Shown one piece after another: positions 1 through 35,443 of a DNA stretch of 35,443 nucleotides; the first letter of the stretch is position 1; each line of letters opens with the position of its first letter. This DNA is from a virus: IMG/VR virus record IMGVR_UViG_3300028840_004191, positions 1 to 35,443 of that record; one strand, given 5' to 3'. Under the pieces are notes generated by a model. That model worked only from the letters and a program-made list of their open reading frames with translations, was not told where the DNA came from and made no database searches. The position numbers and the translations under genes were made by a program.

Positions 1-114
1 CACATGGCCTAGTGGTGGTGGGGTTCCTTATGATCAGAGCCTTAACACGACTGATGATGTCACCTTTGATAATGTCACGGCCTCAGACACAATCACCCTT
101 GGAGGAGTGCCCCG
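1..114. repeat. Terminal direct repeat (left copy)
   Basis: Bases 1-114 are identical to 35330-35443. The simplest reading is a circular molecule whose linear representation carries an overlap. The repeat lies inside a fibre array whose unit here is about 117 bp, so a collapsed or mis-joined repeat at this point is possible. Confidence 0.85.
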
Positions 115-1795
115 AAGCACATGGCCTAGTGGTGGTGGGGTTCCTTATGATCAGAGCCTTAACACGACTGATGATGTTGATTTCAACAGCGTCAACGCGA
201 CGACTTGGGTGAACGCCAGCGATGTGAATGCCGATGATTACTGGCTTGACGGGGCCACGAACCTAACAGCCTGGGTGGAGACAGAGATCGCGGCTTCAGG
301 GCATAATCATGATCAGAATCTTAACACGACTGATGATGTCACTTTTGATAATGTCACGGCCTCAGACACGATCACCCTTGGAGGGGTGCCCCGAAGCACA
401 TGGCCTAGTGGTGGTGGAGGAGGGAACTATACACCATATGAATACACCGTTAGGTGCCGTATCGTGGGGGCTAACTATGAGGCGGTGGCTTATGATGGCT
501 CGCTTCTGTATAATAATACGAATGCATATACTTGTCTACAGACGGCGTGTAACTATGTTACCAGCAACGCCGCTGGGAACCCTGTCTGGCGTAGAGGCCG
601 CGTGCTCAATGACACGGTTATCCTGATCGGGTTCGGTGAATGGAATATCGGCGCAAACGAACTTGCAGTACCCAGCAGAGTAGTGCTTCGAGGAATGGGC
701 CGGGAAGCAACCACGATCAAAGGAAGCCACGCATCAAATGTCATAGAGAATATGTGGAGTAACTGTACATGGGGTGCTGCGATCTATGATCTCCGAGTAG
801 ATGGCAGCGGTAACGCGATCCCAATAAGGTGGGATATGACCAATGGAACGCTACCGAGTAAAGAAACCTATGGCTGGGGGCTCCTAGATCTCCAGCGACT
901 ACACTTGACCGGGTATGATACCTATAGCCTCTACTGGAATATTGATAGCGGGAACAATGCCGTATTACATATCAATGATGTGAGGGCACAGGGAATATGG
1001 ATGCTGGACCGTATGTTCGACAGTACGGTAACTATGTTTCAGTGTAGCGAACTATATATAAAAGATAGCAGCGCATCCCTTATCGACCACTTCTACATCG
1101 GAGGCGGGCATAATTATGGCCTCAGAGTCTATGATGGATCAGCACAGAACGATAACTATGATCTAACATTCACAAACGGGATAATAGACAACCCCTTAGA
1201 AACCTGCGTTATTGTGGAGGATTATGCGGAGAACCTGATATTTGATGGGATCACGTTCAGTAACCTTAACTGGGACTCAGCTAACAACACGTTTTCAGCC
1301 TTCATAATAGAAGGAACAGCACACCACATCAACGTCAAGGATTGCCAGTTCGTAAATGACTTGGTGTATCAGCACGCGAGCACATGGAAATACTTGATAG
1401 AGGAGAAAGCGGGCAGCCACAACAACACGTATCTAGGAAACACCTACGCAGACAACTCATACCGAGGATTAGAGGTATGGGACCGAGCCACAGGGGCAAT
1501 CTACGAGGACGCAGGAAACAAAGCATCATACTGGGAGACACCATACGGAACAAGCCACGGCACAGCAGAAGCCAGCAACGACGACTGGATAGCCCACCAC
1601 ATAGACCCCAGCCTAGCCGTAGACATGGGAAACCTAACCATAACACTCACCGTACAGGAGTCAGACGCAGCCTACGCAGCACAGGTGAAAGCCGTTAACG
1701 CCACACACTTCCAGTTATACCTATACGACATAATAGCCACAGCCGTCGAGGAAGTAGATAAAACAATAGACTGGACAGCCAAATACGAACCCTAG
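1..1795 (+). CDS. Receptor-binding fibre, C-terminal part (gene continues from 34944 across the circular join)
   Basis: The frame is open from base 2 with no start and is in register with the open end of the gene that begins at 34944, so this is the larger part of one protein of roughly 760 residues. It opens with degenerate repeats built on PSGGGVPYDQSLNTTDDV (copies at 5-60, 122-177 and a diverged one near 307-418), then a segment from about base 430 with beta-helix features such as VVLRGMGREATTI and regularly spaced short hydrophobic and glycine-rich strands, as in pectate-lyase-like spikes. The last 80 residues look like a separate terminal domain. N-x-S/T sequons are frequent. Repeat-plus-beta-helix architecture is typical of virus fibres that bind cell-surface glycans; the receptor role is inferred. 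A GTG at 107 could be mistaken for the start, but coding clearly continues upstream. Confidence 0.8.
   Translation, partial: TWPSGGGVPYDQSLNTTDDVTFDNVTASDTITLGGVPRSTWPSGGGVPYDQSLNTTDDVDFNSVNATTWVNASDVNADDYWLDGATNLTAWVETEIAASGHNHDQNLNTTDDVTFDNVTASDTITLGGVPRSTWPSGGGGGNYTPYEYTVRCRIVGANYEAVAYDGSLLYNNTNAYTCLQTACNYVTSNAAGNPVWRRGRVLNDTVILIGFGEWNIGANELAVPSRVVLRGMGREATTIKGSHASNVIENMWSNCTWGAAIYDLRVDGSGNAIPIRWDMTNGTLPSKETYGWGLLDLQRLHLTGYDTYSLYWNIDSGNNAVLHINDVRAQGIWMLDRMFDSTVTMFQCSELYIKDSSASLIDHFYIGGGHNYGLRVYDGSAQNDNYDLTFTNGIIDNPLETCVIVEDYAENLIFDGITFSNLNWDSANNTFSAFIIEGTAHHINVKDCQFVNDLVYQHASTWKYLIEEKAGSHNNTYLGNTYADNSYRGLEVWDRATGAIYEDAGNKASYWETPYGTSHGTAEASNDDWIAHHIDPSLAVDMGNLTITLTVQESDAAYAAQVKAVNATHFQLYLYDIIATAVEEVDKTIDWTAKYEP
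5..418 (+). repeat. Fibre repeat array (continues from 35220)
   Basis: A 56-bp block encoding WPSGGGVPYDQSLNTTDDV recurs at 35220-35275, 35334-35389 (same as 5-60) and 122-177, with a diverged copy around 307-418. Between blocks lie variable linkers containing FDNVTASDTITLGGVPRS or unrelated residues. Near-perfect nucleotide identity between some copies indicates recent duplication or gene conversion. Each unit carries NTT and often NVT, giving regularly spaced potential N-glycosylation sites. Confidence 0.8.
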
Positions 1796-1953
1796 ATCAA
1801 ACCCTCCTTCTCCATAACCTTCGTCAAGATCTTTAGCCACACAACGAAAAGCGTAAACAATCCCATATTATTGGGAGCGTGATCTGTTTATGTGGATAAT
1901 ATAGATCAGTGTACGAAAAAATTTAAATACGTGTTGTAAACCCTGTTTACATA
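1796..1953 (+). promoter_or_regulatory. Intergenic region: hairpin, TATA box and palindromic operator before the long operon
   Basis: After the fibre stop comes a short inverted repeat TCCCA-N6-TGGGA (1861-1876), a possible terminator hairpin. TTTAAATA at 1922-1929 fits an archaeal TATA box about 25 bp before the ATG at 1954. Between them, 1935-1951 is a perfect palindrome TGTAAAC-CCT-GTTTACA. A palindrome between TATA box and start fits an operator that blocks transcription; the first gene downstream encodes a RHH protein, suggesting autoregulation. Confidence 0.6.
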
Positions 1954-2115
1954 ATGGTTGTGGAAACAATAGCCAAAAACGAAGACTACAACGAAACCAC
2001 CATCATAAGAATCACAATATACAACTGGAAACGACTATCAACACTAAAAGAGCCGGGAGACAGTTTCAACACAGTTGTACAGAGACTCCTAGACGAAAAG
2101 GAGAAGCAAAAATGA
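1954..2115 (+). CDS. Ribbon-helix-helix-like small regulator
   Basis: A 53-residue protein. A short beta-strand-like stretch TIIRITIYNW is followed by two predicted helices around RLSTLKEPGDSFNTVVQRLL, the layout of MetJ/Arc-type RHH proteins such as VapB-like antitoxins and archaeal virus repressors. It is first in the long operon, directly after a perfect palindrome at 1935-1951, and probably represses its own operon. Its TGA overlaps the next ATG. No VapC-like PIN partner follows, so an antitoxin role is less likely. It is too short for many gene finders. Confidence 0.65.
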   Translation: MVVETIAKNEDYNETTIIRITIYNWKRLSTLKEPGDSFNTVVQRLLDEKEKQK

Positions 2116-2354
2116 CGGTCTACCAGGAAGGCTATATATGCGCTGTCTGTGGGCCCGTCACAGCTAAACTCTGGTGGAGCAACGAGGAAAACGATCTCGT
2201 AGCCTCATGCACCCGATGCGGAGCAATCATACAACGAATCATACCCGTACCATTCTCCACACCGCTTGCGGGTGGAGGCAAAAGGCCGGGGCAGCCCGCA
2301 TGTATACCTAACTCCGGCGAAGCCCCGGCCCCACCCCAGGAGGACACCGCATGA
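2112..2354 (+). CDS. Zinc-ribbon protein
   Basis: An 80-residue protein with paired cysteines, CAVC near residue 10 and CTRC near residue 36, spaced as in a zinc ribbon (Cys4), followed by a proline- and glycine-rich tail. Such miniproteins usually bind nucleic acid or protein, but no specific function is recognised. Its ATG overlaps the upstream TGA, and its end overlaps the next start by four bases, so translation is probably coupled. Confidence 0.6.
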   Translation: MTVYQEGYICAVCGPVTAKLWWSNEENDLVASCTRCGAIIQRIIPVPFSTPLAGGGKRPGQPACIPNSGEAPAPPQEDTA

Positions 2355-2563
2355 ACCCGGAGATAAACAAGAAGTTCCGTGAGATCCAAAGCAAATGCAA
2401 CAACAAGACACCCAAACACTACCCTGGTTACTGTCACCGAGCCATCCTCGACGTACTCAGCCTCCTATCCCTCATAACCGAAGAACTAGCAGACAAGGAA
2501 AACGCCATTGAAGACCTTGCCCTAGTAGACGACTTCATTAAAATGGAGGACCTGCTAAGTTGA
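2351..2563 (+). CDS. Small alpha-helical hypothetical protein
   Basis: A 70-residue protein, largely helical and acidic toward the C terminus (ITEELADKENAIEDLALVDDF). No family recognised. It starts at an ATGA overlap with the previous gene and ends in a TTGA overlap with the next. The coding strand here is rich in A and C at third positions, unlike the region after 5 kb. Confidence 0.55.
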   Translation: MNPEINKKFREIQSKCNNKTPKHYPGYCHRAILDVLSLLSLITEELADKENAIEDLALVDDFIKMEDLLS

Positions 2564-2760
2564 GCTTCACAGAGAAAATCGACGTACTCGACCTCCTCAT
2601 ACAGATACTCAACGAACACGAAAAAAAACTAGACCTGATCACCAGCCGCCTCGAAGCAATACTGGAACAAGCTGAACCGGCTCTGCCCTCTGAGGAGCTG
2701 GAGGAGGACCAGGGCACCCCCAGCCCTGAGTCCTCCAAATACCTGGAGGACCACAGATGA
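2560..2760 (+). CDS. Small coiled-coil hypothetical protein (TTG start)
   Basis: A 66-residue protein with a heptad-like N-terminal helix (VLDLLIQILNEHEKKLDLI), then an acidic, serine/proline-rich tail. TTG at 2560 is chosen because it overlaps the previous TGA by four bases, the rule throughout this operon. It may oligomerise or be an adaptor; function unknown. Confidence 0.5.
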   Translation: MSFTEKIDVLDLLIQILNEHEKKLDLITSRLEAILEQAEPALPSEELEEDQGTPSPESSKYLEDHR

Positions 2761-3452
2761 GCCCCAAAGAACAGTCCCTCGTTGCCGAAGGGCGGGAGGG
2801 CCAGGGCAAGCCCAGCCTTGAGCCCTCCACAGTTATTCTCAAAAATGAGTCTAACTCCCCCAATTATAATGAACTGATACAGTTATTCTTATTATTAATA
2901 ATAAGAAAAACTGGCTATGTCGCGCCGAGGCAAGTAGAGCAGTTTCTCTCAAAATTAAAAAAAACTGGTTTACTAAACAGTCAAACTCTAGCTATCTATT
3001 ATTTCTTTTACACAGAACGAGCAGGCACAATAACATATCTCACTGAGGAACTAGACATCGATGATTCAACAGCCTATAGAGCAATAAAACCACTCATCAA
3101 ATACAAGTTAATCAAGAAACTTGGTAAAATCAAGCCAGCACCAGGAGGCGGCCCTAAACCTACCATATACGGTGTACCTGATGCACTCCCAGAGGACATA
3201 GCAAACGCACAACATAGAGAGATGAAGAGAACCACACCAGGCTACGAGTTTGCCCGTAAGATGAGTCAGTTAATTCTCGACGAATACCTACCTCATAGAC
3301 TAAACGGCCCAACTGAGATCAAGTATATAGAAGTTGCACGATTCATAGGCAGAAACTACCCCTATGGCGGCCCAGGTGGCTTCGATAAAAGTGGAGTAAT
3401 CGATGTCACATGCAAACACCTTCACGAACAGGGAATCAAGGTCTGGAGGTAG
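2757..3452 (+). CDS. Winged-helix DNA-binding protein
   Basis: A 231-residue protein and the largest product in the first third of this operon. Residues about 65-125 look like a winged helix: IYYFFYTERAGTITYLTEEL, then DIDDSTAYRAIKPLIKYKLI as the recognition-helix region, then a glycine-rich wing. The C-terminal 90 residues contain a second globular segment around YIEVARFIGRNYPYGGPGG. It may be the element's main transcription factor or a replication-initiation factor; the sequence does not decide. It starts at an ATGA overlap. Confidence 0.6.
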   Translation: MSPKEQSLVAEGREGQGKPSLEPSTVILKNESNSPNYNELIQLFLLLIIRKTGYVAPRQVEQFLSKLKKTGLLNSQTLAIYYFFYTERAGTITYLTEELDIDDSTAYRAIKPLIKYKLIKKLGKIKPAPGGGPKPTIYGVPDALPEDIANAQHREMKRTTPGYEFARKMSQLILDEYLPHRLNGPTEIKYIEVARFIGRNYPYGGPGGFDKSGVIDVTCKHLHEQGIKVWR

Positions 3453-3456
3453 CCCA

Positions 3457-3723
3457 ATGTCTCAGCTTACTCTCACCGGCAAGAAACGGGCCATACAGGA
3501 GCCCTTCAACAAGCTAACTCCGGCTGAGGTTAAGATCTGGAACTTCATGAACAGCATGGGCAAAGGCATGACCCACACCCACATCAAACAAGCCCTACGA
3601 AGCACAGGCATCCAAGTATTCGACAACAAACTCCGCAGCATATACCAAAAAGGCTGGGCAAAGAAATGGAAAGGCCCCGACGGCATCTATCTATGGTACG
3701 CGATCCCGAAGGAGGCTGTCTAG
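3457..3723 (+). CDS. Small winged-helix-like protein
   Basis: An 88-residue protein. NKLTPAEVKIWNFMNSMGK followed by THIKQALRSTG and LRSIYQKGWAKKWK reads like a compact winged helix. ATG at 3457 is preferred over in-frame upstream codons because it follows GGAGGT at suitable spacing just after the previous stop. It pairs with the larger winged-helix gene immediately upstream. Confidence 0.5.
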   Translation: MSQLTLTGKKRAIQEPFNKLTPAEVKIWNFMNSMGKGMTHTHIKQALRSTGIQVFDNKLRSIYQKGWAKKWKGPDGIYLWYAIPKEAV

Positions 3724-3857
3724 TGCCGCGTGTAAGCAACATCGACAAGGCATTGAAGGCATGGAAGCCTAACCCCGTTGAGCCGCCCATCCCGGTGAAG
3801 GCTGAGAACCTGCACAGAGCAGCGCGAAGGTATCTGCTAAAGGAGGCTACGATGTGA
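3723..3857 (+). CDS. 44-residue hypothetical protein (GTG start)
   Basis: A short basic, proline-containing protein (WKPNPVEPPIPVKAENLHRAARR). GTG at 3723 shares one base with the upstream TAG and follows an AAGGAGG site. No family recognised. Confidence 0.45.
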   Translation: MPRVSNIDKALKAWKPNPVEPPIPVKAENLHRAARRYLLKEATM

Positions 3858-4042
3858 CTGGCTTCTGTGTCCCGGTGAAGACAATAAAATGCATGAAATG
3901 CGGGCACACTCTTCTCTACACGGGAAGAGGCCGCCACATATGCACCAACCCAGACTGCCCTGTAGATCACATGATGGTAAACCGACACGGCAGAGTCTAC
4001 AAGACAGTAATGGTGTCAACACCAATGGAGGCAGAGAAATGA
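3854..4042 (+). CDS. Zinc-ribbon miniprotein (GTG start)
   Basis: A 62-residue protein with CMKC and CTNPDC pairs separated by a short beta-hairpin-like stretch (LLYTGRGRHI), a classic zinc ribbon. GTG at 3854 overlaps the previous TGA by four bases and its end overlaps the next ATG. Function unknown; one of about seventeen such miniproteins in this operon. Confidence 0.6.
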   Translation: MTGFCVPVKTIKCMKCGHTLLYTGRGRHICTNPDCPVDHMMVNRHGRVYKTVMVSTPMEAEK

Positions 4043-4341
4043 AAGCCACAAACTACGAGAAACTACTAGCCTATATAGCCGCAGGCTACGTTATGCTAAT
4101 CTTCGCATACGTATTAGCTGAAACCTACTACGCCCCACCCGAATGGGACGTATTCACAGTCTTCGACGTATCTTACCGCAGCAACAACCAGACCACCATC
4201 ATACTAACCTACGGAACAGGAAAACACGTACTCCGAGGCTACTACACACTACAGCTAGACCACACATACTACCTAGAATACCGACCAGGCATACGCTTCA
4301 CACCAAGCACCGTACTACAGCTAACGGAGGTCACAAATTGA
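4039..4341 (+). CDS. Single-pass membrane protein with external domain
   Basis: A 100-residue protein. Residues about 8-28 (LLAYIAAGYVMLIFAYVLA) form a membrane helix or uncleaved signal; the remainder is tyrosine- and threonine-rich with alternating beta-like strands (TTIILTYGTGKHVLRGYYT) and probably faces outside. ATG at 4039 gives the 4-base overlap; an in-frame upstream reading is not credible. Confidence 0.55.
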   Translation: MKATNYEKLLAYIAAGYVMLIFAYVLAETYYAPPEWDVFTVFDVSYRSNNQTTIILTYGTGKHVLRGYYTLQLDHTYYLEYRPGIRFTPSTVLQLTEVTN

Positions 4342-4454
4342 AGTGCTGCAAAAAAGCCGGAGTCATGAACCCACACCAAGACACCAGAAAAATCAACCCC
4401 ATCTACTGCGTCAACTGCGGCACATCATTCAACCAAAGGAGACACAAAAAATGA
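4338..4454 (+). CDS. 38-residue zinc-knuckle peptide (TTG start)
   Basis: A CC pair near the N terminus and CVNC near residue 26 could bind one zinc ion. TTG at 4338 overlaps the preceding TGA (TTGA) and the stop overlaps the next ATG, so both ends fit the coupling pattern. Very short; supported mainly by overlap geometry and cysteine pattern. Confidence 0.45.
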   Translation: MKCCKKAGVMNPHQDTRKINPIYCVNCGTSFNQRRHKK

Positions 4455-4579
4455 AATGGCTAAAAACGGCCCTGAAATACGCTGGAGTCGGCACCATACT
4501 CGCACTCCTAGCCCTACTCATAAGCCTCGTCTGCGGCGTGGCAAGCATATACTGTAAGCTAAACGGGTGGTGGACATGA
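4451..4579 (+). CDS. 42-residue single-span membrane peptide
   Basis: A basic N terminus (MKWLKTALKY) precedes one long hydrophobic segment (VGTILALLALLISLVCGVA). ATG at 4451 overlaps the previous TGA. Could be a small membrane regulator or virion membrane peptide; no family recognised. Confidence 0.5.
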   Translation: MKWLKTALKYAGVGTILALLALLISLVCGVASIYCKLNGWWT

Positions 4580-4950
4580 CCCAGACATGGAGTGAAATGG
4601 TGCTAGAAGTCGAGACAGGCATACGCCTCACATCGATGCAGCGCAAGATGGCGGCCCTCGGCATCAAAGTGCCCCTAGGGAAACACAGCAAACCTGGTTG
4701 GGGCGGGGCTCTACCCTTCTACGCCTTCAACTGCAAGCTACACGGAGTAGTAATAAACTATCCCCAGGGATATGCCAAGATATTGCGGTGCCCTGAATGC
4801 GATAGAGAAGAGTCCCAAAGAGAGGCAACAAAACGGACTGATCCTAAGATGAATGTCTTAGCTGATGAGCCGGAAACGGCGAAATCTGTCCGACCCACAC
4901 AGGTGAAAAAAAGTGAGCGAGAGATTCGAGAAAGTAAGAAAGTACGTTGA
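4576..4950 (+). CDS. Hypothetical protein with CPEC motif and charged tail
   Basis: A 124-residue protein. The central part has a KLHG...LRCPEC pattern like an incomplete zinc knuckle; the last 45 residues are highly charged (Lys, Arg, Glu) and probably disordered or helical. ATG at 4576 overlaps the previous stop; GTG at 4567 is a weaker alternative. It overlaps the following gene by 38 bases. Confidence 0.5.
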   Translation: MTQTWSEMVLEVETGIRLTSMQRKMAALGIKVPLGKHSKPGWGGALPFYAFNCKLHGVVINYPQGYAKILRCPECDREESQREATKRTDPKMNVLADEPETAKSVRPTQVKKSEREIRESKKVR

Positions 4951-5134
4951 GTCCACGGGAGTAACCCACTCATACAAGAAGTATGTCCGAGAGGCCCATT
5001 TCCACTTCAGAAATCTACCCAAGGGCGACCTCAAGGACACCCTGGCCCTCATGGGCTTGACCCCGCACCCTGAGAACCCTCATTGTATGGTTCTACTAGG
5101 GTTAACCGATAATACATCTGAAGGAGGGAGATAG
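4913..5134 (+). CDS. 73-residue hypothetical protein (GTG start)
   Basis: No domain recognised. The basic N-terminal helix (FEKVRKYVES) and HFHFRNLPKGDLKDTLALMGL suggest a small helical protein. It begins inside the charged tail of the preceding gene and ends in a GGAGGG site that serves the adjoining ATG at 5135. Confidence 0.45.
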   Translation: MSERFEKVRKYVESTGVTHSYKKYVREAHFHFRNLPKGDLKDTLALMGLTPHPENPHCMVLLGLTDNTSEGGR

Positions 5135-5365
5135 ATGAACCTATTATGTAGACTAGGGCTCCATGATTGGAAATACGCTTCTAAGGTTCCTCCTTATGAG
5201 GAAATGCCTGAATCGCTCAGACAGGCCCCATGCCACTTCAAGGCTACTTGTAGGCGGTGTTCGGCTGTTAAATATGAGGGTCAGTTCGGTGAGATGGATT
5301 TTCGCAGCGTGGTTTTACCATCCAGAGACACATCTGAAACACGGATCAAGGAGGGAGATCAATGA
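5135..5365 (+). CDS. Zinc-binding miniprotein
   Basis: A 76-residue protein starting LLCRLGLHDWKY, with a later CRRC. A leading CxxGxHxW plus CxxC is common among small uncharacterised virus proteins and probably makes one zinc site. The start directly abuts the previous stop and is preceded by GGAGGGAGAT. Confidence 0.55.
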   Translation: MNLLCRLGLHDWKYASKVPPYEEMPESLRQAPCHFKATCRRCSAVKYEGQFGEMDFRSVVLPSRDTSETRIKEGDQ

Positions 5366-5565
5366 CAGACATATTACTGTATGGTATTCTAGTTATGTAT
5401 CTTATTGGTTTCGTTCTAGGTTTTGGAACGGCCCTTGATCTTATTGAGCAATCAAAAGAAGTTGGCTATGAATACACATCAAAATGGGCGTTAGTCAAGT
5501 ATTGGTTAGATCCCAGAAACCGCAAATCCAGAATTACCCATGAAACGCGGAGGGAGATAAAATAA
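5362..5565 (+). CDS. Membrane-anchored small protein
   Basis: A 67-residue protein with an N-terminal membrane helix (LLYGILVMYLIGFVLGFGTAL) and a basic cytoplasmic tail (DPRNRKSRITHETRREIK). ATG overlaps the preceding TGA and follows GGAGGGAGATCA. Its own tail encodes GGAGGGAGATAAA, the ribosome site for the next gene. Confidence 0.5.
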   Translation: MTDILLYGILVMYLIGFVLGFGTALDLIEQSKEVGYEYTSKWALVKYWLDPRNRKSRITHETRREIK

Positions 5566-6017
5566 GTCACTCAACCAATGAATTAAGAGGGGCTGTAATC
5601 CTAGGATTAGTCTTAGGGTCCGCCATAGGTATTTTTACTTATGACTATTTCTATGTTTACGGTCTACGACTTGACAATGATCTTTATCTTTCTAAGATTG
5701 AATCTAGAGATAATAGAATACAGGCATTAATTGAACGTGCTCACAAACTAGAGAAAGAGGTAGCAGAACTAAGAGACACAAATTATTATGACTTAATGAG
5801 AATCGGCAAGTTTGATGATAAATATGTGGTATATCTAGGGAACACTGCCATAGTAGGTAAGAACATAACAATACTTCATATAGCAGATGCAAACCACGAA
5901 GCCTTGAACTGGGCTTTAGCACATGCGGCTCCAGATTCATCAATATTCCTAGCTGATCATGAAATCAAGGGACAAATAGATTTTGGCTTGGCTGAATGGA
6001 GCGTGACGATAAAATGA
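5562..6017 (+). CDS. Membrane-anchored coiled-coil protein with apparent ATA start
   Basis: Coding runs well upstream of the first ATG (5796): residues about 10-30 are a membrane helix (AVILGLVLGSAIGIFTYDYF), about 45-75 a coiled coil (AHKLEKEVAELRDT), and the rest a small globular domain. No ATG, GTG or TTG exists between the in-frame stop at 5541 and the membrane helix. ATA at 5562 overlaps the previous TAA as ATAA, exactly like the ATGA junctions, and follows GGAGG at normal spacing. Starting at 5796 would discard the membrane segment. About 151 residues; function unknown. Confidence 0.5.
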   Translation: MSHSTNELRGAVILGLVLGSAIGIFTYDYFYVYGLRLDNDLYLSKIESRDNRIQALIERAHKLEKEVAELRDTNYYDLMRIGKFDDKYVVYLGNTAIVGKNITILHIADANHEALNWALAHAAPDSSIFLADHEIKGQIDFGLAEWSVTIK

Positions 6018-6055
6018 CCATTATCATGCATGCCAAGAGGACGGAGGAAACATAA
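6014..6055 (+). CDS. Micro-ORF linker, 13 codons
   Basis: MTIIMHAKRTEET. The ATG overlaps the preceding TGA and the TAA shares a base with the next ATG, filling the intergenic gap completely. It contains AAGAGGACGGAGG, the ribosome site for the following gene. Probably a translational-coupling device; a peptide function is possible but unproven. Confidence 0.4.
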   Translation: MTIIMHAKRTEET

Positions 6056-6309
6056 TGAGCTGCACTAGATACGAAGTCTATGATCCGTATGATTATGGTG
6101 TTGAACACCCAACCCCATGCAAATGTCCCCTCTGTGGCGGCTTCCTGAAATGGGTAGATATGAAGCCTATCTGTAACAAATGCAACACTGAGTTAATGAT
6201 CTTCCCTGACATCGACGAAGAAACAGGTGAAGAGAGTGATTACGCAGGCAAAATATGCCCTGTTTCCATTAAACCCAACGATTCACGGTCCCAGGAGGAA
6301 ACACAATGA
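6055..6309 (+). CDS. Zinc-ribbon protein
   Basis: An 84-residue protein. CKCPLCGGF and ICNKC form a Cys4 ribbon with a WVDMKP hairpin between, followed by an acidic tail. An additional Cys lies near KICPV. It probably binds nucleic acid or another protein. The 3' end overlaps the next start by four bases. Confidence 0.6.
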   Translation: MSCTRYEVYDPYDYGVEHPTPCKCPLCGGFLKWVDMKPICNKCNTELMIFPDIDEETGEESDYAGKICPVSIKPNDSRSQEETQ

Positions 6310-6494
6310 AATATGAAGTAAACGATAATGAAATTACTTTCAAGGTAAAAACGGATCAACCCGGGAAATGGGCTATTGTTGAAGCAATAAGACAAACTCT
6401 TGATTTCTGGAGAACTGTACGGCATCACGCCACTTTCAAAAGAAAAGCCTTCGAGACAGTCATAATAAAAATTGAGAGGGTGGATTTTCTATGA
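6306..6494 (+). CDS. 62-residue hypothetical protein
   Basis: Short beta-strand-like start (YEVNDNEITFKVKTD), then a helix with aromatic and basic residues (AIRQTLDFWRTVRHHATFKRK). No family recognised. Start fixed by ATGA overlap. Confidence 0.45.
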   Translation: MKYEVNDNEITFKVKTDQPGKWAIVEAIRQTLDFWRTVRHHATFKRKAFETVIIKIERVDFL

Positions 6495-6526
6495 TTTCCA
6501 TTTACTACACGGAGGTACGGAAATGA
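6491..6526 (+). CDS. Micro-ORF linker, 11 codons
   Basis: MISIYYTEVRK. It starts in an ATGA overlap with the previous stop and ends in an ATGA overlap with the next start, and carries CGGAGGT for the next gene. Same geometry as the micro-ORFs at 6014, 6687, 8461 and 8784. Confidence 0.4.
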   Translation: MISIYYTEVRK

Positions 6527-6690
6527 AGTGTATATATTATCCGTGGATAGAGTGTAACAAAGACGATCCTCCTGTACTTGATGAGTGTTGGGAGTGCCCA
6601 GAGGCTTTTGTTTTATTTGACAACAAGACAATAGCCTTGGCTATATTGTTCCTAATCTTAGGGGCAGTTTTGGGGTGGTTTGCGGTTTGA
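6523..6690 (+). CDS. Cys-rich membrane miniprotein
   Basis: A 55-residue protein. The N-terminal half has four cysteines (MKCIYYPWIEC and ECWEC), the C-terminal half is a membrane helix (TIALAILFLILGAVLGWF). Orientation and function unknown; the cysteines could bind metal or, if external, form disulfides. Confidence 0.5.
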   Translation: MKCIYYPWIECNKDDPPVLDECWECPEAFVLFDNKTIALAILFLILGAVLGWFAV

Positions 6691-6725
6691 CCATAGATAA
6701 TCAGGAAAAGAGGCCCACACAATGA
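6687..6725 (+). CDS. Micro-ORF linker, 12 codons (TTG start)
   Basis: MTIDNQEKRPTQ. TTG overlaps the previous TGA as TTGA, and the TGA overlaps the next ATG. GGAAAAGAGG inside it is the likely ribosome site for the next gene. It resembles the micro-ORFs at 6014 and 8461 in the MTI start and the KR pair at codons 8-9. Confidence 0.4.
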   Translation: MTIDNQEKRPTQ

Positions 6726-7303
6726 CAGCGAAAAAACTATGCAAGAACTTAGGATACTCATGTGATTACATTGAGTGGGGAGAAGACGATGAACTTTATT
6801 GCACAGATCCAAAGACACCGTTAATCTGCGAAGTCCCAAAGAAGCCATGTAAATACCCAGACATCTGGTGTCCACATACAAACTACTATCTAAACGATGA
6901 AGAGGAGGAAAACCCCCTCTGTGAAGCAATCCGAGAAGGGGTAACTGAGTGTCCCTTCCAAGTTTACGAGCCAGATGGTATCACTTGGCCTTTCCAAGAA
7001 ACGCTCCTAAAAAGCCCATACTGGAATCTTAAAGGGTTCCAATACTTCAAAGACAGGGTGCTTGTCGATGAGAAAGTAATAGTGGCAATCCAGAACTGGG
7101 CGGCTGACTGCACCGAGCCCACCATGCCGAACTATAAAGACACAGAATCAATGTTTAACGCCCTAGACCTTATCTACAAACTCCTTGAAGAACTACAAAA
7201 AGGACCACTTACCATAGAAAACAAGGATCTCCATAACTTCGGGGTTGAGGTTGTCGAGCTAAATCAGATTACATCCATTAATAACGGTGGCGAAAGGACA
7301 TGA
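6722..7303 (+). CDS. Cysteine-rich hypothetical protein
   Basis: A 193-residue protein. Its first 80 residues hold about ten cysteines in irregular spacing (LCKNLGYSC, YCTDP, LICEV, CKYPDIWC, LCEAI, ECPF), suggesting a zinc cluster or disulfide-rich domain; the second half is helical and cysteine-poor. Many small archaeal and phage proteins have such Cys-rich starts, but no named family is recognised. One of the larger products of the long operon. Confidence 0.5.
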   Translation: MTAKKLCKNLGYSCDYIEWGEDDELYCTDPKTPLICEVPKKPCKYPDIWCPHTNYYLNDEEEENPLCEAIREGVTECPFQVYEPDGITWPFQETLLKSPYWNLKGFQYFKDRVLVDEKVIVAIQNWAADCTEPTMPNYKDTESMFNALDLIYKLLEELQKGPLTIENKDLHNFGVEVVELNQITSINNGGERT

Positions 7304-7461
7304 CCGAGTTTAAATGGCCTGAAAACTGTAAGGACTGCGCCTACTACCATGACGATGTACCTGGGTGGGCTACCTTCTGTGATCTATTCCACGGGAACGG
7401 GATTGACCCTAACTGTGAACACAAGAAACCCGTAAAATGCGCCGGAGGACGGAAACAATGA
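7300..7461 (+). CDS. 53-residue Cys-rich miniprotein
   Basis: Cysteines at CKDC, TFCDLF, NCEH and KCAGG could form one zinc site. Start and stop both use 4-base overlaps. The tail GGRKQ is encoded by the GGAGGACGG ribosome site of the next gene. Confidence 0.5.
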   Translation: MTEFKWPENCKDCAYYHDDVPGWATFCDLFHGNGIDPNCEHKKPVKCAGGRKQ

Positions 7462-7580
7462 CGTTCTGGGGATACCTTGTACTCCTTTTCATCATTGGGT
7501 GTATGATTGAAGACTATCAGCATACAAAGCATGAGTTAGAAATGGAACGAATAAGAGAATCTAGGAGGGATACTAAGTGA
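7458..7580 (+). CDS. 40-residue single-span membrane peptide
   Basis: An N-terminal hydrophobic helix (FWGYLVLLFIIGCMI) is followed by a charged helix (ELEMERIRESRRDTK). Overlaps both neighbours by four bases. Function unknown. Confidence 0.45.
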   Translation: MTFWGYLVLLFIIGCMIEDYQHTKHELEMERIRESRRDTK

Positions 7581-7993
7581 TCTTCTCTGAGGGCGATCAT
7601 GTTGAGCAGATCAAGGCAGGGACAAAGACCCAGACGCGGCGAACCTCAGACAGATATGAGGTAGGCAAATTCTATGCGGTGCAGCCATGCCGAACTTGCA
7701 AGGGCATACCCGACGGCAAGATCCTTATCACCGCTAAACGCTTAGAACAGAAATCAGACTGGCCTCCCGGGTGGAGAATCCTACCCATCGAAGCTAAAGC
7801 AGAGGGCGGCTACACACCCAAGGCATACGAGGAACTTTACGAGGAAATGCACCCTGGCTGGACGGAACGATGGTCCTACCTTTTCCAGTATTACCCCACG
7901 AAGGCAATCGAGTTGATAGAAAACGGTGAACTCGATGGAGCTATGGCTGTCATGATGTCCAGAGCCTCCCAGCAAGTACGGAGTGAGAAATGA
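7577..7993 (+). CDS. ASCH/PUA-like domain protein (GTG start)
   Basis: A 138-residue protein. The opening (FSEGDHVEQIKAGTKTQTRR followed by YEVGKFYAVQP) matches the signature of ASCH-domain proteins, small PUA-like beta-barrels thought to bind RNA or modified nucleotides and common in phages. A CRTC pair sits within the barrel region. The tail has a HPGWTERW segment also seen as HPGWSERQ in the protein at 11308. An RNA-binding or nucleotide-handling role is inferred from the family. GTG overlaps the upstream TGA. Confidence 0.7.
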   Translation: MIFSEGDHVEQIKAGTKTQTRRTSDRYEVGKFYAVQPCRTCKGIPDGKILITAKRLEQKSDWPPGWRILPIEAKAEGGYTPKAYEELYEEMHPGWTERWSYLFQYYPTKAIELIENGELDGAMAVMMSRASQQVRSEK

Positions 7994-8172
7994 TGTTCGT
8001 ACCACATAAGCCTAGATCTAAGATACAGATGATCTTAGAGAAACACGAAATGAACAATATGACTAGGGGCCAGTTAATTAAAAAACTGATTCAGAATGGT
8101 TGGTCTAGCGAATCAGCCGAAACTCTAGCAGATTCAATATTATCCCTTTTCTCTAAAGGTGAACGGACATGA
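7990..8172 (+). CDS. 60-residue helical hypothetical protein
   Basis: Predominantly helical: TRGQLIKKLIQNGW followed by SAETLADSILSLF, like a helix-hairpin-helix or SAP-like pair, but too weak to assign. The KGERT tail is dictated by the next gene's ribosome site. Confidence 0.45.
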   Translation: MMFVPHKPRSKIQMILEKHEMNNMTRGQLIKKLIQNGWSSESAETLADSILSLFSKGERT

Positions 8173-8324
8173 AACATGAAAGAGATCAACCTGAATGCTG
8201 TGATGATTGTCCCTTAGCAGAGGCCTGTGCGAATAAGGGTCCATGTGGAGCATTTGAACAGTTTTACGGTGTAGACGCAATCAAGTGGTCCATTGAATCA
8301 GATAGTAAGAGGAAACAAAAATGA
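8169..8324 (+). CDS. 51-residue Cys-rich miniprotein
   Basis: Six cysteines in the first 30 residues (ECCDDC, EACANKGPC) suggest a zinc cluster, reminiscent of short ferredoxin-like or Zn-knuckle peptides but without the CxxCxxC of a 4Fe-4S site. Four-base overlaps at both ends. Confidence 0.5.
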   Translation: MKHERDQPECCDDCPLAEACANKGPCGAFEQFYGVDAIKWSIESDSKRKQK

Positions 8325-8464
8325 GAGATGAAAATAAGTTAATGGCTCTTGTTGAAATATTCTTGCTATCTTCGTGTGATGATCTATGGGAGGAATTAAC
8401 CTCAGAAGAACGCAGACAAGTATTCCCTAAGTTAATCACAGAATTTGTGGAGGCCAACTATTGA
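8321..8464 (+). CDS. 47-residue acidic helical peptide
   Basis: Acidic amphipathic helices (MALVEIFLLSSCDDLWEEL and FPKLITEFVEA). No family recognised. Supported by overlap geometry on both sides. Confidence 0.4.
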   Translation: MRDENKLMALVEIFLLSSCDDLWEELTSEERRQVFPKLITEFVEANY

Positions 8465-8496
8465 CCATTTTCAAACACAGGAAGCGGTCAACATGA
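8461..8496 (+). CDS. Micro-ORF linker, 11 codons (TTG start)
   Basis: MTIFKHRKRST. TTG overlaps the upstream TGA as TTGA, and its TGA overlaps the ATG at 8493. GGAAGCGG within it is the likely ribosome site for the next gene. Same length and geometry as the micro-ORF at 6491. Confidence 0.4.
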   Translation: MTIFKHRKRST

Positions 8497-8639
8497 AAGA
8501 AACCCCAGATTATTGCCCATACGAAAAATGCCTTGAAATTTATAGAGATACTATTGATCCAACTGTCTTCAACTGTAAGAAATGTTTGGGTGATGACTTT
8601 CCATCCCAACTAGAAACCAAAAAGAGGACTGAGCCATGA
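8493..8639 (+). CDS. Zinc-binding miniprotein
   Basis: A 48-residue protein with CPYEKC and CKKC pairs, a plausible single zinc site. ATG at 8493 fits the coupling pattern; a TTG at 8445 would extend it by 16 residues but overlap the previous gene. Confidence 0.5.
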   Translation: MKETPDYCPYEKCLEIYRDTIDPTVFNCKKCLGDDFPSQLETKKRTEP

Positions 8640-8794
8640 CTGTGACTTGGAAAAAGGATTATCTCAAGGATAGGGTTAAGGAATTACAAAGTCGAGAATT
8701 TTTAGATAATGATCTTCACACAGCGTTAGAGTTAATCCAAGAATTATTAGGTCACATGATTGAGGAGCATGGATTATTCAAAGATGACCACTGA
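8636..8794 (+). CDS. 52-residue helical peptide
   Basis: Charged helices (YLKDRVKELQSREFL and LHTALELIQELLGHMI), possibly a coiled coil. Starts at an ATGA overlap. Its last codons overlap the micro-ORF at 8784. Confidence 0.4.
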   Translation: MTVTWKKDYLKDRVKELQSREFLDNDLHTALELIQELLGHMIEEHGLFKDDH

Positions 8795-8819
8795 AAAGCA
8801 AACAAAACGGACAGGATGA
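8784..8819 (+). CDS. Micro-ORF linker, 11 codons, before the C5 methyltransferase
   Basis: MTTEKQTKRTG. It begins inside the end of the preceding gene and stops in an ATGA overlap with the methyltransferase start at 8816. KR at codons 8-9 matches the micro-ORFs at 6687 and 8461. It fixes 8816 rather than 8822 as the likely methyltransferase start. Confidence 0.4.
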   Translation: MTTEKQTKRTG

Positions 8820-9892
8820 TGATGGATGAGATCAGATTCATCGACCTCTTCAGCGGAATCGGAGGCTTCAGGCGAGGCCTTGAGCTCAGCGGAGGATACC
8901 GATGTGTCTGGTCATGCGACAAAGACAAGTACGCCAACCAAGTCTACACCTCGAGGTTCGGGGAAGAGAACCATCATTCAGGCGACATTAGGAAAGTCAA
9001 GGCCACGAGTATCCCCGATCACGACATTCTCTGTGCTGGGTTCCCTTGCCAGGCTTTCAGTGTTGCCGGAAAAAGGGGCGGGTTTGAAGACACTCGTGGA
9101 ACGCTTTTCTTCGAGATTGCCCGCATTGCGCGGGCTAAACGACCCACGCTATTACTCTTGGAGAATGTCAGAGGGTTACTCAGCCACGATGAGGGACAAA
9201 CCATCGCAACTATCTTGGAAATCCTGGTGGGTATCGGATATAGATGCGAGGGGCAAGTTCTCAATTCTAAGTGGTTCGGTGTACCCCAAAACCGAGAACG
9301 GGTGTTCATTGTCGGACATCTTAGAGGAAGAGATACCCGGCCAATATTTCCTATCACAGAAATTAATGAAAACGCTTACCAAGGAAATCAATGGCAAAAG
9401 GGCCAAGTTAGTAAATCCCTCAGAGCTGAATCTAATTACAATATGCGAGGAACCTACATCATCGACCCCTTCAACAAAGCGGAGAGAAAAGACATGATGG
9501 CTGGGGCGTTAAAGACGAACCAAGGAAGCCCAACAAGTACCGGAACGGCCTTAGCTATTTTGACCAGTAATCGTGGTGGCAACATCAAAGACAGAGTTAG
9601 ATCCGTAGATACGACCCCCGCCTGGTGTCTTGGGGGTAGTGAGACGCAGATACTTGGATATGCTAATGCTGTTACTGATGGCTGGCTCATGGACACAAGC
9701 CACCACGATAAACCGATGTGCGAGTACCGGATTAGACGTCTAACACCAGTAGAGTGTGAGAGGCTTCAAGGCTTCCCCGATGGGTGGACCGAGGGCATAA
9801 GCGATACCCAGCGGTACAAGTGCCTCGGTAACGCGGTCACGGTGAATGTGATCAAGTTCCTTGGTGACCGACTCAAGGAGGCATTTAACTGA
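8816..9892 (+). CDS. DNA cytosine-5 methyltransferase
   Basis: A full-length 358-residue C5 methyltransferase, transferring methyl from SAM to cytosine in a short target. Conserved motifs are in canonical order: I, FIDLFSGIGGFRRG (8-21); IV, GFPCQAFSVAG with catalytic Cys78; VI, LLLENVRG (113-120); VIII, QNRERVFIVG (158-167); then a variable target-recognition region (about 185-300); IX, RRLTPVECERLQGFPDGW (307-324); X, CLGNAVTVNV (336-345). All catalytic residues are present. No restriction enzyme gene is adjacent, so it is probably an orphan methylase protecting the element's DNA from host restriction or marking it. The target cannot be read from sequence. Confidence 0.95.
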   Translation: MMMDEIRFIDLFSGIGGFRRGLELSGGYRCVWSCDKDKYANQVYTSRFGEENHHSGDIRKVKATSIPDHDILCAGFPCQAFSVAGKRGGFEDTRGTLFFEIARIARAKRPTLLLLENVRGLLSHDEGQTIATILEILVGIGYRCEGQVLNSKWFGVPQNRERVFIVGHLRGRDTRPIFPITEINENAYQGNQWQKGQVSKSLRAESNYNMRGTYIIDPFNKAERKDMMAGALKTNQGSPTSTGTALAILTSNRGGNIKDRVRSVDTTPAWCLGGSETQILGYANAVTDGWLMDTSHHDKPMCEYRIRRLTPVECERLQGFPDGWTEGISDTQRYKCLGNAVTVNVIKFLGDRLKEAFN

Positions 9893-9912
9893 AAATAGAA
9901 CGTGAATGGGCT

Positions 9913-10443
9913 ATGCCTAATAAAAACACCTTCCAGATTTCTCCAATTAAAGAACTTATTATGGAGGAAATGGTTAACGGCGTCGTTATTGACCCATTTG
10001 CGAATACCTCAAAAATTGCTAATATAACAAATGATATAGACCCACAATATAAAACCGATTATAATTTAGAGGCCCTGGATTTCCTCAAATTATTCGACAC
10101 TGAAACGGTGGATATGGGGCTACTCGATCCACCATATACACCTAGACAATTATCTGAGGTTTACAAGAAGCTAGGGAGATCCGTGAATATGGAAACCACC
10201 CAAATTAGTTACTGGTCCAACCTCAAAGATGAAATGTCCCGCGTGGTAAAACCCGAGGGCAAAGTTATTTCATGTGGATGGAATAGTGCTGGGATTGGGA
10301 AAAAAAGAGGCTTCAAGATAAAACGGATTCTCCTAGTTAATCATGGTTCCATGCACAATGATACAATCGTGGTGGTTGATGAGAAACTTCAATCAAGGTT
10401 GACCGCGTTTAGCAAATCAAAGAGGTCGTTGCATGAACAGTGA
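9913..10443 (+). CDS. DPPY-type DNA N-methyltransferase-like protein
   Basis: A 176-residue SAM-dependent methyltransferase of the N6-adenine/N4-cytosine type found in phages. DPPY at residues 72-75 (LLDPPYTPRQLSEVYKKLG) is the catalytic motif; VVIDPFANTSKIA (24-36) corresponds to the SAM-binding region. In this family an REWAMPNKNTFQI-type block precedes, and here KIEREWAMPNKNTF is in frame upstream of the ATG, reachable from a CTG at 9889 that overlaps the previous TGA and lies 7 bp after AAGGAGG. The true start may therefore be 9889. It is small for the group and lacks an obvious target-recognition domain. Confidence 0.75.
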   Translation: MPNKNTFQISPIKELIMEEMVNGVVIDPFANTSKIANITNDIDPQYKTDYNLEALDFLKLFDTETVDMGLLDPPYTPRQLSEVYKKLGRSVNMETTQISYWSNLKDEMSRVVKPEGKVISCGWNSAGIGKKRGFKIKRILLVNHGSMHNDTIVVVDEKLQSRLTAFSKSKRSLHEQ

Positions 10444-10717
10444 AAAACTAAGGTATTGGGCTAGTCTAATTTACATTCCAGATGATCCACGGCTTAGGAA
10501 GCCGAAAGGCAGCAAACACCAGGAGAAGATAAGGGAGATACTGACCCTGGTGAAAGAGGCTCGCGAAAACCCCACGGTGGATGTTTATGAACGCCTCCGT
10601 TCTGTGCGTCCTATATACTGCCCCGATCATGTGCCCGGGTTCGTGAATTACTGTATGTATCTTCAGTATCAGCTAACCCAGATCGAGGGCTTTGTCCATA
10701 AAGATGAGGGTGCTTAG
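10433..10717 (+). CDS. 94-residue hypothetical protein
   Basis: Basic N-terminal half (RKPKGSKHQEKIREILTLVKE), two cysteines in YCPDHVPGFVNYC. No family recognised. It overlaps the methyltransferase by 11 bases. Confidence 0.5.
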   Translation: MNSEKLRYWASLIYIPDDPRLRKPKGSKHQEKIREILTLVKEARENPTVDVYERLRSVRPIYCPDHVPGFVNYCMYLQYQLTQIEGFVHKDEGA

Positions 10718-10718
10718 G

Positions 10719-11024
10719 ATGGATCGAGAATACGAAGAAACAATGAAGTGGCTTGAGGGTTTGGGCTTAGTCAACCCACCAGTAAAATACCCAGTTAAAG
10801 ACCCGATCCCAGATGGTTCAATCCATTGTATAACCCCAGGCTGCTATAGTGAAAAAGAATACGCTAAAACATTCGGGGAAGCCTACGCAGAGGCATATCC
10901 CTTATTCCGTTACAAGTGGAGAGATGGGCATCTCTGGTTTGAGTGCGTTCAATGCGGGGCTGAGTTCAGGCCAAGTAAAACCTTGAATGGCGTCCATTTA
11001 AACGGAGGCGTTAAGGATGCCTAA
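10719..11024 (+). CDS. Zinc-knuckle hypothetical protein
   Basis: A 101-residue protein with CITPGC and, later, CVQC, which could bind zinc, separated by an aromatic-rich segment (YAEAYPLFRYKWRDGHLWFE). ATG at 10719 follows the previous stop; ATG 10704 or GTG 10710 are alternatives. It overlaps the next gene by 8 bases. Confidence 0.5.
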   Translation: MDREYEETMKWLEGLGLVNPPVKYPVKDPIPDGSIHCITPGCYSEKEYAKTFGEAYAEAYPLFRYKWRDGHLWFECVQCGAEFRPSKTLNGVHLNGGVKDA

Positions 11025-11148
11025 AGAATGTCCAAGATGTAAGAGCCGCACATTGACCAAGGCAAAAGGGACCCCTGCCCCTGGACAGAAACTATGGGTT
11101 TGCACTCATTGTGGATTCAAGGCCATCCGTAAAGAGGAGAGCAAATGA
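11017..11148 (+). CDS. 43-residue zinc ribbon
   Basis: CPRC at residues 5-8 and CTHC near residue 31 with a hairpin between: a minimal Cys4 zinc ribbon with the knuckle CxxCGF. Start ATG at 11017 overlaps the end of the upstream gene. Confidence 0.6.
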   Translation: MPKECPRCKSRTLTKAKGTPAPGQKLWVCTHCGFKAIRKEESK

Positions 11149-11149
11149 G

Positions 11150-11311
11150 ATGACTGAAAAAATGAAGAAAAAGGCGGGACCGCCGACATGTCCTATATGT
11201 GGCTCGACAAAAGAAGCATGGACTAGGAAGTTCCCCGCAACAAATGGACATAAAGGATTGTTGTGGATTTGCCCTAATTATTGTGAACTCTATAGGAAGG
11301 ATGCTGAATGA
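11150..11311 (+). CDS. Zinc-ribbon miniprotein, paralogue of 12521-12709
   Basis: A 53-residue protein: CPIC and CPNYC flank EAWTRKFPATNGHKGLLWI, a zinc-ribbon core. The protein at 12521 has the same layout (MxEKMK, AGPPxCPxCGS, EAWTRKFP, GHxGLxWxCP), with well over half of residues identical, so the two arose by duplication within the operon. ATG at 11150 is preferred over an upstream in-frame codon. Function unknown. Confidence 0.65.
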   Translation: MTEKMKKKAGPPTCPICGSTKEAWTRKFPATNGHKGLLWICPNYCELYRKDAE

Positions 11312-11772
11312 TCATTCCTCTTTCCACCGTTATCTATGATGAAAGGGCGAGAGATGGTACTTGGTGCATGGCACCTTATCCGAACCACCCCAAGGGCTGC
11401 CCTAACTTTCCCGAGTGCTGTGAGTCAAGACCAGACTTTAAGGAATTTGAGGGATATGACTGGTTCGCAGTTATAGCGGATTTTGACCTTAAAGCCCACG
11501 CTGAGAAACTGAAAGAGAAGCATCCAGGTTGGTCGGAGAGACAGGCTCGCTGTGTCCTCTACTGGCAGAATAGCATTAGAAAGAAGCTGCGTGAAAAGGC
11601 CCAAGGAATTACGTACCCTCTCATGGGCGATATTCTGCTGGATATCCCCGAGGCTTGTGGGGTTAATCTATTCGCTACAATGGCAAAACACGGCATTTAT
11701 CTGAAAACTAATCCTGATTTGGTTAAAAAAATCATGTTAGTTGGTAAATTCCGTAAAGAGGAGAGTGCTTAG
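11308..11772 (+). CDS. Cys-rich putative metal-binding protein
   Basis: A 154-residue protein. WCMAPYPNHPKGCPNFPECC near residue 20-38 is a compact metal-site pattern also met in uncharacterised virus and archaeal proteins; no reaction can be assigned. A middle helix HPGWSERQARCVLYWQNSIR resembles HPGWTERWSYLFQY of the ASCH protein at 7577, perhaps a shared segment. Start overlaps the previous stop by four bases. Confidence 0.55.
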   Translation: MIIPLSTVIYDERARDGTWCMAPYPNHPKGCPNFPECCESRPDFKEFEGYDWFAVIADFDLKAHAEKLKEKHPGWSERQARCVLYWQNSIRKKLREKAQGITYPLMGDILLDIPEACGVNLFATMAKHGIYLKTNPDLVKKIMLVGKFRKEESA

Positions 11773-11773
11773 G

Positions 11774-12187
11774 ATGGTGCCTAACTCAATCAAGAAAGCC
11801 ATACACACGGTATCAGAACAGATATTTGATGTCTGGTGGGGTTGGTATTATAATTACTTCAAGCACGCCCCAAGATACATCTATGAAAGAGAAGGTGATG
11901 AATGGATGCTTGAACACTGGGAGGAAAATAACTATGATCCAGTGTGTTTCCCCTTGCCCTTCAAGATAAATTGCTTAGGCTGTCGTGGGTGTGCAAGCGT
12001 ACCTAAACCACCTTTAAGACAATACGTGCATCCTGGACCATACAAAGTATTTTTTCATCCAATATTTCTTGACCAGTATGAAGATCTATTCGGTAAGCAA
12101 GCCACCTTTGAATTAGTTAATGACATGAGAATACAGCATCAAGAAATTGATTTAATCCATTTAAAGGGAGATAAAGAGGTAATATAA
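11774..12187 (+). CDS. 137-residue hypothetical protein
   Basis: Aromatic-rich (FDVWWGWYYNYFKHAPRYIY), with CLGCRGC near the middle, a tight three-cysteine cluster. No family recognised. ATG at 11774 follows the preceding TAG directly; its last base is the first base of the next ATG. Confidence 0.5.
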   Translation: MVPNSIKKAIHTVSEQIFDVWWGWYYNYFKHAPRYIYEREGDEWMLEHWEENNYDPVCFPLPFKINCLGCRGCASVPKPPLRQYVHPGPYKVFFHPIFLDQYEDLFGKQATFELVNDMRIQHQEIDLIHLKGDKEVI

Positions 12188-12528
12188 TGGTTCCACCACC
12201 AATCAGACTAGAAACAGCTTTACTACAAGTATTAAGTGCTTTTATAATGATTTATATTCTAACTACCTACTTTGATATATCTGGTTTTGGTCTTCTTATC
12301 GTCGGCATTCCATTAGCTAAGTTGCTTAGTTGGGGGCTTGAGCAAATTCATGATCTCCTACGATATAGACGATATGGGGAATATTATGTTGATAGAAGAA
12401 CGGGGGAAGTCTGGTGGCGTTCTTGGTTTGCTCCAAATTCTTGGGACGCAGGGGTTTCATGGGTAAGAACGTCTATCACCGAATCAGAAATAATTGACCG
12501 TTTAACGGAGGACACGAAGGATGAGTGA
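12187..12528 (+). CDS. Two-span membrane protein
   Basis: A 113-residue protein with hydrophobic segments at about 12-30 (LQVLSAFIMIYILTTYF) and 34-50 (GLLIVGIPLAKLLSW), then a soluble, tryptophan-rich C-terminal part (GEVWWRSWFAPNSWDAGVSW). Function unknown. Confidence 0.5.
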   Translation: MVPPPIRLETALLQVLSAFIMIYILTTYFDISGFGLLIVGIPLAKLLSWGLEQIHDLLRYRRYGEYYVDRRTGEVWWRSWFAPNSWDAGVSWVRTSITESEIIDRLTEDTKDE

Positions 12529-12709
12529 GAAGATGAAGCTAAGGGCAGGGCCACCTAAATGCCCTAAATGCGGTTCGATAAAAGAGGCATGGACTAGAAA
12601 GTTCCCCGTTACTAGCGGGCATCAAGGCTTGGTATGGTTGTGCCCTAAATTCTGCGAGATCCGTAAAACAAACGAGAATCAGAAACCGGAGGAGTCGAAG
12701 GATGCCTAG
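12521..12709 (+). CDS. Zinc-ribbon miniprotein, paralogue of 11150-11311
   Basis: A 62-residue protein with CPKC and CPKFC around the same EAWTRKFP core as the protein at 11150. The tail NENQKPEESKDA carries the GGAGG ribosome site of the next gene. The copies are separated by three unrelated genes. Confidence 0.65.
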   Translation: MSEKMKLRAGPPKCPKCGSIKEAWTRKFPVTSGHQGLVWLCPKFCEIRKTNENQKPEESKDA

Positions 12710-12884
12710 TACAAGGACAAGAAAAAGGCATAGAGTTAGCGAAAAGGAATCACCATTGTTAAGATGTTCTCGTAGAAGGAATTGTAGAAAAAGGAGGCGT
12801 ATTACAAACTTGATTTCAGGCAGATCCTACATAATCAGAGATGCAATCCATTTCACAAACGATAAAATGGAGAGGGAAAAATGA
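12702..12884 (+). CDS. 60-residue arginine-rich protein
   Basis: The first 35 residues are extremely basic (TRTRKRHRVSEKE, RRRNCRKRRRI), suggesting nucleic-acid binding; the C-terminal part is amphipathic. No family recognised. Confidence 0.45.
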   Translation: MPSTRTRKRHRVSEKESPLLRCSRRRNCRKRRRITNLISGRSYIIRDAIHFTNDKMEREK

Positions 12885-13150
12885 ACTTGAGAAAAACACA
12901 GTGGTTTAATCAGTTTTTATGTAGATTGTTTCAAGAACGTGCTTTACTCAAAGTAGAGCATAAGGATGGTTCTATAGAATGGGATAGTCTTAAACCCTAT
13001 GGTGGGCCAACCCTAGCCTTTTGGCGTGAAACTGGATTGGATTTCAGGTTTTTCCCTACTACTTGGGAGGGTAGAACTGGGTTTTATTATCTCAAGGAGA
13101 TGCCTTATGACATCCAGTTAGTAGCCACAAAGACGGAGGTGAAAGAATGA
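12881..13150 (+). CDS. 89-residue hypothetical protein
   Basis: Mixed alpha/beta with many aromatics (WFNQFLCRLFQERALLKVEH and LDFRFFPTTWEGRTGFYYL). No family recognised. Coupled to both neighbours by 4-base overlaps. Confidence 0.5.
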   Translation: MNLRKTQWFNQFLCRLFQERALLKVEHKDGSIEWDSLKPYGGPTLAFWRETGLDFRFFPTTWEGRTGFYYLKEMPYDIQLVATKTEVKE

Positions 13151-13374
13151 ATTATGTCTGTCATGGATGTGGTAAAAAACTTGATACTATGGAGATTAGA
13201 GTAATCGGCCCAGGCACCCTAAAATGGTGCAATGACTGTGTTGAAAACGGAACCCAAAAACGAATAGCACAAGAATTATGGGATAAATACGGTTCTAAAG
13301 GAACCCACGAATCTACCAAAAAGTATCTTGAACTTACTGATGACCAGAAGTTAAATAGGAAGACGGAAAAATGA
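13147..13374 (+). CDS. Zinc-finger protein
   Basis: A 75-residue protein: CHGCGKKL and WCNDCVENG form a Cys4 zinc site with a beta hairpin between (IRVIGPGTLK), like DksA/TraR- or LIM-type knuckles, followed by a charged helix. Function unknown. Confidence 0.6.
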   Translation: MNYVCHGCGKKLDTMEIRVIGPGTLKWCNDCVENGTQKRIAQELWDKYGSKGTHESTKKYLELTDDQKLNRKTEK

Positions 13375-13526
13375 AATTTTTAAGCTATTTATCTATGTAC
13401 TTCTCGTTCTGGTCCCTCTTCTTTGCTATTATATTTCCCGCGTTTGATAATTGGATGGGTAAACGAATAGAACGGAAAGTACATGAAGACTACCTAAAAC
13501 GGGATGGGAAGACGGATGAAATGTAG
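13371..13526 (+). CDS. 51-residue membrane peptide
   Basis: N-terminal hydrophobic, aromatic-rich span (YLSMYFSFWSLFFAIIFPAF) and a charged tail (KRIERKVHEDYLKRDGK). ATGA overlap with the previous gene; its end overlaps the next gene by 11 bases. Confidence 0.5.
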   Translation: MKFLSYLSMYFSFWSLFFAIIFPAFDNWMGKRIERKVHEDYLKRDGKTDEM

Positions 13527-13644
13527 CGAATGCCCTTGGAAAACGGTGCCGTTCTTTATCTGTAAGCACCAAACTATCAAAGACCGTCATGAGGTCATAG
13601 GCTGTAATATAGATGGGAAGCTGCCTGAAATTGACCGTGAATAG
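13516..13644 (+). CDS. 42-residue Cys-containing peptide
   Basis: CSEC, FICKH and GCNID supply four cysteines and a histidine for one possible zinc site. It ends inside the start region of the next gene. Confidence 0.45.
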   Translation: MKCSECPWKTVPFFICKHQTIKDRHEVIGCNIDGKLPEIDRE

Positions 13645-13747
13645 TATCAACCGAAGGATACCCATACCTAATTGGGTGCTTGGTATCATAATCATCTTAT
13701 ATGTTTTATTGGTGATTTTCTATCCTGGTGAACGCCTAATAGTATAA
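13637..13747 (+). CDS. 36-residue membrane peptide (GTG start), last gene of the long operon
   Basis: A basic start (NSINRRIPIPN) precedes a hydrophobic span (WVLGIIIILYVLLVIFY). GTG at 13637 lies within the end of the preceding gene. Its stop falls inside the palindrome at 13742-13757, so the operon ends where the next promoter begins. Confidence 0.45.
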   Translation: MNSINRRIPIPNWVLGIIIILYVLLVIFYPGERLIV

Positions 13748-13757
13748 ACTTTTATAC
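13742..13757. promoter_or_regulatory. GTATAAA palindrome, site 1
   Basis: GTATAAA-CT-TTTATAC, 23 bp before the ATG at 13781. Position fits a TATA box overlapped by, or forming, an operator. Identical to the copy at 33728, which precedes a related gene. Confidence 0.65.
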
Positions 13758-13780
13758 CAAGTAAAAACATAGTAAATAAC

Positions 13781-14014
13781 ATGGGTAGACTCTCCAAATA
13801 CCACGGTGGTATGAAAAAAAGAAAATTTAATGGTAAGACATACACTTCATGGACCAAAGAACCCAACAAATCAGCAGCCATAGCAGAAGTAAAAACACAG
13901 AGAAACAAGGGTTATTATGCTAGAAAAATTAAGAATAAAGATGGTAGTTGGATCGTCTATAAACGAAGAATGCCTAAGGCCCGTAGAAAAGGCATTACTA
14001 AAAAGAAATTTTAA
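13781..14014 (+). CDS. Small basic protein, relative of 33765-33962
   Basis: A 77-residue, very basic protein. KRKFNGKTYTSW, RNKGYYARKIKNKDGSW and a Lys/Arg-rich tail suggest a beta-hairpin fold that binds nucleic acid. The protein at 33765 shares FxGxTY, an alanine-containing helix, RNxGxxARxxKxKD and a closing tyrosine-containing strand. Both genes have the same palindrome (GTATAAACTTTTATAC) at nearly the same distance upstream. DNA-binding or genome-condensing role is inferred. Confidence 0.6.
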   Translation: MGRLSKYHGGMKKRKFNGKTYTSWTKEPNKSAAIAEVKTQRNKGYYARKIKNKDGSWIVYKRRMPKARRKGITKKKF

Positions 14015-14039
14015 TCCGTTTTTGTAGTAACTCAATGGA

Positions 14040-14079
14040 TACTACTACCAAAACAGTTATATAATAGTTGGTAGTAGTA
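14040..14079. promoter_or_regulatory. Inverted repeat around a TATA box
   Basis: TACTACTACCAA (14040-14051) and TTGGTAGTAGTA (14068-14079) are perfect 12-bp inverted repeats. Between them sits TTATATAA at about 14057-14064, a TATA box about 30 bp before the ATG at 14094. A dimeric repressor bound to both arms would occlude the promoter. The motif differs from the GTATAAA palindromes and the site at 1935. Confidence 0.65.
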
Positions 14080-14093
14080 GTATTTGACCTAAA

Positions 14094-14285
14094 ATGGCGG
14101 GGAAAAGGAGAAAACTGGGAGAAGGGAGGAAAAGCATCAAAATAGAGATTCTGGAAGGTCAATACGAAGCCGACCCAGAATACATCGTTATGATAGAAGG
14201 GATGAGAGCAGATGAATGGGATGAAAACATGATCCTCAGAATAACTAAAGCCTTCGTACCCTATTTGTTCAAGGAGGCAGAGTAA
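14094..14285 (+). CDS. 63-residue hypothetical protein
   Basis: Basic N terminus (AGKRRKLGEGRKS) followed by an acidic segment (YEADPEYIVMIEGMRADEWDENMIL). No family recognised. First gene of a short operon under the inverted repeat at 14040-14079; it could encode that operon's regulator, but no DNA-binding fold is clear. Confidence 0.5.
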   Translation: MAGKRRKLGEGRKSIKIEILEGQYEADPEYIVMIEGMRADEWDENMILRITKAFVPYLFKEAE

Positions 14286-14411
14286 ATGATTTGTCCTAAG
14301 TGTGGTTATGAGTGGGTCACTAAATCCATTAGGAAGTATGTGACGTGCCCTAACTGTATGCGTAAGGTCTTGAACGTCCAGAAAGTTGATGAGGTAGAGG
14401 ACCGTGAGTGA
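14286..14411 (+). CDS. 41-residue zinc ribbon
   Basis: CPKCGYEW and TCPNCMRKV make a textbook minimal Cys4 zinc ribbon. It starts immediately after the previous stop and overlaps the next GTG by 8 bases. Confidence 0.6.
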   Translation: MICPKCGYEWVTKSIRKYVTCPNCMRKVLNVQKVDEVEDRE

Positions 14412-14631
14412 ATACATCCACTCTCAAAAGGAATGGAAGGCGTTTTGGGGTTGGTTCAAAAATCATTTACCTAGTAGTGTGGTCTCTGATCCTAAATACC
14501 CGAGTGAGACACCTAATTCGTTCAAATCCGCCTGTGAAATAGCCATTTATGATTGGTATCATTATAAACGAATAGAGATGAAATGGCTGTCAGACCGTAA
14601 AGTGGGCGAGTCAACGGAGGCCGAAAAATGA
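14404..14631 (+). CDS. 75-residue hypothetical protein (GTG start)
   Basis: Tryptophan-rich and helical (EWKAFWGWFKNHL, IAIYDWYHYKRIEMKWL). No family recognised. Four-base overlap with the next gene. Confidence 0.5.
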   Translation: MSEYIHSQKEWKAFWGWFKNHLPSSVVSDPKYPSETPNSFKSACEIAIYDWYHYKRIEMKWLSDRKVGESTEAEK

Positions 14632-15050
14632 ATAAAATGGAGAAGTTTTCTGTTTTACTCATAGTCATAGCCACTACAATAGTCTCGATAACTGTAACTA
14701 AATATATGTTCGAACCTTTAGAGGAGAAGCATTTAACACCGGAACCCTATGGGGAGGTCTTCATAGAAGGTGGCTTATATAATTCTCGGGTTGGAACTCA
14801 AACATGGATTAAAGTCTATAATAGAGCTGGAACCTTTGAGGAACGATACGAGTTTAACGAGTTTACGGACTTTGCAAATGGGACAGAGGCAACAAAAGTA
14901 ATTCAAGGTGCTTTAGATGCTCTATCCGATGGAGGAAAGCTGTATTTAGATAGCGGCAATTACTTTTTAGGTTCTCTAAACATAGAAGACAACACAATAG
15001 TCCTAGAAGACCATACAACTCTCCAAGGCAACTTCTCAGTTTTTTCATAA
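14628..15050 (+). CDS. Membrane-anchored protein ending in a truncated beta-helix start
   Basis: A 140-residue protein. Residues about 7-27 are a signal anchor (FSVLLIVIATTIVSITVT). From residue 85, NGTEATKVIQGALDALSDGG then KLYLDSGNYFLGSLNIEDNT matches the opening turns of pectate-lyase-like beta-helices (compare ADAATIIQSTIDTL and IISIKEGNYSISSAIQI in the fibre at 15078). The helix stops after about two turns, so this is either a truncated fibre remnant or a short capping protein. It converges on the second fibre gene, whose stop lies 27 bp away. Confidence 0.55.
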   Translation: MNKMEKFSVLLIVIATTIVSITVTKYMFEPLEEKHLTPEPYGEVFIEGGLYNSRVGTQTWIKVYNRAGTFEERYEFNEFTDFANGTEATKVIQGALDALSDGGKLYLDSGNYFLGSLNIEDNTIVLEDHTTLQGNFSVFS

Positions 15051-15077
15051 AGTCCATTTAAGATACAGCTTAAAGGA

Positions 15078-16781
15078 TTAGACATATTCTATTACTATAC
15101 AAGTAAACACAGCGTCTGTCTCGCAATCGTCGCCTCCTGCTATTTCGTGTAGTATCTTGATCATTATTTGATCTCCACCAAACATTTCATCAATATCTGT
15201 ATCGTCAGTTGAAGTTAGTAGCCAGTAGATTCCATCGTTAGCAGCGAAATTAGTAGATCCTGATGGTTTGTCTGCTACTGCAACTGTTTCTTGTGTGTAT
15301 GGTTCGTTGTCTGTGCCTCCGTATCCTTCTATCTCTAGTCTCATGGCATCGCCTTCAGCTACAAGGCTTGTCGCCCATATTTTCCAACGAACGACACATT
15401 GAACTTCCTCGGGTAATGTTCCAAATGTTACCGCATATTCTGTGTTTGCGTCTATCTCCCATCCAAGTGGAGCAGAAGATAGTAATGTACTTCCTTCTAC
15501 AAAGCTAAGAGTGAGAGAGTATAGTTTTGTGTCTACACCAATTTCATCAATAAGTGCTATTCCTGGGTTATCTTTAATTATAGTTCTAGTTCCTTCATTT
15601 TTTATGTCTCGGTATTGACTACCTTGTATATAGTTATCAACAATCACAGTATCTTCAACGCCTGCTCTAACCCTGACTAAGTAATCGCTGACACCTGCCC
15701 CTATCATCGTGTTATCCGTTATTATCGTTCTATCACAATCATCATATACTAAGACCCCTTCTAGTTTGTTCGCACTAATTCTTGCACCTATTATGTGATT
15801 ATCAGTAACCGCACTTCTTACATATATGCCTACAGCAGTATTTGAACTATATTCGCCTCCAATTATTCGACAATTAGTTGCTCTTAAATCTAGTCCATCT
15901 TGCCCGTTACCTAATGATTTTACAGCATGTAGCTCTGCGTTAGAGTCTCCATATAATACAATACCGTCTCGATCATTATACTCTGTGATAACATCATAAA
16001 ATCGCCACCCCCAAACTTGATGTATATATATACCATCATCATCAAAATAACTTGATATAACTCGTTCTAATATACCATCAGAGATTCTTCCTTCGCCAGT
16101 AGGTTCAACATAAATTCCTGTACCCGCTGCATTATTATCTTTGTTACCTTGAAGATTTATATCACTCAACATGAAAAACCACTCTAATGTATTGCCCGTA
16201 AATTCAAATAAATTACAATCAGCATTGTTTGCCAACCTGAGAATTGTTGTGGCTGTGCCGCTGCCTTTGATTGTTATCCTACCATAAATTTGAATGGCTG
16301 ATGAAATAGAGTAATTTCCTTCTTTTATTGAGATTATGCCTCCCCATAAACTATGTAATGTATCTATGGTTGATTGTATTATTGTGGCTGCATCTGCTCC
16401 ACTGTAATCTATTGCTCCGGTTATCCCATTTTTGGCGTAGTAAGTGGACCCGTCCGTCCAGATGATATACGACGCGGGTTGTTGGGGATAATAAAGGGCA
16501 TCTGTCCTGTTCAAGCCCTGGATATAGAAGTCGTCGGCCTCTACGCTGCTGAAGTTGGCGTCACCCAACGGGTCTGCGTTGAGTATGTAGCCGGTGACAT
16601 TAGTAGCCCCACGGTAGTAGTTAGTGGCGTTGAGATAGTCTACGACCTGGGTTGTCACACCCGCAGCCGTGGTTCTAAGTGTATCATGTGGCACCGCTGC
16701 GTACAGCATTGACCCGCCTGTGGTCATGATTAAAGCGATTAACAGGAACCCTATGATGCGTCGATTATTTTCAAGTTTCAT
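15078..16781 (-). CDS. Second receptor-binding fibre, beta-helix type
   Basis: A 567-residue protein. Residues about 8-30 are a signal anchor (GFLLIALIMTTGGSMLYAA). Residues 30-75 (AVPHDTLRTTAAGVTTQVVD onward) are a module shared with the fibre at 34944 and the protein at 16956. From about 120 a right-handed beta-helix follows (DAATIIQSTIDTL, then repeated short strands ending in residues such as IKGSG and IIGG), and a distinct C-terminal domain of about 130 residues. Unlike the first fibre it lacks the PSGGGVPYDQSLNTTDDV array. Its first 200 bp are nearly identical in DNA to the other fibre but inverted. Receptor-binding or glycan-cleaving role is inferred; catalytic residues could not be assigned. 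Confidence 0.75.
   Translation of the reverse strand: MKLENNRRIIGFLLIALIMTTGGSMLYAAVPHDTLRTTAAGVTTQVVDYLNATNYYRGATNVTGYILNADPLGDANFSSVEADDFYIQGLNRTDALYYPQQPASYIIWTDGSTYYAKNGITGAIDYSGADAATIIQSTIDTLHSLWGGIISIKEGNYSISSAIQIYGRITIKGSGTATTILRLANNADCNLFEFTGNTLEWFFMLSDINLQGNKDNNAAGTGIYVEPTGEGRISDGILERVISSYFDDDGIYIHQVWGWRFYDVITEYNDRDGIVLYGDSNAELHAVKSLGNGQDGLDLRATNCRIIGGEYSSNTAVGIYVRSAVTDNHIIGARISANKLEGVLVYDDCDRTIITDNTMIGAGVSDYLVRVRAGVEDTVIVDNYIQGSQYRDIKNEGTRTIIKDNPGIALIDEIGVDTKLYSLTLSFVEGSTLLSSAPLGWEIDANTEYAVTFGTLPEEVQCVVRWKIWATSLVAEGDAMRLEIEGYGGTDNEPYTQETVAVADKPSGSTNFAANDGIYWLLTSTDDTDIDEMFGGDQIMIKILHEIAGGDDCETDAVFTCIVIEYV
16564..16760 (-). repeat. Inverted copy of a fibre N-terminal cassette (partner 34956-35152)
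   Basis: Read on the minus strand, this 197-bp stretch matches 34956-35152 on the plus strand with about four mismatches, mostly at third codon positions. It encodes the end of the anchor and the shared AVPHDTLRTTAAGV module. Identity ends abruptly on both sides. Such a pair permits inversion or gene conversion between the two fibre genes. Confidence 0.85.
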
Positions 16782-16903
16782 CGTTTTCGCCTCTGCTTTG
16801 TCTTTGCCCTATACTTGCGGTAGTATTCCCGGTGGTACTTGGTGCGCTTAGGGTCGTTACGGCACTTGATTCCGGTCTTCCGGGTGCGGTGTTTGCGGGG
16901 CAT
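16778..16903 (-). CDS. 41-residue very basic protein
   Basis: Almost half of the residues are Lys or Arg (MPRKHRTRKTGIKC, YHREYYRKYRAKTKQRRKR). The stop overlaps the fibre start by four bases (ATGA), so the two are co-translated. It may bind nucleic acid or be an expression leader for the fibre. Its ATG is 8 bp from the palindrome at 16912. Confidence 0.55.
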   Translation of the reverse strand: MPRKHRTRKTGIKCRNDPKRTKYHREYYRKYRAKTKQRRKR

Positions 16904-16911
16904 ATCAATAG

Positions 16912-16937
16912 GTATAAATTATTATACTACTTTATAT
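16912..16937. promoter_or_regulatory. GTATAAA palindrome, site 2, with shared TATA element
   Basis: GTATAA-ATTA-TTATAC (16912-16927) lies between the minus gene starting at 16903 and a TATA-like TTTATATA at about 16930-16937 that could serve both directions. Because the palindrome sits between the TATA element and the minus-strand start, it looks like an operator rather than only a TATA box. Confidence 0.6.
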
Positions 16938-16940
16938 ATT

Positions 16941-16966
16941 TGTTGAGTAAAGAATATGTTGAGTAA
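16941..16966 (+). repeat. Direct repeat TGTTGAGTAA x2
   Basis: TGTTGAGTAA occurs at 16941-16950 and 16957-16966, the second spanning the start region of the gene at 16956. An inverted copy (GTTACTCAACAT) lies at 34916-34927, just before the other anchor-module gene. May be a regulatory element for surface-protein genes. Confidence 0.4.
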
Positions 16967-17519
16967 CATGAAACCGGGAAGAAAGACCGTACTCACCTTT
17001 CTAGTCATAACAATAATATGCTCAATGACCGTGACAACCCTTCTCATGACTGTCTTCGCGGCTGTCCCTGAAGACACGATCAGAACCACGGCAACCGGCG
17101 TATCCACGATCGTCGTTGACCAGCTCAACGTGACGGACACCTACTGGTTCACCTATAACGGCACCACCTACAACATCACAGAAGTAATCTCAAACCTGCT
17201 TGGATTGAACGCCACCGATGAATGGGGCCTAGTCTACGGAACTACTGGTGACTGGTTCAACTATACCGACATAACAGCCACACCCGTCTACCTCGGGCTA
17301 CAGCTACACCCACTCAACGTTTCAGTCTATGGCGGCGAACTGCTAATGCCCGAAGTCTATGATAAAGACTCTACACACTGGCAACTCGCACTATACTGGG
17401 CTACAAACGGGACACAGTACAACAAGGAAGATGTCTTAGTAATGTACTATGCACACGTTGAATGGGATAACGAGGACGGCCTAGAGTACCTGGAACCTAA
17501 CAACGGGGAGCCCGCCTAA
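16956..17519 (+). CDS. Secreted or membrane-anchored virion protein with the shared N-terminal module
   Basis: A 187-residue protein. Residues about 12-37 form a signal anchor (VLTFLVITIICSMTVTTLL). AVPEDTIRTTATGVSTIVVDQLNVTD parallels AVPHDTLRTTAAGVTTQVVDYLNATN of both fibres, so the three share an attachment or assembly module. The rest is beta-rich with N-x-T sequons and a WATNGTQYNKEDVLVMYYAH segment. ATG at 16956 or 16968 are both possible; a TATA element at 16930-16937 gives a very short leader. Confidence 0.65.
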   Translation: MLSNMKPGRKTVLTFLVITIICSMTVTTLLMTVFAAVPEDTIRTTATGVSTIVVDQLNVTDTYWFTYNGTTYNITEVISNLLGLNATDEWGLVYGTTGDWFNYTDITATPVYLGLQLHPLNVSVYGGELLMPEVYDKDSTHWQLALYWATNGTQYNKEDVLVMYYAHVEWDNEDGLEYLEPNNGEPA

Positions 17520-17520
17520 G

Positions 17521-18162
17521 ATGAAGCGCAGCCTCAACATACTGCTGCTCATACTATTATTGGCATCCATGCCGGTAATGCTTGTTAAGGGCATAACAAT
17601 AGACGGACCCTACAACTTTCAGGGACCACAAGGAGGAAACGTCAGGTTTGGAAGTGCAACGGTTTCCACTCAGATCAACATAGTGAACGCGCTCACTCAC
17701 CTTAACGGACTACAGTTCGGAGGAGGAATAAACCGTGGAGCCCTCGGCTTCGAAGCCCAGACCGGCGTAAACATGACCATCCTCGCCGTGAACAGGTACA
17801 CCATAATCTACAATGTCTCAACGGCCAACCCAGCCCCGGTGTTAACCTACGTCCACTATAACAGAAACGACAACGTACCTACAGGCACAAACACGGACAA
17901 CGTAGCCTACGACCCAGCCACAGACATAGCCACAGTCACCACCACCGGCGACGGCGTAATAGTTACCCTCAACTACGCTACCGCCAGCAGCCTAGCCATA
18001 GAGAACTACAATGCCTACCTCAGCATCCTACCCCTAATGATGATCCTCCTCAGCCTGGAGTTAAAGAACCGCGACCTGATAAACAGCAAGCTATTCATCT
18101 ACATGATGATCGTCGCAGCAGGCGCATTCATAGTAATAGCCATGAGGGCGGCCGGGTTCTAA
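17521..18162 (+). CDS. Secreted protein with C-terminal membrane anchors
   Basis: A 213-residue protein: cleavable-type signal peptide (LNILLLILLLASMPVMLVKG), a beta-rich external domain of about 140 residues with N-x-T/S sites (NMT, NVS), then two hydrophobic segments (YLSILPLMMILLSL and LFIYMMIVAAGAFIVIAM). The layout suits a virion envelope or surface-coat protein. It directly follows the shared-module gene. The first in-frame sequence after its stop encodes an unusually basic 20-residue stretch (18163-18225). Confidence 0.6.
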   Translation: MKRSLNILLLILLLASMPVMLVKGITIDGPYNFQGPQGGNVRFGSATVSTQINIVNALTHLNGLQFGGGINRGALGFEAQTGVNMTILAVNRYTIIYNVSTANPAPVLTYVHYNRNDNVPTGTNTDNVAYDPATDIATVTTTGDGVIVTLNYATASSLAIENYNAYLSILPLMMILLSLELKNRDLINSKLFIYMMIVAAGAFIVIAMRAAGF

Positions 18163-18225
18163 GCTGCAAAGAAAACAAAACCAAAAAAGAAGAAAAAGAA
18201 AGCCAGGAAGAGGAAGATGAAATGA
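18163..18225 (+). other. Basic open stretch after the stop at 18160-18162
   Basis: In the same frame as the preceding gene, 20 codons read AAKKTKPKKKKKKARKRKMK and end in a TGA overlapping the next ATG (ATGA). There is no canonical start. It may be a readthrough extension adding a basic tail, a non-AUG-initiated peptide, or simply purine-rich sequence; the other frames are also charged here. Confidence 0.3.
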
Positions 18226-18350
18226 ACATCACAGAACGCATATTCAACTACAAGGAAGTTCTAGTATTCATGTTACTCGCCTTCCTCGGAGGCTACGGCT
18301 GGGCCTTCTGCGGCAGCGACCACGAAACATTTTCTAATGAAACCCCCTAG
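18222..18350 (+). CDS. 42-residue membrane peptide
   Basis: MNITERIFNYKEV followed by one hydrophobic span (LVFMLLAFLGGYGWAF). It starts in an ATGA overlap with the basic stretch before it and is the last gene of this operon before the convergent minus-strand gene. Confidence 0.5.
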   Translation: MNITERIFNYKEVLVFMLLAFLGGYGWAFCGSDHETFSNETP

Positions 18351-18370
18351 CCTAGATGAGTAAAACTTTG

Positions 18371-18994
18371 TCACCAGGGAACGGTAATCCTCATCCTTGA
18401 TGCTAAAAACTTTGTACTAGCATAAGAATAATCCTCTTTGAACTCCTCGTCAAAAAAATAGAGATAATGATAAATCTCAGATAGGTGAACTATGTTCTCT
18501 GCTTTAAAATAATTCTTCAAAGTCATAAATGGAATATCTGGGCGGTATCTAGGATAATAATCATCGTAAGCTAAAACAAGATCAGCATACCCAGAGCCAT
18601 GACAATACATATATCGGTGGGCCCAGTTTTCAATTTCCAATCTAACCCATTCATTATTTTTATGAACTAAAACATCTGGAAACTTATCAAACCCTATTTC
18701 CCGTTTTAACTCATAATATCTATCAGTTTTTTCAAGAACTATATCATCAAAACCAAGCGATTGATAGTTGTAAAGAAACCAATTGACTAAAGGATCTTCT
18801 GGCCAAACAAGATTTAAATCCCATCTATAGGGTAATACATGGACGAGTTTGTTCTTCCGATAGTGATTAAGTTTTTCAATGTAATATTTGACTGGTTTTT
18901 TTAAAAAATTCAATGGTTCAAAAGGATACCAGAAGTCTAGTGAAGCATTATATGTCTGAATCTTCCCATTAAAATCCCGGTTAAGATCATTCAT
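18371..18994 (-). CDS. Possible PD-(D/E)XK nuclease-fold protein
   Basis: A 207-residue protein. FPDVLVHKNNEWVRLEIENW near residues 104-123 has the spacing of a PD...(D/E)x(E/N) core, where restriction-endonuclease-like enzymes hold metal; the usual lysine after the acidic pair is not obvious, so activity is doubtful. The flanking sequence is aromatic and AT-rich compared with neighbours. It begins two bases after the recombinase stop, so the two are co-transcribed; roles in recombination, repair or host-DNA attack are possible. Confidence 0.4.
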   Translation of the reverse strand: MNDLNRDFNGKIQTYNASLDFWYPFEPLNFLKKPVKYYIEKLNHYRKNKLVHVLPYRWDLNLVWPEDPLVNWFLYNYQSLGFDDIVLEKTDRYYELKREIGFDKFPDVLVHKNNEWVRLEIENWAHRYMYCHGSGYADLVLAYDDYYPRYRPDIPFMTLKNYFKAENIVHLSEIYHYLYFFDEEFKEDYSYASTKFLASRMRITVPW

Positions 18995-18995
18995 T

Positions 18996-19745
18996 TTAAT
19001 ACCTCTTATTTAATAGCTTTGGGAAGTATAGTCTCCAGTTAAGGTGACTATATCTGTCATCTACACCCTGTGTTGTGTGTCCTGTATAGATGTCTCTTTC
19101 CTCTTTGGTGAGTCCACATCGCTGTGCGAGTTCCATTGTTCGATAATGTCTCATGGATCCGTGTAGGGCTAATCTTCTATAGTGTCGTGGGACTTTGGTT
19201 TCATTCACTATGTTTGGTGGTGGCTTAATGAAGGGCTGTATTTCCTCTGGGACTTTATTTTTTATTGCTTGATATTTTTCTTGATCTATTTCTCTTATTG
19301 TGTATGGCTCGATTGGATAGATGTAGCCATCAAACGCGGTTTTACATCCATTATATAGATCTTGTCTAGTATAATGAAAAACGGGGTCATCCTTTTGGAA
19401 CCCTTGGAAGTAATTATAAACTGGTTTAGCGAAAGGCTCTAACTCTGGGGCTAAGGGTACACCTATATCTCTGGGTAATCCCCCGCGTTTGCTAGTTTTA
19501 ACATGTAATACCAAGGCTTCATGGCCTTCATGCTCTGCTATGCTAAAGTCATTCCCATTAGGACCGTTTGGCGTGGTTCCCTCATCGCTTGGGCAAACCT
19601 TTGTAACAATTTCACTGGCCCTACCAGCTATCAGATAACCATACATCCCACCAATTCGGAACCGTTTTTCAGGTATATCTTGAACAAGTTTGCGAACAGT
19701 CTTGTAATCTGGTAAAGTTCCATCATCTTTGTCTAAAAACTTCAC
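18996..19745 (-). CDS. Tyrosine recombinase (integrase)
   Basis: A 249-residue protein holding mainly the catalytic domain of a tyrosine recombinase. Visible catalytic features: Arg42 in LIAGRASEIV; Lys84/86 in HVKTSKRGG; an HGSMRHYRTMELAQR box with Arg199 and His200; GHTTQGVDDRYSHL with His223 and the likely nucleophile Tyr232. The usual N-terminal core-binding domain is short or missing, as in some archaeal virus integrases. It probably integrates or resolves the circular element. Transcribed from the palindromic promoter at 19768. Confidence 0.8.
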   Translation of the reverse strand: MKFLDKDDGTLPDYKTVRKLVQDIPEKRFRIGGMYGYLIAGRASEIVTKVCPSDEGTTPNGPNGNDFSIAEHEGHEALVLHVKTSKRGGLPRDIGVPLAPELEPFAKPVYNYFQGFQKDDPVFHYTRQDLYNGCKTAFDGYIYPIEPYTIREIDQEKYQAIKNKVPEEIQPFIKPPPNIVNETKVPRHYRRLALHGSMRHYRTMELAQRCGLTKEERDIYTGHTTQGVDDRYSHLNWRLYFPKLLNKRY

Positions 19746-19911
19746 GATTCAAACCTCTAGATTCACTGGTATAAATCCTTATACCCCTATAAAAACGTTT
19801 ACAGTTGTTAGAAACTGTAATAGACTGAGAAAGGTTTGGAAATTGGGGGGTCTATATATCTATATTAGTATATGGGCGCGCGTGCGAAATATATATGAAA
19901 CTTGAAAAATG
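19746..19911. promoter_or_regulatory. Intergenic region between ATPase operon and integrase: palindrome site 3 and hairpin
   Basis: GGTATAA-ATCC-TTATACC (19768-19785) is 23 bp before the integrase ATG on the minus strand. TTACAGTT-N6-AACTGTAA (19799-19820) is a perfect 8-bp inverted repeat; on the minus strand it is followed by CGTTTTTATA, so it could terminate the ATPase operon, or be a recombinase site. No tRNA-like attachment sequence was convincing. Confidence 0.5.
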
Positions 19912-20958
19912 TTAGTCTGGTGGGTTAGTTCTCATTAATGTTCCTTGTAGCCTTACTATCTGTCTATCAGATGGGGTGTGTCCTAAGTTTAAAAGATGAT
20001 CTTTGATGTCTTGTTTCTCCCAGTAATGAACGCGGTTTGTCTGTATTTCGTTCCCAAGGGCAGGGATACATAGTTTAACTAGGTCGTCGTCTGTTATCTG
20101 TCTCATCTGTTTTTCTTCTTTTCCTCTGTTGTTTAGGAACCATTCTTTGCGCCTTTCGTAGATGGCGCGGATGGTTTCACAGTGGTTATCTGGGTCTTCG
20201 TTCTTGAGGTCCAGATGTTCGCATTTGAAGCAGTCTATAAAGTTGCATAGTCCTTCATCTGGTAATAGTAGGTTGACTTTGCCGAGGCGGTTTACGTAGG
20301 GTTCTTTGGCGAATCTGGGGAAGTGTTTTCGGTAGCAGATTGTCTGTCCTCGTTTGGGGAAGTAGAACTCGTAGTTGAAAACGAATTTGCGTAGTATTTT
20401 GTCTATCATCTCTGTGTGGAGGACCACTAGGAAGAGTAGGAAACCCTTGGATCTTATGGCGGCTATGTGATCTACTATTTCCTGTTGTTCTCGTTCTCCC
20501 CATCGTCGGGCACCGACACCGTAGTGGGCTTCATCTATAAGGATCACTTGCCCCCGTTTTAGGGGTGTATGTTCCCCGGTGAGGTAGTCTAGGTGTTCGC
20601 GGCTGAAGGCTATTTGCCCATCATCTATATTGCCGGGTGGTGGGGGTACGTCGTTTATGTGGAACTTGGGGTCTAGTTTCTGGGCGATCCTCATAACTCC
20701 GTATGTCTTGCCTTTGCCTGGATATCCTGTGGCGGCTACCACCACCGACTCGTTGTTGTTTCTTTTCTGTAGTATCTCATCAAAAATCTTCGTAGAGTAG
20801 CCACCACCTTGAAGCAGCAACGTATGACCGTATTTTATGCACTTGACATCGGCTTCTTCAAGGTACTGGAAGCGTTCCGGCATAGGGTGGAGCCGTTCAT
20901 CCTTGCCCTTCGGTGTCTGATATCCTTGGCCTTCTGAACGGCGTTTTTTTCCTTTCAA
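19912..20958 (-). CDS. P-loop ATPase, possibly for virion assembly or DNA packaging
   Basis: A 348-residue protein. Walker A GYPGKGKT (78-85) and Walker B VILIDEAH (138-145) are intact. After them come LLFLVVLHTEMIDKILR and a YEFYFPKRGQ strand region, as in Zot-, HerA- or FtsK-related packaging ATPases of archaeal and filamentous viruses. C238, C243, C246 and C260 may form a zinc finger. A C-terminal helical region may bind DNA. It ends an operon with three putative membrane or coat-associated proteins, which supports an assembly role. TTG at 20958 gives 62 bp overlap with the upstream gene; ATG at 20883 would remove it. Confidence 0.7.
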   Translation of the reverse strand: MKGKKRRSEGQGYQTPKGKDERLHPMPERFQYLEEADVKCIKYGHTLLLQGGGYSTKIFDEILQKRNNNESVVVAATGYPGKGKTYGVMRIAQKLDPKFHINDVPPPPGNIDDGQIAFSREHLDYLTGEHTPLKRGQVILIDEAHYGVGARRWGEREQQEIVDHIAAIRSKGFLLFLVVLHTEMIDKILRKFVFNYEFYFPKRGQTICYRKHFPRFAKEPYVNRLGKVNLLLPDEGLCNFIDCFKCEHLDLKNEDPDNHCETIRAIYERRKEWFLNNRGKEEKQMRQITDDDLVKLCIPALGNEIQTNRVHYWEKQDIKDHLLNLGHTPSDRQIVRLQGTLMRTNPPD

Positions 20959-21580
20959 CTATGTACTCCTCCGTATCTCCCGCGTCTTGTTCTATTGGGT
21001 CTATCTGCCACGATAGGCCAGCGGTTTCGGCTGCCGCCATTATGAGGGCATCCATTTTCACATAGTCCACGTATTCTTTTTCTTCGAGGCGTGGGCTGTA
21101 TATGTTGGGGTCGTTCCAGTCTATGCCAATGTCATTGTCTTCTTCGTCCTTAAGTCTTTTAACTGATTGAAGTGGGTCGCGGAGCATGGGATTTTCCTTT
21201 GTGCCTAACCTCATGCCGCATGGGGCCTTGTATATGAAGACGGGCTTAGTCTGGGTATATGTGTCGGCTTGATTTTCCACCCATCTCTGCCAGCGTATTG
21301 GTAGATTGTTGAGTTTCTGTATAACGAGGGTCGCGTATGCCGGTGTGCCCGCGTACTGGTTAGTGCGGTCCAGGTGTCTTATGAATACTTGGCTTATGTC
21401 CAGCTTCTCACGGAACTGGCGTTCCCCGGCTAGGTCACTCGTTTTCTTTTCCTCTCCTTGTTGAGCAGCATAAAGTAATGACTGAATATAATCAAGTCCA
21501 CCAGCACGTAGAGGAGTATGCCGCCGCTTATGGGTGATCCTATCATTATGTAGAGTATCAGGAAGTGCCCGAGGCCCCAT
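20897..21580 (-). CDS. Hypothetical protein upstream of the ATPase
   Basis: Up to 227 residues. The C-terminal 175 residues look genuine (FIRHLDRTNQYAGTPAYATL, LEEKEYVDYVKMDALIMAAA); the first 50 overlap the preceding membrane-protein gene in another frame and are low-quality (Arg/His-rich). No ATG, GTG or TTG is visible just after the previous stop at 21430, so the start is uncertain and may be non-canonical. No family recognised. Confidence 0.5.
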   Translation of the reverse strand: MGPRALPDTLHNDRITHKRRHTPLRAGGLDYIQSLLYAAQQGEEKKTSDLAGERQFREKLDISQVFIRHLDRTNQYAGTPAYATLVIQKLNNLPIRWQRWVENQADTYTQTKPVFIYKAPCGMRLGTKENPMLRDPLQSVKRLKDEEDNDIGIDWNDPNIYSPRLEEKEYVDYVKMDALIMAAAETAGLSWQIDPIEQDAGDTEEYIVERKKTPFRRPRISDTEGQG

Positions 21581-21771
21581 AGCAGTATGAAGCCTTGGTT
21601 TAGAGCTGTGAGGAGGTTGGGCCGTGGCTTGGGTTTGCCGATCTGTTCTACTGCTTTCTGTATATCTTCCTCGGTTACTTGGGGCTTGGGTAGGGCGTCT
21701 GGGTCGTAGTTCTCCCAGGGGTCGGCTTCCTCGCCTTTAAGAATCTTCTTGAAATCTTCTAGTAGTTTCAC
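21430..21771 (-). CDS. Two-span membrane protein
   Basis: A 113-residue protein with a soluble acidic/proline-rich N-terminal half (ENYDPDALPKPQVTEED) and two membrane segments at about 60-78 (GFILLWGLGHFLILYIMIG) and 83-103, ending in a basic KERKRKRVT tail. Probably anchors the assembly ATPase or joins the virion membrane. It overlaps the upstream gene by four bases. Confidence 0.6.
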   Translation of the reverse strand: MKLLEDFKKILKGEEADPWENYDPDALPKPQVTEEDIQKAVEQIGKPKPRPNLLTALNQGFILLWGLGHFLILYIMIGSPISGGILLYVLVDLIIFSHYFMLLNKERKRKRVT

Positions 21772-22187
21772 TCTAGTCCTAGCTCCTTGCGTTCTTGGTA
21801 TCTCTCGTATTCGCGTACCTTTTCTGCGCCTAAGATGCGGTCCAGTCTGCTGGGTTTCTCTGGTGGTGTCTCTATCTGTACGGGGATGCCCTTCATGGCG
21901 TTTTCTCCTCTTATGATGTTGTTCTGGCCTCTGCCGTCTATGCTGTTCACCAGTACGAGGTAGTTGTCTGTGAGTGCGTCCCAGAAACGTTTTTTATGTG
22001 TTACTACGTCGCGTCTGGTGAGTGCGTAGAGGACGGGTTTAAGGCTGCTGGGCATCTTCTCTGGGTTGACTATGTAGCTTAGAAGCCGTGTGTCCCATTC
22101 GCCTAAAGCCATGATGCTGGGTTTGGTCCCTAGCTGTGGAACCATCGTGGCGATCTGGCCTTCCGACTCTTCTTCGTATTCACTCAT
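21768..22187 (-). CDS. 139-residue hypothetical protein
   Basis: Soluble, charged protein with a central segment LVLVNSIDGRGQNNIIRGEN and a helical, basic C-terminal tail (RILGAEKVREYERYQERKEL). No family recognised. Co-transcribed with the ATPase. Confidence 0.55.
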   Translation of the reverse strand: MSEYEEESEGQIATMVPQLGTKPSIMALGEWDTRLLSYIVNPEKMPSSLKPVLYALTRRDVVTHKKRFWDALTDNYLVLVNSIDGRGQNNIIRGENAMKGIPVQIETPPEKPSRLDRILGAEKVREYERYQERKELGLE

Positions 22188-22188
22188 G

Positions 22189-22776
22189 TTAGAATCCCTT
22201 GAGTACCCCTAACCCCATAAGCACGTATGTTAAGCCGAACCCCGCTAGTATCCACGGTATTCGGTCCATTGTCTTGTCTACCCAGTTCTTGACTTCCTTG
22301 GCGGTGCCGAGGTTCGCAAGGTTGCTGAGATCTGCATCATATAGTACGCCCTCGGCTTTTACTTCATCAAACTTTGCTTGAATGTCTTTATTTGGTATGA
22401 AGGGTATGACTGTGACGGTGGTTCCTAAGTGTGTCTCGTCCACCCTCTCTTTGAGTGGTCTAGGTAGGCCGTCGTATCCTTTGTCTGTCCAGATATATCG
22501 TAGACATGATTCAAGATCAGTGACAACCTCCTCTTCTTCATCTCCCTCTTTCCTGATGTAGCTTACTATGGGGGTTCCCTCTACGGCTAGGAAGCGGGTG
22601 ACTTTCTCCGACCAGCCTGGACCTAGTTTGAAGAAGCGGTACAGTATGCCGTCGTGTTTCTTGCAGTATATGATTTCCTCTGATTCCTTGTCCACTTTTA
22701 GTGTGGTGAAGCGGTGGTCCTCCGGGTTGAGAAGCATAACCTCTTTCTTTTGTCCAGTTTTTCTTAGGTTAACCAT
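22189..22776 (-). CDS. C-tail-anchored protein of the ATPase operon
   Basis: A 195-residue, mostly soluble protein with beta-rich N-terminal part (VMLLNPEDHRFTTLKV, EIIYCKKHDGILYRFFKLG) and one membrane helix at about 173-193 (IPWILAGFGLTYVLMGLGVL). The soluble part would be cytoplasmic. No family recognised. Confidence 0.55.
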   Translation of the reverse strand: MVNLRKTGQKKEVMLLNPEDHRFTTLKVDKESEEIIYCKKHDGILYRFFKLGPGWSEKVTRFLAVEGTPIVSYIRKEGDEEEEVVTDLESCLRYIWTDKGYDGLPRPLKERVDETHLGTTVTVIPFIPNKDIQAKFDEVKAEGVLYDADLSNLANLGTAKEVKNWVDKTMDRIPWILAGFGLTYVLMGLGVLKGF

Positions 22777-22900
22777 TCTTGTTTTTCTCCAAGTAGTCTT
22801 TTAGGAACTTGTTGACGATCCCAGAAACGTTGATGTGTGGCTTCGCTTTGAGTTGCTGGTCGAGGTCTGTGTCTATGGTTATGGTGCGCTGGGTCTTCAT
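22769..22900 (-). CDS. Ribbon-helix-helix transcriptional regulator
   Basis: A 43-residue protein: RTITIDTDLDQQLKAKPHIN gives the DNA-contacting strand and first helix, VSGIVNKFLKDYLEKN the second, the standard Arc/CopG layout with 'NVS' at the turn. ATG at 22900 is chosen over upstream codons because the palindrome at 22923 lies 23 bp away. It is first in the ATPase operon and is a good candidate to bind the GTATAAATATTTATAC family of sites; this is inference. Confidence 0.7.
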   Translation of the reverse strand: MKTQRTITIDTDLDQQLKAKPHINVSGIVNKFLKDYLEKNKNG

Positions 22901-22922
22901 CAAATAATCATACGTATTATAA

Positions 22923-22938
22923 GTATAAATACTTATAC
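22923..22938. promoter_or_regulatory. GTATAAA palindrome, site 4 (divergent promoter)
   Basis: GTATAA-ATAC-TTATAC centred between the RHH gene (start 22900, minus) and the gene at 22956 (plus). Flanking bases extend a second symmetry, AAGTAT-AA-ATACTT. Likely controls both directions and would give the RHH protein autoregulation. Confidence 0.7.
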
Positions 22939-22955
22939 CAATATAGTTTAGTTTG

Positions 22956-23306
22956 ATGAACAGCCACTTTACGCCAGACAATTACCAAAGAAAAGATAAA
23001 AGAAGCATAACAAGCGAAAAAAGTGAAAGATCTGATGACCTGCTCAAAAACCAGCCTCGGGTCAAGATATGGACTGTAACGTTGTTTCAGCCGAAGCCTA
23101 GGGACAGGATAATTCATTATCTTGTGAGTTCGGAAAAGGTGCTTGACACTAAGAAGGTGGCTGAACGCATGGCTGAACTCTACGGTATGAACGTCTACCT
23201 TTATGGTAGCCTCTTTAACTTCTTTGAGGTCTATCTGGAGACTGCCGTTGAGTTCCATGTTGTAGAGCGTGTTACGTTACAGGTGTTGAGTGAGTTTGAT
23301 GCTTAA
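22956..23306 (+). CDS. 116-residue hypothetical protein
   Basis: Basic disordered N terminus (DNYQRKDKRSITSEKSERSDD) then an alpha/beta domain (VKIWTVTLFQPKPRDRIIHYL, KKVAERMAELYGMNVYLYG). No family recognised. ATG at 22956 is preferred to the TTG before it. It overlaps the following membrane-protein gene by 17 bases. Confidence 0.55.
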   Translation: MNSHFTPDNYQRKDKRSITSEKSERSDDLLKNQPRVKIWTVTLFQPKPRDRIIHYLVSSEKVLDTKKVAERMAELYGMNVYLYGSLFNFFEVYLETAVEFHVVERVTLQVLSEFDA

Positions 23307-23916
23307 CTATGGCTATGTTCAACTGGCTCAGTGGTTCCAGCTCTTCCTGTGGTTCAACCTTTATCACTCAAGGATCAAGCTAGAGGAATGGTATTATGAG
23401 GGTCTGTACTATGTCGGTTTGTTGTTGGCTGGCTGCGTGGTGTGGTGGCTTAAGCCTACCTTTGGCTATGTCTCGCCCTGGATATTGTCACAGTACATAT
23501 TATTCCTCTGGGGCTCGATGATCGTCTACAGGTGGAGGTTCGGGTTCAAACAGGCTTTATGTTTAAGTTTCTTAACTGTCTTTCTTAACAGCTTCTTCTG
23601 GGAACTGTTTTATCATATTCATGAGTTTCAGATATGGCTACCTCAGAGCCTCGGTTTTGAGTGGTGGTATGTGCGGCTGCCCCAGTGGATCAGGGTTCTC
23701 CCCGCGTTCTTCCTGGTTAATAACTTTGAGGTACGGGATACACGGTTTCTAGGGTTGGGGCTGGTAGGAAGCTTCATATTGACTTATCTGCGGTTCGTGT
23801 ATCATGTTCGTTGGGTGGGGTTTATGCCATTTCATAGGGCTTTTTGTCTGGCTACGCTGATAACTACAATTTATATTAGTTCAGATAAAATGGTTAAGGT
23901 GAAGGAGCTTGGGTAG
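23290..23916 (+). CDS. Polytopic membrane protein
   Basis: A 208-residue protein with about five or six hydrophobic segments, rich in Trp, Phe and Tyr (YYVGLLLAGCVVWWL, ILSQYILFLWGSMIVY, ALCLSFLTVFLNSFFW). FFWELFYHIHEFQIWLPQSL and VRLPQWIRVLPAFFLV are striking aromatic loops. It broadly resembles the membrane protein at 28499 in size and composition; homology is unproven. May be a glycan or lipid-handling membrane enzyme, or a virion membrane protein. Confidence 0.55.
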   Translation: MSLMLNYGYVQLAQWFQLFLWFNLYHSRIKLEEWYYEGLYYVGLLLAGCVVWWLKPTFGYVSPWILSQYILFLWGSMIVYRWRFGFKQALCLSFLTVFLNSFFWELFYHIHEFQIWLPQSLGFEWWYVRLPQWIRVLPAFFLVNNFEVRDTRFLGLGLVGSFILTYLRFVYHVRWVGFMPFHRAFCLATLITTIYISSDKMVKVKELG

Positions 23917-24262
23917 AAGTAACAACTTGGCTTTGACGCTTACATTCATTCTCTGCATGATCGCGTTCTTCGTCTACAACACGGACGCCGACCTACAGAT
24001 AACAACCGAGTACCTGAATCTGTTACCCTCAATGATATTCCTGGTCATAACTCTATACGCCGCCAAGAATAGCCGCGGGGCTCCACAGGTAGGGGCATGT
24101 TTCTTCGTCGGCGTCGCCCTTGCCTACCTAGCTGCTAACCTGAACACCGCTGGGGCGATCATCCCGACATGGCTGGTGAACTGGGGCTGCACCCTCAACT
24201 ATCTACAAGCCGTACTCATCATAGCATCCACAGGTTTCGGGATTCTCTTCATGAAGGATTAA
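23909..24262 (+). CDS. Four-span membrane protein (TTG start)
   Basis: A 117-residue protein, hydrophobic segments at about 8-24, 38-52, 61-77 and 99-115 (for example ALTLTFILCMIAFFVY and SMIFLVITLYAA). TTG at 23909 overlaps the preceding TAG region by 8 bases. It lies immediately upstream of the candidate coat-protein promoter. Candidate minor virion membrane protein. Confidence 0.6.
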   Translation: MGRSNNLALTLTFILCMIAFFVYNTDADLQITTEYLNLLPSMIFLVITLYAAKNSRGAPQVGACFFVGVALAYLAANLNTAGAIIPTWLVNWGCTLNYLQAVLIIASTGFGILFMKD

Positions 24263-24263
24263 C

Positions 24264-24296
24264 ACTTATATACATAGGTATAACAATTTATACTCA
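24264..24296 (+). promoter_or_regulatory. Promoter with TATA box and GTATAAA palindrome, site 5
   Basis: TTATATA at about 24266-24272 is a TATA box about 28 bp before ATG 24297, implying a leaderless or nearly leaderless mRNA. GTATAA-CAAT-TTATAC (24278-24293) lies between TATA box and ATG, over the expected transcription start. This placement argues for an operator function of the palindrome independent of the TATA box. Confidence 0.65.
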
Positions 24297-24523
24297 ATGG
24301 CACTAGGAGATGAAAAACTATAGCTGGTGTAGCCAACTCGATCACTAGGAGTCCGGTGTTCGTGTTCCTCATCGTCATGTTCGTCGGCGTCATCCTGTGG
24401 CAGATGGATGCGATGGTCAGCTTCGCTGACGCGATCTACGATGGGCTCAACTCGGCATTCGGTTTCTTCCCTGTGGTCGCCATCGTAGGCGCGTTAGCTT
24501 ACTTGGGTGGAAGGAGTAGATAA
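24297..24523 (+). CDS. Candidate major coat protein, two membrane helices, frame interrupted near the start
   Basis: From the promoter-proximal ATG the frame reads MALGDEKL and stops at TAG (24321-24323). The neighbouring frame, open from 24314 to TAA 24521-24523, encodes TIAGVANSITRSPVF, a membrane helix (VFLIVMFVGVILWQM), a short loop (DAMVSFADAIYDGLNSAFG) and a second helix (FFPVVAIVGALAYLGG) ending in GGRSR. Joined by a -1 shift on the A5 run, this gives 75 residues, close in size and layout to fusellovirus VP1/VP3 coat proteins. Alternatives are an ATA start at 24320 overlapping the TAG as ATAG, a GTG further in, or a missing A in the sequence. Coat role is inferred from layout and position. 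Confidence 0.5.
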
Positions 24524-24549
24524 GCTCCTCCCATTCCTCTAGGCTGACC

Positions 24550-24562
24550 GTACCCCTTTTTT
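24550..24562 (+). terminator. T-rich terminator candidate
   Basis: A pyrimidine-rich stretch ending in a run of six or more T (CCCCTTTTTTG) follows the candidate coat protein and precedes the next promoter. U-rich tracts terminate archaeal transcription. Confidence 0.4.
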
Positions 24563-24570
24563 GATTAAAT

Positions 24571-24588
24571 AGTATAAATATTTATACT
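24571..24588. promoter_or_regulatory. GTATAAA palindrome, site 6 (perfect 18 bp)
   Basis: AGTATAAATATTTATACT is a perfect 18-bp palindrome, 23 bp before the ATG at 24612, at the TATA-box position of the structural operon that follows. It is the best match to the consensus in the window. Confidence 0.75.
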
Positions 24589-24611
24589 GTTTAACCTGTT
24601 TCTGTATATGT

Positions 24612-24779
24612 ATGGGTAAACGTAACCACGTGGGAGAACTCTACACGCGGGTAGTCCCTAAGCCGATACGGAAACACACGAACAAGATCATCAAGAAGAA
24701 GCCAGCGGAGAAGGGCAAGAAGATCCTGTCAGACAAGATTGACCGGGTTCTCTGGGGTAAGAAGAAACGGAGGCGTTAA
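24612..24779 (+). CDS. 55-residue basic protein
   Basis: Lys/Arg-rich throughout (KPIRKHTNKIIKKKPAEKGK, VLWGKKKRRR). First gene of the structural operon. Likely binds DNA, perhaps packaging the genome like the small basic VP2 of fuselloviruses; inferred from charge and location only. Confidence 0.55.
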   Translation: MGKRNHVGELYTRVVPKPIRKHTNKIIKKKPAEKGKKILSDKIDRVLWGKKKRRR

Positions 24780-24780
24780 A

Positions 24781-25074
24781 GTGCCCCGAAAGTCACCGTA
24801 CCGCCACCCAGTCACAGGCCACTACCGAGATGGCAAACGGATAGACAGCTATGAACGTGGGAAAGGCGATAAGCCTAAGATACCCCATAAAGTAGGAAAC
24901 CCACGTCGAGGCGGGGACCCTGGGTTTAATGTATCGTTCTATTTCCCAGATGGTAGAGAAACCTACAACGTAGGAGGTGGCACCTTGACGGGTGCGCTGC
25001 GAGAAGCCGTTAAACGGATTCAGAGGCCGATGGTGCCCACACACGCCCAGATAAGGAGGTTAGGGCGTGACTAA
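24781..25074 (+). CDS. 97-residue basic hypothetical protein (GTG start)
   Basis: Basic, glycine-rich N-terminal half (PRKSPYRHPVTGHYRDGKRI) and a small alpha/beta segment (FNVSFYFPDGRETYNVGGG, ALREAVKRIQ). GTG at 24781 follows the previous stop by one base; an upstream TTG would overlap that gene. Function unknown. Confidence 0.5.
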   Translation: MPRKSPYRHPVTGHYRDGKRIDSYERGKGDKPKIPHKVGNPRRGGDPGFNVSFYFPDGRETYNVGGGTLTGALREAVKRIQRPMVPTHAQIRRLGRD

Positions 25075-25321
25075 GTTACGGTTTCAAATGGTACTTGTGA
25101 GTTCTGTAGTTATGTTTGCTAGTTATTTGATTCTTCTATGTACGTTTTTTAGTGCATATCTTAGCCCCATAAAGACCGTTATCGTGGACATCAACGGCAT
25201 AGGAGAGGCAAACATAGAGCTTGCTTTCTTGTTGGCTTCAATTCCATGTGTCATCTATTATCTTATTAACCTGAAGTGGAGTAGCAAGAAAAAGATGATG
25301 TGGGTGAGTCTGGATGAGTAA
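25067..25321 (+). CDS. Two-span membrane protein (GTG start)
   Basis: An 84-residue protein with hydrophobic segments at about 7-28 (MVLVSSVVMFASYLILLCTF) and 46-64 (IELAFLLASIPCVIYYLIN), separated by a short external loop and followed by a basic tail. Overlaps both neighbours by eight bases. Possible minor virion membrane protein. Confidence 0.55.
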   Translation: MTKLRFQMVLVSSVVMFASYLILLCTFFSAYLSPIKTVIVDINGIGEANIELAFLLASIPCVIYYLINLKWSSKKKMMWVSLDE

Positions 25322-27020
25322 AGCTAAGTATGTGGACCCCACCACGGGGAAGCCGTTACACAGCACCAAGACCAAGCCAGCGGAGAAAACGAAGCCTTCA
25401 AAGAAAAGCAAGGTAGTTGGAAAATACTATGACCCTACCACGGGGAAGCCTCTTTATAGCACCAAACCCACTACCCAGCCTATTACCTCAACAACTAAAC
25501 CAGTGGTTGTTAAGGATCTCAATAATGATCTTAACCAGCTCAAGAATGATGCAAATAGGCTACAATCACAAATCGGGCAGACTAAGACTCAACAGGCTGA
25601 GTTAAAGAATACTATAAAACAGATCGAGATAGCACGAAACCAATTATTTACCCAGAAACAGACCATATCGAACATCAAGAAGACAGCTAAAAAAGTGGAG
25701 AAGCTGAAAGAGGAAATAAAAAAGAAGCTAGAGAAAGAGAAGAGGCCACGCGGCTCATGGTATGGCGAACGCCCTACAATAGATTTCCATGAACTCACTC
25801 AGACACTCTACAAGAAGTCCAAGTATCCCTCGAAGGCTGAGATAAGGAAAGCCCTGGAAGAAAAAGGCTTGGCGGCTAAGGAAGACTTCAAGCCCAAGAC
25901 CGTTGGTGAAGCATTAACTCGTCTAGCCTATGCGACGGCTGAGATGATAGAGGGTGGTGTAACTGAGGCGACGCTGGGGCTTGCCTATGATCCAAAGTCA
26001 AATGAACGGCCTTTAGCCTTACCTCTTCAAGTAGCTGGTGGTATAGCCACACCTACGGCTCTGGATTATGCGTTTGGTGCCGTACTGGCTAAGCTGGGTA
26101 TCACCAAGAAGGGCAGAAAGTTAATCAACAAAATTAAGGATCTAATCGACAAGGGCGACGATATACCCAAGGGGCTCACACTAGATGAGGTACGTCAATG
26201 GGAGAAAATGTGTGGCGAAAGCGGTATATCTACCAATTACCTCCGAACCGTGAAAGGCAAGAAAACACTGAAAACAATTCAAGAAGTGGCTGAATACTAT
26301 GAGAAGAACCCAGCCCACTTCACAGCCGGGGCTGCCTATGTTCCACCTGAACAAATATTCTATGATGAGATCATAAACAATCTAGGCTGGGACGACGACA
26401 TCTACATAGACTTCCTGAAAACCTATGGTGATGGACTCAACATAGATAAAAACTATCTCGCTGGTGTATTGCTTCGCGTAAGCATTAACGACGCCGTTAA
26501 AGTCCTAGACAACACAGCCATAGACATACCGGAAGATTACAAGGACCGCCCCGCCTCACCGGGCTTAGTGCCTAGAGAGGAAACTAAAACGATTCCAGAG
26601 ACAGGCATAGGTGAAGAACAGTTACCAGAGGAAACCCCAGAGCAGGCTCCCACCCCCCCAATAGAGATAACTAAGCAGACGCCGGAACAGACACCAAAGC
26701 AGATACCCGAACAAGTCCTTGAGCAAACAACAGCCCCGCTGGAGGAACCTACCGACACACCTGAACCACTCCCAGTCACAATGTCAATTCCATTATCTAA
26801 GAGGGAGCAGGAGAAACGCCGTGAGATGAATCTAAGTTTCTTCATGGGCTCAAAGGCGGTTTACGTTGTAACTTATGGTTATCCCCGTGGGAAGGGTGAC
26901 AGCGTGACGGTGGAGGCCCGCAGCCTGCCTGACGCGATGAACACGGCTCAACGAGTCAAATCACCGACGCGGTATCTGCCGAACTTTGTGGATATTAAAC
27001 TCTTGAAGGGGAAGGGATGA
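25314..27020 (+). CDS. Large coiled-coil structural protein with N-terminal repeats
   Basis: A 568-residue protein. Two N-terminal repeats of KY(V/Y)DPTTGKPL(H/Y)STK lie at about residues 4-20 and 37-55. Residues about 70-145 form a long coiled coil (DLNQLKNDANRLQSQIGQ, then a KKVEKLKEEIKKKLEKE stretch). A central globular part contains a weakly hydrophobic segment (PLQVAGGIATPTALDYAFGAV). Residues about 440-500 are Pro/Glu/Gln-rich low complexity (PEQTPKQIPEQVLEQ), and the end is a compact domain. The repeats and coiled coil suggest an internal or tail scaffold protein. No family recognised. Confidence 0.55.
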   Translation: MSKAKYVDPTTGKPLHSTKTKPAEKTKPSKKSKVVGKYYDPTTGKPLYSTKPTTQPITSTTKPVVVKDLNNDLNQLKNDANRLQSQIGQTKTQQAELKNTIKQIEIARNQLFTQKQTISNIKKTAKKVEKLKEEIKKKLEKEKRPRGSWYGERPTIDFHELTQTLYKKSKYPSKAEIRKALEEKGLAAKEDFKPKTVGEALTRLAYATAEMIEGGVTEATLGLAYDPKSNERPLALPLQVAGGIATPTALDYAFGAVLAKLGITKKGRKLINKIKDLIDKGDDIPKGLTLDEVRQWEKMCGESGISTNYLRTVKGKKTLKTIQEVAEYYEKNPAHFTAGAAYVPPEQIFYDEIINNLGWDDDIYIDFLKTYGDGLNIDKNYLAGVLLRVSINDAVKVLDNTAIDIPEDYKDRPASPGLVPREETKTIPETGIGEEQLPEETPEQAPTPPIEITKQTPEQTPKQIPEQVLEQTTAPLEEPTDTPEPLPVTMSIPLSKREQEKRREMNLSFFMGSKAVYVVTYGYPRGKGDSVTVEARSLPDAMNTAQRVKSPTRYLPNFVDIKLLKGKG

Positions 27021-28519
27021 GGAAACAGGCACTCGTAGCGATACTGGTTTTCAGCCTATTCGCTACTTTGGTGAGTGCCGATATCATAGATTACTATGGA
27101 ATAGATAACTATAGTTCGGCTGGCACACTTGACGGAAACCACCCCTCAGCAGATGATGATGAGTCGGCTTATGGTCAAAGCTTTAACGCTACGCAGACCA
27201 TGGACCTCACAAGCGTCTGGTTCTACCTCAACAAGTTCGGAAACCCTGCTGGTAACGCCCACGCTATCCTCTACGGACACAACGGAGTCTACGGGACCAG
27301 CAGCACACCAAACGCCACAGCCCTCGCCACATCCGATAACTTCAATGTAGCTACGTTGAACGGCACCGCAACCCTAAGAGAGTTCATATTTACCGGAGCA
27401 AACATCAGAGAATTACAGGCAGGAACACAATACTGTATAGCCCTAGTTATGCCCGCCGCAGGAATAGATAACGCCAACTATGTTCGTATTATGTCAGACG
27501 GTACAGCACCCACCCACAGCGGAAATGCCTTCTACTATGATAACGCGGCCTGGCACGCATACAACACTCAGGACACCATATTCTACATGTTTGACCCCAC
27601 AGCCGTAGCCCCTGAACACATAGCAAACATAAGTGATACTACCTTCAGGAGAGATGAAGCGGGTTGGGTAAACATAACGGTGCGGGACTGGAACCACATA
27701 GCGAACCTCGATTACATGGAGATCCAGGTAAACACCACCGGGGACGCTGAGAGCTTCACCCTCCGATGGACGCGGGCTACAGGTATTTTCTCAGAGCAGA
27801 GCGACCCCAATGATATTTGTCTGCTCAACACATCAACGCGGGTAGACATAAACCCCTGGACGGCCCAGATATGCTTCAACTTTACAATGACCGGGGGCAC
27901 ATCCGGGTACTGCGATGTACGAGCCTACACTATAGACAACGCTACACTAACAGACACAGACATCTATGCCAGCCAGTTCGAGTTCGTCTACTATAGCTGG
28001 GATGAACAGGTCTATGAGTGGATAGACAGCGCGTTTAGCCAGTTCGGGGTCTATAACTATATGACCCAGATCACGGCGTTCCTGAACGGGTTATCAGCGT
28101 ATTTCAATGACAGCCTAACCCACCTACTCGCCCTTGTGGTACAGCAGTTCAGGGTTATAACGAATGTCTACAACTTCGCCGTATTCTGGATCACAGAGCT
28201 CATCGGAGTCGCCCTCGACTTTAGCGTGTTCTACCAGAGCGTACTAGATGGGACGAGTGGCTGGGGCACAGGCATAGGCGACTTCTGGGAGGTACTGGAG
28301 TACGACCTGTGGGCTCCGATTGTGCCGTTGATGCTGTTCCTCTGGTGGATGGAGAGCCTGGCTAAACGTGGGGCGCAGACGGTAGGCGGGGAGCTACAGG
28401 TATTCATCAACGACATGAACACCGCGATAAGCATATTAAGTTACTTCGTGTCCATGTTCAGTCTTGTGGTGAACACAATAATAGACAGGGCATACGGGCT
28501 ATTTGATGCCATAGTCTAA
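27017..28519 (+). CDS. Large secreted adhesin-like protein with C-terminal membrane segments
   Basis: A 500-residue protein. Signal peptide (LVAILVFSLFATLVSA, 1-22). Residues about 45-190 resemble a jelly-roll domain common in secreted archaeal and bacterial proteins: GQSFNATQTMDLTSVWFYL, AILYGHNGVYGTS, AGTQYCIALVMPAAG, PTHSGNAFYYDNAAW. A second beta-sandwich follows (NISDTTFRRDEAGWVNITV). The last 150 residues have three or four hydrophobic segments (FAVFWITELIGVALDF, VPLMLFLWWMESL, SILSYFVSMFSLVVNTII). Many N-x-S/T sites. Probable virion attachment protein; inferred from structure and position after the coat genes. Confidence 0.65.
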   Translation: MRKQALVAILVFSLFATLVSADIIDYYGIDNYSSAGTLDGNHPSADDDESAYGQSFNATQTMDLTSVWFYLNKFGNPAGNAHAILYGHNGVYGTSSTPNATALATSDNFNVATLNGTATLREFIFTGANIRELQAGTQYCIALVMPAAGIDNANYVRIMSDGTAPTHSGNAFYYDNAAWHAYNTQDTIFYMFDPTAVAPEHIANISDTTFRRDEAGWVNITVRDWNHIANLDYMEIQVNTTGDAESFTLRWTRATGIFSEQSDPNDICLLNTSTRVDINPWTAQICFNFTMTGGTSGYCDVRAYTIDNATLTDTDIYASQFEFVYYSWDEQVYEWIDSAFSQFGVYNYMTQITAFLNGLSAYFNDSLTHLLALVVQQFRVITNVYNFAVFWITELIGVALDFSVFYQSVLDGTSGWGTGIGDFWEVLEYDLWAPIVPLMLFLWWMESLAKRGAQTVGGELQVFINDMNTAISILSYFVSMFSLVVNTIIDRAYGLFDAIV

Positions 28520-29209
28520 TGCCTTTAATTGGGACACCGCTATTAGCATCATTATCATCGTTGGTAGACGATAGAGGTTGATCCATGGTATCATGTGGCC
28601 CCAGTAAACTTTGAACCTGATTTGTTGTAGCCAATCATATTTTATACAGAACAGGATGAAATATACTTCATAGTTCTGAAGGCCAAGCAGGACTATGGGA
28701 TTTAACATTATCTTCTTTCTGTAGAGTAGCCAGATGATAACGAGAAGAGATATGATGGCGTAGTCTACGTGAAATATGCTGTATTTGTTTACCCTGATCA
28801 TGCCCCGTAAACCGACAAGGTATAGAAACCGTGGGGCCTCGTATAGGTAGCCTGTGGCTAGTGTCATGTGGCAGGCTAATGTGATCGAGTAGGGGTGGTC
28901 CCTTGTTCTATGGTGTGCTAATCCGTAGGTTAGCAGTGTGAAGATTAGGTACATGGCGGGGGTGGTCCATGTCTGCCAGTATTGAAGGTATCCTAGCTCC
29001 CAATATCGGGGGTGTCTTAGGAATCCGAGGAGATCATAGCCTCGGATATGGGTGAAAGTGTATAGTATGGCGAAACTGTATAGTGATAGTATGCCTATGT
29101 GAAACACCCATTCTAGTTTACGGGTTCTTAAGTGGATAAGATAAAGTAAGAATACGAGAAGTGCCCCATTCTCCTTGATAATGCTAGGTTCAATAAACAT
29201 GGGATCCAC
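28499..29209 (-). CDS. Polytopic membrane protein of the glycan block
   Basis: A 236-residue protein, about six or seven hydrophobic segments (LLVFLLYLIHL, ILSLYSFAILYTFTHI, AIISLLVIIWLLY) with aromatic and Arg/His-rich loops such as YLYEAPRFLYLVGLRG. Last gene of the glycan operon; it converges on, and overlaps by 21 bp, the adhesin gene. It could be a flippase-, polymerase- or acyltransferase-like membrane protein; no signature decides. GTG at 29209 or ATG at 29200 may be the start. Confidence 0.55.
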   Translation of the reverse strand: MDPMFIEPSIIKENGALLVFLLYLIHLRTRKLEWVFHIGILSLYSFAILYTFTHIRGYDLLGFLRHPRYWELGYLQYWQTWTTPAMYLIFTLLTYGLAHHRTRDHPYSITLACHMTLATGYLYEAPRFLYLVGLRGMIRVNKYSIFHVDYAIISLLVIIWLLYRKKIMLNPIVLLGLQNYEVYFILFCIKYDWLQQIRFKVYWGHMIPWINLYRLPTMIMMLIAVSQLKALDYGIK

Positions 29210-29864
29210 GTAACAATGTTTTCACTCTGGCCTTTAGAAGCCGGTATCTGAGCTCAGGAACCGAACAGGTCTGGGGTATGCCGATGCTTTTTAGGGTGTA
29301 TCTGTCTGAGTCGGGTTTGTTGAGCATTCTTTCACCCATGCGGGCGAGCCGGTATCCGCAGTCGTGCAGCATCTTTGACATGTTTTCGTTGGTTCGGTTG
29401 TACGGGTAAGCGTAGGCATAGACTGGTGATCCGGTGAGTTCTTCGATGATTCTCTTCGATTCGGTGAGCTCGTTTCTAGCCTCCTCTGTCTTCAACCTCG
29501 TTATGTCTCGGTGGGTGAGGCCGTGGCTTTGAAAGTTCACTGTTTCAACCATGTCTTTTATATGTGTGCTTGTCAACGTATGACGTTGCGTATTCATGGT
29601 CTTCGTTTTAGGGTTGATGTATGAGTCTATGAATTGGGTCGTGAGGAAAAGCGTCACCAGCCCCGGCATCTGTTTGAATATCGGGTATAGCTGATAGTTG
29701 CTTGCCCATCCATCGTCAAACGTTATGAATAAGGGTTTATGGGGCAGAGTCTCATCGTATGCCAGTTTCTCAAGTGGGGTTATGTTGTAATTATTATGGT
29801 AATACTTTAGATGCTTGGTGAACCGTATTGGAGTTATCTGGTGGTAGTGGACAAACGTGATCAT
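29190..29864 (-). CDS. Polysaccharide deacetylase (NodB-type)
   Basis: A 224-residue enzyme removing acetyl groups from sugar polymers or lipid-linked sugars using a divalent metal. Motif 1, FITFDDGW, is at 46-53 with the base and metal aspartates Asp50 and Asp51. Motif 2, SHGLTHRD, is at 113-120 with both metal histidines. Motif 3, AYAYPYNR, is near 149-156. A full NodB core is present. It lacks a signal peptide, so it probably acts in the cytoplasm on a sugar precursor. Overlaps its neighbours by four to twenty bases. Confidence 0.8.
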   Translation of the reverse strand: MITFVHYHQITPIRFTKHLKYYHNNYNITPLEKLAYDETLPHKPLFITFDDGWASNYQLYPIFKQMPGLVTLFLTTQFIDSYINPKTKTMNTQRHTLTSTHIKDMVETVNFQSHGLTHRDITRLKTEEARNELTESKRIIEELTGSPVYAYAYPYNRTNENMSKMLHDCGYRLARMGERMLNKPDSDRYTLKSIGIPQTCSVPELRYRLLKARVKTLLRGSHVY

Positions 29865-30337
29865 CGCCAGACATCCACCCTTATGCTATGTGGCCAAAGA
29901 GGGAAAGGTATCAACTTATGAAACATGCCTCGATAGATGGTCTGTACCTCAAAGTTCATAGTTCCCATATACATAGGGATTATCTTCTCCCAGGTCTTTG
30001 CATCAAAGTTTGAGACATGAACCTCTGAACGATGGAGGCTAGGGAACTTTAGCCATAGGCGGTGCGGACACACAATTATTAGGCGTTTATCTGTTACCCT
30101 CCATAATTCTTTCAGCAAAACCCACCAATCAGGCACGTGCTCAATGACATGATAGCATTTGACGGTGTGAAACTCCCTGTCAACGAACATCGGCATATCC
30201 CGCCCATCTGCCTGCACGAAGCTCTGTATGTTATCCGGGTTCAACGCGGGGCCTAAGCCTCCGCGTCGATGCAGGCTTGATATGTAGAGATCTACATTTA
30301 CGTCGCCGCGTGGGTGAAGACCACACCCCACATCCAA
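29861..30337 (-). CDS. SAM-dependent methyltransferase (class I), short
   Basis: A 158-residue protein. MDVGCGLHPRGDVNVDLY is a Rossmann motif I followed by an acidic strand end; QADGRDMPMFVDREFHTVKC and YHVIEHVPDWWVLLKELWRV match motifs II and post-II of UbiE/COQ5-like methyltransferases. The protein starts almost at motif I, so the usual N-terminal helices are missing. TTG at 30337 is the first canonical start; KVLDVGCG coding extends slightly upstream. Confidence 0.75.
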   Translation of the reverse strand: MDVGCGLHPRGDVNVDLYISSLHRRGGLGPALNPDNIQSFVQADGRDMPMFVDREFHTVKCYHVIEHVPDWWVLLKELWRVTDKRLIIVCPHRLWLKFPSLHRSEVHVSNFDAKTWEKIIPMYMGTMNFEVQTIYRGMFHKLIPFPLWPHSIRVDVWR

Positions 30338-30348
30338 AACCTTTGAGT

Positions 30349-31065
30349 CTAAGGCATCGACCCCCGCTTAAAGACAACATAGTATTTAGGAGTCACCAGT
30401 TTTAGGAGTCCCAGCTTATCCAGAAGCAATGCTATTTTGATCCAGTGTGGCTTGTATAGGTGCGGGTAAACCAGTTTATAGAAGTCTATGAACATGTCAA
30501 AGTTTACAATGTATCGGCTTGATACTTTTCCCAGTTTTTTACGTAGCTCGTAATAGTCTGGTTCATATACATCATATTCTTTCCGGTTCTTCTGTGTTCT
30601 CGCCCATGCTGAAGCGAGCCATCTGGGCAGGAGATCTATGAAGGGGAACCCTGTGTGGCGATCTATGGGGAAGAAACGGTTTCCCGTTGAGAAGAAGCTG
30701 AACCCGTCTTTTTTCATTACCCTGCTGTTTTCGGCTAGAAACTTATCCTGCTCTGGGATGTGTTCATAGACATCGGATGAGAACACGTTTTTTATGATGT
30801 TGCCTCGTATTGGGAGCATGGTGGCGTCTGCGGTTATGTAGTTAAGGTGTGCCTCAGTGTTTTTCTTGTAGCTTATGTCTAGGGAGATGGCTGTGCCGCC
30901 AGCCTTTTTGATGGCATTTGAGAAGAATCCTGTGCTGCACCCTATGTCGAGTGTGATTTCATCTATAATTGTGGAGTATTTTTTTATCCATGACAGGTAG
31001 AACCCGGCTCTATCTATAGAGCTTTTAGCATAGTGGGTGTTCCAGTGTCTAAGAGATGAAATCAT
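30349..31065 (-). CDS. SAM-dependent methyltransferase (class I)
   Basis: A 238-residue protein. LDIGCSTGFFSNAIKKAGG is motif I, AISLDIS motif II, ADATMLPIRGNIIKNVFSSD and VYEHIPEQDKFLAENSRVMK the following core motifs. The C-terminal 100 residues are an aromatic, basic extension (YKLVYPHLYKPHWIKI) that may contact a lipid or glycan substrate. First gene of the operon that also holds the second methyltransferase, deacetylase and membrane protein, started from the palindrome at 31091. Confidence 0.8.
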   Translation of the reverse strand: MISSLRHWNTHYAKSSIDRAGFYLSWIKKYSTIIDEITLDIGCSTGFFSNAIKKAGGTAISLDISYKKNTEAHLNYITADATMLPIRGNIIKNVFSSDVYEHIPEQDKFLAENSRVMKKDGFSFFSTGNRFFPIDRHTGFPFIDLLPRWLASAWARTQKNRKEYDVYEPDYYELRKKLGKVSSRYIVNFDMFIDFYKLVYPHLYKPHWIKIALLLDKLGLLKLVTPKYYVVFKRGSMP

Positions 31066-31083
31066 AGATGATTAACCATTGGT

Positions 31084-31106
31084 TTTATACGTATAAATAT
31101 TTATAC
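31084..31106. promoter_or_regulatory. GTATAAA palindromes, site 7 (three half-sites, divergent promoter)
   Basis: TTTATAC-GTATAAA (31084-31097) is a perfect palindrome sharing its right arm with GTATAAATATTTATAC (31091-31106), so three half-sites lie in tandem. It separates the minus gene starting at 31065 from the plus operon at 31145. The same arrangement and flanks recur at 33685-33706. Confidence 0.7.
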
Positions 31107-31144
31107 TCGAATTTGTATTACTGTTATTATGGAGAAGCAAGAGG

Positions 31145-31246
31145 TTGAATGACACTTATATATTTATTATAGTATTCGTTTTATCAGTGTTGATCGTTTT
31201 AATTGATAGGCTAAATCAACTTATAAAAGGAGGACAAACGGAGTGA
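31145..31246 (+). CDS. 33-residue membrane peptide (TTG start)
   Basis: MNDTYIFIIVFVLSVLIVLI then a charged tail with KGGQTE. TTG at 31145 is the first usable start; the MNDT opening is the same as in the gene at 31460. A seven-codon ORF (MEKQEVE, 31129-31152) sits between promoter and this gene and may act as a leader. The stop overlaps the next GTG. Confidence 0.45.
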   Translation: MNDTYIFIIVFVLSVLIVLIDRLNQLIKGGQTE

Positions 31247-31458
31247 AAAGCCCTTTGCTTCTAGCTATTGTTGCTATGGGTCTGGCGTGGGTAGCCCGTA
31301 TAGCACTATTAGTTATTAATGATTTCAAGGTCTATACCATTATGGTCTTTGGGTCTGGCTTTGTTACATCAATGCTTTTTGAGGAAATATTAAAAATCGC
31401 CAAAAATGGATGGCTTATTCCTTTGGAGGATGTCCAAAAAGAGAGAGGAGAAGGATAA
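31243..31458 (+). CDS. Two-span membrane protein (GTG start)
   Basis: A 71-residue protein with hydrophobic segments at about 4-24 (LLLAIVAMGLAWVARIALLV) and 31-47 (YTIMVFGSGFVTSMLFE) and a basic C terminus. GTG overlaps the previous TGA. AT-rich compared with flanking genes. Function unknown. Confidence 0.5.
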   Translation: MKSPLLLAIVAMGLAWVARIALLVINDFKVYTIMVFGSGFVTSMLFEEILKIAKNGWLIPLEDVQKERGEG

Positions 31459-31459
31459 A

Positions 31460-31690
31460 ATGAATGACACAGGTTCCATTAAAGACCCTATATTTGGTAT
31501 TGTTGTAACAATAATACTTTTTGTAGTCAGTTTTCTCAAGTGTAATAGTTCTCATGAATGTATGGAGGCTATGGCAAATGAAAACGGGTCAATTGGACTG
31601 TTTTTTTTGTTATTTGTTGGTGCATTTTTTGGATTCACTACGGTATTCAACTTTAAATACAACCATAAAATAGATAGAAAAGAGAATTAA
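31460..31690 (+). CDS. Two-span membrane protein
   Basis: A 76-residue protein: PIFGIVVTIILFVVSFLKC, a short loop with SSHECMEAMANENGS, then IGLFFLLFVGAFFGFTTVF and a basic tail. ATG at 31460 follows AGGAGAAGGA. The three small plus-strand membrane genes form an AT-rich insert within the minus-strand glycan block; they could be holin-like or exclusion proteins. Confidence 0.5.
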   Translation: MNDTGSIKDPIFGIVVTIILFVVSFLKCNSSHECMEAMANENGSIGLFFLLFVGAFFGFTTVFNFKYNHKIDRKEN

Positions 31691-31698
31691 CGCCACCT

Positions 31699-32319
31699 TT
31701 ATTTTTTAGCTTTATAGTATCTCCATGTTTTTCCGTCGAGTGGATAGTATTCTATGTCGGTGAAGCCCGCTGCCTTTAGTTGAAGGATGTTTGTTTCGCG
31801 GGAGCCGTAGTAGGTGATCAGGTCGCCGTAGACTGTTCGCTCTAATTTATAGGGAGGTTCATGGTTTCTTATCCGGGTCAGGGTGCGCCATGTTAGTCTT
31901 AGCGCGTCGATGTCGTGGCTGCTGTAGATATAAACGCCTCCGTTCCTTAGTACGCGGTGTACCTCAAATAACGCCTCCGTTCTTCGGTGCAGCGGGTAGA
32001 GGTAGTCTAGGCCGTTGAAGCTGAACAGTGCGGCATCAAAGCTGCGATCTTGGAAGTCTAGCTGTGTTGCGTCCATGACTCGGTAATCTATGTCTGGGTG
32101 GATGGTTCTGGCTTTCTCGATCATGAGGGCCGCTATGTCGATGCCTGTTACCTTGTGGCCCATGATGTTTAGGTATGCTGTGGTTCTGCCTGTTCCGCAG
32201 CCTATGTCAAGTATCCGCTGTGGGTTGGATAGGTGTTCGTGGAACAGTTTTTCTTCTATGGGGAATAATGTGGTTTTCTTGGTGTATATCTCAACGGCTT
32301 TAGGGTTATCGAAGCTCAA
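31699..32319 (-). CDS. SAM-dependent methyltransferase (class I)
   Basis: A 206-residue protein. RILDIGCGTGRTTAYLNIMG (motif I), VTGIDIAALMIEKA (motif II), DATQLDFQDRSFDAALFSFN (motif III region) and LFEVHRVLRNGGVYIYSSH follow the UbiE/Methyltransf_11 order. Starts inside the end of the GNAT-like gene, so co-translated with it. Likely methylates a sugar or small molecule made by the neighbouring enzymes. Confidence 0.85.
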   Translation of the reverse strand: MSFDNPKAVEIYTKKTTLFPIEEKLFHEHLSNPQRILDIGCGTGRTTAYLNIMGHKVTGIDIAALMIEKARTIHPDIDYRVMDATQLDFQDRSFDAALFSFNGLDYLYPLHRRTEALFEVHRVLRNGGVYIYSSHDIDALRLTWRTLTRIRNHEPPYKLERTVYGDLITYYGSRETNILQLKAAGFTDIEYYPLDGKTWRYYKAKK

Positions 32320-32815
32320 TCAATGCCCTCCTTAGACGATAATTGATCTTTGCAGTTAACCATTGGATCAGGGGTTTGGGTTTCAGTGGGTAGTTGGATG
32401 TGCTTAGCCTTCGTTTGTATGCCTCAATATTGGGTTTCTTGGAGCCTCCGAGGTCGATGTACTTGTATCCTTTATGGCTGTAGTGTTCTGCGGCCCACCA
32501 GAGAAGGTAGGTGTTGCCGTTGAGGCTCATGTAGTCGTGGTCGTTCCCGGCGTACCTGTAGACAAGGTGGTTGCCGTGGTCTTCCAATAGTATCGCGCTT
32601 ATGGGTTTGTCGCCTATTAATGCGACATAGATGTGCTGGTTTTTGTTGAGTGTGTGGGGCAGGTAGGCTGTGTCCCAGTGAAGGTTTCTCAGCTCGTCTA
32701 GGGTGCCCTGCCGTACCCTGAGATCACGGCTGGATCGTCTTACCGTGTTTCGTGTCTTGCGTTGAAGGCGTGGTAGCACAGGTGAGCCGAGGTCGATTCG
32801 GTAGCCTTGTCTCAT
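32306..32815 (-). CDS. GNAT/FemAB-like acyltransferase
   Basis: A 169-residue protein. IYVALIGDKPISAILLEDHG, a strand-turn-strand, and GYKYIDLGGSKKPNIEAYKRRL match the second half of FemAB/GNAT_6-type domains that transfer amino-acyl or acetyl groups to cell-wall or sugar substrates. The N terminus is basic (RLQRKTRNTVRRSSRDLRVR). It is shorter than full FemAB proteins, so only one GNAT half is present. Overlaps the glycosyltransferase stop by four bases. Confidence 0.7.
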   Translation of the reverse strand: MRQGYRIDLGSPVLPRLQRKTRNTVRRSSRDLRVRQGTLDELRNLHWDTAYLPHTLNKNQHIYVALIGDKPISAILLEDHGNHLVYRYAGNDHDYMSLNGNTYLLWWAAEHYSHKGYKYIDLGGSKKPNIEAYKRRLSTSNYPLKPKPLIQWLTAKINYRLRRALIELR

Positions 32816-33666
32816 AGTGTCTCACTCCATGCCTTATCGTATAGTGGGGCCACGTTTTGCCATGAGTATCGGTGGGCTCTTACCCGGTTATTATTGCCGA
32901 CTTCATCAGATAGCTCCGGGTCGTCTAGGAACCCCTGTATTAGTTGTCTGTATCTGTTAAGATGGTCGCTGGCGGGTACAGGTATTACGTATTCCTTGTC
33001 AACGAGGCTGTGTACTGCACCCACATCGGTGGCGATAACGGGCAGCCCGCACATGGCGGCTTCGAGGCCGGGTCGCCAGAATCCCTCGTAGTCGCTGAAG
33101 CCGACGCAGATCCTTGTGCTGTTGTAGAAGGCTGGGAGGTCGTGGTGGGGTATGTACTGGTTGTAGGTGGCTGTCTTGTAGGTGAAGCCGAGGCGGTCAA
33201 GGTGTTCGGCGTGTTTGTAGGTTTTGTGGTCGCGGCCTACCCAGGATAGAACGGCGTCGTTCTTTATCTTCATTGGTTTGAATAGCGTGGGGTCTTCTCC
33301 TGGCGGTAATACGTGGACGTGTTCGTTGAAGCTGTGGGCGTACTCGGTTAGGGTGGGGTCTACTCCGGTGGCTATGGCGTCGGCTTTCCATAGTATTTTG
33401 TCGTACCTGTATTTGCCGTGTTCTCCGCGTAGCCCGACGATTACCTTGTTACGGTTCTTGTGTAGGTGGTTTATGTAGCGGAGGGACCATACTTTTTTGC
33501 CTAGTATCTGGACGTTGTGGAAGTGGATTATGGAGTCTCTTGCGTTGTTGATTTCTCGGGGTGTGGCGGGGATTACCGTGTTTGTTGAGTGTTGGGCTAG
33601 GTTCGTTGCTGTGAAGTCGCTGCACCACGGCTTCTCGGCTGGGTAGGTGACGTAATAGACCTTCAA
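32812..33666 (-). CDS. Glycosyltransferase, GT4-like (GT-B fold)
   Basis: A 284-residue protein. The C-terminal half carries the GT4 signature: CVGFSDYEGFWRPGLEAAMC, with GLPVIATDVGAV following, in which the acidic E-x7-E pair binds the nucleotide sugar. ADAIATGVDPTL and HVLPPGEDPTLF are typical linker segments. The N-terminal domain is short, as in some viral members. It transfers a sugar from a nucleotide-sugar or lipid-linked donor. First gene of its operon, from the palindrome at 33685. Confidence 0.85.
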   Translation of the reverse strand: MKVYYVTYPAEKPWCSDFTATNLAQHSTNTVIPATPREINNARDSIIHFHNVQILGKKVWSLRYINHLHKNRNKVIVGLRGEHGKYRYDKILWKADAIATGVDPTLTEYAHSFNEHVHVLPPGEDPTLFKPMKIKNDAVLSWVGRDHKTYKHAEHLDRLGFTYKTATYNQYIPHHDLPAFYNSTRICVGFSDYEGFWRPGLEAAMCGLPVIATDVGAVHSLVDKEYVIPVPASDHLNRYRQLIQGFLDDPELSDEVGNNNRVRAHRYSWQNVAPLYDKAWSETL

Positions 33667-33684
33667 CGCAGATAAACAAAGACG

Positions 33685-33743
33685 TTATACGTATAAATAT
33701 TTATACTCGTAATTGTCCTTTTATATAGTATAAACTTTTATAC
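33685..33743. promoter_or_regulatory. Double GTATAAA palindromes, sites 8 and 9 (divergent promoter)
   Basis: Site 8: TTATAC-GTATAA overlapping GTATAAATATTTATAC (33691-33706), 25 bp before the glycosyltransferase start on the minus strand. Site 9: GTATAAA-CT-TTTATAC (33728-33743), 22 bp before the ATG at 33765 on the plus strand. Each divergent gene thus has its own palindrome at the TATA position. Confidence 0.75.
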
Positions 33744-33764
33744 TGTATTTACAGTGTAAATACT

Positions 33765-33962
33765 ATGGCTAAGAAGAAATGGGAAAGGCCCCTTGTATAC
33801 AAAAGATTCGGTGGCGTAACATACAAACTCGAAAACTCAGCTAGAAGCAAACGTGGGGCCAACTCGATAGCCAAGAAGTATAGAAATCAGGGGCACCCTG
33901 CCCGTGTAGTCAAAGCAAAAGACAAGGGCGGGAAGGTTCATTATCTGATATACACAAAATAA
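33765..33962 (+). CDS. Small basic protein, relative of 13781-14014
   Basis: A 65-residue basic protein: KRFGGVTYKLENS, KRGANSIAKKYRNQGHPAR and VVKAKDKGGKVHYLIYTK, a strand-helix-strand arrangement. It shares the FxGxTY...RNxGxxARxxKxKD pattern and an identical upstream palindrome with the protein at 13781. Candidate nucleic-acid-binding or regulatory protein; it sits alone between two minus-strand glycan genes. Confidence 0.6.
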   Translation: MAKKKWERPLVYKRFGGVTYKLENSARSKRGANSIAKKYRNQGHPARVVKAKDKGGKVHYLIYTK

Positions 33963-33981
33963 CTCTAACGTTAATTATTTT
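33956..33981. terminator. Possible bidirectional terminator
   Basis: AAAATAA (33956-33962) and TTATTTT (33975-33981) form an inverted repeat exactly at the convergent ends of the basic-protein gene and the sulfatase gene, giving a T-rich end in both directions. Confidence 0.4.
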
Positions 33982-34871
33982 GCCAGGCTATTTATGAGGA
34001 TTCGTAATGTTGAGTGAGTTTCTATTTTGGTGCTGGGTGTGTCCCCGGCTATGAAGAACGGCACCGTTATGTTTTCCGGGTTGAATCTGTTGCCCTTGTG
34101 TCCGTAGTGTCCGTGTTCTCCGAACTCTTCTCCGTGGTCGCTGGTGAATAGCACCGTAGTCTTGTCATAGTCCACGGTTTCAAGGTACTTGTTGAGTGTG
34201 TGCCACATCTCCATCGACTCGGATAGGTAGAGGCTGTACCATGTCTTAGCTTCGTCGAGGGATGGGTGGTAGTAGCCGCGTACTGCGCTGATCTGGTTGT
34301 CGTTGAGGTCAATGATCTTCTCTATGGGCAGCCCTGCTGTGGTGGGGTAGTATGGGGTGTGGGGGTCCATTAGGTGAAGCCAGAGGAAGTAGGGCGGCTC
34401 AAGGGTATAGGTCTTCATGGCCTCTAGTTTGGCCTCTATGCGGCAATAGGGTAGGTATTCCGTGGGTGGGCCTCTGATCAGTTTCTTTAAATGATTGTAT
34501 GTTGAGTCTGGTAGGCGTTTCTGGAGGGCGTCACGGACCCTGTTATATTTCCTGTTTAGTCGGGCTTTTCTGTTATGGGTGTGGAGGTCTATCACGTTAT
34601 TGAAGCCGTGTCTGAATCTGTCTACTACGGGGTTGCTGTGTATGAGGAGTGTGCTGTATCCTTGGCGGCCCAGGTCGCGGGGTATGTTCATGGTGGGGCT
34701 GTAGAGATCCATGCCTGATAGCATCCAGGGTAAGCTGAGCTCGGTAGAGCTGTTCATGGCATTCACGTTGAGTAGTTTAGCTGGGTAGTCTTTGAAGCTC
34801 TCTGTCAACAGTAGGTGGTTGAAGGTGTCTCTGCGTAGGCTGTCAGCAACGATTAAGATGAGGTTCTTCAA
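33975..34871 (-). CDS. Sulfatase/alkaline-phosphatase-superfamily enzyme
   Basis: A 298-residue protein. LILIVADSLRRDTF (4-17) supplies the first metal aspartate; FLWLHLMDPHTPY near residue 165-177 and FTSDHGEEFGEHGHYGHKG near 243-261 supply metal and active-site residues, the sulfatase pattern. The usual CxPxR nucleophile motif is replaced by NSSTELSLPWMLSG, so the nucleophile is Ser or Thr, as in phosphoethanolamine transferase or phosphodiesterase-like members. No signal peptide, hence probably cytoplasmic. May trim or transfer sulfate or phosphate groups on glycans. Confidence 0.75.
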   Translation of the reverse strand: MKNLILIVADSLRRDTFNHLLLTESFKDYPAKLLNVNAMNSSTELSLPWMLSGMDLYSPTMNIPRDLGRQGYSTLLIHSNPVVDRFRHGFNNVIDLHTHNRKARLNRKYNRVRDALQKRLPDSTYNHLKKLIRGPPTEYLPYCRIEAKLEAMKTYTLEPPYFLWLHLMDPHTPYYPTTAGLPIEKIIDLNDNQISAVRGYYHPSLDEAKTWYSLYLSESMEMWHTLNKYLETVDYDKTTVLFTSDHGEEFGEHGHYGHKGNRFNPENITVPFFIAGDTPSTKIETHSTLRILINSLAK

Positions 34872-34895
34872 CTTGGATTAAAAATGACGTAAAAA

Positions 34896-34911
34896 GTATA
34901 AATACTTATAC
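34896..34911. promoter_or_regulatory. GTATAAA palindrome, site 10 (divergent promoter)
   Basis: GTATAA-ATAC-TTATAC, the same core as at 22923, 25 bp before the sulfatase start (minus) and 33 bp before the fibre TTG (plus). A following GTTACTCAACAT (34916-34927) is the inverted form of the repeat at 16956. Confidence 0.7.
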
Positions 34912-34943
34912 TAGAGTTACTCAACATTTATACTTGAAGGACA

Positions 34944-35443
34944 TTGAGAAACGAACGCATCATAGGGTTCCTGTTAATCGCTTTAATCATGACCACAGGC
35001 GGGTCAATGCTGTACGCAGCGGTTCCACATGATACACTCAGGACCACGGCTGCGGGTGTGACAACCCAGGTCGTAGACTATCTCAACGCCACCAACTACT
35101 ACCGTGGGGCTACTAATGTCACCGGCTACATACTCAACGCAGACCCGTTGGGAAACGGCACGTATGATAATCTTACGGTAACGAATTACATCAACCTCGG
35201 TGGCGTAGATCGGAATACTTGGCCTAGTGGTGGTGGGGTTCCTTATGATCAGAGCCTTAACACGACTGATGATGTTAGTTTTCATGGGGTATCTACTGGT
35301 TGGATAGATCTCGATGGAGCCAACAGAACCACATGGCCTAGTGGTGGTGGGGTTCCTTATGATCAGAGCCTTAACACGACTGATGATGTCACCTTTGATA
35401 ATGTCACGGCCTCAGACACAATCACCCTTGGAGGAGTGCCCCG
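34944..35443 (+). CDS. Receptor-binding fibre, N-terminal part (continues at base 1; TTG start)
   Basis: TTG at 34944 is the first start after an in-frame TGA at 34935 and aligns with the MKLENNRRIIGF start of the second fibre. Residues about 5-27 are the signal anchor (IIGFLLIALIMTTGGSMLYA), then AVPHDTLRTTAAGVTTQVVD and NATNYYRGATNVTGY, nearly identical to the second fibre. After NADPLG the proteins diverge and the PSGGGVPYDQSLNTTDDV array begins. The frame is open to the window end and continues in register at base 2. Confidence 0.85.
   Translation, partial: MRNERIIGFLLIALIMTTGGSMLYAAVPHDTLRTTAAGVTTQVVDYLNATNYYRGATNVTGYILNADPLGNGTYDNLTVTNYINLGGVDRNTWPSGGGVPYDQSLNTTDDVSFHGVSTGWIDLDGANRTTWPSGGGVPYDQSLNTTDDVTFDNVTASDTITLGGVP
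34956..35152 (+). repeat. Fibre N-terminal cassette, partner of 16564-16760 (inverted)
   Basis: This 197-bp stretch matches the minus strand of 16564-16760 with about four mismatches. See that entry for implications. Confidence 0.85.
35330..35443. repeat. Terminal direct repeat (right copy)
   Basis: Identical to bases 1-114; supports circularity with the caveat that it lies in a repeat array. Confidence 0.85.

Follow-up and report, generated by a model that had tools for sequence, protein, structure and literature searches.

We found that every gap larger than 5 nt in a long operon of small viral genes was filled exactly by a micro-ORF of 11 to 13 codons. We consider it probable, though well short of assured, that these micro-ORFs serve as bridging cistrons within an operon whose genes are coupled throughout, that is, as body-less joints between genes that are kept open by selection. 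From the sequence we infer translation of the micro-ORFs, reinitiation, selection, and recombination as a route of gene exchange.

An operon bridged by micro-ORFs

The stretch of DNA analyzed (the window) was a virus record of 35,443 bases that had no tRNA genes and few recognisable genes. About 114 bases were identical at its two ends (1-114 and 35330-35443), within a repeated fibre-like gene that contains TWPSGGGVPYDQSLNTTDDV repeats; either the genome is circular and the fibre-like gene spans the ends, which is probable, or else assembly halted in the repeat. On the minus strand, 28499-34871 encoded methyltransferases as well as acetyltransferase-like, glycosyltransferase-like, and sulfatase-family proteins, possibly surface-modification cargo. 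The protein encoded at 18996-19745, 91% conserved, had no Pfam match and was named an integrase only from its tyrosine-recombinase pattern (R..HYR..TGHTT..Y), which suggests an integrating virus.

The operon (2112-13747, plus strand) comprised 43 small genes, which were chained by hand and for which junction distances were measured. A start codon placed on the preceding gene's stop was the near-universal pattern: 23 of the 42 junctions were overlaps of -4 nt, and the remainder ranged from -38 to +5 nt, except for five gaps of 21, 28, 28, 31, and 37 nt. Each of these five was filled exactly by a micro-ORF, leaving no junction above 5 nt in the operon without one:

6014-6055, plus strand: mu1, start ATG, product MTIIMHAKRTEET, 13 codons; ATGA overlap at its start, TAATG at its end
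6491-6526, plus strand: mu2, start ATG, product MISIYYTEVRK, 11 codons; ATGA at start and end
6687-6725, plus strand: mu3, start TTG, product MTIDNQEKRPTQ, 12 codons; TTGA at its start, ATGA at its end
8461-8496, plus strand: mu4, start TTG, product MTIFKHRKRST, 11 codons; TTGA at its start, ATGA at its end
8784-8819, plus strand: mu5, start ATG, product MTTEKQTKRTG, 11 codons; ATGA at its end

The first-pass annotation had described these micro-ORFs as bridges wherever neighbouring genes fail to overlap, and this held for every gap above 5 nt in the operon, as did the coordinates, frames, lengths (13, 11, 12, 11, and 11 codons), and both overlaps of all five. The stop and start arrangement of coupled genes, overlapping or within a few nt, was present at all five 3′ ends (TAATG or ATGA, shared with the next gene) and at the 5′ ends of mu1 to mu4, which start in the XTGA overlap with the upstream stop that had been reported for four of the five (ATGA or TTGA); mu5 instead begins within the upstream gene (8636-8794), overlapping it by 11 nt.

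A relative with the same arrangement

A relative, here G001 (IMGVR_UViG_3300028840_004389, 30.8 kb, in parts L016 and L017), was found via the Zot-like ATPase gene. The integrase and ATPase proteins were 84-91% identical between the two viruses, and the operons were syntenic, with anchors at 4913-5134 (L017:7949-8185) and 10433-10717 (L017:13708-14004), between which nearly all genes differed in G001. Searches of viral contigs, of genome contigs by ATPase and integrase, and of annotated phages by ATPase, integrase, and the 94-aa gene at 10433-10717, recovered no further true relative. A distant DNA search of phages gave short matches only, the annotated ones being methylases bar one hypothetical protein. 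Both operons were annotated by hand because our home-made gene caller misses many tiny operon genes; it was kept for unrelated contigs only. Four micro-ORFs were identified in G001:

L017:8866-8913: micro-ORF followed by a gene that starts with ATA (L017:8910)
L017:9750-9791: micro-ORF
L017:11418-11465: micro-ORF with a CTG start, ending ..VETKKRT*
L017:12577-12609: micro-ORF, counterpart of mu5

These occupied the only gaps of 25-44 nt in G001, and two of the four relied on less usual starts (the CTG at 11418 and the ATA of the gene that follows 8866-8913). A single L017 gap was unfilled; it spans 79 nt (13243-13321), resembles a promoter, and holds a TTAAATA motif before a MazE/AbrB-like gene. 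The host is probably an archaeon, as we judge from a TATA-like promoter in L017 together with the usage of AGA/AGG for 47% of arginine codons in the larger genes.

Uncommon starts were also seen elsewhere in the two viruses. Apparent ATA starts lay on the upstream stop at window 5562 and L017 8910 (ATAA, ATAG), with GGAGGG about 8 nt upstream, and without them long open frames with membrane segments have no start. Apparent CTG starts in CTGA overlaps, with strong ribosome sites, were located at window 9889 and L017 6154, a form of the relay with a rare start.

Conserved joints

We compared the 50 nt before each gene start between the window and G001. Seven exact matches of at least 13 nt were present in the variable region, against 0.7 expected, and six of these fell, in both viruses, within the 40 nt that precede a gene start, although such zones make up only 14% and 11% of the region. 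Five of the six were in the same order, the exception being mu4. The linker matches spanned 15-31 nt, were collinear except for mu4, and were strong where neither neighbour was clearly related; the flanking proteins showed no clear similarity between the two viruses beyond their tails. Given this clustering before starts, the mostly collinear order, and neighbours that are not clearly related, the conserved entity is the joint and not the adjoining genes. Several joints lay in the tails of ordinary genes:

6284-6309, plus strand: joint in a gene tail; 15-nt exact match of 6284-6298 with L017:8160-8174, the tail of gene 7949-8185
7273-7303, plus strand: joint in a gene tail (SINNGGERT*); shares 28 of 31 nt with L017:9496-9526, in the tail of an unrelated gene
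8149-8173, plus strand: joint in a gene tail (SKGERT*); identical over 22 nt (8152-8173) to L017:10568-10589, in the tail of a different gene
8605-8639, plus strand: joint in the tail (LETKKRTEP*) of the 48-aa gene 8493-8639; its counterpart is the micro-ORF L017:11418-11465, with 8611-8629 matching 11443-11461

Turning to the micro-ORFs themselves, mu1 (TIIMHAKRTEET) matched in frame L017:8430-8471, which is the tail (TINTHVKRTMETP) of gene L017:8304-8471, encoding a 55-aa membrane-type protein (linker alignment score 39). For mu5, the counterpart was the micro-ORF L017:12577-12609 (shared AAGCAAACAAAACGGACAG; 8796-8814 matching 12583-12601), and a gene with a match to C5-methylase followed in both viruses; the two micro-ORFs differ by one codon in length. 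A weak match connected mu4 to the micro-ORF L017:8866-8913 (shared ATTGACCATTTTC), and mu2 had no clear counterpart in G001. Frames agreed in four counterpart pairs, that of mu4 being weak; the first-pass annotation had proposed checking the conservation of frame in relatives, and in this one relative the counterparts had open frames.

The pairing of mu1 with the tail of L017:8304-8471, and of L017:11418-11465 with the tail of 8493-8639, indicates that a micro-ORF can stand in for a gene tail and a gene tail for a micro-ORF. A single class of conserved joint, which the first-pass annotation had missed, therefore appears to include both the micro-ORFs and the final ~10 codons of ordinary genes. 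The order of these joints is mostly shared by the two viruses, whereas the intervening genes are not the same. Homology stopped near joints in the comparison of the window with G001.

Two other observations concern gene ends. Window 2255-2354 and L017 5816-5945 were ~100% identical up to an edge lying exactly at an ATGA junction, while the upstream gene halves differed, a pattern that reads as a recent exchange bounded by a gene joint. Further, a second gene-tail family, (V/I)HL(K/N)G..(K)D(E/A), was found on different genes within and between the viruses (window 10717-12709; L017 13997-15208).

One alternative, which we judge unlikely, is that the micro-ORFs are passive remnants, the ends of deleted genes that are open since they are short and recent, with the bridging itself unselected. 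Their homology to gene tails would agree with this, as would the chance expectation under the existing contexts, which is a fit in roughly one gap in four. However, every gap fits in both viruses, bar the promoter-like one of 79 nt, and no decayed joints were seen; moreover, an SD-like site precedes each micro-ORF start, and mu5 and its counterpart are both open despite their difference in length.

Sequence signals in the micro-ORFs

All nine micro-ORF starts in the two viruses had an SD-like site upstream (duplex -5.6 to -11.2 kcal/mol; p = 9e-7 versus out-of-frame internal starts), and NTGACC opened five of the nine, in contrast to two of 73 genes. Four micro-ORFs of the window and one L017 gene tail shared a 27-nt register that opens with NNNACCAY and carries AARMGG at positions 22-27; in leave-one-out scoring, each member beat all but 0-2 of 66,361 positions. 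The spacing of the AARMGG motif was constant when measured from the micro-ORF start but varied from 5 to 14 nt when measured to the next start, which suggests shared descent and not only the need for an SD. The earlier suggestion that MT and KR follow from ATGAC and AAGAGG proved not quite enough, given the NTGACC bias and this spacing. The first-pass annotation had placed the next gene's ribosome site within every micro-ORF, which was overstated: this site was good in mu1 and mu2 (-9.5 and -10.9 kcal/mol) and moderate in mu3 and mu4 (-5.8 and -5.4), but weak in mu5 (-3.2). Local RNA structure that might hide the next start was also considered and set aside, being no different from that at other junctions.

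The shared register raises a further alternative, to our minds improbable, in which the NTGACCAY..AARMGG micro-ORFs are copies of an element that inserts at start codons and is expressed by coupling, as proposed for MIRUs (mycobacterial interspersed repetitive units). The leave-one-out specificity of the register would agree with this, as would the four occurrences of TGACCAT on the plus strand of the window, three of them at micro-ORF starts. Against it, the 13-nt interiors of the register were barely alike, apart from those of mu1 and its L017 counterpart, and the operon contained no exact repeat longer than 16 nt.

A functional role for the peptides, whether as small basic products in their own right or as ribosome-stalling leader peptides, is very hard to credit. 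The motif MT(I/T)-x4-KR, noted earlier in several of the micro-ORFs, was indeed present in four of the five (mu1, mu3, mu4, and mu5; not mu2, MISIYYTEVRK). Yet among the codon changes between mu1 and its counterpart (the TI..KRT..ET part) one was synonymous and most were nonsynonymous, the sequence varied freely among joints, and RNA structure was not unusual.

Chance expectation and control viruses

The first-pass annotation had also proposed simulating how often such spans arise by chance. In our simulation, real SD sequences were kept, gap bodies and frames were random, and contexts were drawn from non-operon genes, giving an exact fit per gap of 0.059 (strict) or 0.155 (relaxed). The window exceeded this expectation, with four of five gaps fitting strictly and five of five under the relaxed definition (binomial 6e-5 and 9e-5). 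For the window and G001 combined, the counts were 6/9 and 9/9, respectively, with independence incomplete since the joints are partly homologous. When contexts were left as they are, the simulated strict fit rose to the one gap in four mentioned above; single cases hence mean little, and it is the set that counts.

Among gaps of 15-50 nt in unrelated viruses, none of 62 fit strictly and two fit under the relaxed definition. These comprised 12 unrelated virus contigs, with genes called by the small program (strict 0/38, relaxed 2/38), and, as a second control, the published annotations of three archaeal viruses, HFTV1, psiM2, and HGTV-1 (0/24). That the gaps merely seem filled because starts were picked to fit is very improbable: non-canonical starts in G001 (ATA at L017:8910, CTG at L017:11418) were chosen partly for overlap, but none of the five window micro-ORFs depends on one, and the simulation and the 62 control gaps, with strict fits of 0-6%, largely refute this reading.

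Proposed mechanism

Under the bridging-cistron reading that we favour, a ribosome would end the upstream gene on NTGA and restart at once on the overlapping start codon, read 10-15 codons, stop at or abutting the next start, and restart there, the micro-ORF clearing and carrying much of the next gene's ribosome site. Micro-ORFs would be the body-less form of joints that elsewhere are the last ~10 codons of genes, so that the loss or gain of a gene body at a joint would leave behind or use up an in-frame micro-ORF. In a chain of ~40 genes with mostly -4 overlaps, any gap of 21-44 nt would interrupt the relay, and a micro-ORF closes each of these gaps; we propose that selection maintains the open frames of the micro-ORFs because coupling would be lost across an unfilled stretch of 20-45 nt. 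Published reporters bear on these distances: a gap of 22-23 nt reduced reinitiation to zero or near zero in Haloferax (PMC10666635), a gap of 38 nt cut it by 80-100% in E. coli (PMC10666635), and 13 of the 14 overlapping pairs tested proved to be strictly coupled (PMC6728339). Most genes after micro-ORFs carry their own SD and could initiate without coupling. An unbroken hand-over of ribosomes, as first proposed from the register of the overlaps, is what we infer from the gap sizes, their closure, the SD-like sites, and the open frames in the relative's counterparts, all of which fit.

More tentatively, and with considerable doubt, the virus family may keep translated joints as modules of 30-45 nt (start-stop overlap plus ribosome site) that would provide short homology for exchange and at the same time act as coupling cistrons, by which an operon of ~45 genes could swap, lose, and gain genes with the relay intact.

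Relation to known systems

Several known systems share parts of this arrangement. In termination-reinitiation at overlapping genes (Huber et al. 2019, 2023; PMC6728339, PMC10666635), overlaps of -4, -1, and -8 nt likewise dominate, and reinitiation is strongly distance-dependent, which is why gaps of 21-44 nt need filling; the coupled upstream 'gene' here, however, is an ORF of 10-15 codons between two real genes. MIRUs (PMC12548453) resemble the micro-ORFs as short intergenic ORFs coupled downstream at -4, a coupling that mu2 to mu5 show through their terminal ATGA and mu1 through TAATG. MIRUs differ in being mobile repeats, whereas here the interiors differ, copies interchange with gene tails, and in place of scattered repeat copies the operon has only the 27-nt register with its variable interior and lacks long exact repeats.

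Integron ORF-11 and attC short ORFs (PMC8876359) are likewise found where genes are exchanged: ORF-11 has 11 codons and an SD of its own, and it raises translation of the next cassette while amino-acid changes matter little (PMC8876359). There, the joints are site-specific recombination sites and ORF-11 stands before the first cassette, unlike the several micro-ORFs along this operon. Salmonella mgtQ (PMC8092293), also a short ORF flanked by two genes of an operon, enhances translation of the downstream one, but it starts 51 nt after mgtC and works via RNA structure and ribosome-destabilising residues. In bicistronic design elements (PMC5995908, PMC12548453), a short leader cistron precedes a second gene that is coupled to it; those elements are engineered, while the micro-ORFs here occur naturally, between the genes of an operon. 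Among phage boundary sequences and shared gene ends, genes 67 and 68 of Island3 are neighbours with common C-terminal ends (PMC3029335), and such shared ends were proposed to mediate gene gain or loss (PMC3029335). In keeping with phage boundary sequences, we found that corresponding joints carry short conserved sequences although the genes separating them differ; here, however, about seven joints are involved, mostly in the same order, and some are free micro-ORFs.

Full-text searches, which covered few subscription papers, turned up no description of a viral operon bridged by several ORFs of this kind, or of such ORFs interchanging with gene tails. If true, our reading would provide a natural case of bicistronic-type coupling cistrons used several times within one operon, would tie translational coupling to viral gene turnover, and would account for a class of ORFs of 10-15 codons that fall below usual gene-length cut-offs; the junctions would also be testable minimal couplers for expression design. 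Ribosome-delivering short ORFs and shared phage gene ends are already known, and what appears new here is their multiple occurrence in one viral operon and their interchange with gene tails.
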